Made by a program: the position numbers and the translations under genes
Notes under the pieces: model-generated
The model's input: only the letters and a program-made list of their open reading frames with translations
The model's database searches: none
What the model was told of the DNA's origin: nothing
Source: Thomasclavelia cocleata
GTDB lineage: Bacteria; Bacillota_I; Bacilli_A; Erysipelotrichales; Coprobacillaceae
Direction: 5' to 3'
Assembly: GCF_900102365.1 (NCBI RefSeq)
Contig: NZ_FOIN01000017.1
Coordinates: 7,736 to 54,219, forward strand
Length of the DNA: 46,484 nucleotides
In this document: piece after piece, positions 1 through 46,484 of the stretch
Position numbering within the stretch: position 1 is the stretch's first letter
Layout of the letters: each line of letters opens with the position of its first letter

Positions 1-3000
1 GCATTGAATTCAGTTACTACTGCTGGTACTACTTTATCTAATTGTTCTTCTGTTACATTACCTGCCATTTCAACTGCAATTTGTAATGCTGTTTTACTTA
101 CTGCTGTTTCTTCTGCTTTTACTAAAGCTTCTTTAGCTTCTTGTAATACTGTTATAGCATTATCTACTTCTTCTTGTGTTGCATTTACATTATACAAGAC
201 ATCCTTTGCTTCATTCATTGCTTTTAATAATTCTTTATAGCTGGCACTTGTATATTCATTTTCATTTAATTCTTTTGCTTTTTGCAACTCTATAGATAAA
301 TTACTATAATCAGTTAATGCTTCTTTGTTCTTATATAAACTTATTTCAGCTATTGCACCAAATATATTTTCATTTGCTGCACTTGTTCCATAAGAACTGT
401 TAATATTTATTCTTAAATAACGGGCAGTTATAGTATTTTCAAATTCAATCATAGTTGTACCATCTTTTTTCATTGTACCGCTATTAATTTCATGCCAGTT
501 TTCACTATCATCACTTATCTCAATAGTATAATCTCTAATACTTCCATTACCATTACGACTTATATATTCTAATTTATCAAATTTCACACTGTCATTTAAA
601 TCTATTTTTAACCAGTGTGGACACTCTGGTTTACCACCTAAATATTGAGTATGCCAGAAAGTTGAAGGATTATCATCTATTGCATATTGAGCTGGACCTT
701 CATTAGATGGTCCACCAGTTTCAACTGAATCCGCAGTTGCCTGCCAGGCTGTCTTATCAAGTTTAATATCACCATCAGCTAATTGATATTGATTATATTG
801 TTGTTTAATTTCATCATAACCAAGTGCTCGATTAAGAACTTGAATATCTCCAACATTAGCATTGAAATTACTATCCCCTAATAATACTTCACCATAATTG
901 AATTGTATTTGTTCATTTTGTTGATAAGAAGTTGTTGCAAGTTCACCATCTATATACATTTTTACCATTCCATTTAGTTCTCTAGTAACAGTAATATAAT
1001 GTAAATTTCCATCATTAACTTTTCCAGTTTCTTCAGTTACAGTAGATGTAGGAACATAACTTTCTGTACCGAATCTACCATTTGCTTTTTCTACTACTGT
1101 AGTAATATTTTGTTTAGAAGACAATGTTGTTGTTGCATCTTGATAAACTACATAACCTTCTTTATCAATGCTTAATGTGTAACCATTATCTTGTTTTAAA
1201 ATATTACTATTTTTATCAGATGTTTGAATAAGCATTGAAATACTGTAATCTTTAGTATTTGAATCAAATACATTGCTTGTATTTAATTTATAGCTATTAT
1301 CTAATTTTAATAACTGTTGTTCATTTCGATTAAATGTTTGAGTTTCTACTTTAGCTCCATCAACTAGATCATCATTATTTTCTACTTTTGAAATAATATA
1401 ATCTTGGTAAGCTTTAAAAGAAACAGTCTTACTTATACCTACTCCATTTAATCCTTTTAAATTATCAATTTCCAAATCAATATTACTATCTTTTATTAAT
1501 TCTTCACTAGTTTTAATCTCAATTGTGTGATAATCAGCTAAAATATTTGCTTCATCTGCTTTTTTACCATTAACAGTGAATTTATTTGCATCTTCAATTC
1601 TTTTATTAAATTTAATTCTAATTGTATTTTCATCAATATTCTTTACATACTCTATTGCTGGTACTTCTGTATCCTTTAAACCATATTGATAAATAATTGT
1701 TTGATAAGGTTCTAATGTAACAGTGACCTCATCACCATAACTTACTGTTTGATTACTAATTTCTGATGTATATGGTAAAATTTGAGTTTGTCTTAAATTT
1801 TCCATATTTGTTGGTACCCCAACTAAATTATTTAAAGTCAAAGTATATGTCTTAGTTGTATTAGTTGGATTTCTAAAAGATACTATTCCCTCATCATTAT
1901 TCCATGATGAATATCCATATACAGACTTTTGTTTTGGAGCATTACCAAATAATTTTGCATTTTTTAAAATATGATAATTATTTTGTGTAAACTCTAATAC
2001 ATCAGCTGTTACTTGCCATTTTTGCTCATCCATAATACTTGGTGAGAAGTACAATTCCCAAAAAGCTGTTCCACGTACTGCGTTTGACATTAAATATTGA
2101 CGGAACTCATCTGTTGTCATAGTAACATTAGCTGATACCCCATAAATTGGATCATGATTATAAATATTTTTTAATGGGAACTGTAATTGTGCAGTTCTTA
2201 CATTAGTAAAGTAAATATTATCACGTCCACTAATCATTCTTTGTGCAGAAGTTCCACCATTTGTAGAATCAAATTCATTATCTCCTGCATTTTGCATCCA
2301 TACAGTATTTACCCATTGAAGCATCCATGGACTTGGATTAACATAACAAGTTGCATTTATAAATAACCCTTTACCTTCTTTTACTCTTTGAGCCCTCATT
2401 GCTTCAAAGGTATCAGTCCAGCTTTCCCATAAATCACTAGTAAAATACATATTGTTATAACCACCAACCATATGATCATGATCTTCTTGAACACATGGAC
2501 GAGAAGCAAAACCATCTAGTTTCCAATAATCAATATCAAAACGTTCTTGATAGTCAGTAAATAAAGTTGTCAAGTTTTGAATATATTTTTTTGAACCTGT
2601 ACAAATTACTTTCCCTAATGCAGCAGTAGGATGTACATATCCAGTATCAGAACTTTCAATATATTGTGAGAATGTTCCTTGTAATTCATATCCTCCCTGT
2701 GGCCCTAACCAAACTCCAAAACTTGAATCAAAATTAGCAGCCATTTGTTTAGCAGTATAAAATTCATTTGGAAATTTATCATTAAATTCCCAGAATCCAG
2801 TTTGGTTATAAGATAAACCTGAACGTCCTTCATCTATTCCTGTATAAGTAGGATCATTATAGTTATTCCATCCATCATCTACTACATAAGAATCTAATGG
2901 TTCTATACCATTTTGTGCCAATCCTTTTTCTGAACCAAAGAAAGATTTTTCAATACTTTCATCAGTAATAGCCATTCGATTATCATACCATGAATTATAT

Positions 3001-4403
3001 TGTTTTCTAAAATCAGTTTTAGTTGCAATACTATCAATGTATGAAAAGAAGTCTGTTTGGACAACATCCATTTCTGTTCCCTGAGCTGCCCCTACAACAT
3101 TAGGCCAGGTAACCATCTTACCATCAGTTGTTAATTTATTTTCTTCTCTCAATTGTTTTAACGTTTTTCCAGAATAATAACGTATTTGCATTTGATTGTT
3201 ATCTACTTTTGTATCAGTAGCTGGGAATTCTGATCCAAAAAACATTCCTTGAGCATATATTGGCTGCCCAAGCAGCATTTCAGTCTCTTGAAAACTATAT
3301 GCTCCTGCATTTACTTTGAAATCATCTGGCCTTGACCATACTCCTTTAGTATCTTCAGATAACTCAAAATGATCAAGATCAATATAATCTATTTTAGCTT
3401 CTTCTTCCTGATCAACTTTAGTTTCTAAATAGCTTCTCATAAAATGATCTTCATTTTCCATAACTACGATATAGTTAATATCCCAATTTATGTCATTGAA
3501 CTCATATGGTTCAAATTCAAAAACTAATTTTTTACCAGCATCAATATCATCTACTTTAATATTTTCTATTTTTAAATCACTTGTTTTAATTTCTGTCTGC
3601 TGTTCAGGCGCTTTAACATACGCATCCTCATATAATCTAAATTCAGCTCCACAGAAAGTTGCTAGACTGCTTAATGAACAAGATTTTGTTATTAATCTAA
3701 CATACTGTGCTGTATATTCTTGATCAAAATTTGCATATACTAGATCTGCTACATTATATACTCCATTAACCACATGTAAATTATAATCTTCTCTTGTAAA
3801 CTCTCCACTACCTGCATCTAACCAGTTGCTTCCATCTGTACTAACCTGTAACTCGTATTCACCAATGGTTCCATTTATTCCCCAGGCAGGATTGCTGTTT
3901 CCAACTCTTTTTTGAAAAGAAAAAGATTTAAATGTTTCTTCTTTTCCTAAATCAACTGTTAAAACATAAGGAAAATTAGTTGATGTATCATAATATTCTG
4001 TTTCAGTTTTATCATCTCCATCAAATAAATTCTTAGCATCTATTTCCTTGCTGCTTCCCTGTCCTGTTACATGACCTTTCCATGTACTACGATCAATTTC
4101 CCTAACAGGATTTACATCTGTATCTTCTACAGGCACAATTGTATTAATTAAAAAGTCTTCTGAACCTGTTTGTGGAATTAATGTTTCCCCTATTCTTTTA
4201 TTTACTAAACTGGTTGTTTGTAAAATATCATCATGAATTGAAAACTCTCTAGAAATATATTCATTTTCAATACTAATTTTCTCGCTGTCTTGATTTACTT
4301 CAACACCATTTTTTGCATATACACCCTCTGGAATATATTGAAAGAGCAGTGAAATAACCAACGCTGATGAAAAAACTCTTTTCAAATCCTTTCTCTTTAG
4401 CAT
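1..4403 (-). CDS. Secreted multidomain glycoside hydrolase, clan GH-D / GH36-like (partial, C-terminus off left edge)
   Basis: I translated the minus strand from ATG at 4403; it stays open to base 1 (about 1467 codons), so the C-terminus is missing. AGGAGG lies 7 bases before the start. Order: basic N-terminus and hydrophobic signal peptide ending near VYA (about residue 30); F5/8C (CBM32-like) module about 101-261; catalytic region about 450-830; a linker Ig-like region; LamG/concanavalin-like module about 1030-1200; a second F5/8C module about 1211-1354; FIVAR-type helical repeats from about 1361 to the cut. The catalytic region has DYWKLDGF with D630 as the likely nucleophile, as in clan GH-D alpha-galactosidases and alpha-N-acetylgalactosaminidases, and a downstream AGDNEF Asp as a candidate acid/base. 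Likely role: cleaving alpha-linked Gal or GalNAc from host or dietary glycans outside the cell. The exact family and substrate are inferred from motif memory only. Confidence 0.6.
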   Translation of the reverse strand, partial: MLKRKDLKRVFSSALVISLLFQYIPEGVYAKNGVEVNQDSEKISIENEYISREFSIHDDILQTTSLVNKRIGETLIPQTGSEDFLINTIVPVEDTDVNPVREIDRSTWKGHVTGQGSSKEIDAKNLFDGDDKTETEYYDTSTNFPYVLTVDLGKEETFKSFSFQKRVGNSNPAWGINGTIGEYELQVSTDGSNWLDAGSGEFTREDYNLHVVNGVYNVADLVYANFDQEYTAQYVRLITKSCSLSSLATFCGAEFRLYEDAYVKAPEQQTEIKTSDLKIENIKVDDIDAGKKLVFEFEPYEFNDINWDINYIVVMENEDHFMRSYLETKVDQEEEAKIDYIDLDHFELSEDTKGVWSRPDDFKVNAGAYSFQETEMLLGQPIYAQGMFFGSEFPATDTKVDNNQMQIRYYSGKTLKQLREENKLTTDGKMVTWPNVVGAAQGTEMDVVQTDFFSYIDSIATKTDFRKQYNSWYDNRMAITDESIEKSFFGSEKGLAQNGIEPLDSYVVDDGWNNYNDPTYTGIDEGRSGLSYNQTGFWEFNDKFPNEFYTAKQMAANFDSSFGVWLGPQGGYELQGTFSQYIESSDTGYVHPTAALGKVICTGSKKYIQNLTTLFTDYQERFDIDYWKLDGFASRPCVQEDHDHMVGGYNNMYFTSDLWESWTDTFEAMRAQRVKEGKGLFINATCYVNPSPWMLQWVNTVWMQNAGDNEFDSTNGGTSAQRMISGRDNIYFTNVRTAQLQFPLKNIYNHDPIYGVSANVTMTTDEFRQYLMSNAVRGTAFWELYFSPSIMDEQKWQVTADVLEFTQNNYHILKNAKLFGNAPKQKSVYGYSSWNNDEGIVSFRNPTNTTKTYTLTLNNLVGVPTNMENLRQTQILPYTSEISNQTVSYGDEVTVTLEPYQTIIYQYGLKDTEVPAIEYVKNIDENTIRIKFNKRIEDANKFTVNGKKADEANILADYHTIEIKTSEELIKDSNIDLEIDNLKGLNGVGISKTVSFKAYQDYIISKVENNDDLVDGAKVETQTFNRNEQQLLKLDNSYKLNTSNVFDSNTKDYSISMLIQTSDKNSNILKQDNGYTLSIDKEGYVVYQDATTTLSSKQNITTVVEKANGRFGTESYVPTSTVTEETGKVNDGNLHYITVTRELNGMVKMYIDGELATTSYQQNEQIQFNYGEVLLGDSNFNANVGDIQVLNRALGYDEIKQQYNQYQLADGDIKLDKTAWQATADSVETGGPSNEGPAQYAIDDNPSTFWHTQYLGGKPECPHWLKIDLNDSVKFDKLEYISRNGNGSIRDYTIEISDDSENWHEINSGTMKKDGTTMIEFENTITARYLRININSSYGTSAANENIFGAIAEISLYKNKEALTDYSNLSIELQKAKELNENEYTSASYKELLKAMNEAKDVLYNVNATQEEVDNAITVLQEAKEALVKAEETAVSKTALQIAVEMAGNVTEEQLDKVVPAVVTEFN

Positions 4404-4433
4404 AATTTCCCTCCTAATATAGTTTTTTAGCCA

Positions 4434-4445
4434 CTAATCTTTCAT
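4434..4445 (-). other. Three-codon leader ORF (Met-Lys-Asp-stop) upstream of the hydrolase
   Basis: A near-ideal ribosome site (AGGAGGG, 4453-4459) sits 7 bases before ATG AAA GAT TAG. The hydrolase has its own AGGAGG and start 31 bases further on. It may be a minimal leader ORF or a chance match. Confidence 0.3.
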
Positions 4446-4580
4446 TCGACTGCCCTCCTTCTTTAATTGTTAGCGGTTTCATATATAATTATATAGAGTT
4501 TACTATTTTTAGGTCTTTATATTATTTAGTGATTTTTTTGCTCTTTTTATTTTATAAAACAATTTATTATGTTATATAAA

Positions 4581-4613
4581 TAAAAAATCCAACTCAAATA
4601 TGAGCTAGATTTT

Positions 4614-4614
<1 letters not shown>
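4581..4614 (-). terminator. Rho-independent terminator of the atp operon
   Basis: On the minus strand a 12-bp stem (two G-U pairs) with a 4-base loop (arms 4601-4612 and 4585-4596) runs into a run of six T. It begins right at the atpC stop codon and ends the ATP synthase operon. Confidence 0.85.
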
Positions 4615-7286
<2,672 letters not shown>

Positions 7287-8810
7287 CTACCCCTTTGTTT
7301 GAGTCTTTTCAAATTGTGTTACAAAAGCACTCATAACATCTTTCATGCGTTTTTCTAAATCAGCAGAGATAGCTTTTTGTTCATTGATTTCATCAATAAT
7401 ATCCCTTTGAGTCATATTGATATGTTCAACTAATTGATCCATAAAAGCAGCTACTTGCTCTACTTCTAAAGTTTTAGTAAATCCATATTTTAAAGCAAAC
7501 AATGTGATTACTTGTGTAGATACAGTACGAGGCGAATATTGTGCCTGCTTTAAGACTTCACGCACTTTAGCCCCATGATCTAAAGTAGCTTTAGTTGCTG
7601 CATCTAAATCAGAACCAAATTGGGCAAATGCCTGCATTTCTGCATATTGTGCTAATTCAAGTTTTAATGAACCTGAAACTTGTTTCATCGCTTTAATTTG
7701 GGCAGCTGAACCAACTCGGCTTACTGAAAGCCCAGTATCTATTGCTGGTCTAAATCCTGCATTAAATAATTCTTGTTGTAAGAAAATTTGCCCATCTGTA
7801 ATTGAAATTACGTTAGTTGGAATATATGCAGAGATATCTCCAGCTTGAGTTTCAATAATTGGTAAAGCGGTAATTGATCCTCCACCATTTTCTTCGTTTA
7901 AACGACAAGCTCTTTCTAATAATCTTGAATGTAAATAGAAAACATCTCCAGGATATGCTTCACGTCCTGGTGGTCTTTTTAATAATAATGATACAGTACG
8001 ATAGGCTACGGCATGTTTAGATAAATCATCATAAACAATTAAAACATCTTTACCTTGGTCTAACCATTCTTCAGCAATTGCACATCCTGCATATGGTGCA
8101 ATATATTGCACTGGTGCAAGTTCACTAGCAGATGCTGATACAACAGTTGTATATTCCATCGCACCACCTTTACGTAACTTTTCAACAATTTGAGCAACAG
8201 TTGAATTCTTTTGTCCAATTGCTACATAAACACAATAAATATCTTGATCCTTTTGATTTAAAATAGTATCAATTGCAATTGCAGTCTTCCCTGTTTGGCG
8301 GTCTCCAATAATCAACTCACGTTGCCCACGACCGATTGGAATGATTGCATCAATCGAAGTAATTCCAGTTTGTAGCGGCTGATCAACTGACTTTCTTGTC
8401 ATAACCCCACTAGCAACTCTTTCAATTGGGCGAGTATGTGCTGTAATGATTTCTCCATTACCATCAATTGCTTGTCCTAAAGGATTTACAACTCGACCTA
8501 ACATCTCATCTCCAACTGGTATTTCCATAATCTTTCCAGTACGTTTAACTTCGTCTCCTTCTTTAATCGTACTTTCAGATCCAAGTAGTACGGCTCCAAC
8601 ACAATCTTCGTCTAAGTTCATTACCATCCCATAAACATCATTAGGGAAGGCAAGTAATTCACCTAGCATGGCATTATCTAAACCATGAATTAAACTAACA
8701 CCATCTCCAACAGTCATGACTGTTCCGACATCTTTAAGTTCGATTATATCATCAAAGTGCTTAATTTGTTCTTTAATTAGAGCACTAATTTCATCTGGTC
8801 TAAGCCCCAC
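7287..8810 (-). CDS. atpA: F1Fo ATP synthase alpha subunit (GTG start)
   Basis: About 507 residues with the non-catalytic nucleotide-binding loop [15 protein letters not shown], the [15 protein letters not shown] strand and the [21 protein letters not shown] region. It forms the F1 hexamer with beta. Starts: a GTG at 8819 overlaps the ribosome site, while GTG at 8810 has AGGTGA 5 bases upstream and gives the family-like N-terminus (M)GLRPDEIS; I prefer 8810. The gene follows atpH directly. Confidence 0.96.
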
Positions 8811-8819
8811 TATTTTCAC

Positions 8820-9353
8820 CTACTTTCTTAATAGTTCTTTTTTCAATAATGCAACTTTGTTTTTGATAGAGCCATCAAAAACACGATTATTTATTTCGAC
8901 TTTAATTCCACCAATTAATGATGAATCCTTAACTACTCTTAAATGAATCGTTTTATTTTCTTTTTTACTCAAAGCCTTTTCTACTACCTTAACTTCTTTT
9001 GCACTAATATCATAGTTAGCATATAAAATACCTTCTAAGATTCCAAAATGCTCATTAGTTAACGCTTTAAATGCTTCAATAATTTCCATAACGTAACGCA
9101 TTCTTCTTTTTCTAACTAAAAGCTTTAAAAAATTAACAACATAATCATTAACTTGTCCTTTAAAACTTTTATCAAGCAATGCACATTTAGCTTCATCTTC
9201 TATTAAAACATGACTAAAGAACGGAACAAAACTTGGATCACTTTCAAAAACATTTCTAATTAAATCAATATCTTTAGAATATGCCTCAATTTGATTCATC
9301 TCTTTCGCTAAATCAAATAGTGACTCAGCATATCTTATGGCTATTGCATTCAT
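8820..9353 (-). CDS. atpH: F1Fo ATP synthase delta subunit
   Basis: A 177-residue, mostly helical protein matching the family in length, with the N-terminal AIRYAESLFDLAKE segment and a C-terminal region ending in ...IGGIKVEINNRVFDGSI, which is the typical delta signature. It is the peripheral-stalk link between F1 and subunit b. Its ATG overlaps the atpF stop as TAATG, a sign of coupled translation. Confidence 0.95.
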   Translation of the reverse strand: MNAIAIRYAESLFDLAKEMNQIEAYSKDIDLIRNVFESDPSFVPFFSHVLIEDEAKCALLDKSFKGQVNDYVVNFLKLLVRKRRMRYVMEIIEAFKALTNEHFGILEGILYANYDISAKEVKVVEKALSKKENKTIHLRVVKDSSLIGGIKVEINNRVFDGSIKNKVALLKKELLRK

Positions 9354-9853
9354 TAGTTAACCACTTCTTCAACAAAGTCTTCAACTAAAGCTTTGTTTGT
9401 TTTTGTATCCATTTCTTTGTTCATAACTTTACTAGCTACATCAATCGCAACTTCAACAATTTCTTGTTTCATTGCTGCTTTTGCTTGCACCTTTTCAGCT
9501 TCAATCTCACGACGTGCTTGATCAAGTTTAGCTTTATATTCCTGATTAGCTTGTTCTTGGATTGTCGCTTTAGTTTTTAAAGCATCTTCTTTAGCTAAAT
9601 TAACAATTTCACGATATTGAACTGCAGCTTGGCGTGCTTGTTCTTCACTTTCTTCCATCAGTTTTCTAGCTTTTTCATTCATATCTTTAGCTTCGTTTAC
9701 AGTTCCTTCAATAAATTCTGCTCGTTTTGCAAAATAGTTTTGTACAGGAACCCATAAATACTTTTTAAAGACAAAAAGTAAAACCCCTGTTGAAAGTAAT
9801 TGAATAATAATTGTAGTTACATTAGGGAATAATTTCGATGCTATATCTGGCAT
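9353..9853 (-). CDS. atpF: F1Fo ATP synthase subunit b
   Basis: A 166-residue protein: one N-terminal membrane helix (about residues 10-30) followed by a long charged coiled coil rich in Ala, Glu, Lys and Gln, the classic peripheral stalk. GAGGAG precedes the ATG. It lies between atpE and atpH in the canonical order and ends in a TAATG overlap with atpH. Confidence 0.95.
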   Translation of the reverse strand: MPDIASKLFPNVTTIIIQLLSTGVLLFVFKKYLWVPVQNYFAKRAEFIEGTVNEAKDMNEKARKLMEESEEQARQAAVQYREIVNLAKEDALKTKATIQEQANQEYKAKLDQARREIEAEKVQAKAAMKQEIVEVAIDVASKVMNKEMDTKTNKALVEDFVEEVVN

Positions 9854-9875
9854 ATTTATTCCTCCTCAGTTTGTA

Positions 9876-10103
9876 TTAATATACGAATAATAATATTAAT
9901 GAAATTAATAAACCATAGATAGCTGCAGTTTCAGTTAATGCGATTCCTAAAATCATTAATGTTCTAATTTTACCTTCCATTTCAGGATTTCTACCTAAAG
10001 CTTCTACTGCTTTACTAGCACAAATCCCTTCTCCGATACCTGTTCCTAAACCAGCACATACTGCAATACCTGCACCGATTGCAATTAAACCTACATCTGT
10101 CAT
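9876..10103 (-). CDS. atpE: F1Fo ATP synthase subunit c, putative Na+-binding rotor
   Basis: A 75-residue hairpin protein with two membrane helices and the polar loop ALGRNPE. The ion-binding carboxylate is E58 in helix 2 (ALTETAAIYG). Helix 1 has a second carboxylate, E25 (GIGEGICASKAVEA), at the place where Na+ c subunits have Gln32. T59 and Y63 take the places of Ser66 and Tyr70 of the Ilyobacter protein. The E/E spacing of 33 equals the E32/E65 pair of the Fusobacterium nucleatum Na+ ring, so Na+ coupling is inferred. GGAGGA precedes the ATG, as expected for a highly translated subunit. Confidence 0.95.
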   Translation of the reverse strand: MTDVGLIAIGAGIAVCAGLGTGIGEGICASKAVEALGRNPEMEGKIRTLMILGIALTETAAIYGLLISLILLFVY

Positions 10104-10150
10104 AATTTAAATTTCCTCCAATATTTCTATATATTTTTTGTAATTTATAT

Positions 10151-10172
10151 CTAACTAGTATCACTAGATTAG
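10151..10172 (-). repeat. Intercistronic hairpin between atpB and atpE
   Basis: CTAACTAGT and ACTAG-A-TTAG form a 9-bp stem with one bulged base and a 3-base loop. It lies within the 72-base gap before atpE, with no T-run after it, so it is more likely an mRNA processing or stability element than a terminator. Confidence 0.4.
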
Positions 10173-10175
10173 AGC

Positions 10176-10835
10176 TTATTCATCATCTTCGTTTTCCATC
10201 ATGATCAAGATCGATGATAAGGTTACGAAAACTAATGTTTGGATACACCCTGCAAAAATATCAAAATAACAATGGAATACAGGGGCAATGATTGGACCTA
10301 AAAAGTTAAAGTTGATTACATGAAATGAAATCCATGCTGTAAACTGGTAAATCAAGGTCATTAAAATTGAACCACTTAAAATATTTCCAAATAAACGCAT
10401 TGAAATTGAAATTAATGGTGATAGCACACTTAAAATATTAGTTGGGGGCCATACTGTATCCCACACATATTTAAAAAATCCTTTTTTCTTCAATGCATTA
10501 TATTGAATCAATACAAACGTAATAAATGTCATTGCAAAAGTAATAGAGTAATTAGATGTTGGTGCTTCAAAACCAATTAAACTTGATAAGTTACTGATCA
10601 ATATATAACAAAACACCATGGCAAAGTATGGATAATAATTTTTAGCAAACTTTTTTGGCATAATTGTTTTCATATAATCATCAATTGCTTTAACACCAGT
10701 TTCAACAACTAATACAATTCCTTTTGGCTTGACGGTTGGATCAGCTAACGCTACCTTTTTACCAGCATAAACAAAGAAGATTCCTAAACAAACCATAATG
10801 ATTAGTGAATAAATTAATTCTACTTGAATTGCCAC
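10176..10835 (-). CDS. atpB: F1Fo ATP synthase subunit a
   Basis: A 219-residue polytopic membrane protein with about five or six helices. The essential Arg is R147 in SISMRLFGN, which faces the c-ring carboxylate, and the last helices (about 170-212) complete the ion half-channels. It is on the short side for the family, with an acidic C-terminal tail. It follows atpI by 22 bases and is followed by a 72-base gap before atpE. Confidence 0.94.
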   Translation of the reverse strand: MAIQVELIYSLIIMVCLGIFFVYAGKKVALADPTVKPKGIVLVVETGVKAIDDYMKTIMPKKFAKNYYPYFAMVFCYILISNLSSLIGFEAPTSNYSITFAMTFITFVLIQYNALKKKGFFKYVWDTVWPPTNILSVLSPLISISMRLFGNILSGSILMTLIYQFTAWISFHVINFNFLGPIIAPVFHCYFDIFAGCIQTLVFVTLSSILIMMENEDDE

Positions 10836-10857
10836 TCATTTCACCTCCTTAAAATAT

Positions 10858-11211
10858 TTAGCGTTTTATATATCCTAAAATATTAATTGTAATCTTCGTT
10901 ACAAAATAACCAAAGAAAACACTAATTAAACTAAAAGTATTATCAAATTTAATTGCTAACATAAACCCTGCAATATATAACAACATTTTTGCTACAAACA
11001 TTATTACAACAAAACGAATTGTCTGACCCATTTTTAGAATCATGTCACTCATTACTATAATAATGTAAAATGATAAAACACTAACTGCATATCCTAAGAT
11101 AAATCCTAATGGATAACTAACCTGTTTTAGGACAAATCCCAAAATACTAAAAATAATTAATCCGCCAATAAATACTTTTACGGATTGTTTTAAAACGTCT
11201 TTTTCGTTCAT
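10858..11211 (-). CDS. atpI: AtpI-like ATP synthase accessory membrane protein
   Basis: A 117-residue protein with four predicted membrane helices, in the usual atpI place just before atpB. The family assists c-ring assembly or, in some species, Mg2+ supply with AtpZ. Its first codon overlaps the previous gene by 4 bases. The call rests on position, size and topology more than on motifs. Confidence 0.8.
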   Translation of the reverse strand: MNEKDVLKQSVKVFIGGLIIFSILGFVLKQVSYPLGFILGYAVSVLSFYIIIVMSDMILKMGQTIRFVVIMFVAKMLLYIAGFMLAIKFDNTFSLISVFFGYFVTKITINILGYIKR

Positions 11212-11414
11212 TCTTTACCTGCTCCTAAAAGTATTTTAATAACGTAGCCAAAGGCTAAAAATAATAAAATTAGTAGAATCACTGGTTGGGTATTGAACTG
11301 CTTATCTAGCCATAATCCAACAATTACAGCAAACAAAAATATTCCAATTACTTGAAACCCTAATTGTAAGCAAAAGAATAAATCCTTTAATAATTTCTTT
11401 TTTTCTTTATCCAT
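11208..11414 (-). CDS. atpZ: AtpZ/AtpI-type small membrane protein (first gene of the atp operon)
   Basis: A 68-residue protein with two hydrophobic helices and the pattern G-x-W-L-D-K-x-F between them, matching the ATPase gene 1 (AtpZ) family. It overlaps atpI by 4 bases. A promoter candidate lies directly upstream. The ribosome site is AGAGGT, 4 bases before the ATG. Confidence 0.78.
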   Translation of the reverse strand: MDKEKKKLLKDLFFCLQLGFQVIGIFLFAVIVGLWLDKQFNTQPVILLILLFLAFGYVIKILLGAGKE

Positions 11415-11426
11415 AATACCTCTTGT

Positions 11427-11455
11427 ATTCTACTATAGTCTCTTGATTATGTAAA
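11427..11455 (-). promoter_or_regulatory. Promoter candidate for the atp operon
   Basis: TTTACA, 17 bases, TAGAAT on the minus strand: both boxes match 5 of 6 consensus bases. The implied leader is very short (about 6-9 bases), which would cut off part of the ribosome site, so read-through from upp may matter more. Confidence 0.4.
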
Positions 11456-11560
11456 CTTATTATAACCACTCACAAAAATCACTTTACATCATAATAATTT
11501 ATTTTTTAAGCAAATAGTAAGTTGACTTATAAATAATATGTTAATAATGTGTCTTAAATA

Positions 11561-12184
11561 TTAATCTGTACCAAATAACCGATCTCCAGCATCTCCAAGA
11601 CCTGGAACAATATATCCATGCTCATTAAGTTTTTCATCAAGTGTTGCTAAAATAAGTTCAACATCAGGATGATCTTCTTCAATCATCTTCACACCTTCTG
11701 GTGCTCCAACTAAACAAACCAAACGAATATCTTTTGCCCCACGAGCTTTAATATTAGTAATAGCAGCACTCGCACTACCACCAGTAGCAAGCATTGGATC
11801 AACAATAATTACAATCGAATCTTCTAAACCACTAGGAAATTTAGCATAATATTCTTCTGGTATTAAAGTATCTTCATTTCGTGCCATTCCAATATGACCA
11901 ATTTTAGCAGTTGGGATAATTCTTCTAAAACCATCTACTAAACCAATTCCTGCTCTTAAAATTGGTACTAAAATTATTTGCTTTTTTAATTCTTTTCCAA
12001 TCATTGGACAAATTGGTGTCACAATTTCTTTATCTACTAGAGGTAACTCTTTTGTTACTTCATAAGCCATTAACATTGCAATTTCATCTAGATTATCTTT
12101 AAATACAATTGTTTTAGTATCTTTTTCACGCATAATTGTTAATTTATGATCAATTAATGCATGATTAAGTATGGTCGTTGCCAT
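11561..12184 (-). CDS. upp: Uracil phosphoribosyltransferase
   Basis: A 207-residue cytosolic salvage enzyme that makes UMP from uracil and PRPP. The PRPP loop is DPMLATGGSA and the C-terminus has the uracil-binding YIVPGLGDAGDR segment. Length is standard. AGGAG precedes the ATG. It sits between glyA and the atp genes, the same order as in Bacillus subtilis. Confidence 0.97.
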   Translation of the reverse strand: MATTILNHALIDHKLTIMREKDTKTIVFKDNLDEIAMLMAYEVTKELPLVDKEIVTPICPMIGKELKKQIILVPILRAGIGLVDGFRRIIPTAKIGHIGMARNEDTLIPEEYYAKFPSGLEDSIVIIVDPMLATGGSASAAITNIKARGAKDIRLVCLVGAPEGVKMIEEDHPDVELILATLDEKLNEHGYIVPGLGDAGDRLFGTD

Positions 12185-12198
12185 TTATTTTTCACTCC

Positions 12199-13437
12199 TT
12201 AAATGTATTTTATATCATGATACATTTCTATTTTATCAGTTAATGCTTTAACTCTTTTCAAGCATTCTTCTTTGATTTCATCAGTTTCTTCATTTTTTAA
12301 ACGATAAGCAATAATCTTACCAACTTCTCTAAAATCTTCTTCCATAAACCCTTTAGTAGTCATTGCAGGGGTTCCAACCCTAATACCACTAGCTTTAAAT
12401 GGTTTTTCGCTGTCGAATGGGATAGCGTTTTTATTTGCAGTAATATTAATTTCATCTAATAAACGTTCCGCTTTTTTACCAGAAATACCACAACTTGCTT
12501 TAACATCAATTAAAATCAAGTGATTATCAGTCCCATCTGCTACTAATCTAAATCCTTCTTCTTTTAAAACATTTTCTAATGTTTTAGCATTTTTTATTAC
12601 TTGCATAGCATATTCTTTAAATTCCGGCTGCATTGCTTCATAAAAACAAGCTGCTTTAGCTGCAATTATATGCATTAAAGGTCCACCCTGCATCCCTGGA
12701 AAAACAGCTCTATCAATATCAGCAGCATACTTCTCTTTACACATAATTACTCCTCCACGAGGTCCTCGTAAGGTTTTATGAGTTGTAGTTGTTACTACAT
12801 CTGCATGTGGAAAAGGTGAAGGATGCAATCCTGCTGCTACTAATCCTGCAATATGTGCCATATCAACCATAAATATAGCACCAACTTCATGAGCACATTT
12901 AGCCATAAATTCAAAATCAATTGTTCTTGAATAAGCACTTGCTCCAGCAACCACTAATTTTGGTTTGATTTCCTGACATTTTTTCTTAAAATCTTCATAA
13001 TCGATTGTTTCAGTTTCTTTACTTACTCCATAACTATAAAAGTCATAATTAATTCCTGAATAATTTAATGGGTGTCCATGAGTTAAATGTCCCCCATCAG
13101 CCAACGACATTCCTAATACTTTGTCACCATGATTCAACAAAGCCAAATATACAGCTGTATTTGCTTGTGCTCCACTATGAGGTTGAACATTGGCATATTC
13201 AGCACCATAAATTTCACAAAGTCTTTCTTTAGCTAGTGTTTCGACTTCATCTACAAATTTACATCCACCATAATATCTTTTTCCTGGATAACCTTCTGCA
13301 TATTTATTTGTTAATACTGTTCCTGCTAATTCTAATATTTCTGGTGAAACAAAGTTCTCAGATGCAATTAGCTCTATATTATTTCTTTGACGATTTAGTT
13401 CTCTTTCAACACTTTCAAACACTGCAATGTCTTTCAT
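12199..13437 (-). CDS. glyA: Serine hydroxymethyltransferase
   Basis: A 412-residue PLP enzyme converting serine and tetrahydrofolate to glycine and methylene-tetrahydrofolate. The PLP lysine is in [15 protein letters not shown], and the N-terminal SENFVSPEI and [13 protein letters not shown] segments are diagnostic. An upstream ATG at 13455 would overlap rpiB; the ATG at 13437 is preferred because AAAGGG lies 9 bases before it and it starts one base after the rpiB stop. Confidence 0.96.
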
Positions 13438-13438
13438 C

Positions 13439-13882
13439 TTATTCATCCCTTTCATAAGCCATCATTTTTGCAATTCTCTGATCATGACGACCACCTTCAT
13501 ATTCGCCTTCCAACCAGGCAGATAAAATTTCTATAGCTAAACCCTCGCCAATTACTCGTTGTCCCATGGCAATCATATTAGTATCATTATGAGCCCGAGT
13601 TGCTTTGGCACTAAATACATCATGGCACAAAGCACAACGAATACCTTTTACCTTATTTGCAGTAATACTTACACCAATACCAGTTCCACATACGACAATC
13701 CCCCTGTCACACATCCCACTAGCTACTGCTTTAGCTGCTTTTCCAGCATAATCAGGATAATCACAACTATCCTCACTGTATGTTCCAAAATCTTCTACCA
13801 TATAACCATTAGTTTCTAGATAGTTTTTTAAAACTTCTTTTAATCTTAAACCACCATGATCACATGCAATTGCAATTTTCAT
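13439..13882 (-). CDS. rpiB: Ribose-5-phosphate isomerase B (RpiB/LacAB family)
   Basis: A 147-residue protein with IACDHGG at the N-terminus, the active-site Cys in [13 protein letters not shown] and the phosphate-binding HNDTNM region. It interconverts ribose-5-P and ribulose-5-P. LacAB-type galactose-6-P isomerases are similar, but the neighbourhood (tsaC, glyA) matches rpiB. Its start overlaps the tsaC stop by 4 bases. Confidence 0.92.
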
Positions 13883-14484
13883 TTAATTACCTCCGCTATT
13901 TGTTCTTTAGAAATATCACCTATTCTTAATATTTCCACTTTACCCTTACTTAAATCAACAATCGTACTTGCCCTTTTGCTGACACTTTCACCTTTAACTA
14001 TCAAAGGAATTTTTCCATTAAATACTTTCATTACAGCTTTGTCATCAACAAGACTATCTTCCCCAGAAAGATTAGCACTAGTTACCAACATTGGCCCTGT
14101 CATATCTAATAATGACAAAACAAATGGATCATCAGGAATTCTGATTCCAATCGTATTTAATGATGCTGTAAAATAATCATCAATCTCTGGGCGTTTTTTT
14201 AAAATGATAGTGATCATCCCTGGCATAAAAGCGGTAATAATTTTTTTAGAAATTTCACTTACATAAGCATACTTTTCAATATCTTCTGCCTTACTAATCA
14301 TCATAGAAATTGCTTTTCCCCTATCACGATGCTTTAAATCATATAATGCTTCTAAAGCCTGGTAAGAGCCAAATTTAACTCCCAAACCAAAAACAGTCTC
14401 AGTTGGAAAAGCTACAACTCGACTATCGCTAACTAATTTAGCAACTTGTTCAATAGCATCTTTTTCGACCGAAACTGTATACAT
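13879..14484 (-). CDS. tsaC: Threonylcarbamoyl-AMP synthase (Sua5/YwlC/TsaC family)
   Basis: A 201-residue YrdC-domain protein that makes threonylcarbamoyl-AMP for the t6A37 modification of ANN-decoding tRNAs. The N-terminal FPTETVFGLG loop and KHRDRGKAISMMI are family signatures, and TSANLSG is the conserved C-terminal loop. It is shorter than full Sua5 (no extra C-terminal domain). GAGGTGA lies 7 bases before the ATG. It heads the tsaC-rpiB-glyA-upp block. Confidence 0.93.
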   Translation of the reverse strand: MYTVSVEKDAIEQVAKLVSDSRVVAFPTETVFGLGVKFGSYQALEALYDLKHRDRGKAISMMISKAEDIEKYAYVSEISKKIITAFMPGMITIILKKRPEIDDYFTASLNTIGIRIPDDPFVLSLLDMTGPMLVTSANLSGEDSLVDDKAVMKVFNGKIPLIVKGESVSKRASTIVDLSKGKVEILRIGDISKEQIAEVIK

Positions 14485-14504
14485 GGAATCACCTCATTTG
14501 TCCC

Positions 14505-14510
14505 ATTATA
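14505..14510 (-). promoter_or_regulatory. Minus 10 box upstream of tsaC
   Basis: A perfect TATAAT on the minus strand 21 bases before the tsaC ATG. The matching -35 (TACAAA, 14528-14533, 17-base spacing) is poor, so only the -10 is offered. Confidence 0.35.
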
Positions 14511-14742
14511 CAATAAATATTTAAAAATTTGTAGCTATTTCGTAGATATTTTTTTTTACATTAATTTTAAAACAAGTATTATAATTAAAGATCTTGTTTG
14601 ATACCCATATTAGATATAATATAGGCTTTTTTATATAATTGATAAGGAATATAAAACTAATACACCAAAATTATTTTTTTATAATATTTATAGTAGTTTC
14701 TTTTTTATTTTGATAGAATATATTAAGGAAAGGATTTTATTT

Positions 14743-15183
14743 ATGAAAAAATTAGGGAAATTATTATTTGCATTAATATTATGTTTTAGTATTGTAGGAT
14801 GTGGAGAAAGTAAAGATACAAAAGACTCTGCTGAAATAACTAAGGCTTTTAAAGAAATTGGTTATGAAACAAAAGCGGTTAAAGAAGATGGGGTTGATAC
14901 ACTTTCTTTTATTAAAGATGATAAGGGGATGACTAACCAATTTATTAGTTATTTTGAAGATAACAAACTACATTCAATAGCATATCTTTCATCACCTACT
15001 GATTCTAAAAATTATGACGATTTAACTATTGGTTTTATTTATGTATCTGACAATATTGATGAAAAAGACAAAGAAGTAGTTAAAATTAATAAGGATGTTG
15101 TTAAAACTGCTGAAACAATTTTAGAAAAAGTTGATCTAAGTCTTGATGAATTTATTAAATATGTTGAAGATATTCATAAATAA
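14743..15183 (+). CDS. Small lipoprotein of unknown function, paralogue A
   Basis: I do not recognise a characterised family. The 146-residue protein has a basic N-terminus, a hydrophobic stretch and the lipobox SIVGC (lipidated C20), so it should be anchored to the outer face of the membrane. The mature part is charged and lacks membrane helices; the segment KNYDDLTIGFIY is shared with the paralogue at 15703-16140. The start at 14743 is chosen over an upstream in-frame ATG (14710) because AAGGAAAGG precedes it and the signal peptide begins there. A terminator follows directly, so it is a single-gene unit. Upstream, 14511-14742 holds several TATAAT-like stretches but no convincing promoter pair. 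Confidence 0.75.
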   Translation: MKKLGKLLFALILCFSIVGCGESKDTKDSAEITKAFKEIGYETKAVKEDGVDTLSFIKDDKGMTNQFISYFEDNKLHSIAYLSSPTDSKNYDDLTIGFIYVSDNIDEKDKEVVKINKDVVKTAETILEKVDLSLDEFIKYVEDIHK

Positions 15184-15199
15184 AAATTACTAAACCTAT

Positions 15200-15230
15200 G
15201 TGATATCTATAAAGATATCACTTTTTCTTT
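15200..15230 (+). terminator. Terminator of lipoprotein A
   Basis: GTGATATC / GATATCAC perfect 8-bp stem, 6-base loop, followed by TTTTTCTTT. It lies between the lipoprotein and the convergent MGMT-domain gene. Confidence 0.85.
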
Positions 15231-15531
15231 ACTCCATTATATGCCACTTACACCTTTTTAAATCTACATTTCCATTATCTTTAAAAATTACTCCTTCTTC
15301 CAATAATAAATCTCGTTGCTCAAACCAGCCTGGTACTAGTCGACCAGCACTATTAACAACACGATGACATGGATAATCTCCATACATTGAAGCATAACTT
15401 AATATTTTACCTACTAAGCGAGCATTTTGTGGTCGACCAATTAATATTGCAATTTGTTTATAACTAGCTACTTTCCCATGAGGGATCTCTGATACAATAG
15501 CTAAAACTTGAAAAATTAAATCCGTATCCAT
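15229..15531 (-). CDS. MGMT-domain DNA alkyltransferase-like protein
   Basis: A 100-residue protein made of only the DNA-binding/active-site domain of O6-alkylguanine-DNA alkyltransferases. It has the HTH-type segment VASYKQIAILIG, the Arg-containing ARLVGKIL helix and the active-site PCHRVVN motif. The Cys is kept, unlike classic alkyltransferase-like (ATL) proteins with Trp there. It lacks the N-terminal domain of Ogt/AdaB. Role: repair of, or flagging of, alkylated guanines. AGAGGATG precedes the ATG, which overlaps a short upstream reading frame as TAATG. Confidence 0.85.
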   Translation of the reverse strand: MDTDLIFQVLAIVSEIPHGKVASYKQIAILIGRPQNARLVGKILSYASMYGDYPCHRVVNSAGRLVPGWFEQRDLLLEEGVIFKDNGNVDLKRCKWHIME

Positions 15532-15620
15532 TACTTCATCCTCTTTTCTAAATACCCATAAATAATAATAACACTAATTAAAATAATTATAAAATCTGTT
15601 ATATATTTAACTAATAAATT
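15531..15620 (-). other. Short membrane-peptide reading frame without a start codon, coupled to the MGMT-domain gene
   Basis: About 29 codons encode a hydrophobic stretch (FIIILISVIIIYGYLEKR) ending in TAA that overlaps the next ATG as TAATG. No ATG, GTG or TTG lies between the preceding stop and the hydrophobic part. It could be the tail of a decayed gene. Confidence 0.25.
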
Positions 15621-15639
15621 TTACAATTTCATTAGTTAT

Positions 15640-15668
15640 TTTACTTTTTTCAACTATTAAGATATAAT
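15640..15668 (+). promoter_or_regulatory. Promoter of lipoprotein B
   Basis: TTTACT, 17 bases, TATAAT (4/6 and 6/6). Transcription would start near 15675, downstream of an in-frame ATG at 15667, which supports 15703 as the real start. Confidence 0.65.
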
Positions 15669-15702
15669 GTATTTTGGAACAAATACAAAGGATGGTAAAT
15701 AT

Positions 15703-16140
15703 ATGAAAAAGTTTAGCAAGTTATTATTAGTTTTATTATTATGTTTTACATTTATTGGCTGCAGTAGCAAAAAAAATACTGCTGAAATCACTAAATTATT
15801 AAAAGATGCTGGTTATACAGTTAAATACAACAAAGATGACTATACAACTATAACTATTAGTGAATCTAAAAGCGGTAAAGATAAAAGTCAATTCATAGCA
15901 TATGTAGAAAAAGATGATATTAGCTCAATTGCTTTTATTCAATTACCTGAAGATTCACAAAATTATGATGATATGATAATTGGTTATATTTATGCAAATG
16001 AAAAAAGTGATGCACAAGTAGATGATAAAGCACAAAAAGCATCTGAAAAAGTTTTGAAAAAATTAAATATTTCTATTGAAGAATTAACTGATTACTGCTT
16101 AGATGTTCATAAAGATGAGGGTAAATCATTAAAAGATTAA
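15703..16140 (+). CDS. Small lipoprotein of unknown function, paralogue B
   Basis: A 145-residue protein clearly related to the lipoprotein at 14743-15183: same signal peptide pattern (MKKFSKLL...), lipobox FIGC (C20), the shared AEITK segment after the lipid anchor and the QNYDDMIIGYIY block, and a helical charged C-terminus. Function unknown; likely a surface-anchored protein. AAAGGATGG lies before ATG 15703, and the promoter position excludes the earlier ATG. It has its own terminator. The pair looks like a tandem duplication interrupted by the MGMT-domain gene. Confidence 0.75.
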   Translation: MKKFSKLLLVLLLCFTFIGCSSKKNTAEITKLLKDAGYTVKYNKDDYTTITISESKSGKDKSQFIAYVEKDDISSIAFIQLPEDSQNYDDMIIGYIYANEKSDAQVDDKAQKASEKVLKKLNISIEELTDYCLDVHKDEGKSLKD

Positions 16141-16183
16141 TTTTTTAATCTTTCACATATAAACAAAATCATACAAGAAGAAT

Positions 16184-16218
16184 AAAAAGTCAGGAGAAAA
16201 ATTTCTCTTGGCTTTTTT
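16184..16218 (+). terminator. Terminator of lipoprotein B
   Basis: A 16-bp stem with two G-U pairs (AAAAAGTCAGGAGAAA with its complement) followed by a T-run at 16213-16218. Confidence 0.75.
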
Positions 16219-16360
16219 ATTCAGGAAATTCTTACATCATAACAATCAAGTTATATGTGTCTACATATTACTTTATTCATTTTTCTTATCCGTCCAATCC
16301 TTAATTTCCTTTTAACAAAATATTCTCTTTGCAGACAATATTTTTATTCATTAAAATAAT

Positions 16361-16406
16361 ATAACCAATGATTTATGATACTTAATCTTTACAAATCATT
16401 GGTTAT
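16361..16406 (-). terminator. Inverted repeat after the XRE regulator, weak terminator
   Basis: Perfect 14-bp arms (ATAACCAATGATTT and its complement) with an 18-base loop just after the regulator's stop codon. The following T-run is broken (TATTATTTT), so termination is inferred. The rest of 16219-16360 shows nothing I can name. Confidence 0.5.
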
Positions 16407-16414
16407 ATATTTCA

Positions 16415-16873
16415 CTATTTTAAATTTTTTCGTTTTTTCCAAGTCTGATATAGAATGTCTTTTAATACCAGCATAGCATCCTGCTCACTATACTGATATT
16501 CTTGTTTTAGTTCATCAATCATTATGTTTATCCTACGTGCATAGTTTAGAGTGTTCACTTTCTGCTGATATTGAACTAAAATTGGAAATTTTTTCCCCCA
16601 TGCAGATGTCCAATTAATCTTTTCTTCAATATTTTCATCTGTTTTTTCAATAATTTCTTGTATTTCATCTAATTCAACATCAAATTCGATTAAACTGTCC
16701 AACGAAATATTGTAGAGTCTTGCCATTTTCTTCGATTGATAAATATCTGGGATTGTTTCATTGGTTTCCCATTTAGAAATAGTCTGCCTACTTACTCCAA
16801 GTTTTTCAGCCACTTCTTCTTGTGATAAACCACATTTTTTCCTTGCATGAAATAAACTATTACCTAAATTCAT
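16415..16873 (-). CDS. XRE-family HTH transcriptional regulator
   Basis: A 152-residue cytosolic DNA-binding protein. The N-terminal Cro/CI helix-turn-helix is clear: LSQEEVAEKLGVSRQTISKWE (about residues 14-35), followed by an acidic linker and a helical C-terminal region (about 85-150) of unknown role. Three in-frame ATGs are close together; 16873 is chosen because AGGAGG (16881-16886) lies 7 bases upstream of it but only 1 base from the one at 16879. The target is unknown; a decayed small membrane-protein frame lies upstream in the same direction. Confidence 0.85.
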   Translation of the reverse strand: MNLGNSLFHARKKCGLSQEEVAEKLGVSRQTISKWETNETIPDIYQSKKMARLYNISLDSLIEFDVELDEIQEIIEKTDENIEEKINWTSAWGKKFPILVQYQQKVNTLNYARRINIMIDELKQEYQYSEQDAMLVLKDILYQTWKKRKNLK

Positions 16874-17048
16874 CTTCATTCCTCCTATCAATTGACAGTT
16901 AAATTATAAAGAATGACAAAATAAAATTCCACCAATCATTTTTTACATTTTCGCCCGATAACTTTACAGTTGAATAATTAACAACAAAAAGTCTTAAATC
17001 TCCTACACTATTTACAACAAAGAAACCATTTACAAAAAAGTACAGATT

Positions 17049-17192
17049 TTATTGATACTGTAACAGTGTCATTTTCAATAAAGCAACTGTTCCTAGTACT
17101 ATCATTAGACTAGAATTTAATCCATCAATCTTAATTTTTGTTAAAATAGAAGTTAATACTGCAAGAATAGCTAATAAAAGTATAAAAGCTAC
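17049..17192 (-). pseudogene. Remnant of a small two-helix membrane protein gene
   Basis: 47 sense codons with two hydrophobic helices separated by a short polar turn (LTKIKIDGLNSS) end in TAA. Immediately upstream is ATG TAA in the same frame, and no other start is present, so the gene looks broken at its first codons. The flanking parts of 16874-17347 show no other gene. Confidence 0.35.
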
Positions 17193-17347
17193 TTACATTA
17201 TTTCACTACCTTTAATTGTTTCAAAACGCTCTAATATCAGATAATTCAAATCTTACTATTCTATAATTCTCTCAAATAAAATATTATATATACTTTACAT
17301 TTATAAATAATAAGTGCAATAGTAAAATAACTTTCTCTAAAAAACAA

Positions 17348-18826
17348 TTAATTTTTTAATTTTAGTATTTTTCGATTATAAAACTTTGAAGATTTCTGAA
17401 CTTCTTCATTTAATTTTTCAAAACCTATTTCTTCTATTAAAGTTGCTTTATTAGAATATAAATTAGTTCCTAAACCCAGTTTATCACCATCAATTTTAGC
17501 TCCCATTGATGCCAAAATAGTTGGATATAAATCCATTGTACTAAATTCCCTATTTTTATCATTTATTGGTTTTAAAGTACTATTTATAATACAATTATAT
17601 GGTGTTCTAATATAATCTTTATCAAGTTCAGTAAAAAATTTCTCTGACATACTATTATGATCCCCAGTAATTACTATTGTAGTATTTTCATACCATGGCT
17701 GACTTTTACACCACTCAATAAAATTATTTACTTGCCTAGACTGACATTCAATAACATTTGCATATTGGCTTTTATGATCTTCTTTACATAAATCGCATAA
17801 ATATCCATCAGGTGTATGTGTATCGATAGTTGCAATCTCCATATTAAACGGTTTCCCTTCATCAGCTAGAAGTGATAAATCTTTTTTTGCTAGTTCAAAT
17901 AATTTAGCATCTTCAATACCCCAAAACACAAAATAATCCTTTGATATTTCACCACTTTCAACAAAACTATCATAATCACGAATAATATAATTTCCATGTT
18001 GCTTATAAAAATTTGAAGTTCCACCAAAATCTGCTTTCGAGCCACACATAAATTCATTTACATATCCATTGTTCTCTAAAATTTCACCAATTGAATACGC
18101 TCCTGGTAAAAAAGCTCTATCTTCATCATAATCCGGACTCGTTAATGGCAAAGTTAATGGAATTCCCATATTTTGTGATACCTGAGAAGCAATTGTCCAC
18201 TGAGTTCCATCAACAGTTTTGCTTCCTCCCAAATCATTATTATTAGAAAAACTAATATTTTCTTTAGCTAAAGTTGTTAATTCTGGAATATAATTAGTTG
18301 CTTTTTCATTTGCTATTTTAAGATTTGAATAAGTATTTTCTACTGATTCTAAATATAAATGAATCAAATTACGTTTTTCATTATTAAAACTGATATTCAC
18401 TTCTTTAGGATCTACATAATATTTTTCATATATATCTGTTTCTTCAAATATGTTAAACATATACTTTATAAGATTATAGTTGTTAATTGTAAATATTAAT
18501 GATCCAACTACTGCTAATATTCCTATTTTAATATAGTTGTTTCTCATAAATGAAAAAATTTGTTCTTTTCTTTTTTTAAAACAACAATGCAAATTAAAAA
18601 TTATTAATGTCATTATTCCAGTAATTAATATGCTAAATGGGATTGTTGTAATGAACCAATCTAAATATATTCCATTATCTGTTCCTTCCATTGGAACTTT
18701 TAAATGAAAAACAATTTGACTAAATGTTTTTACTGAAAATGTTCTATTCCCCCAAATAACTGACATAATTATCAACACACTAATAAACAATAACACTGAT
18801 CCAATTATATATTTTTTATTCTTCAT
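17348..18826 (-). CDS. Membrane phosphoglycerol transferase-like protein (LTA synthase / OpgB sulfatase-fold family)
   Basis: A 492-residue protein: three membrane helices (about 7-26, 56-80, 100-118), then an extracellular alkaline-phosphatase-superfamily domain. Visible metal/nucleophile elements are LESVE near 160, KTVDGTQWT near 203-211 (candidate Thr nucleophile), DTHTPDG and ITGDHNS near the C-terminus. The family moves phosphoglycerol or phosphoethanolamine from phospholipid to glycans or lipids. It is shorter at the N-terminus than LtaS (five helices). AGAGGT precedes the ATG and TTGACA lies upstream, so it is a separate unit at the end of the polysaccharide locus. Acceptor unknown. 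Confidence 0.8.
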   Translation of the reverse strand: MKNKKYIIGSVLLFISVLIIMSVIWGNRTFSVKTFSQIVFHLKVPMEGTDNGIYLDWFITTIPFSILITGIMTLIIFNLHCCFKKRKEQIFSFMRNNYIKIGILAVVGSLIFTINNYNLIKYMFNIFEETDIYEKYYVDPKEVNISFNNEKRNLIHLYLESVENTYSNLKIANEKATNYIPELTTLAKENISFSNNNDLGGSKTVDGTQWTIASQVSQNMGIPLTLPLTSPDYDEDRAFLPGAYSIGEILENNGYVNEFMCGSKADFGGTSNFYKQHGNYIIRDYDSFVESGEISKDYFVFWGIEDAKLFELAKKDLSLLADEGKPFNMEIATIDTHTPDGYLCDLCKEDHKSQYANVIECQSRQVNNFIEWCKSQPWYENTTIVITGDHNSMSEKFFTELDKDYIRTPYNCIINSTLKPINDKNREFSTMDLYPTILASMGAKIDGDKLGLGTNLYSNKATLIEEIGFEKLNEEVQKSSKFYNRKILKLKN

Positions 18827-18855
18827 TTTCTTAAACCTCTTTAAATTTTTTTATT

Positions 18856-18884
18856 TAAATACAATAAACATTTTACATGTCAAA
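18856..18884 (-). promoter_or_regulatory. Promoter candidate of the phosphoglycerol transferase-like gene
   Basis: A perfect TTGACA (18879-18884) in the gap before the gene, with only a weak -10 (TATTTA or TTTAAA) 16-18 bases on. Confidence 0.4.
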
Positions 18885-18904
18885 TATTACCAGAAAATGT
18901 ATTA

Positions 18905-18936
18905 ATAAAAAATAGGTTTCCTATATAAAACCTACT
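18905..18936 (-). terminator. Terminator after the DUF1972-type glycosyltransferase
   Basis: TAGGTTT / AAACCTA stem with an 8-base loop followed on the minus strand by TTTTTT, right after the stop at 18947. Confidence 0.8.
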
Positions 18937-18946
18937 TTTAAAATTA

Positions 18947-20104
18947 TTAAATTCTATTTAAAAACAACGCCTCATATTTATTTATAATTAAATCCCATGA
19001 ATATCGATCTTGGATTATTTGTTTAGCTTCATTTCCTAATTTTTGAATATATTCATTAGAAAATGTCTCTACATTGTTTATAATATCTGCTAAACTATTT
19101 ATTTGTTTTCCCCAATATATTGCTGCACTACTACCAACTTCAATATTAAAATCAACATTTAATAACAAATTAATTTTTGTTGTTGCCATAGCTTCTAATA
19201 ATGATGGATTTGTTCCACCAACTGAATGTCCATGAATATACGCATAAGCATTTATTCTTATTGCCTTTAATAATTCCTGATCATATACAGTTCCTACAAA
19301 TTTAATTCTTAAATCTTTTTCAAAATCTGTATTTTTTTTAAGATTATCATAAAATTTATTATTTTCAAGATTAGTAATAATTACCAAATCCTTTTTTGAA
19401 TTGGAAATCATAAATTCCCTAATCATTATTTCAAAATTATTTTCTGGAACAAATCTTCCTACGATTAAATAATAATTATTTTTTTCTATTTTATTACTCT
19501 TATACCACTCATCTAGTTTTTCTTGATTTATCATAAAATTATTATCTATGTTAGCACCATAAGCAATATAGGTTGTATTTGGCTTATATTTTTTATAATC
19601 CTTTTTAATATAATTTTCAATGCCAACAGAATCACATATTGCCAGATCACAGTTTTTAATCATTAATCGCTCTGATAATTTCCAATATTTTTTTATAAAA
19701 ATATTCCATTTAGCTCTTTTCCATTCATGACCATCTGGATTCACATACAAAAAACAATCTAACTTATGTAATTGTTTTTTATAATGATTTATAAATGGTC
19801 CAATTCTACATGCCAATATATATACAATTGATCCATTTAAATTATTTGTTTTAATATACTTCATTACTTCTTTAAGTGCATAAAGATCGTACAAAACAGC
19901 TTTTGCTGGACCAATATCTGGTACACTTACTTTAAAACATCTTGCATTATTGTATTGAAACTCCTCATTATTCTCCCCCATACAAGCTACATGATACTTT
20001 ATTTCTTTATTTATCTTATTTTCTGTTAACTTTTCTACAAATGTTTCAAAACCACCATAATTTGCTGGAATACCTTTGGATCCAATTATAAATACATTTT
20101 TCAT
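18947..20104 (-). CDS. GT4 glycosyltransferase with DUF1972-type N-terminus (Cps2T/RgpA-like rhamnosyltransferase)
   Basis: A 385-residue cytosolic GT-B enzyme. The N-terminus IIGSKGIPANYGGFETFVEKL is the DUF1972 signature found in rhamnosyltransferases such as streptococcal Cps2T and RgpA, which add beta-1,4 rhamnose to a lipid-linked sugar. The C-terminal domain has LIVGRFVPENNF, the HGHSVGGTNPSLLEAMA nucleotide-sugar region and a YSWD end. Start at 20104, since the earlier in-frame ATG (20116) contains the GGAGGT ribosome site. A terminator lies just upstream, so its promoter is unclear. Rhamnose as donor is inferred. Confidence 0.82.
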   Translation of the reverse strand: MKNVFIIGSKGIPANYGGFETFVEKLTENKINKEIKYHVACMGENNEEFQYNNARCFKVSVPDIGPAKAVLYDLYALKEVMKYIKTNNLNGSIVYILACRIGPFINHYKKQLHKLDCFLYVNPDGHEWKRAKWNIFIKKYWKLSERLMIKNCDLAICDSVGIENYIKKDYKKYKPNTTYIAYGANIDNNFMINQEKLDEWYKSNKIEKNNYYLIVGRFVPENNFEIMIREFMISNSKKDLVIITNLENNKFYDNLKKNTDFEKDLRIKFVGTVYDQELLKAIRINAYAYIHGHSVGGTNPSLLEAMATTKINLLLNVDFNIEVGSSAAIYWGKQINSLADIINNVETFSNEYIQKLGNEAKQIIQDRYSWDLIINKYEALFLNRI

Positions 20105-20121
20105 ATTTACCTCCATTTAAT

Positions 20122-20153
20122 AAAAAGACTTGGCAAAAAGCCAATCTTTTTAT
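20122..20153 (-). terminator. Terminator of the lipoprotein at 20161-20871
   Basis: AAAAAGATTGGC / GCCAAGTCTTTTT stem with one bulge and a 5-base loop, then TTTTTATTA on the minus strand, only 8 bases after the lipoprotein stop. Confidence 0.8.
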
Positions 20154-20160
20154 TTATGTT

Positions 20161-20871
20161 TTATTCAACTGGTTGAGGATATTTAATAATAAAACCTCTA
20201 AAAATTCCTTTTCTATTTTCATTACAACAATCAAAAGTATATGAATATCCTAATGAATCACTATAATCTAATCTTCCATCTGTTGCATGTTCTGGATCAC
20301 CTAAAATATTATAGAACTTATGCAGATTTACTTTTCCATCCATTTTAAATGTATAATCTTCAGTAACTACTTCAACTGAGTTAAAAACTTTTTCATAATC
20401 AAATGAAGATAAACCATCATATTTTACTTCAATCTGGGTTACTTTTGCTTGTGCTACTGAAATTTCTTTATCAAAATCATTTTTGTATCTAACTGGAAAA
20501 CGTTGTGATTCTCCATCTTCTGTTTCAACATTAAGATAAGCAACCATAGCAGATATTCCATTTGCATCTATTTCTTCATCTTCTACTGAATTTCCAGTAT
20601 CATTCAATGTAACAGTTCCTAATTGACTTAAATAGTTAGCATATTCACCAACAGTTTCAGGAATAGAAAAGTTTTTATCTTCAATTGTAAAATATTTGAT
20701 TAAACCTTGTGACTCTTGAAAATCATCTACTGTTTTAATATCAACATTTACTTCCTCAACATCATTATCTTTTTTATCAGCTTTATCATCTTTTTCATCT
20801 AATTTGCTACATCCAGTTAATCCTAAAATAAGTCCTGATGTAATAACCAAAGTACATAGTTTTTTTAACAT
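20161..20871 (-). CDS. Lipoprotein of unknown function inside the polysaccharide locus
   Basis: A 236-residue protein with signal peptide and lipobox LGLTGC (lipidated C21), a very acidic/lysine-rich linker, then a soluble domain without membrane helices. The C-terminus has FDCCNENRKG with paired cysteines. No family recognised. Start 20871 is chosen (GGAGGA 7 bases upstream); a longer frame to 20898 only adds a non-signal N-terminus. It has its own promoter candidate and terminator between two glycosyltransferase units, so it is probably regulated separately and may not act in glycan assembly at all. Confidence 0.75.
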   Translation of the reverse strand: MLKKLCTLVITSGLILGLTGCSKLDEKDDKADKKDNDVEEVNVDIKTVDDFQESQGLIKYFTIEDKNFSIPETVGEYANYLSQLGTVTLNDTGNSVEDEEIDANGISAMVAYLNVETEDGESQRFPVRYKNDFDKEISVAQAKVTQIEVKYDGLSSFDYEKVFNSVEVVTEDYTFKMDGKVNLHKFYNILGDPEHATDGRLDYSDSLGYSYTFDCCNENRKGIFRGFIIKYPQPVE

Positions 20872-20904
20872 TTTATTTTCCTCCATGTCACATAACACAT
20901 CTAT

Positions 20905-20933
20905 ATATTACACTAATTTTAATTTTGCGACAA
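20905..20933 (-). promoter_or_regulatory. Promoter candidate of the lipoprotein at 20161-20871
   Basis: TTGTCG, 17 bases, TAATAT on the minus strand (4/6 each), in the 69-base gap after the upstream glycosyltransferase stop. Confidence 0.4.
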
Positions 20934-20940
20934 TATTTTT

Positions 20941-21792
20941 TTATTCTAACTTCATTTTAATCAAATACCAGGTAATATCTGGATAAAGCAACATTGCAAT
21001 AATTTTTTTTATCTTGGATTTACTTTCATAAAATCTTCGCATATTCAAACGTCGTATATATGTTTTCTTTTCACTTTCTGATATAAAATTTTTATCATAT
21101 AAAAATTCAATAACTTCATTTGATGAAATTACCATTTTATCAAAATCACTTGATACATTTTTACCAGAATAAGTATGAATATACAAATTTTCATAATTTA
21201 TAGTTATTTTACAATTATTTTTTAACATTAAAATCCATAAGAGTAAATCATCAGCACCGTTAGTTTTCACTCTATATTCTAACCATTCTTTTGCAATTGC
21301 ATCTTTTTTTATAATACATTGCCCTGGTGAAACAATCATACATCCGATTTTAAAATAATACTTTAAATTTTGGCTTTTCTCTTGATGTTTTCTACTATGA
21401 TATATCATTCCATAATTGAGTGGATTTTCATCAAAACCATTTGCAATAATCATGTCATTATCTTTGATTTTTGTAAACTGTGATACTAGTGCATTTTCTT
21501 TAATTAGATCATCTTGATCAATCATAAAAATATAATTTCCACTTGAATTTAAAATACCATTAACTCTAGAACCATGAATCCCTATATTTTTATGATTAGT
21601 TATTATCTTTATATTTAATCTCTCAAATCCCTGGTAATTTACCTTACAATTTGGACTATCATTAACTATGATTATTTCTACTTTTATTTTATCTATCTGT
21701 TTAATTGCTATCTCTAAAGCAGATAATAACTTTGATAATTCATTATTTCCATTATAAAATGGAATTATTATCGATAAATCGTATTGCATCAT
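20941..21792 (-). CDS. GT2 family glycosyltransferase
   Basis: A 283-residue GT-A enzyme. The N-terminal strand YDLSIIIPFYNGNNEL and the metal/nucleotide-sugar motif FMIDQDDLI (about residue 90) are family hallmarks; the rest is variable and sets acceptor specificity, which I cannot read. The ATG at 21792 overlaps the stop of the previous gene as TAATG, with GGTGGA 4 bases upstream. It is the last gene of a three-GT2 unit. Confidence 0.85.
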   Translation of the reverse strand: MMQYDLSIIIPFYNGNNELSKLLSALEIAIKQIDKIKVEIIIVNDSPNCKVNYQGFERLNIKIITNHKNIGIHGSRVNGILNSSGNYIFMIDQDDLIKENALVSQFTKIKDNDMIIANGFDENPLNYGMIYHSRKHQEKSQNLKYYFKIGCMIVSPGQCIIKKDAIAKEWLEYRVKTNGADDLLLWILMLKNNCKITINYENLYIHTYSGKNVSSDFDKMVISSNEVIEFLYDKNFISESEKKTYIRRLNMRRFYESKSKIKKIIAMLLYPDITWYLIKMKLE

Positions 21793-22742
21793 TATTTCCA
21801 CCTATCCACTCTTTTATATACAACTTTTAATAAAGGTCGTAAATAAATATATATGTACAGTGCATATCTATTTTTCTTTCTAATATTTTGATCTTTTAAT
21901 ACATCTTTTCCATATTTTCTAATTATTTTTTTTGCTTTTTCAATTGTATCTTTATATTCAAAAGTATTTGGTGCATTTAAATAAACCCTTAAAGCTCCTG
22001 CTACATTATATGATTTAGCAGCATTTTGCAGATTAATATCTTTATCACTAGCAAACTCACATATTTTATCACATATATTTAAAATAACATTATCTTTCTT
22101 TGAATATTTTTTAGTCGTTATACTATTTTCATGATGTACATATCCATATAATTCCATTTCTCCATAAATAATTTTATTACATTGATAAAATAATTCATGC
22201 ATTATATCAATATCCTCAAAAATTATTCCTTCTGTAAACCTAATATTTTTAAATAATTCTCTTTTATACAATTTACCCCAAGCACTTGGTAAAAAACTTT
22301 TTTGATACCAAAGCTCACATATTGCATTATTACGATTATAGAAATGAAGCTTCCCAGTACTTTTAAAGCTAACAACATCATCAAAAATATGTTTTGCGTT
22401 ACAAATTGATATATCAGCATCATTATTTTTCATCATCTCAATAAGTATCCTGCACAATTCATCTGATACAATATCGTCACTATCAATAAACATTAAATAT
22501 TCGCCATTAGCATGTTCAATTCCAACATTTCTTGCACTCGACAAGCCACCATTAGTTTTATGAATAACTTTTATTCTACTATCTTTTTTTTGCCACCTAT
22601 CACAAATGATCCCACTATTATCACTAGCTCCATCATCAATTAGAATTATTTCAATATTTCGATATGTTTGGTTTACTACACTTTGTAAACATTTATCGAG
22701 ATACAGTTCGACATTATACACAGGTATTATTATACTAATCAT
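21792..22742 (-). CDS. GT2 family glycosyltransferase (EpsJ/CpsI-like)
   Basis: A 316-residue enzyme with the very typical N-terminus ISIIIPVYNVELYLDKCL and QSVVNQTY, IDDGASDNS, GLSSARNVGIEHANGEYLMFIDSDD (DxD at about 89-91), and FEDIDIMHELF near residue 178. Matches the processive-type capsular GT2 group that adds glucose, galactose or their N-acetyl forms. Start overlaps the upstream gene by 8 bases. Donor sugar not deducible. Confidence 0.88.
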   Translation of the reverse strand: MISIIIPVYNVELYLDKCLQSVVNQTYRNIEIILIDDGASDNSGIICDRWQKKDSRIKVIHKTNGGLSSARNVGIEHANGEYLMFIDSDDIVSDELCRILIEMMKNNDADISICNAKHIFDDVVSFKSTGKLHFYNRNNAICELWYQKSFLPSAWGKLYKRELFKNIRFTEGIIFEDIDIMHELFYQCNKIIYGEMELYGYVHHENSITTKKYSKKDNVILNICDKICEFASDKDINLQNAAKSYNVAGALRVYLNAPNTFEYKDTIEKAKKIIRKYGKDVLKDQNIRKKNRYALYIYIYLRPLLKVVYKRVDRWK

Positions 22743-23718
22743 TTTTTTCTCCTAAATCATTTTTTCTTACTATACTTACTATATCACCTAAAAATGTTTT
22801 TAATCTTCCAAATTCATGATATTTTCCACTAATATAATATTTAACTAATTTAAATATCTTTGCTTTTTTAATATATTTAATTCGATCTTTTAAATATCTC
22901 TTATTTCTTAAACACATTTCACGATCCTGAGATGTTAAATCTAAATTTAGTACATATTCAATATTTTCTAATTCTGATTCTAAATAGCTGATTCTATCTT
23001 TAGTTCGTTTATCTTTATTTTCTAAAAAAGTTTCATCAACTTCATCCAATCCAATTGTATTAGCATCATGAATTCGATAATCAATTAATTTCTCATTATA
23101 AAAATAACACCCATTATGTATTGAAGCAATTAAATTCAAATCCCAATCATGTGGCAATTTACCTTTAGTAACCTGCAAATATTCATTAACTAATTCTTTT
23201 CTAACTGCCATTGTACACCCTTGAGCAATATTATTTCTCAAAAGATACTTTAAATCAATCTCAGTTAATTTTTTTGTTATTTTAAAATCAATTATATTAT
23301 TATTTGATTTATTTTTACTTTGTTTAATTGTGAATGGCTCATCATTTTGGTTTATGAAATTAAAACTTGATGATATCGCCAATATATCGTTATTCATCAC
23401 TGCTAGAATCTTTTCAACTTTATCAGTATGCCATATATCATCTTGATCTGCTAAAAATATAATATCTCCATTTACTAATGATAATCCTTTTTTAAAATTA
23501 TTTTTATATCCTAAATTTTTTTTATTTATAATTAGTTTCCAATTATATAACTTATTTTTTTTAATAAATTCTTCAATTATTTCAACTGATTTATCTTTTG
23601 AACAATCATCTATCAAAATAACTTCTTCTATTTTTTTTGTTTGATTAATAATTGATCTAAGTTGTCTAATTAGATATTTTTCACCATTATAAACAGCCAT
23701 AATTATTGATATTTTCAT
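22735..23718 (-). CDS. GT2 family glycosyltransferase (rhamnosyltransferase-like)
   Basis: A 327-residue enzyme. MAVYNGEKYLIRQLRSIINQT, IDDCSKDKS and FLADQDDIW (DxD near 92) fit the RgpB/WchB-type subgroup often assigned as alpha-1,3-rhamnosyltransferases; PHDWDLNLIA near 195 is also typical. It is paralogous in style to the gene at 38112-39104, which shares NGEKYI, NQT/HQT and DQDDIW. GGTGGG precedes the ATG. First gene of its unit, divergent from licD-like. Confidence 0.86.
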   Translation of the reverse strand: MKISIIMAVYNGEKYLIRQLRSIINQTKKIEEVILIDDCSKDKSVEIIEEFIKKNKLYNWKLIINKKNLGYKNNFKKGLSLVNGDIIFLADQDDIWHTDKVEKILAVMNNDILAISSSFNFINQNDEPFTIKQSKNKSNNNIIDFKITKKLTEIDLKYLLRNNIAQGCTMAVRKELVNEYLQVTKGKLPHDWDLNLIASIHNGCYFYNEKLIDYRIHDANTIGLDEVDETFLENKDKRTKDRISYLESELENIEYVLNLDLTSQDREMCLRNKRYLKDRIKYIKKAKIFKLVKYYISGKYHEFGRLKTFLGDIVSIVRKNDLGEKND

Positions 23719-23749
23719 AATCCCACCACACTTTATTTTTTATAAAAAA

Positions 23750-23797
23750 CTAGTATCAATTATAACTAATACTAGCATTTTTATTTTTAATAATCAA
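23750..23797 (-). promoter_or_regulatory. Promoter with a 26-base palindrome over the -10 box
   Basis: TTGATT (23792-23797), 17 bases, TAGTAT (23769-23774) with an extended -10 TG. The -10 lies inside a 26-base palindrome (23750-23775; outer 7 bp perfect, two G-U-type mismatches inside). T-runs flank it on both strands, so it can also fold as a terminator-like hairpin. It may be an operator or an attenuator. Confidence 0.45.
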
Positions 23798-23878
23798 TTT
23801 CTTTTAAGTGTTTAAATTTTAAATCTAAATTTTTATTAATTATATCTTAAATATTTATTAATAATTATTAATAAATTC

Positions 23879-23907
23879 TTTAAGAATTCTACAACCTATG
23901 TTAAGAT
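23879..23907 (+). promoter_or_regulatory. Promoter candidate of the licD-family gene
   Basis: Extended -10 TG-T-TAAGAT (23899-23907) with a weak -35 TTTAAG at 17 bases. The transcript would begin about 27 bases before the ATG. Confidence 0.35.
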
Positions 23908-23939
23908 ATTTTGTAATAAAGATAAAAAGGAACGATAAA

Positions 23940-24761
23940 ATGAAACAAATTTCTTCTCAAGACATACAATCATTAGAATTAAATATTTTAAAAGCATTTA
24001 AAAATTTTGCTCAGGAAAATAATATAATATATTATTTATGTGGTGGAACTTTATTAGGTGCTATACGTCACAAAGGTTTCATACCTTGGGATGATGATAT
24101 TGATATCTGTATTCCAAGAAATTCATATGATAAACTAATAGAATTAGTAAAGGAAGATAGATATATTGAAAATACTTCTTATAAATTCTGTCTGCCATTA
24201 GATGATAATTATATTTATCCATATATTAAAGTTGTTGATACTAATACTATTGTATATGAAAAAGATATAAAAAAAGAATATTGTTTAGGAGTATGGATTG
24301 ATATCTTCCCATTAGATGAATTTCCAAAAACTAGTCCTGAAATAAAAAAAGTAGTAAAAAAACATTCAAATTATAAATTTTTTAATAAAATCTATGTATC
24401 AGGGAATTTATCAACACCATTAAAAAAAATAATTGCTTTTTTTGCTAAAATATTTTATTCAATTGTTTGCTTTAATAAAGACAATAAATATTGGGTTACA
24501 AAAATATTATCACTTGTTAAAAATTATGATTCTAATTATATTGGTAATTTAGTGTGGCCAAATCAATATAGAGAAATATTTGATAAATCAGTTTATGCTG
24601 AGACTTTAGAATACCAATTTGGAGATGAATTTTTTCCTATTCCAGCTGGTTATGACGAATATCTAACAAATATGTATGGAAACTATATGGAATTACCTAA
24701 ACCATCTGAGCGTGTATTTCATGATTTTGAAGCATATATTTTAGACAACGATAAAAATTAA
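23940..24761 (+). CDS. LicD family phosphotransferase
   Basis: A 273-residue protein with the LicD nucleotidyltransferase-like motif YYLCGGTLLGAIRHKGFIPW followed by DDDIDI (metal-binding Asp). Family members transfer phosphocholine or another CDP-linked alcohol phosphate (for example ribitol or glycerol phosphate) to surface glycans. GVWIDIFPLDEFP and GYDEYLTNMYGNYMELP are also typical. Start 23940 has AAGGA 7 bases upstream, rejecting an earlier ATG at 23898 that lies in the promoter. It is the only gene of the locus on the plus strand between 17 and 43 kb. No CDP-choline genes (licABC) are visible, so the substituent is open. Confidence 0.88.
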   Translation: MKQISSQDIQSLELNILKAFKNFAQENNIIYYLCGGTLLGAIRHKGFIPWDDDIDICIPRNSYDKLIELVKEDRYIENTSYKFCLPLDDNYIYPYIKVVDTNTIVYEKDIKKEYCLGVWIDIFPLDEFPKTSPEIKKVVKKHSNYKFFNKIYVSGNLSTPLKKIIAFFAKIFYSIVCFNKDNKYWVTKILSLVKNYDSNYIGNLVWPNQYREIFDKSVYAETLEYQFGDEFFPIPAGYDEYLTNMYGNYMELPKPSERVFHDFEAYILDNDKN

Positions 24762-24771
24762 AATTATACTT

Positions 24772-24795
24772 GATCACGCATTGCGTGATTTTTTT
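24772..24795 (+). terminator. Terminator of the licD-family gene
   Basis: ATCACGC / GCGTGAT stem, 3-base loop, followed by seven T. Confidence 0.9.
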
Positions 24796-24797
24796 AT

Positions 24798-24826
24798 AAA
24801 AAAGAAGAAGCAAGATATCTGCTTCT
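24798..24826 (-). terminator. Terminator of the rfbD operon
   Basis: On the minus strand AGAAGCA / TGCTTCT with a 7-base loop and then TCTTTTTT, 15 bases after the rfbD stop. Confidence 0.8.
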
Positions 24827-24840
24827 AATTTTAGTCATAC

Positions 24841-25683
24841 TTATTTTTCAATTTTCTCTAAATATCTACCTAAAGCATCTTGCCATGTAGGTAAACGTTT
24901 AAATCCATTTTTATCTAACATTTCTTTTGACATTCTACTATTGCTTGGTCTTTTAGCTTTAGCTGGAAAAGCATTTGAATCTACTGGAGTAACCTCAACA
25001 TCCATTTTTGCTTGTTTGAATATTTCACATGCAAATTCATACCATGAGCATAATCCCTCATTAGTTGCATGATAGGTTCCATATTTGTCAGTTAAAATCA
25101 TATCTACTGCTAATTTAGATAGATCATATGTATATGTTGGTGATCCAATTTGATCATTTACAACACTTACTGCCCCTCTTTCTTTTCCTAAACGAAGCAT
25201 AGTTTTAATAAAGTTATTACCATTAACACCAAATACCCAGGCAATTCTAACAATAAAATGCTTTTCTAAAGCTTCAACTGCTAATTCCCCTTCATATTTA
25301 GTTTGACCATACACATTTAATGGATTTCTTTTATCATATTCATTCCAAGGCTGATCTCCTTGTCCATCAAATACATAATCTGTAGAAAAATACATTATTG
25401 GGATATCTAATTCTTTGCAAACCTTAGCAATATTTTTAGTTCCATCTACATTTACTTTAGTACATGCTTCAACCTCATCCTCTGCTTTATCTACTGCTGT
25501 CCATGCAGCACAGTGAACTATAGCATCATAATTTCCAGATTTAATTATTTCTTCTACCTTTTTAGAATCTGTAATATCCATTTCTTCGACATCTACACCA
25601 ATTGCTTCAATATTTCTTTTTTTGCATTCATTTACAATATCATGCCCTAATTGACCTTTAACACCAGTTACTAATAATTTCAT
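24841..25683 (-). CDS. rfbD: dTDP-4-dehydrorhamnose reductase
   Basis: A 280-residue short-chain reductase: NAD(P) loop TGVKGQLG at 6-13, FSTDYVFDG at about 99-107 and the catalytic pair Y125-x-x-x-K129 (YGQTK). It makes the last step to dTDP-L-rhamnose in the cytosol. AGGAGG lies 9 bases before the ATG. It is the last gene of the exporter operon, 13 bases after the tandem GT2. The other three dTDP-rhamnose genes (rmlA, rmlB, rmlC) are not in the window. Confidence 0.95.
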   Translation of the reverse strand: MKLLVTGVKGQLGHDIVNECKKRNIEAIGVDVEEMDITDSKKVEEIIKSGNYDAIVHCAAWTAVDKAEDEVEACTKVNVDGTKNIAKVCKELDIPIMYFSTDYVFDGQGDQPWNEYDKRNPLNVYGQTKYEGELAVEALEKHFIVRIAWVFGVNGNNFIKTMLRLGKERGAVSVVNDQIGSPTYTYDLSKLAVDMILTDKYGTYHATNEGLCSWYEFACEIFKQAKMDVEVTPVDSNAFPAKAKRPSNSRMSKEMLDKNGFKRLPTWQDALGRYLEKIEK

Positions 25684-25696
25684 AGATGTTTTCCTC

Positions 25697-27859
25697 CTAT
25701 TTTCTATCTAACACAAACGCTTTTTTTAAACTAAAGTTTGGGTTATAAAACTTATCATCAAATAAAACATTTGACCATTTATCTTTCATATAATCATGCT
25801 CTGAAACAAATCTCTTGTATTTTTCACTTGTAGTATCTAATCCTCTAGATTTTGATTCATGATGATATAATTCCACATGATTTAAACATACATTGTAGTA
25901 ACCTTTTTCTAATAATTTTAAATTAAAATCGATATCATTGAAAGCTACTTGTAAATATTCTTCTAAACCACCAGCTTCGATAAATTTTTCTTTTGATACC
26001 ATCAAACAAGCCGCAGTTACTGCACTATAATTAAATGGCACAGATAATCTTCCATAAAAACCTGGATCCTCTTTTCCACATCCAATAAATGTATGTTGAG
26101 CAATTCCACCAATTCCTAAAATTACTCCTGCATGTTGTACTGTATTATCTGGATATAATAATTTAGCTCCTACAGCTCCAATATGTGGCTGCATTGCATA
26201 CCCTACCATTAATTCTAACCAGTTTGGAGTGATAATTTCAGTATCATTATTTAAAAGTACTATATATTCACCATTAGCTTCCTTTACACCTTGGTTATTT
26301 ATTTTAGAATAGTTAAATTCATAGTTTGCATCAATTACTCTAAAATTATCATACAAACCTTTATATTTATCAAATAATGCAAATGTTTCTTCTTTTTGGC
26401 TATTATTATTCATTACAATAACTTCAAAATTTTTATATGTTGTTTTTTCATATAAAGATTTTAAACATTGTTCTGTTACATCAGGGTAATCTTTTGTCGG
26501 AATAATGATAGAAATTAATGGTTCAATTTCATATTTATACTCAACTATATAATATGGGACTTTTGGATGTACTTTAACATTAGCATTTATCCCTCTACGT
26601 TCCATAGCATCTGCTACAGCCTGACGTCCTCTTTCAATTGCATAACCTTTGTTATCGATTTCAGCCGCAGTTGAGCCCTCAATCATTCGCCAATGATAAA
26701 GTATCTTAGGAATATGATAAATTCTTTCTGGTGTAGTTTGTTCAAAGAAGCGTAAGAATATATCATAATCTTGTGCACCTTCTAACCCTACTCTAAATCC
26801 ACCGATTTTATCAACAATACTTTTTCTCATAATTTCAAAATGACAAATATAGTTACTTCCTAAAATACTATCAGGTGCATAATCTGATTTAAAATGAGGA
26901 TCTCTTCTTTTTCCAGCTAAGTCTATTTTATCCTCATCACTATAAATAAAATCTAAACTCTGATTTTCATTTAATACTCTTACACATTCATATAATGCAT
27001 TTTTTGTAAGTAAATCGTCATTATCCATCAAACCAATAAATTCACCTGATGCAATTGATAGAGCATCATTAGTTGCTTTTGAAATATGCCCGTTTTCTTT
27101 TCGATGAAATACTTTAATTCTATTATCCTTTTTCTCATACTCAGCTAATGTATCTAGTGTTTCTTTTAATGTAGAACAATCATTAGATAAACAAATCTCA
27201 AAATTTTGATATGTTTGATTCAAAATAGAATCTAGGCATTCAGATAAATATTTTCTTTCAACATTATAAACAGGAATACAAATACTAATTAACGGATTAT
27301 AATCAAAAGATAATATTTCTTTTTCTTCTTTTTCATTGATTTCTAACCATTCTAAATAATCTTCTTGTTTCATAAAATTATAGAATGTTATTTCTTCTTC
27401 TAAACGACTTAAATTATATTTTACTCTTTTTATACTACCTTTAAAAGTATGATTTTTTAATATAAACTTTAACTCCTTAAATAATACACGAATTATATAT
27501 TTTAACTTTCTAAATCGATGAGACATATTTCCAAATATTTTTCGCAAAATCATTCGGATTTTAGACTTAATTCTTTTCATTCTTGTATTTTCTCTAATAC
27601 AAACCAACTGTCTTTCATTATTAGCTATCAAATATACTTTTACAAGCTTGTCATTATTTGTTAATGAAACAATTAATTCATAATTATCAGATGCTAAATC
27701 TGGTTTAAATTTGGCATTCCTTTTAACACCATCAACTTCAACTTCAAAATCATATTTTTCTAAATCACAGTTTCCATACATAATAAAGGTTGGATTAATA
27801 ATCCCATGTACATGGGCATCTCTAACATTTATATAATCTATATCAATAATTTCTTTCAT
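25697..27859 (-). CDS. Tandem GT2 glycosyltransferase with N-terminal beta module
   Basis: A 720-residue protein. Residues about 1-100: a beta-rich module of unknown fold; 100-185: basic helical linker; two GT2 domains follow. The first has ISICIPVYNVERKYLSECL and LMDNDDLL, the second ISIIIPTKDYPDVTEQCL and LLNNDTEI. The order and the AACLMVSKEKF / FNDIDFNLKLLEKGY part match RgpF-neighbour/rhamnan-type bifunctional transferases that act with ABC exporters. Start 27859 (AGGTTG upstream) avoids a 29-base overlap with the permease. Two different linkages can be made by one chain; which ones is unknown. Confidence 0.85.
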   Translation of the reverse strand: MKEIIDIDYINVRDAHVHGIINPTFIMYGNCDLEKYDFEVEVDGVKRNAKFKPDLASDNYELIVSLTNNDKLVKVYLIANNERQLVCIRENTRMKRIKSKIRMILRKIFGNMSHRFRKLKYIIRVLFKELKFILKNHTFKGSIKRVKYNLSRLEEEITFYNFMKQEDYLEWLEINEKEEKEILSFDYNPLISICIPVYNVERKYLSECLDSILNQTYQNFEICLSNDCSTLKETLDTLAEYEKKDNRIKVFHRKENGHISKATNDALSIASGEFIGLMDNDDLLTKNALYECVRVLNENQSLDFIYSDEDKIDLAGKRRDPHFKSDYAPDSILGSNYICHFEIMRKSIVDKIGGFRVGLEGAQDYDIFLRFFEQTTPERIYHIPKILYHWRMIEGSTAAEIDNKGYAIERGRQAVADAMERRGINANVKVHPKVPYYIVEYKYEIEPLISIIIPTKDYPDVTEQCLKSLYEKTTYKNFEVIVMNNNSQKEETFALFDKYKGLYDNFRVIDANYEFNYSKINNQGVKEANGEYIVLLNNDTEIITPNWLELMVGYAMQPHIGAVGAKLLYPDNTVQHAGVILGIGGIAQHTFIGCGKEDPGFYGRLSVPFNYSAVTAACLMVSKEKFIEAGGLEEYLQVAFNDIDFNLKLLEKGYYNVCLNHVELYHHESKSRGLDTTSEKYKRFVSEHDYMKDKWSNVLFDDKFYNPNFSLKKAFVLDRK

Positions 27860-27875
27860 AATCAACCTGCCAAAT

Positions 27876-28649
27876 TTAAATTTCTTCTGCAAAACCTTTT
27901 TCAAGTTTTCTAAATATTTTCAAACCGATATAAAAACATATTCCAGCAATAACTAGTATATAAATAATACTAGCAAGTGATGGTAAAGTATGATACATAA
28001 ATAAATCACGATATGCATTTACAATTTGTGTAAATGGATTTAAATTTAAAACCCATCTTATTACACTTGGAAATACTTCTGCTGGATATAATATTGGTGT
28101 AGCATAAAATAACATATTAATAATAAATTGGATAATATATTCAGTATCCTGAACATATACATTAATCGCACTTAACCCTAATACTAGACCAGATGTAATT
28201 AAAAACTGAATTATTGCGATAAATGGCACTAAAATTATATGCCAGCTTACTCCCAAGCCTCCAAAAACACAGAATAAAACAATAATAATACATGCAATAA
28301 AAAAATTAACTAAACCACTTAAAGAAGCAGATATTGGTAAAATTTCTCTGGGAAAATATACTTTATTAACTATACCTGCATTATTTTTAATACTTCCCAT
28401 TCCTAGTCCCATTACTGTTGTAAAGAAATTCCAAGGGATTACTCCACAAATTAGATATTGTAAATAGTTTTCAGTTTTAATTCTCATAATATATGGAAAA
28501 ACAATTGCATATACAACAACCATTAATAAAGGATTTAAAAAAGACCAAAGTATACCTAAAAAAGATCCTTTATATTTCCCTCTAATATCTTTTTTTACAT
28601 TGGTTTTCAGTAATTCACGATATTCATATAAATCTTTTATTAGTTTCAT
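27876..28649 (-). CDS. ABC-2 polysaccharide exporter permease (Wzm/TagG/RgpC-like)
   Basis: A 257-residue protein with six membrane helices. The N-terminal amphipathic region with KDIRGKYKGSFLGILWSFLNPL is the signature of O-antigen, teichoic acid and rhamnan exporters. It pairs with the ATPase encoded immediately upstream (10-base gap), with AGAGGT before its ATG. It should move a lipid-linked glycan across the membrane. Confidence 0.93.
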   Translation of the reverse strand: MKLIKDLYEYRELLKTNVKKDIRGKYKGSFLGILWSFLNPLLMVVVYAIVFPYIMRIKTENYLQYLICGVIPWNFFTTVMGLGMGSIKNNAGIVNKVYFPREILPISASLSGLVNFFIACIIIVLFCVFGGLGVSWHIILVPFIAIIQFLITSGLVLGLSAINVYVQDTEYIIQFIINMLFYATPILYPAEVFPSVIRWVLNLNPFTQIVNAYRDLFMYHTLPSLASIIYILVIAGICFYIGLKIFRKLEKGFAEEI

Positions 28650-28659
28650 TTTTATACCT

Positions 28660-29790
28660 CTATATAATATTTACTTTTAAATCCTTTTGAGAAATTATAT
28701 TACCTTTATTATCTATTAACTGTGCTATTATTAAATGTTCTCCCATTTCATGACCATTCATATCTACAACATAAGTAAAACCACATTCATCATCGTTTGT
28801 TCCATAACCACCATATTTTTCCTGATATGCCATTAATACATCTTCACGTTTTACTAAATGATGTAATGTCAATTCTTCATCATCAAAAAATACTTTCAGC
28901 TTTCGATCAATACAATCACTTAGATACCATCCTGAAACTGCAAAACTATTTCTCTTAAAATTAATTTCTTCAAATGATTTAGGAACATCTATAACAATAA
29001 TTCCATGATAATTATCATCTTCTTTTTGTTTCTTTTTTGCTTCCTCTTTATGATCTATTTTAACTTGTTTTAAATATTCATCAATTACATATACTGGATC
29101 ACCATCTAACCTAAATTCACCTTTATAAATCCATACTGCTCGATTACACAAATCTTTTACTGTATCTAAACTATGTGAAACAATCACAATTGTTTTATCA
29201 CTATCTCGTAATTCTTTTAATTTATCAAAACATTTGTCTTGAAAATGTTGATCACCAACCGCTAAAATTTCATCAATTAATAATATCTCAGCATCTACAT
29301 TTATCGCAATCGAAAAAGCTAATCTCATATACATCCCAGATGAATATGTACGTATTGGATTATCAATAAATTCTCCTAATTCAGAAAATGCAATAATATC
29401 ATCAACGCGTTTTTCTATTTCTTTTCTAGTTAATCCAAATACTGCTGCATTAAAATATATATTCTCTCTTCCAGTAAAATCTGGGTGAAACCCTGCTCCT
29501 AATTCTAATAAGGAAGTTAACTTACCATTTGTTTCAATTGTTCCATCATTTGGATAAATAATCTTTGTCATCAATTTTAAAAGTGTTGATTTACCACTAC
29601 CATTTGTTCCAATTAAACAAACACTTTCACCTTTTCTTATATCTAAATTAATATTTTTTAAAACAGTATGTACTTCTTTTTTATTTTTTCTAGAAGATAC
29701 TAGTCTTTCTTTTAAAGTATGTGCCTTATCATATTCCATTTTGAAGTATTTGGTCATATTTCTAACTTCGATCGCATTATTTATATCCAT
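28660..29790 (-). CDS. ABC exporter ATPase with C-terminal beta domain (Wzt/TagH/RgpD-like)
   Basis: A 376-residue protein. ATPase domain about 1-245: Walker A GTNGSGKST (61-69), signature YSSGMYMRLAFS, Walker B ILLIDEILAVGD, H-loop IVSHS. After a charged linker (KEEAKKKQKEDD) comes a 120-residue beta-rich domain, in the place where Wzt has its glycan-recognition domain. Such domains can select which finished chain is exported; that is inferred here. GGAGGA precedes the ATG and a strong promoter lies 27 bases upstream, so this gene opens the operon that ends in rfbD. Confidence 0.93.
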   Translation of the reverse strand: MDINNAIEVRNMTKYFKMEYDKAHTLKERLVSSRKNKKEVHTVLKNINLDIRKGESVCLIGTNGSGKSTLLKLMTKIIYPNDGTIETNGKLTSLLELGAGFHPDFTGRENIYFNAAVFGLTRKEIEKRVDDIIAFSELGEFIDNPIRTYSSGMYMRLAFSIAINVDAEILLIDEILAVGDQHFQDKCFDKLKELRDSDKTIVIVSHSLDTVKDLCNRAVWIYKGEFRLDGDPVYVIDEYLKQVKIDHKEEAKKKQKEDDNYHGIIVIDVPKSFEEINFKRNSFAVSGWYLSDCIDRKLKVFFDDEELTLHHLVKREDVLMAYQEKYGGYGTNDDECGFTYVVDMNGHEMGEHLIIAQLIDNKGNIISQKDLKVNII

Positions 29791-29816
29791 AAGTCCTCCA
29801 TTTATATTTTGCCCGT

Positions 29817-29844
29817 ATTATATCATATAAATGCTTAATTTCAA
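29817..29844 (-). promoter_or_regulatory. Promoter of the ABC exporter / rfbD operon
   Basis: TTGAAA, 16 bases, TATAAT (5/6 and 6/6) on the minus strand; predicted leader of about 20 bases carrying GGAGGA. Confidence 0.65.
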
Positions 29845-29902
29845 ATTTATTATATTTTAACACATAATTTTTATTGTGCATACATAGATACATTAGTAAT
29901 TA

Positions 29903-31600
29903 TCAGGTTGAAAATAATCTTCTTCTAATCTTCTTTAATCTAGACCAATTATACTCAAATATTAACTTTTCTTCATTCATGTCAACCTTAGAAAAGCAAC
30001 GAATACAATTTGAATTAATTGGAATTTCAATAATTGTCTGATTTGTTTTAAAATTATAATTACAAAACGCTTGCAAAACTTCAGCTTTATCATTTTTGAT
30101 AATAAACATATCAGGTTGAATTTTATCACTTATTATAATAACTAATTTAGGTTTGAAAAAACCTTTAACATATTTTTCTGCATGTACTAAATCATTTACT
30201 TTTAAATAATTTGCAGAATAATAACTATTTCTAATTTCATCATTATAATCACTAATATTAAAAGATAATTCTAAATAATTAAGATTTTTAATTTCTACCC
30301 ATGGATCATCATTCATTGATATTAGCGATTTGCTTACTGTTAATAACCCACTTGTTGTTAGCTTATCTATTGAATTACTTTCACCATTAATAATTAAATT
30401 ATCAATTTTATACCCTGCTCGATTAACTAAATCAATTCTAAAGTTTAGTGATCTTGAAAATTTTTTACTGTTAAATTTTACAGTTTTATCTATTATTTCA
30501 ACTTTAATAGATTCTTTTTCACTATAATTTCCATCTTTTGCATAATATATTTGTAAAAACAATTTACCTTTATTAATTAAATTTTGTCTAATTCCATTTT
30601 CTCTTACAAATAATGGTGATTTTCTAAATAGAAGATTATAATTTTGATATAATTTTTCATAATCCATTGGTTGTTTATGCATATTTTCAAAAGCTTTATT
30701 TATAATAGTTTCAAACAAAAAATGTTCTTTAGCAAATTTTTGACATTCTTCAATATCTTTTAAACATTCCCCATATCCTTGAATAATATTTTCTACTAAT
30801 TCAATATCACTATATTTACATCTTGAATATCTACCAGAAAAGTTAAACTTAAATGAATTATTAATATTTTTTTTAGTAATATAACCATCTCCTCCAAAAT
30901 GATCATAAACATAACATGGTATTCCTAAAGCTATTCCTAAATTTATTGTTTTTCCAATAGAAATTATTACATCATATTGTAACAATAAATCTGCACTTAC
31001 CAATTTATAAATATGCTTTTTACCATAAATATCTACACTTATTCCCTTTTTTTCAAAAATAGCTTTTATTCTTTCAACTTCATTAGGAACATGATTAGAA
31101 ACAACACAAATGCTTTCTATTTTATTTTTTGCATTATGTAATACCTTTAATTCTTTCTCCATAATATAATTTGGAAATATATTAAAATATTTATTATCAT
31201 ATCCTTCAATTCTATTTTGTTCTTTAGCTTCATAACTCAATGTAGATACTAAACTTAGAGATTGATAATAATCTGGATATGCTTCATAATTTGCATAAGA
31301 TGACAGACTTAAATAATGAATATATGTAGCTTTTATTTTTTTATCAAACAAAAGAAAGTCTAAAAATGGATAATGATGCGCCCAAATATAATCATATCTA
31401 TCATTTAATTCCTCATTTTCAAGATAATCTATTACTCTTACTCGATGATCAACACTTTTTAATAAAGGATAACCTTTATCTAAGGTAAAGATATCTACAC
31501 AATATCCATTTTCTACGAAATAATTTGCAATACTTACAGTATCAACTTCTGAACCTGTATAATTTTTAATATATGCATTGGTCATTAAAATTTTCTTCAT
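29903..31600 (-). CDS. GT4-like glycosyltransferase with C-terminal beta domain
   Basis: A 565-residue protein. Residues about 1-330 look like a GT-B transferase: N-terminal MTNAYIKNYTGSEVDTVSIANYF (acceptor domain start), a middle CVVSNHVPNEVERIKAIFEKKG and GIALGIPCYVYDHFGGDGY in the donor domain. Residues about 345-555 are beta-rich with no catalytic motif, perhaps a binding module. The classic GT4 E-x7-E is not obvious, so the class is a judgement. AGGTAAAATTT precedes the ATG, 5 bases after murA, so they are co-transcribed. Confidence 0.6.
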   Translation of the reverse strand: MKKILMTNAYIKNYTGSEVDTVSIANYFVENGYCVDIFTLDKGYPLLKSVDHRVRVIDYLENEELNDRYDYIWAHHYPFLDFLLFDKKIKATYIHYLSLSSYANYEAYPDYYQSLSLVSTLSYEAKEQNRIEGYDNKYFNIFPNYIMEKELKVLHNAKNKIESICVVSNHVPNEVERIKAIFEKKGISVDIYGKKHIYKLVSADLLLQYDVIISIGKTINLGIALGIPCYVYDHFGGDGYITKKNINNSFKFNFSGRYSRCKYSDIELVENIIQGYGECLKDIEECQKFAKEHFLFETIINKAFENMHKQPMDYEKLYQNYNLLFRKSPLFVRENGIRQNLINKGKLFLQIYYAKDGNYSEKESIKVEIIDKTVKFNSKKFSRSLNFRIDLVNRAGYKIDNLIINGESNSIDKLTTSGLLTVSKSLISMNDDPWVEIKNLNYLELSFNISDYNDEIRNSYYSANYLKVNDLVHAEKYVKGFFKPKLVIIISDKIQPDMFIIKNDKAEVLQAFCNYNFKTNQTIIEIPINSNCIRCFSKVDMNEEKLIFEYNWSRLKKIRRRLFST

Positions 31601-31605
31601 AAATT

Positions 31606-32871
31606 TTACCTGATTTTCCTTTCAATAACCGCTCCTAAAGAAATTAATTTTTTATCAATATTTGCATAACCTCTATCAATATGATAAACATTATTAATTT
31701 CTGTACTCCCATTTGCAAGTAATGCTGCTATTATTAACGCAGCTCCACAACGCAAATCAGTTGCATAAACAACTGTACCATATAATTGAGTAGGTCCAAT
31801 AATATTACATTCCCCCTCTTTTTTCTCTATTTTAGCCCCCATACAATTCAATTGCTCACAATGTCCAAATCTTTCTGGATATATTCTTTCTACTACTTTT
31901 GATGTCCCATGACATTGAGTTAATAATACAGTTAGAGGCTGTTGTAAATCAGTTGCAAAACCAGGATATATTTCTGTCATCACATTTACTGGCTTTAAAT
32001 TATTTTTTCTTCCATAAACTATAATACTATCTTCCATGATATCCATTTGTATCCCTATTTCTATCAGCTTTGATATTAATGCTTCTAGATGGTGAGAAAT
32101 AATATTTTTTATCTCTATTTTTCTTCCAACTGTTGCAGCTATTATTAAAAATGTACCAGCTTCAATACGATCAGGGATCATTTCATGATAACACCCATGT
32201 AAAGTTTCTACACCATCTATTACAATTTTATCTGTTCCAGCACCTTGTATTTTAGCACCCATTTTTGTAAGTAAATTAACAATATCAATTATTTCAGGCT
32301 CTTTAGCTGCATTTTCTATTATTGTTCGACCCTGAGCTTTAACTGCAGCCAATAAAATATTAATTGTCGCCCCAACAGAAGCAAAATCAAGGTAGATTGT
32401 ATTTCCTACTAGTTGCTTTGCAGTAATTATATAAACATCATCTTTATACTCTATCTCTGCTCCTAAAGCTTCAAAACCTTTTAAATGTAAATCAATTGGT
32501 CTTGGTCCTAAATAACAGCCACCAGATGATCTTATTATTGCTTTTTTAAATTTTCCCAATAATGCACCCATTAAATAATAAGATGCTCTTAACTTGTCTA
32601 CAGAATCCTTAACCAATTTAGTATTTTTTAAATTTGTTGGATCTATTTGTAAAATATTATTTTCTTTTTTTATATCACAGTTTAGCTCTTTTAATAAATT
32701 ACTTAAATAATCAATATCACTTATCTCTGGTATTCCACTAATAGTTACTTTACTATCTGCAAGTATTGCCGCAGGAATCAATGCTACTGCTGCATTTTTT
32801 GCACCAGAAATAACTACTGTCCCATTTAATTCATGACCACCTTCAATAATTATTTTTTCCATCATGTTCAT
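31606..32871 (-). CDS. murA: UDP-N-acetylglucosamine 1-carboxyvinyltransferase
   Basis: A 421-residue enolpyruvyl transferase, first committed step of peptidoglycan synthesis. ISGAKNAAVALIPAAILAD carries the Lys-Asn pair, and SSGGCYLGPRPIDLHLKGF carries the PEP- and fosfomycin-reactive Cys (C119 from the chosen start). DRIEAGTFLI and YPGFATDLQQPL are further MurA marks. Start 32871: AAAGGGA lies 5-6 bases upstream; the frame also opens at 32886. Placement within a polysaccharide operon is unusual and suggests a second, non-housekeeping copy, though I cannot see the rest of the genome. Confidence 0.93.
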   Translation of the reverse strand: MNMMEKIIIEGGHELNGTVVISGAKNAAVALIPAAILADSKVTISGIPEISDIDYLSNLLKELNCDIKKENNILQIDPTNLKNTKLVKDSVDKLRASYYLMGALLGKFKKAIIRSSGGCYLGPRPIDLHLKGFEALGAEIEYKDDVYIITAKQLVGNTIYLDFASVGATINILLAAVKAQGRTIIENAAKEPEIIDIVNLLTKMGAKIQGAGTDKIVIDGVETLHGCYHEMIPDRIEAGTFLIIAATVGRKIEIKNIISHHLEALISKLIEIGIQMDIMEDSIIVYGRKNNLKPVNVMTEIYPGFATDLQQPLTVLLTQCHGTSKVVERIYPERFGHCEQLNCMGAKIEKKEGECNIIGPTQLYGTVVYATDLRCGAALIIAALLANGSTEINNVYHIDRGYANIDKKLISLGAVIERKIR

Positions 32872-32905
32872 CTCTGTCCCTTTCATCTCTTTTTAAACAT
32901 AGATA

Positions 32906-32923
32906 GCCCTGATAAAACAGGGC
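32906..32923. repeat. Small hairpin upstream of murA
   Basis: GCCCTG / CAGGGC with a 6-base loop, 35 bases before the murA start. It is the only GC-rich stem in the region and has no T-run on the minus strand, so it is not a good terminator there. Confidence 0.4.
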
Positions 32924-32970
32924 ATTTATTTACTATTAAAATTACATTTTTAAAATAACTAATTCTTAAA

Positions 32971-33123
32971 TCAAATTTTTTGTTTCCCTTCAAACATTAA
33001 TACCTTTGAATATAAACCAAAATAAGCTATCTGTGTAAAAACATTAATAATAACTATCAAAATTAAACATATTATCCAACAAAAAACATAATTCAAACAA
33101 AATTTATCAACTTTTATTTTCAT
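32971..33123 (-). CDS. Possible 50-residue membrane protein
   Basis: ATG at 33123 to TGA at 32971. A basic N-terminus (MKIKVDKF) is followed by one strong membrane helix (about residues 12-31) and a short polar tail ending KQKI. It lies in the gap between the 638-residue membrane protein (15 bases away) and murA, in the same direction. No clear ribosome site is visible, and I know no family. It could be chance in AT-rich DNA. Confidence 0.35.
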   Translation of the reverse strand: MKIKVDKFCLNYVFCWIICLILIVIINVFTQIAYFGLYSKVLMFEGKQKI

Positions 33124-33138
33124 ATTTTATCTTCATTA

Positions 33139-35055
33139 CTATTTTTTATAATAAATATTGTACCTAACACCTGCATTAATATCATCAATTTTATCAAATG
33201 ATTCAAATCCCATACTTTCAAGATAAAGATTATCTTCAGATGTTGGTAGTACAATACAATTTATTGGATATCTTAATAGCATTTTTTCTAATTCATCTGC
33301 AGTATCTGTATTTGGATTAACTAAAAAATTATCAAATATTCTCTGTTCATCTGCATTATAATCCGCAAACGCCCCTGTTTCACATGTCCCAAATCTTCCA
33401 ATTGCAGAAATAGAGCGAATTTGGGGAGCAAATGTTCTAATAATTATTGCTACTGAGTGCATATCACCATCAGCCATAACCCCCTCTGGCATTATTACAT
33501 TAATCGCTTTGTTTCTTTGATTAGCCAATGTTGTCAATTTACTACCTAGCTTAATTGTCGACGAAGGTATAATCGCTTTGTTTTGCCATACTGTTTTATA
33601 TGATGATAAAATACTCCCTTCATAAATATGGGCTGATCCCAATGCTCCAATAATTAATAAAATAGTAGATAATGAATACATCAATACTAATTTATTTTTC
33701 ATAAATTCTAATTTATTTAATAATATATATATATATATGCTTACCATTATAATCATTGTATAAATTAATGTTGTTAAATTCCTTGCTGCAACAAAATCAT
33801 AAACAGATAATTTTTCAAATATATTATTAATAGGATCGAAAATTATTAATATACCAATTATTAATATAGTTAAGTTACATTTAGTAACTACTTTTGATTT
33901 AAAACTAAAACTAACTAATAAAATTATAACAGCTAATACTAAAAACCAATTATCTATATTATATGAAATCTGGGTTAAAATAACTGAACTGATTTTTTCT
34001 GTATTACCTAAAATAGTCCCAATTACTATTAATATAAATGTTATCATAATTGCAATGAATCGGTATTTTTTTTCTGAAATAATATATGTACTAAGTAAAT
34101 AAGCGACTCCTGATGTAAAAATTACTGGTAAAGCAATAATAGATTTAGATGTTAATGCAATAGAAATTAGCAATACTATTAAAACATCTTTTAACCCTAT
34201 TTTTTCTTTATCAATAAAATGTATTATTATCAACATTATCCCCATAGTCCTTACAATGGATGAGCCATAATACATTGCAGTATTAAACTGCCAAGAATCT
34301 TGTACCATAATAATACCACTTTGATTTAAAAAATCCCAATTAAAAATAAACAAAATAACAATACAACTTATGTATTGAATTGTACTTTTATTATAATTAA
34401 TATTGCATGATTTAATAATTTTTTCCGCAAATACAAATATACAATTAACTAATAAAAAATAATTAAAACCTGACATGAATATTCTTGCAAATATTGAAGG
34501 AGTTACTTGGGTTAAAAACATATATACTGAATTTTCAAGTTCACCAGTAGTAAACACATCAAGTCTAAATATATTACTAGACCCTAATAAACCTGTGGCC
34601 GGAGCTATGATAAAAGGATTATCTATATATGGTAAAGTTGCCATTTTATTCAAATATTGCCCATCATCTAAACAATTATTTAACCAAATCCAATCCTGAT
34701 AAGAGAGCGAAATTACAATCAGTATTAAAGATATTACAAATAAAAACCAATAATTTTTCAAAAATTTTTTTAAACTTAGAGGAAATAATTTAATATTTTC
34801 TTTCTTAATCTTATAAAATGAAAATATTAATAATATTATAACTACTAAAATAAAATATCCAAAAAATACATTCCAGGAGGTATTTAACTGCTGTATTATA
34901 ATTCCCCCTACACCAATTAAAACACTATAGATTAAGTATCCTGTAAGAAAACGATAAGGTTCTGAATCATTTTTTAATATTGAACTACCTACAAAATACA
35001 GAAACAATATAAATACAATATAAAATATCATTCCTATAACATAATCATATATCAT
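33139..35055 (-). CDS. Large polytopic membrane protein, possibly GT-C-like (DUF6077-type)
   Basis: 638 residues: about 13-15 membrane helices up to about residue 480, then a 150-residue soluble domain, probably extracellular (ANQRNKAINVIMPEGVMADGD... to PINCIVLPTSEDNLYLESMGF). The first large loop (about 125-175) begins with the acidic LDDGQY, where GT-C enzymes carry their catalytic acid. This architecture resembles lipid-phosphosugar-dependent GT-C transferases or DUF6077 proteins rather than a Wzy polymerase, but I cannot assign function. No ribosome site precedes the ATG; instead an 11-codon ORF ends 6 bases before it. Confidence 0.6.
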   Translation of the reverse strand: MIYDYVIGMIFYIVFILFLYFVGSSILKNDSEPYRFLTGYLIYSVLIGVGGIIIQQLNTSWNVFFGYFILVVIILLIFSFYKIKKENIKLFPLSLKKFLKNYWFLFVISLILIVISLSYQDWIWLNNCLDDGQYLNKMATLPYIDNPFIIAPATGLLGSSNIFRLDVFTTGELENSVYMFLTQVTPSIFARIFMSGFNYFLLVNCIFVFAEKIIKSCNINYNKSTIQYISCIVILFIFNWDFLNQSGIIMVQDSWQFNTAMYYGSSIVRTMGIMLIIIHFIDKEKIGLKDVLIVLLISIALTSKSIIALPVIFTSGVAYLLSTYIISEKKYRFIAIMITFILIVIGTILGNTEKISSVILTQISYNIDNWFLVLAVIILLVSFSFKSKVVTKCNLTILIIGILIIFDPINNIFEKLSVYDFVAARNLTTLIYTMIIMVSIYIYILLNKLEFMKNKLVLMYSLSTILLIIGALGSAHIYEGSILSSYKTVWQNKAIIPSSTIKLGSKLTTLANQRNKAINVIMPEGVMADGDMHSVAIIIRTFAPQIRSISAIGRFGTCETGAFADYNADEQRIFDNFLVNPNTDTADELEKMLLRYPINCIVLPTSEDNLYLESMGFESFDKIDDINAGVRYNIYYKK

Positions 35056-35061
35056 AATTAT

Positions 35062-35097
35062 TTAATAAACATTAACTTGTTTATTTTCTCCTTTCAT
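35062..35097 (-). other. Eleven-codon leader ORF before the 638-residue membrane protein
   Basis: MKGENKQVNVY then TAA. AGAGGA lies 9 bases before its ATG, while the following gene, 6 bases after the TAA, has no ribosome site. Translational coupling is likely. Confidence 0.4.
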
Positions 35098-35137
35098 CAA
35101 ATATTTTCCTCTACTATTCTATAAAAAACGCACTGTT

Positions 35138-35166
35138 ATTATACATCAAACACACGGTATAAACAA
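35138..35166 (-). promoter_or_regulatory. Promoter candidate of the 35.1-29.9 kb unit
   Basis: TTGTTT, 17 bases, TATAAT on the minus strand (3/6 and 6/6). It gives a leader of about 75 bases that contains the leader ORF. Confidence 0.45.
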
Positions 35167-35312
35167 CCTTGCATAATAGTTATACAGTAATATAAAAATG
35201 TTTAATATTTTAATCCAATTTCCATAAGCACTTTATAAAGAAAATTTCTCATATCCTTTTAAAACATTACTATAATATTTCATCATTATTACTTACAACT
35301 TCTACAATTTCT

Positions 35313-35465
35313 TTACCAGTGCTCTTTCAGCATTAATATAAAATCATCAATACTATTCTTAACAATTTCATAAACAGCATCATCTCATCTATTAGTTATA
35401 GTAAATATGACATTTTGATTAACTTCAATTACAGTTATTCAAAATCCTTCATCTTTTAAAATCAT
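35313..35465 (-). pseudogene. Decayed coding fragment, family not recognised
   Basis: One minus frame reads MILKDEGF-stop-ITVIEVNQNVIFTITNR and, after a second stop, DDAVYEIVKNSIDDFILMLK and EHW-stop: coherent protein-like text broken by two TGA codons. No other gene in the window uses TGA as a sense codon. It looks like the end of a lost gene. The rest of 35056-35558 holds the promoter and leader ORF and nothing else I can name. Confidence 0.4.
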
Positions 35466-35558
35466 TATAAGTAAGAATTATTTTATCTGTAATAAATCTT
35501 TTCATTTAGATCATGATATATTCTTCTAGTTTTAACATAATAAATTTTTCTCTATTAC

Positions 35559-36692
35559 TCAATAACTAATATAATTTTCAACATAATTAATATATCTATC
35601 TTTAAAAGTATCAGGTGAAAAATTATAATAATTATTCTCAGCATTAATTGATATTTCTTTCAGTAATTTCTGTTCTGTAGTTAATAAAATAACTTTTTCA
35701 ATAAATTCATCATCATTATCAACAATATATCCATCAACATCATTATTTACAACTTCATTTGTCGAATCTCCCCAACTAAAAGTAACAATTGGTACTCCAC
35801 AACGTTTAGCCTCTAATACCGTTAATGGTAATCCTTCATTAATTGATGCTGATAAAAGTGCTGTATATTGATTGTATATTTCTTTATTGGTTGTAAAACC
35901 TTTTAAAAAAACTATTTTCTCTAGATTATGAGTATTAATATATTCTTCTAATTCTTTTTTCAATTCACCTGAACCATATATATCTAAATGTAGTGAATAA
36001 CCTCTTTCTTTTATTTTTTCAAATATTTTAATTAATCGTAAAGGATTTTTATTTCTATCTAATCTTCCCATAAATAAAAAATTATTTTTTCTTTGGTCAA
36101 AATTATATTCTGGCCTAATTACATTTCCAGCAAAGTTATAAATATAATCTGCATTATAACCTTTATTCAAGGCTTTTTTTGCATCTGCCTTACTCCTAAA
36201 AAGAATTAAGCCAGGTTTTGTCATTAACTTAATTTGTAATTTAGATCCAAAATTCCCCTCCCAAAAATATTCATATTTAGTATGAATTTCTAGAATAAAT
36301 TTATTTTTTTTACTCATAAATATTCCAGCAGCAGGTGATGTGACAACAATTCTTTTTTCATCTCTAAACATTTTTGCCATTTTATAACGACAAATTGGAA
36401 TATATAAAAAGAAAATAATAACACTAACAATTGCTTTAAATACCTTTTTTATTTGCTTATTTTTTAAATATTGAATAACTTTAAAAAAACGATTATCAAT
36501 ATTAAATTTATTAGTAATTATTATATTATAATCTTTAAATAATTTTAAATTATCTTCATCACAATTATAAATACTAACAATATTTATATCATAATCATAT
36601 TTTAATTTCTCACAAATATTTAAATACATTCCAATTAGTCCCCCACTTTGTGCAGAAGGAATTTGATCAAAAACAAAATATATTTTTTTCAT
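35559..36692 (-). CDS. GT4 family glycosyltransferase
   Basis: A 377-residue GT-B enzyme: N-terminal FVFDQIPSAQSGGLIGMYLNI, and a C-terminal donor domain with FLFMGRLDRNKNPLRLIKIF, IYGSGELKKEL, FLKGFTTNKEIY and the GT4 SINEGLPLTVLEAKRCGVPIV segment with its two Glu. Start 36692 (ATG) overlaps the flippase stop as TGATG; a GTG three bases earlier is also in frame. Last gene of the long operon that begins at 43378; no terminator seen after it. Confidence 0.9.
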   Translation of the reverse strand: MKKIYFVFDQIPSAQSGGLIGMYLNICEKLKYDYDINIVSIYNCDEDNLKLFKDYNIIITNKFNIDNRFFKVIQYLKNKQIKKVFKAIVSVIIFFLYIPICRYKMAKMFRDEKRIVVTSPAAGIFMSKKNKFILEIHTKYEYFWEGNFGSKLQIKLMTKPGLILFRSKADAKKALNKGYNADYIYNFAGNVIRPEYNFDQRKNNFLFMGRLDRNKNPLRLIKIFEKIKERGYSLHLDIYGSGELKKELEEYINTHNLEKIVFLKGFTTNKEIYNQYTALLSASINEGLPLTVLEAKRCGVPIVTFSWGDSTNEVVNNDVDGYIVDNDDEFIEKVILLTTEQKLLKEISINAENNYYNFSPDTFKDRYINYVENYISY

Positions 36693-38110
36693 CACTTTAC
36701 TCCCTTTTTCGTGAAAATCATCAAAAGCTCATCCTTAGTTATAATTAATAAAAACATATAAATAATAATTGCTACAAAAATTTGTAATACTGTAGTATAT
36801 ATATGGGTCCCTAAATTAATAAAAATAAAGTAACACGGTATTACAGAAATTAATGAAAATAATAGATATTTAAATACTCTTTTATATAAACCATTTAATT
36901 TAATATCTTTAGTCATATAATAGTATTGAATAATTGTTACACTGAATTCCGCAAAAATTGTTCCTAATACTGCACCATAAACACCCCAAATTGGAATCGT
37001 TAAATAATTTACAATTACATTCAAAATTGCAGAAAAAATACTAGAAATAGTAAGATATCTCGTATTTTTAGTTGGCACTAAATATTGTGTACTAGATATA
37101 CTTGATAGTCCTCTAGCAATGATAACAGGACATAATGAAATAATAATTGGTGCCACTTCATCATATCCAGGACCATAAAACCATGGCACAAAACTATAAG
37201 CAATACTAATTAATCCTAATGTCATTGGAAAAACTAATAAAAGTGTATATTTTATTGTAATACGAATACTTTCATTTAATTGATTTCTATCATTACTAGC
37301 AAATAGATTTGCACTTCTAGGCAACATTACAGCAGAAACTGCGGTAATTGCTGTAACTGGAATTTTTACAATTTTATCTGCTTGATCATAGAATGCAATA
37401 ATAGTAGAATCATGAGTAAAATATTCAAGCATAATCTTATCCATTTGATAATATACTAGGATAATAATTTGAGGTAATGCTATTTTTGATGTGGCTAAAA
37501 GATGAGGAATAATTTTTATTCTTTTCCAATTAGGTTTACAAATCAATTTGATCATACTTGGATAACAAATCAATACCCCTAACACTTGGCAGAACCCCAT
37601 AATCAAGATGTATTTAGTAATATCTTGTTGTGATTTTACTAATAAAAAGATTAATAAAACATTGAATGTTTTAATTATACAAGTTCTTAAAACAACTGTT
37701 TTAAAATCCTCTAAACCATTATAAAACCAAATCACATCTAAAAAACTACCAATAAACCAAATTAATTGATACATTGAATATTTCTCATATCGTGTACCTA
37801 CAAAAAAAGCATAATAAAGCACGAATGTAATTATCAAGAGGATAATCTTTAAAATCATAATCTCAAAAAATATTTGAGATCGTTTTTCTTTATTATTTTT
37901 AACATAGGCTATTTCACGGATACCATAATTAGTTAATCCTAAAGCACCAATTACTGCAAATATTTGAGCAACAGAATCAATATAACTATAAATTCCTAAA
38001 TTAGTTGGCAATAAAACCCTTGAAATATATGGAGAGGTTATTAAAGGTACAATTATTGCTAATAATTGTGATGCACAATTATAAAAAATATTACTAATTG
38101 TTTTTTTCAT
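36692..38110 (-). CDS. Wzx-type polysaccharide flippase
   Basis: A 472-residue protein with about 12-14 membrane helices and the MOP-superfamily N-terminus (FYNCASQLLAIIVPLITSPYISRVLLPTNLGIYSYID), plus QMDKIMLEYF and YDQADKIVKIP in the middle, both typical of oligosaccharide flippases. It would turn undecaprenyl-linked repeat units outward. AGAGGGATAAATAGG lies before the ATG; the upstream glycosyltransferase stops one base earlier. No Wzy-like polymerase is recognisable next to it. Confidence 0.92.
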   Translation of the reverse strand: MKKTISNIFYNCASQLLAIIVPLITSPYISRVLLPTNLGIYSYIDSVAQIFAVIGALGLTNYGIREIAYVKNNKEKRSQIFFEIMILKIILLIITFVLYYAFFVGTRYEKYSMYQLIWFIGSFLDVIWFYNGLEDFKTVVLRTCIIKTFNVLLIFLLVKSQQDITKYILIMGFCQVLGVLICYPSMIKLICKPNWKRIKIIPHLLATSKIALPQIIILVYYQMDKIMLEYFTHDSTIIAFYDQADKIVKIPVTAITAVSAVMLPRSANLFASNDRNQLNESIRITIKYTLLLVFPMTLGLISIAYSFVPWFYGPGYDEVAPIIISLCPVIIARGLSSISSTQYLVPTKNTRYLTISSIFSAILNVIVNYLTIPIWGVYGAVLGTIFAEFSVTIIQYYYMTKDIKLNGLYKRVFKYLLFSLISVIPCYFIFINLGTHIYTTVLQIFVAIIIYMFLLIITKDELLMIFTKKGVK

Positions 38111-38111
38111 C

Positions 38112-39104
38112 CTATTTATCCCTCTTTGCTAATGCAACTGCTTTGATAAAATCTTTTAAAATAGGTTTATCAACATTACGATTGCTCACTTGTTCCTTTT
38201 TTATTGCTCCTTTAATTACAATTATTACATTAGTTATAATTCCTTGTTGTCCAAAATGTTCTCTTTTTTTCCAAAAATCTAATTTTTTATCTAAAATTTT
38301 TTGATAACAAGCATCTAATTTTTGTTCTTTAATAAATTTATCCAAATAAATTAATTGAGGTAATCGTAATTCTGCATACTGATTTTCTATATTATTCTCT
38401 TTATTTTTAGAAAATAACTTTTTTATTTTATCAAATCCATATTTTTTTCCAATTCCAATTGTATTTTTATCATGCTGACGATAATAAATTAATGGCTCAT
38501 TTATATTTTTTAAACCTCCATACAATGCTGCAACAATTCCAAACCAGTAATCATGAGCCCATCCATTATCTAAATCTCCTATATAATTCAATATTTCTTT
38601 CTTAATTGCTGTAGTTGCTCCAGTAACAAAATTATCATTCAACAAATAATTAACTGTTTCATATTGATTATTCAAATAACTATTTTGATAACTCAAATTT
38701 TCAAAAAGATTACCTTTAATCTCTAAATTTTCATTTGTAATATGTGCATTTGAAAATACTAATAATGCATTTGGATTATCATTAAATACTTGACACATTA
38801 ATTCAACTTTATTTTCTTTCCAAATATCATCTTGATCACAAAAGAAAATAATATCACCTGAACATAGTGTTATTGCCTGATAAAAATTCTTAGCAAATCC
38901 TAAATTTTTTTTATTTATTTTTAACTTATACTCAATATTACTTGTTTTCAAAATTTTATTACAAATTTCTAATGTACTGTCTTTAGATCCATCATCACAA
39001 ATAATGATTTCATCCACTTTTTTTGTTTGATGTAAAATACTATTTAATTGTTCTACAATATACTTTTCTCCATTATAGGTACACATTGCAACTGATATTT
39101 TCAC
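38112..39104 (-). CDS. GT2 family glycosyltransferase (rhamnosyltransferase-like)
   Basis: A 330-residue enzyme with a GTG start (AGAGGTG 5 bases upstream). AMCTYNGEKYIVEQLNSILHQT, CDDGSKDST and FCDQDDIW (about 91) mark the GT2 fold; AHDYWFGIVAAL near 180 and YRQHDKNTIG near 210 are features of the same rhamnosyltransferase-like subgroup as the gene at 22735. Donor inferred only. The start is 2 bases after the DUF2304 gene stop. Confidence 0.86.
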   Translation of the reverse strand: MKISVAMCTYNGEKYIVEQLNSILHQTKKVDEIIICDDGSKDSTLEICNKILKTSNIEYKLKINKKNLGFAKNFYQAITLCSGDIIFFCDQDDIWKENKVELMCQVFNDNPNALLVFSNAHITNENLEIKGNLFENLSYQNSYLNNQYETVNYLLNDNFVTGATTAIKKEILNYIGDLDNGWAHDYWFGIVAALYGGLKNINEPLIYYRQHDKNTIGIGKKYGFDKIKKLFSKNKENNIENQYAELRLPQLIYLDKFIKEQKLDACYQKILDKKLDFWKKREHFGQQGIITNVIIVIKGAIKKEQVSNRNVDKPILKDFIKAVALAKRDK

Positions 39105-39106
39105 AT

Positions 39107-39463
39107 TTACACCTCTTTATCATGTAATTCTTTTTCTAATATAGCTATATGTTGTATTAAATTTTTTTGCTTTTCTTCTAATGATGACACTCTAACAAAT
39201 AATGTATAAACTACTATAATTAATAAAAAGATTATAAATGCGAACACCATATTGGCAGTTGAAATAACTCCTATAAAATCTGCAGCAAAATAGGCAATCT
39301 GAGGAAAAACAGCAACAATAATTAAAGCAATAGATGATAATAACCATACAAGAGCATAGTCAGAACGTAATTTACCCTTTTTTACACTTTTTATCAGTAT
39401 TAAAAATAGAAAAACTGATAAAATAATTAAAATTAATTGTAACGTCAATGTCATATTTTTCAC
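39107..39463 (-). CDS. DUF2304 small membrane protein
   Basis: A 118-residue protein: three membrane helices with LRSDYALVWLLSSI between the first two, and a short cytoplasmic coiled coil. DUF2304 genes nearly always follow a DPM1-like GT2, as here (7-base gap), and are thought to partner it. A GTG (39463) and an ATG (39454) both fit; GGTGA lies 5 bases before the ATG. Confidence 0.85.
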   Translation of the reverse strand: MKNMTLTLQLILIILSVFLFLILIKSVKKGKLRSDYALVWLLSSIALIIVAVFPQIAYFAADFIGVISTANMVFAFIIFLLIIVVYTLFVRVSSLEEKQKNLIQHIAILEKELHDKEV

Positions 39464-39470
39464 CTATCCT

Positions 39471-40142
39471 TTAATTAAAAAATATAATCGTAATAAGTAC
39501 TCTCAACATATATTGTATCGAACTACCAATTCCAGCATAAATACTTGTTCCTGCAACACGATCTTCCATTTTTACCTGAATTTCTTTTACCCTAAACCCC
39601 TTTTTCATCTGATATGCTAAAGTATCTGGTTCAGGTTTCCGATTTAATTCATAAGCATAATCTTTAATTAGTTTACGATTAATAATTCTCATCCCACTTG
39701 TTGGATCATTTATTTTCTGACCTGTTGTTAATTTAATCATAGCTGTAATTAAACGACTTCCTAACATACGAGCAGATAAATGTTTTTTTTCTTCAACGAA
39801 TCTTGAACCAATTACAATATCATACCCATTTTCAATTTCTTTTACTAGTGCTGGTATATATTCTGGTAAATGTTGTCCATCTCCATCAAATTGAATTGCA
39901 GCATCATAATTATTTTCATATGCATATTTGTATCCAGTTTGTACTGCACCAGTCAATCCTAAATTTACTGGCAAATCAATATGATTTATTTTATTTTCAT
40001 CAAGAATTTTAGGTGTACTGTCTTTTGAACAATCATTGATTACCACATAATCACTCCCTATATCAGCTTCTTGCAACTGTCTAACAACCCTTAAAATATT
40101 CTCTTCCTCGTTATATGCAGGAATTATTACTAAAACTTTCAT
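39471..40142 (-). CDS. DPM1-like GT2, polyprenyl-phosphate sugar synthase
   Basis: A 223-residue enzyme: MKVLVIIPAYNEEENI, NDCSKDSTPKIL, NLGLTGAVQTGYKYA, FDGDGQHLPEYIPAL (DxD) and GSRFVEE then DPTSGMR match dolichol/undecaprenyl-phosphate mannose or glucose synthases. It lacks C-terminal membrane helices of its own; the DUF2304 protein encoded next may supply them. The product would be an undecaprenyl-P-sugar used outside the membrane by a GT-C enzyme, for which the 638-residue protein is a candidate (inference). Start 40142, AAAGGAG upstream. Confidence 0.9.
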   Translation of the reverse strand: MKVLVIIPAYNEEENILRVVRQLQEADIGSDYVVINDCSKDSTPKILDENKINHIDLPVNLGLTGAVQTGYKYAYENNYDAAIQFDGDGQHLPEYIPALVKEIENGYDIVIGSRFVEEKKHLSARMLGSRLITAMIKLTTGQKINDPTSGMRIINRKLIKDYAYELNRKPEPDTLAYQMKKGFRVKEIQVKMEDRVAGTSIYAGIGSSIQYMLRVLITIIFFN

Positions 40143-40167
40143 TTTTTCTCCTTTAACCATTATTATT

Positions 40168-41091
40168 TTAACTATTTATTGTTACCATAAAAAAACGATA
40201 TATTTTATTCAAATAACTTTTAGATGTAAATGTTAATAAAAATCCATCTTTTATAAATTTCAAATATTTTTTTTCTTCTATATCTTTCAATACAATATTA
40301 AATCTTTCATTTGCTTTTAAATATCTTTTTGCCCTACTATAATTATTATAATTATTTACATATTCTTTTGCCTTATCAATATCAGCAATTTCTTTTTCTG
40401 AATACTTTTTAGTTATAAATCTTGCAAAAAGATACTGCTCATATAAATTACTTCTAGAAATACTAGAGGATGTCATTCGATACTTTAATATCGTTTCATT
40501 AATATTAGATATTTTATATCCATTTAAAACTGCCCTTAGTGTAAAATCATAGTCTTCACATAACGGCATATTTCGATAACCATTTAATTTATCAAAGACT
40601 TCTTTTTTCCCAAACCAGGTTGGATGTGAAATAATTTGATTATATCTTAGTGCTTTCTTTATTTTATTTATATCAGTAGGTACTTTTTTTATTGAATAGA
40701 TGCTTTTTCCATTTTCATCTATCATTTGTGATATTCCACCAATTAGATCATATTTATTTTCTTCTAAATACTTCTTTTGGTTTTCTATGCGATTACTAAT
40801 TGAAATATCATCAGCATCCATTCTACAAATATATATACCTTTAGCCAATCCTAGCCCTTTATTTAAAGATGCTGTAAGTCCTATGTTTTTTTTATTTATA
40901 TAAAACTTAATTCGTTTATCTATATTTGTATATTCTTCAATAATTTTAATATGTAAATCATTATCAGGATTATCTAAAATGATTATATATTCAAAATCTT
41001 TATATGTTTGATCTAATATAGATTCTATTGCCTGTCTTAAAAATATTTCCTCTTCTTTATAAGTAGACATAATAACTGATACTAAACACAT
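40168..41091 (-). CDS. GT2 family glycosyltransferase
   Basis: A 307-residue enzyme: VSVIMSTYKEEEIFLRQAI, ESILDQTYKDFE, IGLTASLNKGL, CRMDADDIS (DxD near 92), SHPTWFGKK and CEDYDFTLRAV. This layout is common in capsule GT2 proteins that add galactose or N-acetylated sugars; donor not deducible. AAGGAG precedes the ATG. It lies 17 bases after the GT14 gene. Confidence 0.88.
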   Translation of the reverse strand: MCLVSVIMSTYKEEEIFLRQAIESILDQTYKDFEYIIILDNPDNDLHIKIIEEYTNIDKRIKFYINKKNIGLTASLNKGLGLAKGIYICRMDADDISISNRIENQKKYLEENKYDLIGGISQMIDENGKSIYSIKKVPTDINKIKKALRYNQIISHPTWFGKKEVFDKLNGYRNMPLCEDYDFTLRAVLNGYKISNINETILKYRMTSSSISRSNLYEQYLFARFITKKYSEKEIADIDKAKEYVNNYNNYSRAKRYLKANERFNIVLKDIEEKKYLKFIKDGFLLTFTSKSYLNKIYRFFMVTINS

Positions 41092-41108
41092 TTTATTCTC
41101 CTTGATCT

Positions 41109-41987
41109 TTACTTATTTTTTAAACTATCATACAATATTTTAATTATTTTATCATCAATATTTTCATCAAACTTTCTTGCCATTAAATATTTTGAATTAG
41201 CCAATTCATCATAATCATTTATAGTAAAAGTTTTAGGATGTTTATTTTGTCCTGTCCAATCAATAAAGACAGGAATCTCAGCTTGTGTCTTATAATATGG
41301 TGATGATACAAAGATACTTTGGAATAAGGATTCATCTGGACAAATAGCATTATCAAAATATTTCATAATATTTGGATTAGTTTTAATTTTATCATATATA
41401 TAATGTATACACTCATTAGTTAATAACCACCACGAACTTCCAAAATTAAAATCTAATCTTGTTACATTTTTCCTTTTAAAAATTAATGTTTTATATGGAC
41501 CCCCAGTAACTAAAATATATAAATGTTTTAAAATTGTTATTAATAAATTTGAGCTTGTCATAAAAGGTGCATATTTTAATTCATTTCTTTTTAAAAATCT
41601 TTTATACAACTGATTATTTTTAGACATTATTTCTATATAATTTCTTTCCTTATTTTTTTCTAAGAAATCTTTTATATAACTAATTGACTTTATTGGAAAG
41701 TCTTGTCCACTTAAAAACCAAAAATAATCATATTTAATGTTATTATTAAGAGCACACTCAATTAAATTTACTGTAGCATGAATCATCTGACTCTGCCCCC
41801 ATTTAATATCTAATCTTTTTCTTTTATCTAAAAAATAAATATTATCTTTTTTCTTGATTTCATTAATTATATTACTTTTTTTATCAATATGAAGATAAAA
41901 ATCGACATCTTTATCATCTAGTGTATCTATTAAATAATTTATTTGTACAGGATTTTTATGACATAATATTAAAAATGCTATTTTCAT
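41109..41987 (-). CDS. GT14-like glycosyltransferase (core-2/I-branching family)
   Basis: A 292-residue protein: AFLILCHKNPVQINYLIDTL, VDFYLHIDKKS, FWFLSGQDFPIKS, FGSSWWLLTNECI and CPDESLFQSIF are the conserved blocks of bacterial GT14 enzymes (beta-1,6-GlcNAc or beta-xylosyl type). A metal-independent transferase that often makes branches. Acceptor and donor are unknown. It is second in the operon, after the initiating transferase. Confidence 0.88.
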   Translation of the reverse strand: MKIAFLILCHKNPVQINYLIDTLDDKDVDFYLHIDKKSNIINEIKKKDNIYFLDKRKRLDIKWGQSQMIHATVNLIECALNNNIKYDYFWFLSGQDFPIKSISYIKDFLEKNKERNYIEIMSKNNQLYKRFLKRNELKYAPFMTSSNLLITILKHLYILVTGGPYKTLIFKRKNVTRLDFNFGSSWWLLTNECIHYIYDKIKTNPNIMKYFDNAICPDESLFQSIFVSSPYYKTQAEIPVFIDWTGQNKHPKTFTINDYDELANSKYLMARKFDENIDDKIIKILYDSLKNK

Positions 41988-42013
41988 AAGATCAATTCCT
42001 TCTCCTCTATTTC

Positions 42014-43378
42014 TTATAATGATCCTTTTCCATAAACCACGCTTTTTACTGTTTTATACATAATTGTAAAATCTAACCAGATTGACCAATTATGATAATA
42101 ATAATCATCTAGTTTACAACGATAACTAAATTCAACATCACTTCTACCATTAGCTTGCCACATTCCTGTAACTCCTGGCTTTAACTTAATAATTGAATCA
42201 TAATATTGTCCCATATCGCTCTTTTCTCTAGGAAGGTATGGTCTAGGACCAATAAAACTCATTTCTCCTTTTAATACATTAATAAATTGTGGCCATTCAT
42301 CTAAAGAAGTTTTTCTTAGAAAATGACCAACTGGAGTAATTCTAGGATCATCTTTTAACTTTTTATTAGTCAAATACTCCACTTTTATTTCAGGATTTTC
42401 TTTCATTAATCTTTCCAATTCTTTTTCAGCATCAGGTATCATTGATCTAAATTTATAAATCTTAATCAATTTACCATTTTTACCTATTCGATGCTGCGAA
42501 AACATGATATTATCATGATCCCCGCTTTTTACATATTTATATTTTACATATGCCATTAATGGTAATAATGTTATTACCCCCACAATTCCTGCTAGAATAT
42601 CAACAAATCTCTTAAAGAACTTATCCAATATACTAATTGTATCATTTGATGTAGCTATTAATAATTGTCCATCAAAATCCTGTACTTCTGATGAAAAAGT
42701 CATTGTTCCATTAACATTTGGAAGATATTTTACTGATTCAACCTTTCCATAAATGTCGCTCATAATTTTATCAATCACTTGTTGATTAGCTTCAGGTAAA
42801 GCTATAATTATTTGTTCAATAGCATTATTTATAATAGCTTCATTTAAATTATCATAATTATATACTTTACTATGTTTAATTATATTTTCCTGTTTAAATC
42901 CAAATAAATCTTTAGTATTATTTACATCTACATATCCTCTTACAGTAGTTAATGCAAATCTATTATTATTAGATATTTTTCCAAGACGGGCAGCTTCATA
43001 ACCTGTACCTATTACTAAAGTTTTTCTGGCAAAAACTTCTCTAAATGCAATTCTTAAAAACCTTGATGCAAGTAAGCTTATAACAAACATTGCCACAACC
43101 ATAATTGTTAGATGAATCCTGCGATCATACCCATAACTTTTAGGTACTAAAACTAATAAGGCTATAAAAAAACAAAAACTTGTTTTTACCAATTGTTTAA
43201 TCTCGTTCCAAATTAGACATGTCTTTAATGAGTAATGACCATAAATAAACATAAATAAAAAATATAAGGTTCCTGAACCAACAATAAGCTGCATATCCAT
43301 ATGAAAATATAAACAAATAAAATAATACATTACTACTTCAATTGAAAAAAGCATAATGGGCATTAATTTTCTATTCAC
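42014..43378 (-). CDS. Initiating polyprenyl-phosphate sugar phosphotransferase (WbaP/CpsE family)
   Basis: A 454-residue protein with a GTG start (GAGGTG 6 bases upstream). Four N-terminal membrane helices (to about 105), a soluble nucleotide-binding-like middle region, a fifth helix (about 245-265), then the catalytic domain: FKRFVDILAGI, QHRIGKNGKLIKIYKFRSM, LRKTSLDEWPQFINVLKGEM and SFIGPRPYLPRE, ending in LKPGVTGMWQ. It attaches sugar-1-phosphate (usually Glc or Gal) to undecaprenyl phosphate, the first step of repeat-unit synthesis. It opens the long operon and has a good promoter. Confidence 0.95.
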   Translation of the reverse strand: MNRKLMPIMLFSIEVVMYYFICLYFHMDMQLIVGSGTLYFLFMFIYGHYSLKTCLIWNEIKQLVKTSFCFFIALLVLVPKSYGYDRRIHLTIMVVAMFVISLLASRFLRIAFREVFARKTLVIGTGYEAARLGKISNNNRFALTTVRGYVDVNNTKDLFGFKQENIIKHSKVYNYDNLNEAIINNAIEQIIIALPEANQQVIDKIMSDIYGKVESVKYLPNVNGTMTFSSEVQDFDGQLLIATSNDTISILDKFFKRFVDILAGIVGVITLLPLMAYVKYKYVKSGDHDNIMFSQHRIGKNGKLIKIYKFRSMIPDAEKELERLMKENPEIKVEYLTNKKLKDDPRITPVGHFLRKTSLDEWPQFINVLKGEMSFIGPRPYLPREKSDMGQYYDSIIKLKPGVTGMWQANGRSDVEFSYRCKLDDYYYHNWSIWLDFTIMYKTVKSVVYGKGSL

Positions 43379-43430
43379 TGTTTCACCTCTTATCTTTTGT
43401 TAATAATATTTTTATAAAGTTTTCGCATTT

Positions 43431-43459
43431 ATAATAGCATATATAGCGATATTTGTCAT
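43431..43459 (-). promoter_or_regulatory. Promoter of the main polysaccharide operon
   Basis: ATGACA, 17 bases, TATTAT (5/6 each) on the minus strand; leader of about 45 bases to the GTG. Divergent to the PAP2 promoter 35 bases away. Confidence 0.6.
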
Positions 43460-43494
43460 TTTTACCTCTGCTCATTTTCTACTATTTCTTAAAA

Positions 43495-43523
43495 TCGACA
43501 AATATTATTATATAGGTTATAAT
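43495..43523 (+). promoter_or_regulatory. Promoter of the PAP2-like gene
   Basis: TCGACA, 17 bases, TATAAT (5/6 and 6/6) followed by AGGAGG at 43530-43535. Confidence 0.7.
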
Positions 43524-43544
43524 AATAAAAGGAGGTTTTGCTTG

Positions 43545-44027
43545 ATGGAGATATTCTATAAACGCATGAACAATTTTATTTGGCAACATTCATTTATTAA
43601 AGGATGTATACATTTTATATCTAGATTTTGCCCATATATGATAATAATTTTCTATTCTTTATTTTTATTAAAAATTTATATTGAATGGCAAAGTCACCTC
43701 TTTTTCTTTATTAAAATTCCTTTATACTCTGTTTTAATTGTAACTATATTAAAATTAATAATTAATAGAAAACGTCCAATCCAAAAATATGATATAAAAC
43801 CTATTGATGATTTAAAAAGAAAAAATTATTCTTTTCCAAGTATTCAGGTCGTTTTTGCTGTTTCGATTGCTCTTACTGTTCTTAGATATGGTCCTAATAT
43901 GGGGTTATTATTATCAACATTAGCTATAGCACTAACTGTTTCTAGATTCCTATCTGGTGTTCATTACCTAAGTGATGTAGTTGTTAGTATCTGTATTGCA
44001 TTTATTATTAACATAATTTTTATTTAA
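43545..44027 (+). CDS. PAP2-like membrane phosphatase with altered motif 2
   Basis: A 160-residue protein with about five membrane helices. With numbering from the TTG at 43542: motif 1 is complete (K71-x6-R78-P79), motif 3 is complete (S134-R135-x5-H141-x3-D145), but motif 2, normally PSGH, reads P99-S-I-Q102, so the general-acid His is Gln. PAP2 proteins recycle undecaprenyl diphosphate or phosphatidate at the outer face. It may be weakly active or have changed function. ATG 43545 is 9 bases from AGGAGG, TTG 43542 is 6; either is possible. It diverges from the sugar transferase gene. Confidence 0.82.
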   Translation: MEIFYKRMNNFIWQHSFIKGCIHFISRFCPYMIIIFYSLFLLKIYIEWQSHLFFFIKIPLYSVLIVTILKLIINRKRPIQKYDIKPIDDLKRKNYSFPSIQVVFAVSIALTVLRYGPNMGLLLSTLAIALTVSRFLSGVHYLSDVVVSICIAFIINIIFI

Positions 44028-44038
44028 TTATCAAAAAT

Positions 44039-44087
44039 AAAATCCAAACTTAAACTAATTTTGAATTTTAGGTTAAGCTTGGATTTT
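44039..44087. terminator. Bidirectional terminator between convergent genes
   Basis: 17-base arms (44039-44055, 44071-44087) with two mismatches and a 15-base loop; T-runs on both strands. It can serve both the PAP2-like gene and the L,D-transpeptidase gene. Confidence 0.8.
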
Positions 44088-44090
44088 ATA

Positions 44091-45248
44091 TTATATATTA
44101 GTATCAGTTGGATCCCATGTCTGATTTAGTGGGATTTTTTTAATTGCTGGTTTACTTAATGGATCAAATTTTTCTGACACTATTTCTACTTTTGTCTTTA
44201 ATGCACAGTTATCATATATCCATTTAGCATTTTCACAAGTTAATCTTATACATCCATGTGAACATGTTGTTCCTAACTTATTGTATTCTTCTGTAAGTAA
44301 TGTATATGGATCTTGCTTATCATATGGAACTGAATGGAATAAAATCCTGTTAACTATTCTTGTGGAATATTGTCCATAACTAGATTCTACTAGTGCTCTC
44401 CAGCGATATTTAGCTGGAGTATAGAATACTCCAATTGGCGTATCATCACCAACTGAACATATAAAACGTTTATATGCTATTTCATGTTCACCTTCACCAT
44501 TTGGAATTAAAACAGTTACTACATTAGTTTGTTTATTTACTCTTAATTCATATGATTCTTGTAATCCTAATATTTCTTCTAAATCTTTACATAAATCCCC
44601 ATTAGCGTCATAACAAACTTTAAATCCATTTTTGTATGAAAAAGTTAATGATGATTTATTTGTTTTTATTAATTTTTCATCATTTTTAGAAGAAAGCTTG
44701 ATTTGTATTGCTTCTAATTTGTAACTCCCCCCTACTGTCCCTGCGATTTTACCATTACTTGTCCAATCTAACCATCCTATATTTTGACAATATACACGAT
44801 AATTTACATCATAATAATCAGATATATCTCCACTCAATCTAATCTTTATTGCTTCTAATCTTCTAGATTCCCCAGTTGTCCCACTAATAGATCCATTATT
44901 TACATAATCTAGCCATCCATAATCTTCCACATGGGCACTATATTCGATACTTCCATTATAAATATTATCATTTAGAGATATTTGAATTGCTTCTAATCTC
45001 TTTGATTCATCAATTACTCTATTAATAGATTCATCATTAACATTATCTAACCATCCATAGTCTTGCATATGAATATTATAAACAATACTCGGCATACTTT
45101 TGCCTTTTAAATTATTATCTAAGATTATACCATCTGTCTGTTGTATATTTTTTATATTATCTTCATTATCATTTACAGCGTATACAAAATTCAACATTGT
45201 AGTAAAAAATAATCCTAAGCTAATTAATATAAATGTTATCTTTTTCAT
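44091..45248 (-). CDS. Secreted L,D-transpeptidase (YkuD) with three ChW repeats
   Basis: A 385-residue protein: signal peptide (cleaved after about NFVYA), three ChW repeats (GW at QDYGWLD, EDYGWLD, QNIGWLD; about residues 55-200), a linker, then a YkuD domain (about 240-375) with the catalytic FHSVPYD...TCSHGCIRL set (His, Ser-His-Gly-Cys). L,D-transpeptidases make 3-3 cross-links or attach proteins to peptidoglycan; ChW repeats are thought to bind cell-surface polymers. Start 45248 is chosen because GGGAGGA lies 7 bases upstream; a GTG at 45263 overlaps that site. Monocistronic, with a shared terminator after it. Confidence 0.9.
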   Translation of the reverse strand: MKKITFILISLGLFFTTMLNFVYAVNDNEDNIKNIQQTDGIILDNNLKGKSMPSIVYNIHMQDYGWLDNVNDESINRVIDESKRLEAIQISLNDNIYNGSIEYSAHVEDYGWLDYVNNGSISGTTGESRRLEAIKIRLSGDISDYYDVNYRVYCQNIGWLDWTSNGKIAGTVGGSYKLEAIQIKLSSKNDEKLIKTNKSSLTFSYKNGFKVCYDANGDLCKDLEEILGLQESYELRVNKQTNVVTVLIPNGEGEHEIAYKRFICSVGDDTPIGVFYTPAKYRWRALVESSYGQYSTRIVNRILFHSVPYDKQDPYTLLTEEYNKLGTTCSHGCIRLTCENAKWIYDNCALKTKVEIVSEKFDPLSKPAIKKIPLNQTWDPTDTNI

Positions 45249-45289
45249 TCTTATTCCTCCCACTTAAATAAAATATATTGTACTTTAAG

Positions 45290-45317
45290 ATTAATTAAAA
45301 ATTTATTTTTAATTAAT
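45290..45317. repeat. Perfect 13-bp A+T palindrome upstream of the L,D-transpeptidase gene
   Basis: ATTAATTAAAAAT, 2 bases, then its exact complement, 42 bases before the start codon. It could be an operator or chance in AT-rich DNA. The rest of 45318-45518 shows no gene. Confidence 0.3.
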
Positions 45318-45518
45318 TAACTTCACTAATTACATCCTCTATTTTACTACATAATATCATATTTTTTAAGTCCTATTTTAAAAATTGAATACATATTTTT
45401 TAACAAGAATTAGTTAATATTCTAAAAAATAATAATAGAAATTATAATTTTATTTTTATCTGATACCTTTAAATGACGTCAGAATTTAACTTAAAAAAAC
45501 TCTCGAAATTAATGACAT

Positions 45519-45543
45519 ATAAAAAAGGGGAAGTGATTCCCCT
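45519..45543 (-). terminator. Terminator of the ChW-repeat gene
   Basis: AGGGGAA / TTCCCCT with a 4-base loop, then six T on the minus strand, 41 bases after the stop at 45585. Confidence 0.85.
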
Positions 45544-45584
45544 AGATATTAACACTCTAAAATAATTTAGATTTATAAATTATC

Positions 45585-46484
45585 CTATTTTTTTATAAAT
45601 GGTCTTACTGTTTTTCCTGGTGCACTTCCACCTTTTTGAACTACCTTTATTTCAATTGCCTCTATTCTTTTTGACAATCCTTCACTTCCTGCACTCTTTC
45701 CATTTGCTGTCCAGTCTAGCCATCCATAATCTGCTATATGTGCTCGATAGTAGATATCATATTCTTTCTCCATCTCTCCTGTAAATCTGATCTCTATCGC
45801 CTCCATTTGTTTATTTCTTCCTGTTACTCCTGCTGTCTCTCCATTTCCTGTCCAGCTCTGCCATCCGATATCTGCACTATGTACTCGATATTCAATATCT
45901 CCTTCATATGCTGGATTCTCCAATGAAATCTTTATCGCTTCCATCTGTTTGCATTTCCCTATTGTTCCTGCAATACTTCCATCATATACACTTGACAGCC
46001 ATCCATAATCTGCTACATGGGCTGATGTTTTTATATTTTTCTTTTGTACATATGGTTTCACTGTTGCTCCTGGGGCACTGCTTCTTTTTCTTACCAATTT
46101 TATTTCTATCGCCTCAATCTGATAGCTGTATCCTGCACTCCCTGCCGCTTTTCCATTTGATGCCCAATCCAGCCATCCCAGATTCTCTGCATGTACACGA
46201 TAATAGATATCATATTCGTTTTCAAGTTCGTCTGTCAGCCTGATTTTGATAGCTTCAATCTGTTTGTTTTTACCAGTCGTTCCTGCCAGTTTTCCGTTAT
46301 CTGTCCATGCCATCCAGCCATAATCTTGAACATGTACACTGTATTCGACTGTCCCGTTATAAGCGTTATTTGTCAGACTTATTTTAATGGCTTCCATTTG
46401 TTTATTTTTACCTGTTGTTCCTGCTTTTTTTCCATCACTAACTTCTTCTAACCAACCATAATCTGCTACATGCGCTTGATAATT
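45585..46484 (-). CDS. ChW-repeat surface protein, C-terminal part (N-terminus off right edge)
   Basis: The minus frame is open from the right edge to the stop at 45585: 299 residues are visible. Six ChW repeats (each with a G-W core, a NG/DG turn, AG-x-x-G and EAI-x-I) form two triads. Each triad ends with a linker SAPG-x-TV-x-P-x-x-x-K, the last one being the C-terminus. The catalytic or anchoring part must be upstream, outside the window. An internal ATG at 46397 is not the real start because repeat text continues before it. Its codons look less AT-biased than the neighbouring transpeptidase. Confidence 0.88.
   Translation of the reverse strand, partial: NYQAHVADYGWLEEVSDGKKAGTTGKNKQMEAIKISLTNNAYNGTVEYSVHVQDYGWMAWTDNGKLAGTTGKNKQIEAIKIRLTDELENEYDIYYRVHAENLGWLDWASNGKAAGSAGYSYQIEAIEIKLVRKRSSAPGATVKPYVQKKNIKTSAHVADYGWLSSVYDGSIAGTIGKCKQMEAIKISLENPAYEGDIEYRVHSADIGWQSWTGNGETAGVTGRNKQMEAIEIRFTGEMEKEYDIYYRAHIADYGWLDWTANGKSAGSEGLSKRIEAIEIKVVQKGGSAPGKTVRPFIKK

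Follow-up and report, generated by a model that had tools for sequence, protein, structure and literature searches.

The 46,484-nucleotide stretch of Thomasclavelia cocleata DNA analysed here (the window) carries a cluster of glycosylation genes that probably encodes a route in which a sugar is loaded onto undecaprenyl phosphate (C55-P), flipped by a Wzx protein and transferred onto an exported polymer by a GT-C enzyme related to the DUF6077 family. An initial annotation had read three genes of this cluster, those for a DPM1-like GT2 glycosyltransferase, a DUF2304 protein and a large membrane protein of 638 residues, as an extracytoplasmic glycosylation system, and this reading is supported by the predicted fold of the membrane protein, the distribution of the three genes across genomes and the make-up of the surrounding locus.

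Organization of the locus

The three open reading frames are present where they had been placed, and all lie on the minus strand, as do the other genes described here. The 638-residue polytopic protein (33139..35055) is a candidate acceptor glycosyltransferase with a predicted GT-C fold, and is the sole large polytopic protein in the cluster apart from the flippase. Upstream of its gene lies a 503-bp gap in which each of the three minus-strand frames is interrupted by stops, and beyond this gap are genes for a GT4 glycosyltransferase (35559..36695; 85% identical in L025, the corresponding locus of the congener G042), which may extend the lipid-linked sugar, a Wzx/MOP-type flippase (36692..38110; PF01943, E 3e-23; 93% identical in L025) and a GT2 glycosyltransferase (38112..39104). 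Since this gap and these three genes separate the 638-residue protein from the DUF2304 (39107..39463) and DPM1-like GT2 (39471..40160) pair, the idea that the three genes form a strict operon does not hold for the window. Beyond the pair lie another GT2 glycosyltransferase (40168..41091), homologues of which (54–85% identity) are found in eight of the 12 other loci bearing the trio, a Core-2/I-branching family glycosyltransferase (41109..41987; PF02485) and a bacterial sugar transferase (42014..43378; PF02397) that is a candidate phosphoglycosyl transferase for starting a C55-PP-linked glycan. On the other side of the 638-residue protein are found a Wzt/TagH-like ABC ATPase (28660..29790) and a Wzm-like ABC permease (27876..28649), a putative polysaccharide exporter named from best NCBIfam matches under the curated cut-offs, alongside a 735-residue protein with two GT2 stretches (25697..27904), which is a candidate backbone glycosyltransferase, and RmlD of dTDP-rhamnose synthesis (24841..25683; PF04321, E 1.6e-103). 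A promoter scan gave 67 hits against 67.5 in shuffled sequence, i.e. no excess.

The DPM1-like GT2 and its DUF2304 partner

By homology, the GT2 is a putative GT-A polyprenyl-phosphate-sugar synthase, presumably acting on undecaprenyl phosphate: it matches PF00535 (E 1.3e-26), and its best sequence match in the PDB is dolichol-phosphate-mannose synthase (E 1.2e-16). A DGD motif occurs at position 92 of the 229-residue reading frame. An internal ATG at 40142, where the initial annotation ended the region, gives a protein of 223 residues; the 94% identical relative in L025 is equally long, so that 40142 is probably a better start than 40160. The top NCBIfam match is the mycobacterial polyprenyl-phospho-GalNAc synthase PpgS (equivalog NF058614), at 78.9 bits far under the cut-off of 370. 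PpgS, too, has a small membrane partner and a GT-C protein, Rv3779.

The DUF2304 gene lies 7 bp from that of the GT2 and encodes a small GacJ/WpsB-like membrane protein (PF10066, E 1e-27) with three hydrophobic segments; DUF2304 has indeed been called typical of GacJ-like proteins. It had been suggested that this protein assists either membrane docking or flipping. Docking is favoured, together with activation of the GT2, in line with the precedent of GacJ and WpsB; flipping was set aside, since GacJ and WpsB are described as activating their GT2 and a Wzx protein is encoded close by. By analogy, it is thus more likely that DUF2304 docks and activates the GT2 than that it flips the product, and that the neighbouring Wzx is the flippase.

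The 638-residue membrane protein

The large membrane protein has approximately 13 hydrophobic segments. The acidic loop and soluble C-terminal domain originally described are both borne out: residues 119–185 contain seven D/E against two K/R, and an alpha/beta domain begins at about residue 495 of the structure model. Homologues align over nearly the full length at about 29–36% identity, with more distant ones in addition, and the protein is therefore not a chance reading frame. It gave no match in Pfam or NCBIfam (PMT_2 included), no PDB sequence at E 1, no PHROG, nothing at E 0.001 or better in a viral structure library, and no match at E 1 to the Pfam DUF6077 profile (PF19554). DUF6077 was nevertheless matched by six of ten aligned family members, five of them over the curated cut-off, and on this sequence evidence the window protein belongs with DUF6077 as a divergent relative, filed as DUF6077-related only. 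DUF6077 is not mentioned in the literature searched, which agrees with the earlier remark that this membrane protein type is uncharacterized.

Residues D130, D131, Y134, R191 and R425 are invariant in a 10-row alignment (A3). In a 14-row alignment (A1), D130 is kept in 13 rows and D131 in 12, the exceptions being Gly at D131 in both proteins of genome G011 and Asn at D130 in the protein of G019. The GT-C enzymes of Gac-type systems are described as carrying a DxD motif, or a modified form of it, in a loop outside the cell, and D130-D131 is a candidate for such a catalytic motif, with a presumed location outside.

The AlphaFold2 model of the protein (pLDDT 78.8, pTM 0.83) gave no match at E 0.001 or better when searched with Foldseek against the PDB; the best six matches were GT-C enzymes or complexes containing one, with E-values of 2.5e-3 to 0.07 and TM-scores of at most 0.37. 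As these matches are weak, the GT-C assignment rests on structural re-alignment, in which the top 33 PDB entries (one row per entry) were all GT-C enzymes or complexes with one, at Z 8.6–15.7, and the first row beneath them fell to Z 5.2. Helical models can reach Z of about 13–14 without kinship, and the weight therefore lies in the uniformity of the list and the gap beneath it. Amongst these entries, STT3 (taken as the matched chain in three translocon complexes) gave Z 15.7 (rmsd 6.8 over 421 residues), AftA Z 13.2 (5.7 over 465), PglB Z 11.2 (6.0 over 410) and ArnT Z 11.1 (6.5 over 413); WaaL reached only Z 4.3. The GT-C-like fold proposed at the outset is thus the predicted one, and it was obtained again with the model of a DUF6077 relative, built from the same ten sequences, for which 31 GT-C-type entries (Z 8.2–16.7) were followed at Z 6.8 by the isolated C-terminal domain of AglB.

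Co-occurrence of the three genes

The expected co-occurrence was also found, with the homologue, DUF2304 and GT2 occurring together in genomes of the taxonomic family. Homologues of the 638-residue protein are present in 11 of 43 family genomes and DUF2304 in 20, and ten of the 11 homologue-bearing genomes carry DUF2304 (two-sided Fisher test, 0.001); the protein in G019 occurs without DUF2304, and in G016 and G032 the two are on different contigs. In a sample of 295 genomes of the phylum, DUF6077 was found in nine, DUF2304 in 22 and both in eight (one-sided Fisher test, 2e-9). The two lie on one contig, at most 5 kb apart, in six of the nine, with exceptions including G201 (DUF2304 on another contig) and G285 (339 kb away). 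The complete trio is found in 13 loci including the window, eight of them without an intervening gene.

The association extends to the type of GT2. In a tree of these enzymes, 12 of the 13 rows of one clade (support 100/100) have this GT-C in their locus, as against one of the 12 rows of the other clade. Exceptions are locus L017, whose GT2 belongs to the other clade, and G040, where a GT2 of the GT-C-linked clade occurs without a GT-C match. Seven large membrane proteins picked from loci of the other clade comprised four DUF2142 proteins, one DUF6020, one PMT_2 and one unmatched; none of the window proteins tested was a DUF2142 protein. A profile of the family of the 638-residue protein, run without a positive control, found no match among the large membrane proteins (more than 380 residues, at least six segments) of 12 DUF2304 loci (L036–L047).

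A replaced segment in a close relative

Comparison of the window with L025 revealed flanks of 85–89% identity enclosing a replaced segment of 5.7 kb (29851..35543), for which G042 has no DNA match; the match to locus L023 of genome G041 also ends at 29849. The segment holds the GT-C gene, a second copy of MurA (31606..32886, minus strand), present in only one of nine genomes of the genus examined, and a 565-residue protein of unknown family (29903..31600, minus strand). The same place in G042 is occupied by a DUF6077 protein that is 28% identical to the window GT-C over the first approximately 370 residues. That so close a relative has another GT-C at this position suggests that this protein sets a variable side-chain linkage.

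Proposed pathway and alternatives

For the organism of the window we infer the following order of steps. At the inner face of the membrane, DUF2304 would dock and activate the DPM1-like GT2, which would load a sugar onto undecaprenyl phosphate, and the neighbouring GT2 and GT4 enzymes may lengthen this sugar into an oligosaccharide. Wzx would then flip the lipid-linked sugar or oligosaccharide, and the 638-residue GT-C, with its acidic D130-D131 loop outside, would transfer it to a polymer exported by Wzm/Wzt, which is probably rhamnose-containing. A bolder version, which we put forward tentatively, holds that DUF6077 is a family of GT-C side-chain ligases resembling STT3 and AglB, that oligosaccharides flipped by Wzx are transferred en bloc from C55-P to a wall polymer exported by the ABC transporter, and that the ligase fills a swappable serotype slot beside a constant GT2, DUF2304 and Wzx. 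That slot would be occupied by one or another DUF6077 protein, and by DUF2142 or DUF6020 in other lineages.

The 638-residue protein could instead act in the role of Wzy, polymerizing a Wzx-flipped repeat built on C55-PP primed by the bacterial sugar transferase, with the GT2 and DUF2304 serving elsewhere. The cluster does contain a phosphoglycosyl transferase candidate, Wzx and several glycosyltransferases, no Wzy was recognized among the window proteins tested, and there is no second large polytopic candidate besides Wzx; yet a chain exported by Wzm/Wzt would have no need of a polymerase, the conserved association with DUF2304, and for the most part with a single GT2 clade, fits a C55-P-sugar donor, and oligosaccharyltransferases, ArnT, PMT and Aft enzymes rank far above WaaL in the fold comparison, although this ranking is not decisive. 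We regard a polymerase as unlikely. Some STT3, AglB and PglB enzymes use PP-linked oligosaccharides, and these are the nearest structural matches, so that an oligosaccharyltransferase-like protein may be envisaged which takes a C55-PP-oligosaccharide made by the sugar transferase and glycosyltransferases and passes it to a protein or glycan, the GT2/DUF2304 product being only an accessory sugar donor. A common fold does not fix the donor, however, and the strongest genomic signal is the linkage to the C55-P synthase pair, which leaves this explanation quite improbable.

It is very improbable that the GT-C is a recent import mismatched with its neighbours, such that the three proteins would not cooperate in this genome. 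Its position in a segment differing from that of G042, the low identity of the two GT-C proteins and the stop-containing gap before the gene would fit such an event, but the reading frame is intact, the conserved residues are kept and G042 also has a DUF6077 protein in this place.

Related systems and significance

The preferred pathway, with side-chain transfer from C55-P, looks like the Wzx-type (Gac/Wps) kind of system rather than the classical three-gene one. In streptococci, GacI, GacJ, GacK and GacL add the GlcNAc side chain of the group A carbohydrate, and, like the system proposed for the window, they combine a GT2 with a small membrane partner, a Wzx-type flippase and a GT-C transferase with a rhamnose polymer exported by an ABC transporter, the roles in the window being assigned from its genes and predicted fold. 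GacL has a PMT_2 domain, whereas the window GT-C is a DUF6077 relative with no PMT_2 match, and the window has more glycosyltransferases between the trio genes. In the published model of the lactococcal WpsA/WpsB/WpsG/WpsJ system, which attaches pellicle to rhamnan, a GT2 and WpsB start the glycan on C55-P, glycosyltransferases extend it, Wzx flips it and a GT-C attaches it to the rhamnan; this is the order of steps proposed for the window, although no polymerase was recognized among the window proteins tested. Both likenesses are drawn from descriptions of the two systems. The rgp side-chain loci of Streptococcus thermophilus likewise combine WpsA and WpsB homologues and a Wzx-like flippase with a membrane protein of polytopic type, which there is DUF2142 rather than DUF6077-related; relatives of the window also have DUF2142 near the GT2 and DUF2304.

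What is new here is the proposed side-chain transferase role of a DUF6077-related GT-C and the segment swap that holds its gene. Among the literature matches listed, no paper addressed by title the wall glycans of this host group. Side-chain machinery of the Gac/Wps kind is described in lactic acid bacteria; the pathway would extend it to relatives of the Erysipelotrichaceae, and would give DUF6077-type membrane proteins, which have had no assigned function so far, a testable one. In lactococci, surface variation bears on phage sensitivity, and by exchanging the GT-C within loci that are otherwise nearly identical, the organism of the window and its relatives could vary their surface.

The three genes and the predicted fold of the membrane protein

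The three genes that the initial annotation had combined into an extracytoplasmic glycosylation system are all present on the minus strand: a 638-residue membrane protein (33139-35055), a DUF2304 protein (39107-39463; Pfam match, E 1e-27) and a DPM1-like GT2 (39471-40160; E 1.3e-26), the last two 7 bp apart. A GT4 (35559-36695), a Wzx flippase (36692-38110) and another GT2 (38112-39104) separate this pair from the gene for the 638-residue protein. The latter is polytopic as claimed, with about 13 membrane segments by hydropathy, and the claimed acidic loop (residues 119-185) holds seven acidic versus two basic residues; a Pfam scan of the window proteins gave no match for it. The stretches beside its gene carry no long ORF: in 35056-35558 every minus-strand frame is interrupted by stops, and 32887-33138 contains a hydrophobic reading frame of about 50 codons that may be a remnant.

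An AlphaFold2 model of the 638-residue protein was built on a ten-row alignment of homologues (pLDDT 78.8, pTM 0.83). Foldseek without re-alignment gave weak matches; structural re-alignment of Foldseek's top 1000 chains, displayed as one row per PDB entry, put first 33 entries that are GT-C enzymes or complexes containing one, the lowest at Z 8.6. These include yeast and human OST (STT3; Z 10.9-15.7), AftA (13.2), PglB (11.2) and ArnT (11.1), alongside AglB, ALG12, Pmt4, Pmt1-Pmt2, EmbB, DPY19, AftD, AftB and three translocon complexes whose titles leave the chain unnamed, taken as STT3. The row directly below drops to Z 5.2, and WaaL reached 4.3. Because helical models without a clear relative reach a best Z of about 14 with this tool, the case for the predicted GT-C fold lies in the uniformity of the list and the drop below it, not in a single Z. 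Most alignments begin near residue 90-100, and the first three helices therefore look like an addition ahead of the GT-C core. A second model, of the relative at locus L033 (22% identical, above the DUF6077 cut-off; pLDDT 72.5, pTM 0.73), was built from the same ten sequences and ranked 31 GT-C enzymes or complexes first (Z 8.2-16.7), after which came two entries for the AglB C-terminal domain alone (Z 6.8 and 5.3).

Whole-genome searches found homologues in 11 of 43 family genomes, the window's own included. In an alignment of the window protein with 13 homologous proteins from ten other genomes, G23, G51, W103, Y134, G155, E172, R191, W255, G264 and R425 are invariant, whilst D130 is kept in 13 of the 14 rows (Asn in the G019 protein) and D131 in 12 (Gly in both G011 proteins); D130, D131, Y134, R191 and R425 are all invariant in the ten-row alignment. 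Six of those ten members match DUF6077 (PF19554; best E 1e-16) and five exceed its Pfam cut-off, including the L028 protein, 34% identical to the window protein, which itself does not match the model even at E 1. The type is uncharacterised, as had been noted: several of its relatives are DUF6077 proteins, and 'DUF6077' is not mentioned in the open-licence PMC literature searched (preprints outside its scope). Paralogue pairs occur in G026 (L015/L016), G011 (L019) and G032 (L020/L026). The L002/L028 homologue has an additional C-terminal tail of roughly 180 residues, resembling two repeats and possibly wall-binding.

Co-occurrence of the three genes

DUF2304 was found in 20 of 43 family genomes and in 10 of the 11 with the GT-C protein (two-sided Fisher 0.001, overstated since genomes are not independent). 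In a phylum sample of 295 genomes, DUF6077 (E 1e-10 or better) occurred in nine, DUF2304 (E 1e-6 or better) in 22 and both in eight (one-sided Fisher 2e-9, overstated for the same reason); as the window protein is not detected by the DUF6077 model, these counts describe its relatives. The two matches lie less than 5 kb apart in six of the nine genomes (37 to 4827 bp between them), 339 kb apart in G285 and on different contigs in G201; in G019 DUF6077 is present, and neither the phylum nor the family search found DUF2304.

The trio is complete in seven of 12 loci from ten genomes in a first set, the misses being L016 (the second GT-C of G026), both G032 contigs (4.8 and 13 kb long), G016 (its DUF2304 lies on a different contig) and G019. 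It is complete in seven of eight loci mapped in a second, named collection (all but L031), from which L028, a copy of the G026 locus, was excluded. Since L030, L031 and L032 are judged to come from genomes already in the first set, there are 13 different trio loci, window counted, which bears out the proposed co-occurrence; no gene intervenes in eight (L015, L017, L023, L027, L029, L033, L034, L035). A regulator, which we take to be MerR-like from its N-terminal ANVxxRTIRYYDxIGLLKPS, recurs near GT-C and sugar-nucleotide genes in L016, L027, L029 and L033.

A tree of 25 GT2 proteins resolved two clades, each with 100/100 support: a DUF6077-related GT-C is in the locus for 12 of 13 rows in the first and for one of 12 (L017) in the second. 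The exception in the first is L037, with 242 bases between it and the end of its contig in G040 (89% complete), a genome in which a whole-genome search gave no GT-C match. Labels were set per locus, so that L046 and L047 count as 'no' even though a GT-C gene is present on a different contig of their genomes (G016, G032). On the tree, three label changes are needed versus 8.6 in shuffles (0/500 as low), a clustering that near-copy rows favour. Seven large membrane proteins, picked one each from second-clade loci L036, L038, L040, L041, L043, L044 and L045, matched DUF2142 (four), DUF6020 (one), PMT_2 (one) or nothing (one); the scan was limited to these seven of the large membrane proteins in those loci and in L039, L042, L046 and L047. 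The L023 and L025 GT-Cs match DUF6077 in the same scan.

Exchange of the transferase relative to congeners

Window DNA is 85-89% identical to that of the congener G042 (locus L025) over 21461-29850 and 35544-44071, and the intervening 29851-35543, which encodes a 565-residue protein and a further MurA besides the GT-C, is unmatched there. The L025 counterpart (8553-10967) has one sizeable ORF, a DUF6077 GT-C, 28% identical to the window GT-C over the first ~370 residues and without significant alignment beyond them; the GT2/DUF2304/Wzx core is 93-96% identical. The transferase has therefore been exchanged while this core stayed. The DNA match to a second congener (G041, L023) likewise ends at 29849, and gene order differs: Wzt is followed by a 523-residue protein, and a DUF6077 GT-C lies on the opposite side of the GT2/DUF2304 pair.

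Each of the nine genomes examined from the genus carries one ordinary MurA, and the window's genome alone adds the second (31606-32886, minus strand), which scores above the PRK12830 cut-off, shares 71% identity with the C60 copy and lies inside both the glycan cluster and the exchanged segment. The 565-residue protein (29903-31600, minus strand) has no Pfam, NCBIfam or PHROG match and one relative among 42 other family genomes (G014), which also adjoins Wzt.

A proposed pathway

The cluster encodes a phosphoglycosyl transferase, RmlD (24841-25683), a Wzm/Wzt-like exporter (27876-28649 and 28660-29790), several glycosyltransferases and Wzx; by hydropathy it holds no large polytopic protein besides Wzx and the 638-residue protein. 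Two ChW-repeat proteins adjoin it (44091-45263 and 45585-46397, both minus strand), the former also with a YkuD L,D-transpeptidase domain. A sulfatase-family protein (PF00884; 17348-18826, minus strand) may, by analogy, be a phosphoglycerol transferase of the GacH/LtaS kind that acts on the cluster's polymer.

Judged from gene content, the cluster matches two lipid pathways, one for a C55-PP backbone and one for a C55-P side chain. A C55-PP-linked polymer would be exported by Wzm/Wzt; that it contains rhamnose rests on RmlD and gene context. GT2 and DUF2304 would make a C55-P-linked side chain, a mono- or oligosaccharide, which Wzx would flip and the GT-C protein would attach. Such a two-lipid scheme has been proposed for group A streptococcus (Gac) and Lactococcus (Wps), with a like side-chain route through a GT2 and partner, a Wzx flippase and a GT-C; the Lactococcus model has GlcNAc-P-C55 extended before flipping. 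The three-part glycosylation idea is supported by the predicted fold and by the co-occurrence of the genes. The type of system is already known, and its novelty is a GT-C related to DUF6077, placed where a close relative has another GT-C; the window system is therefore a variant of a known one.
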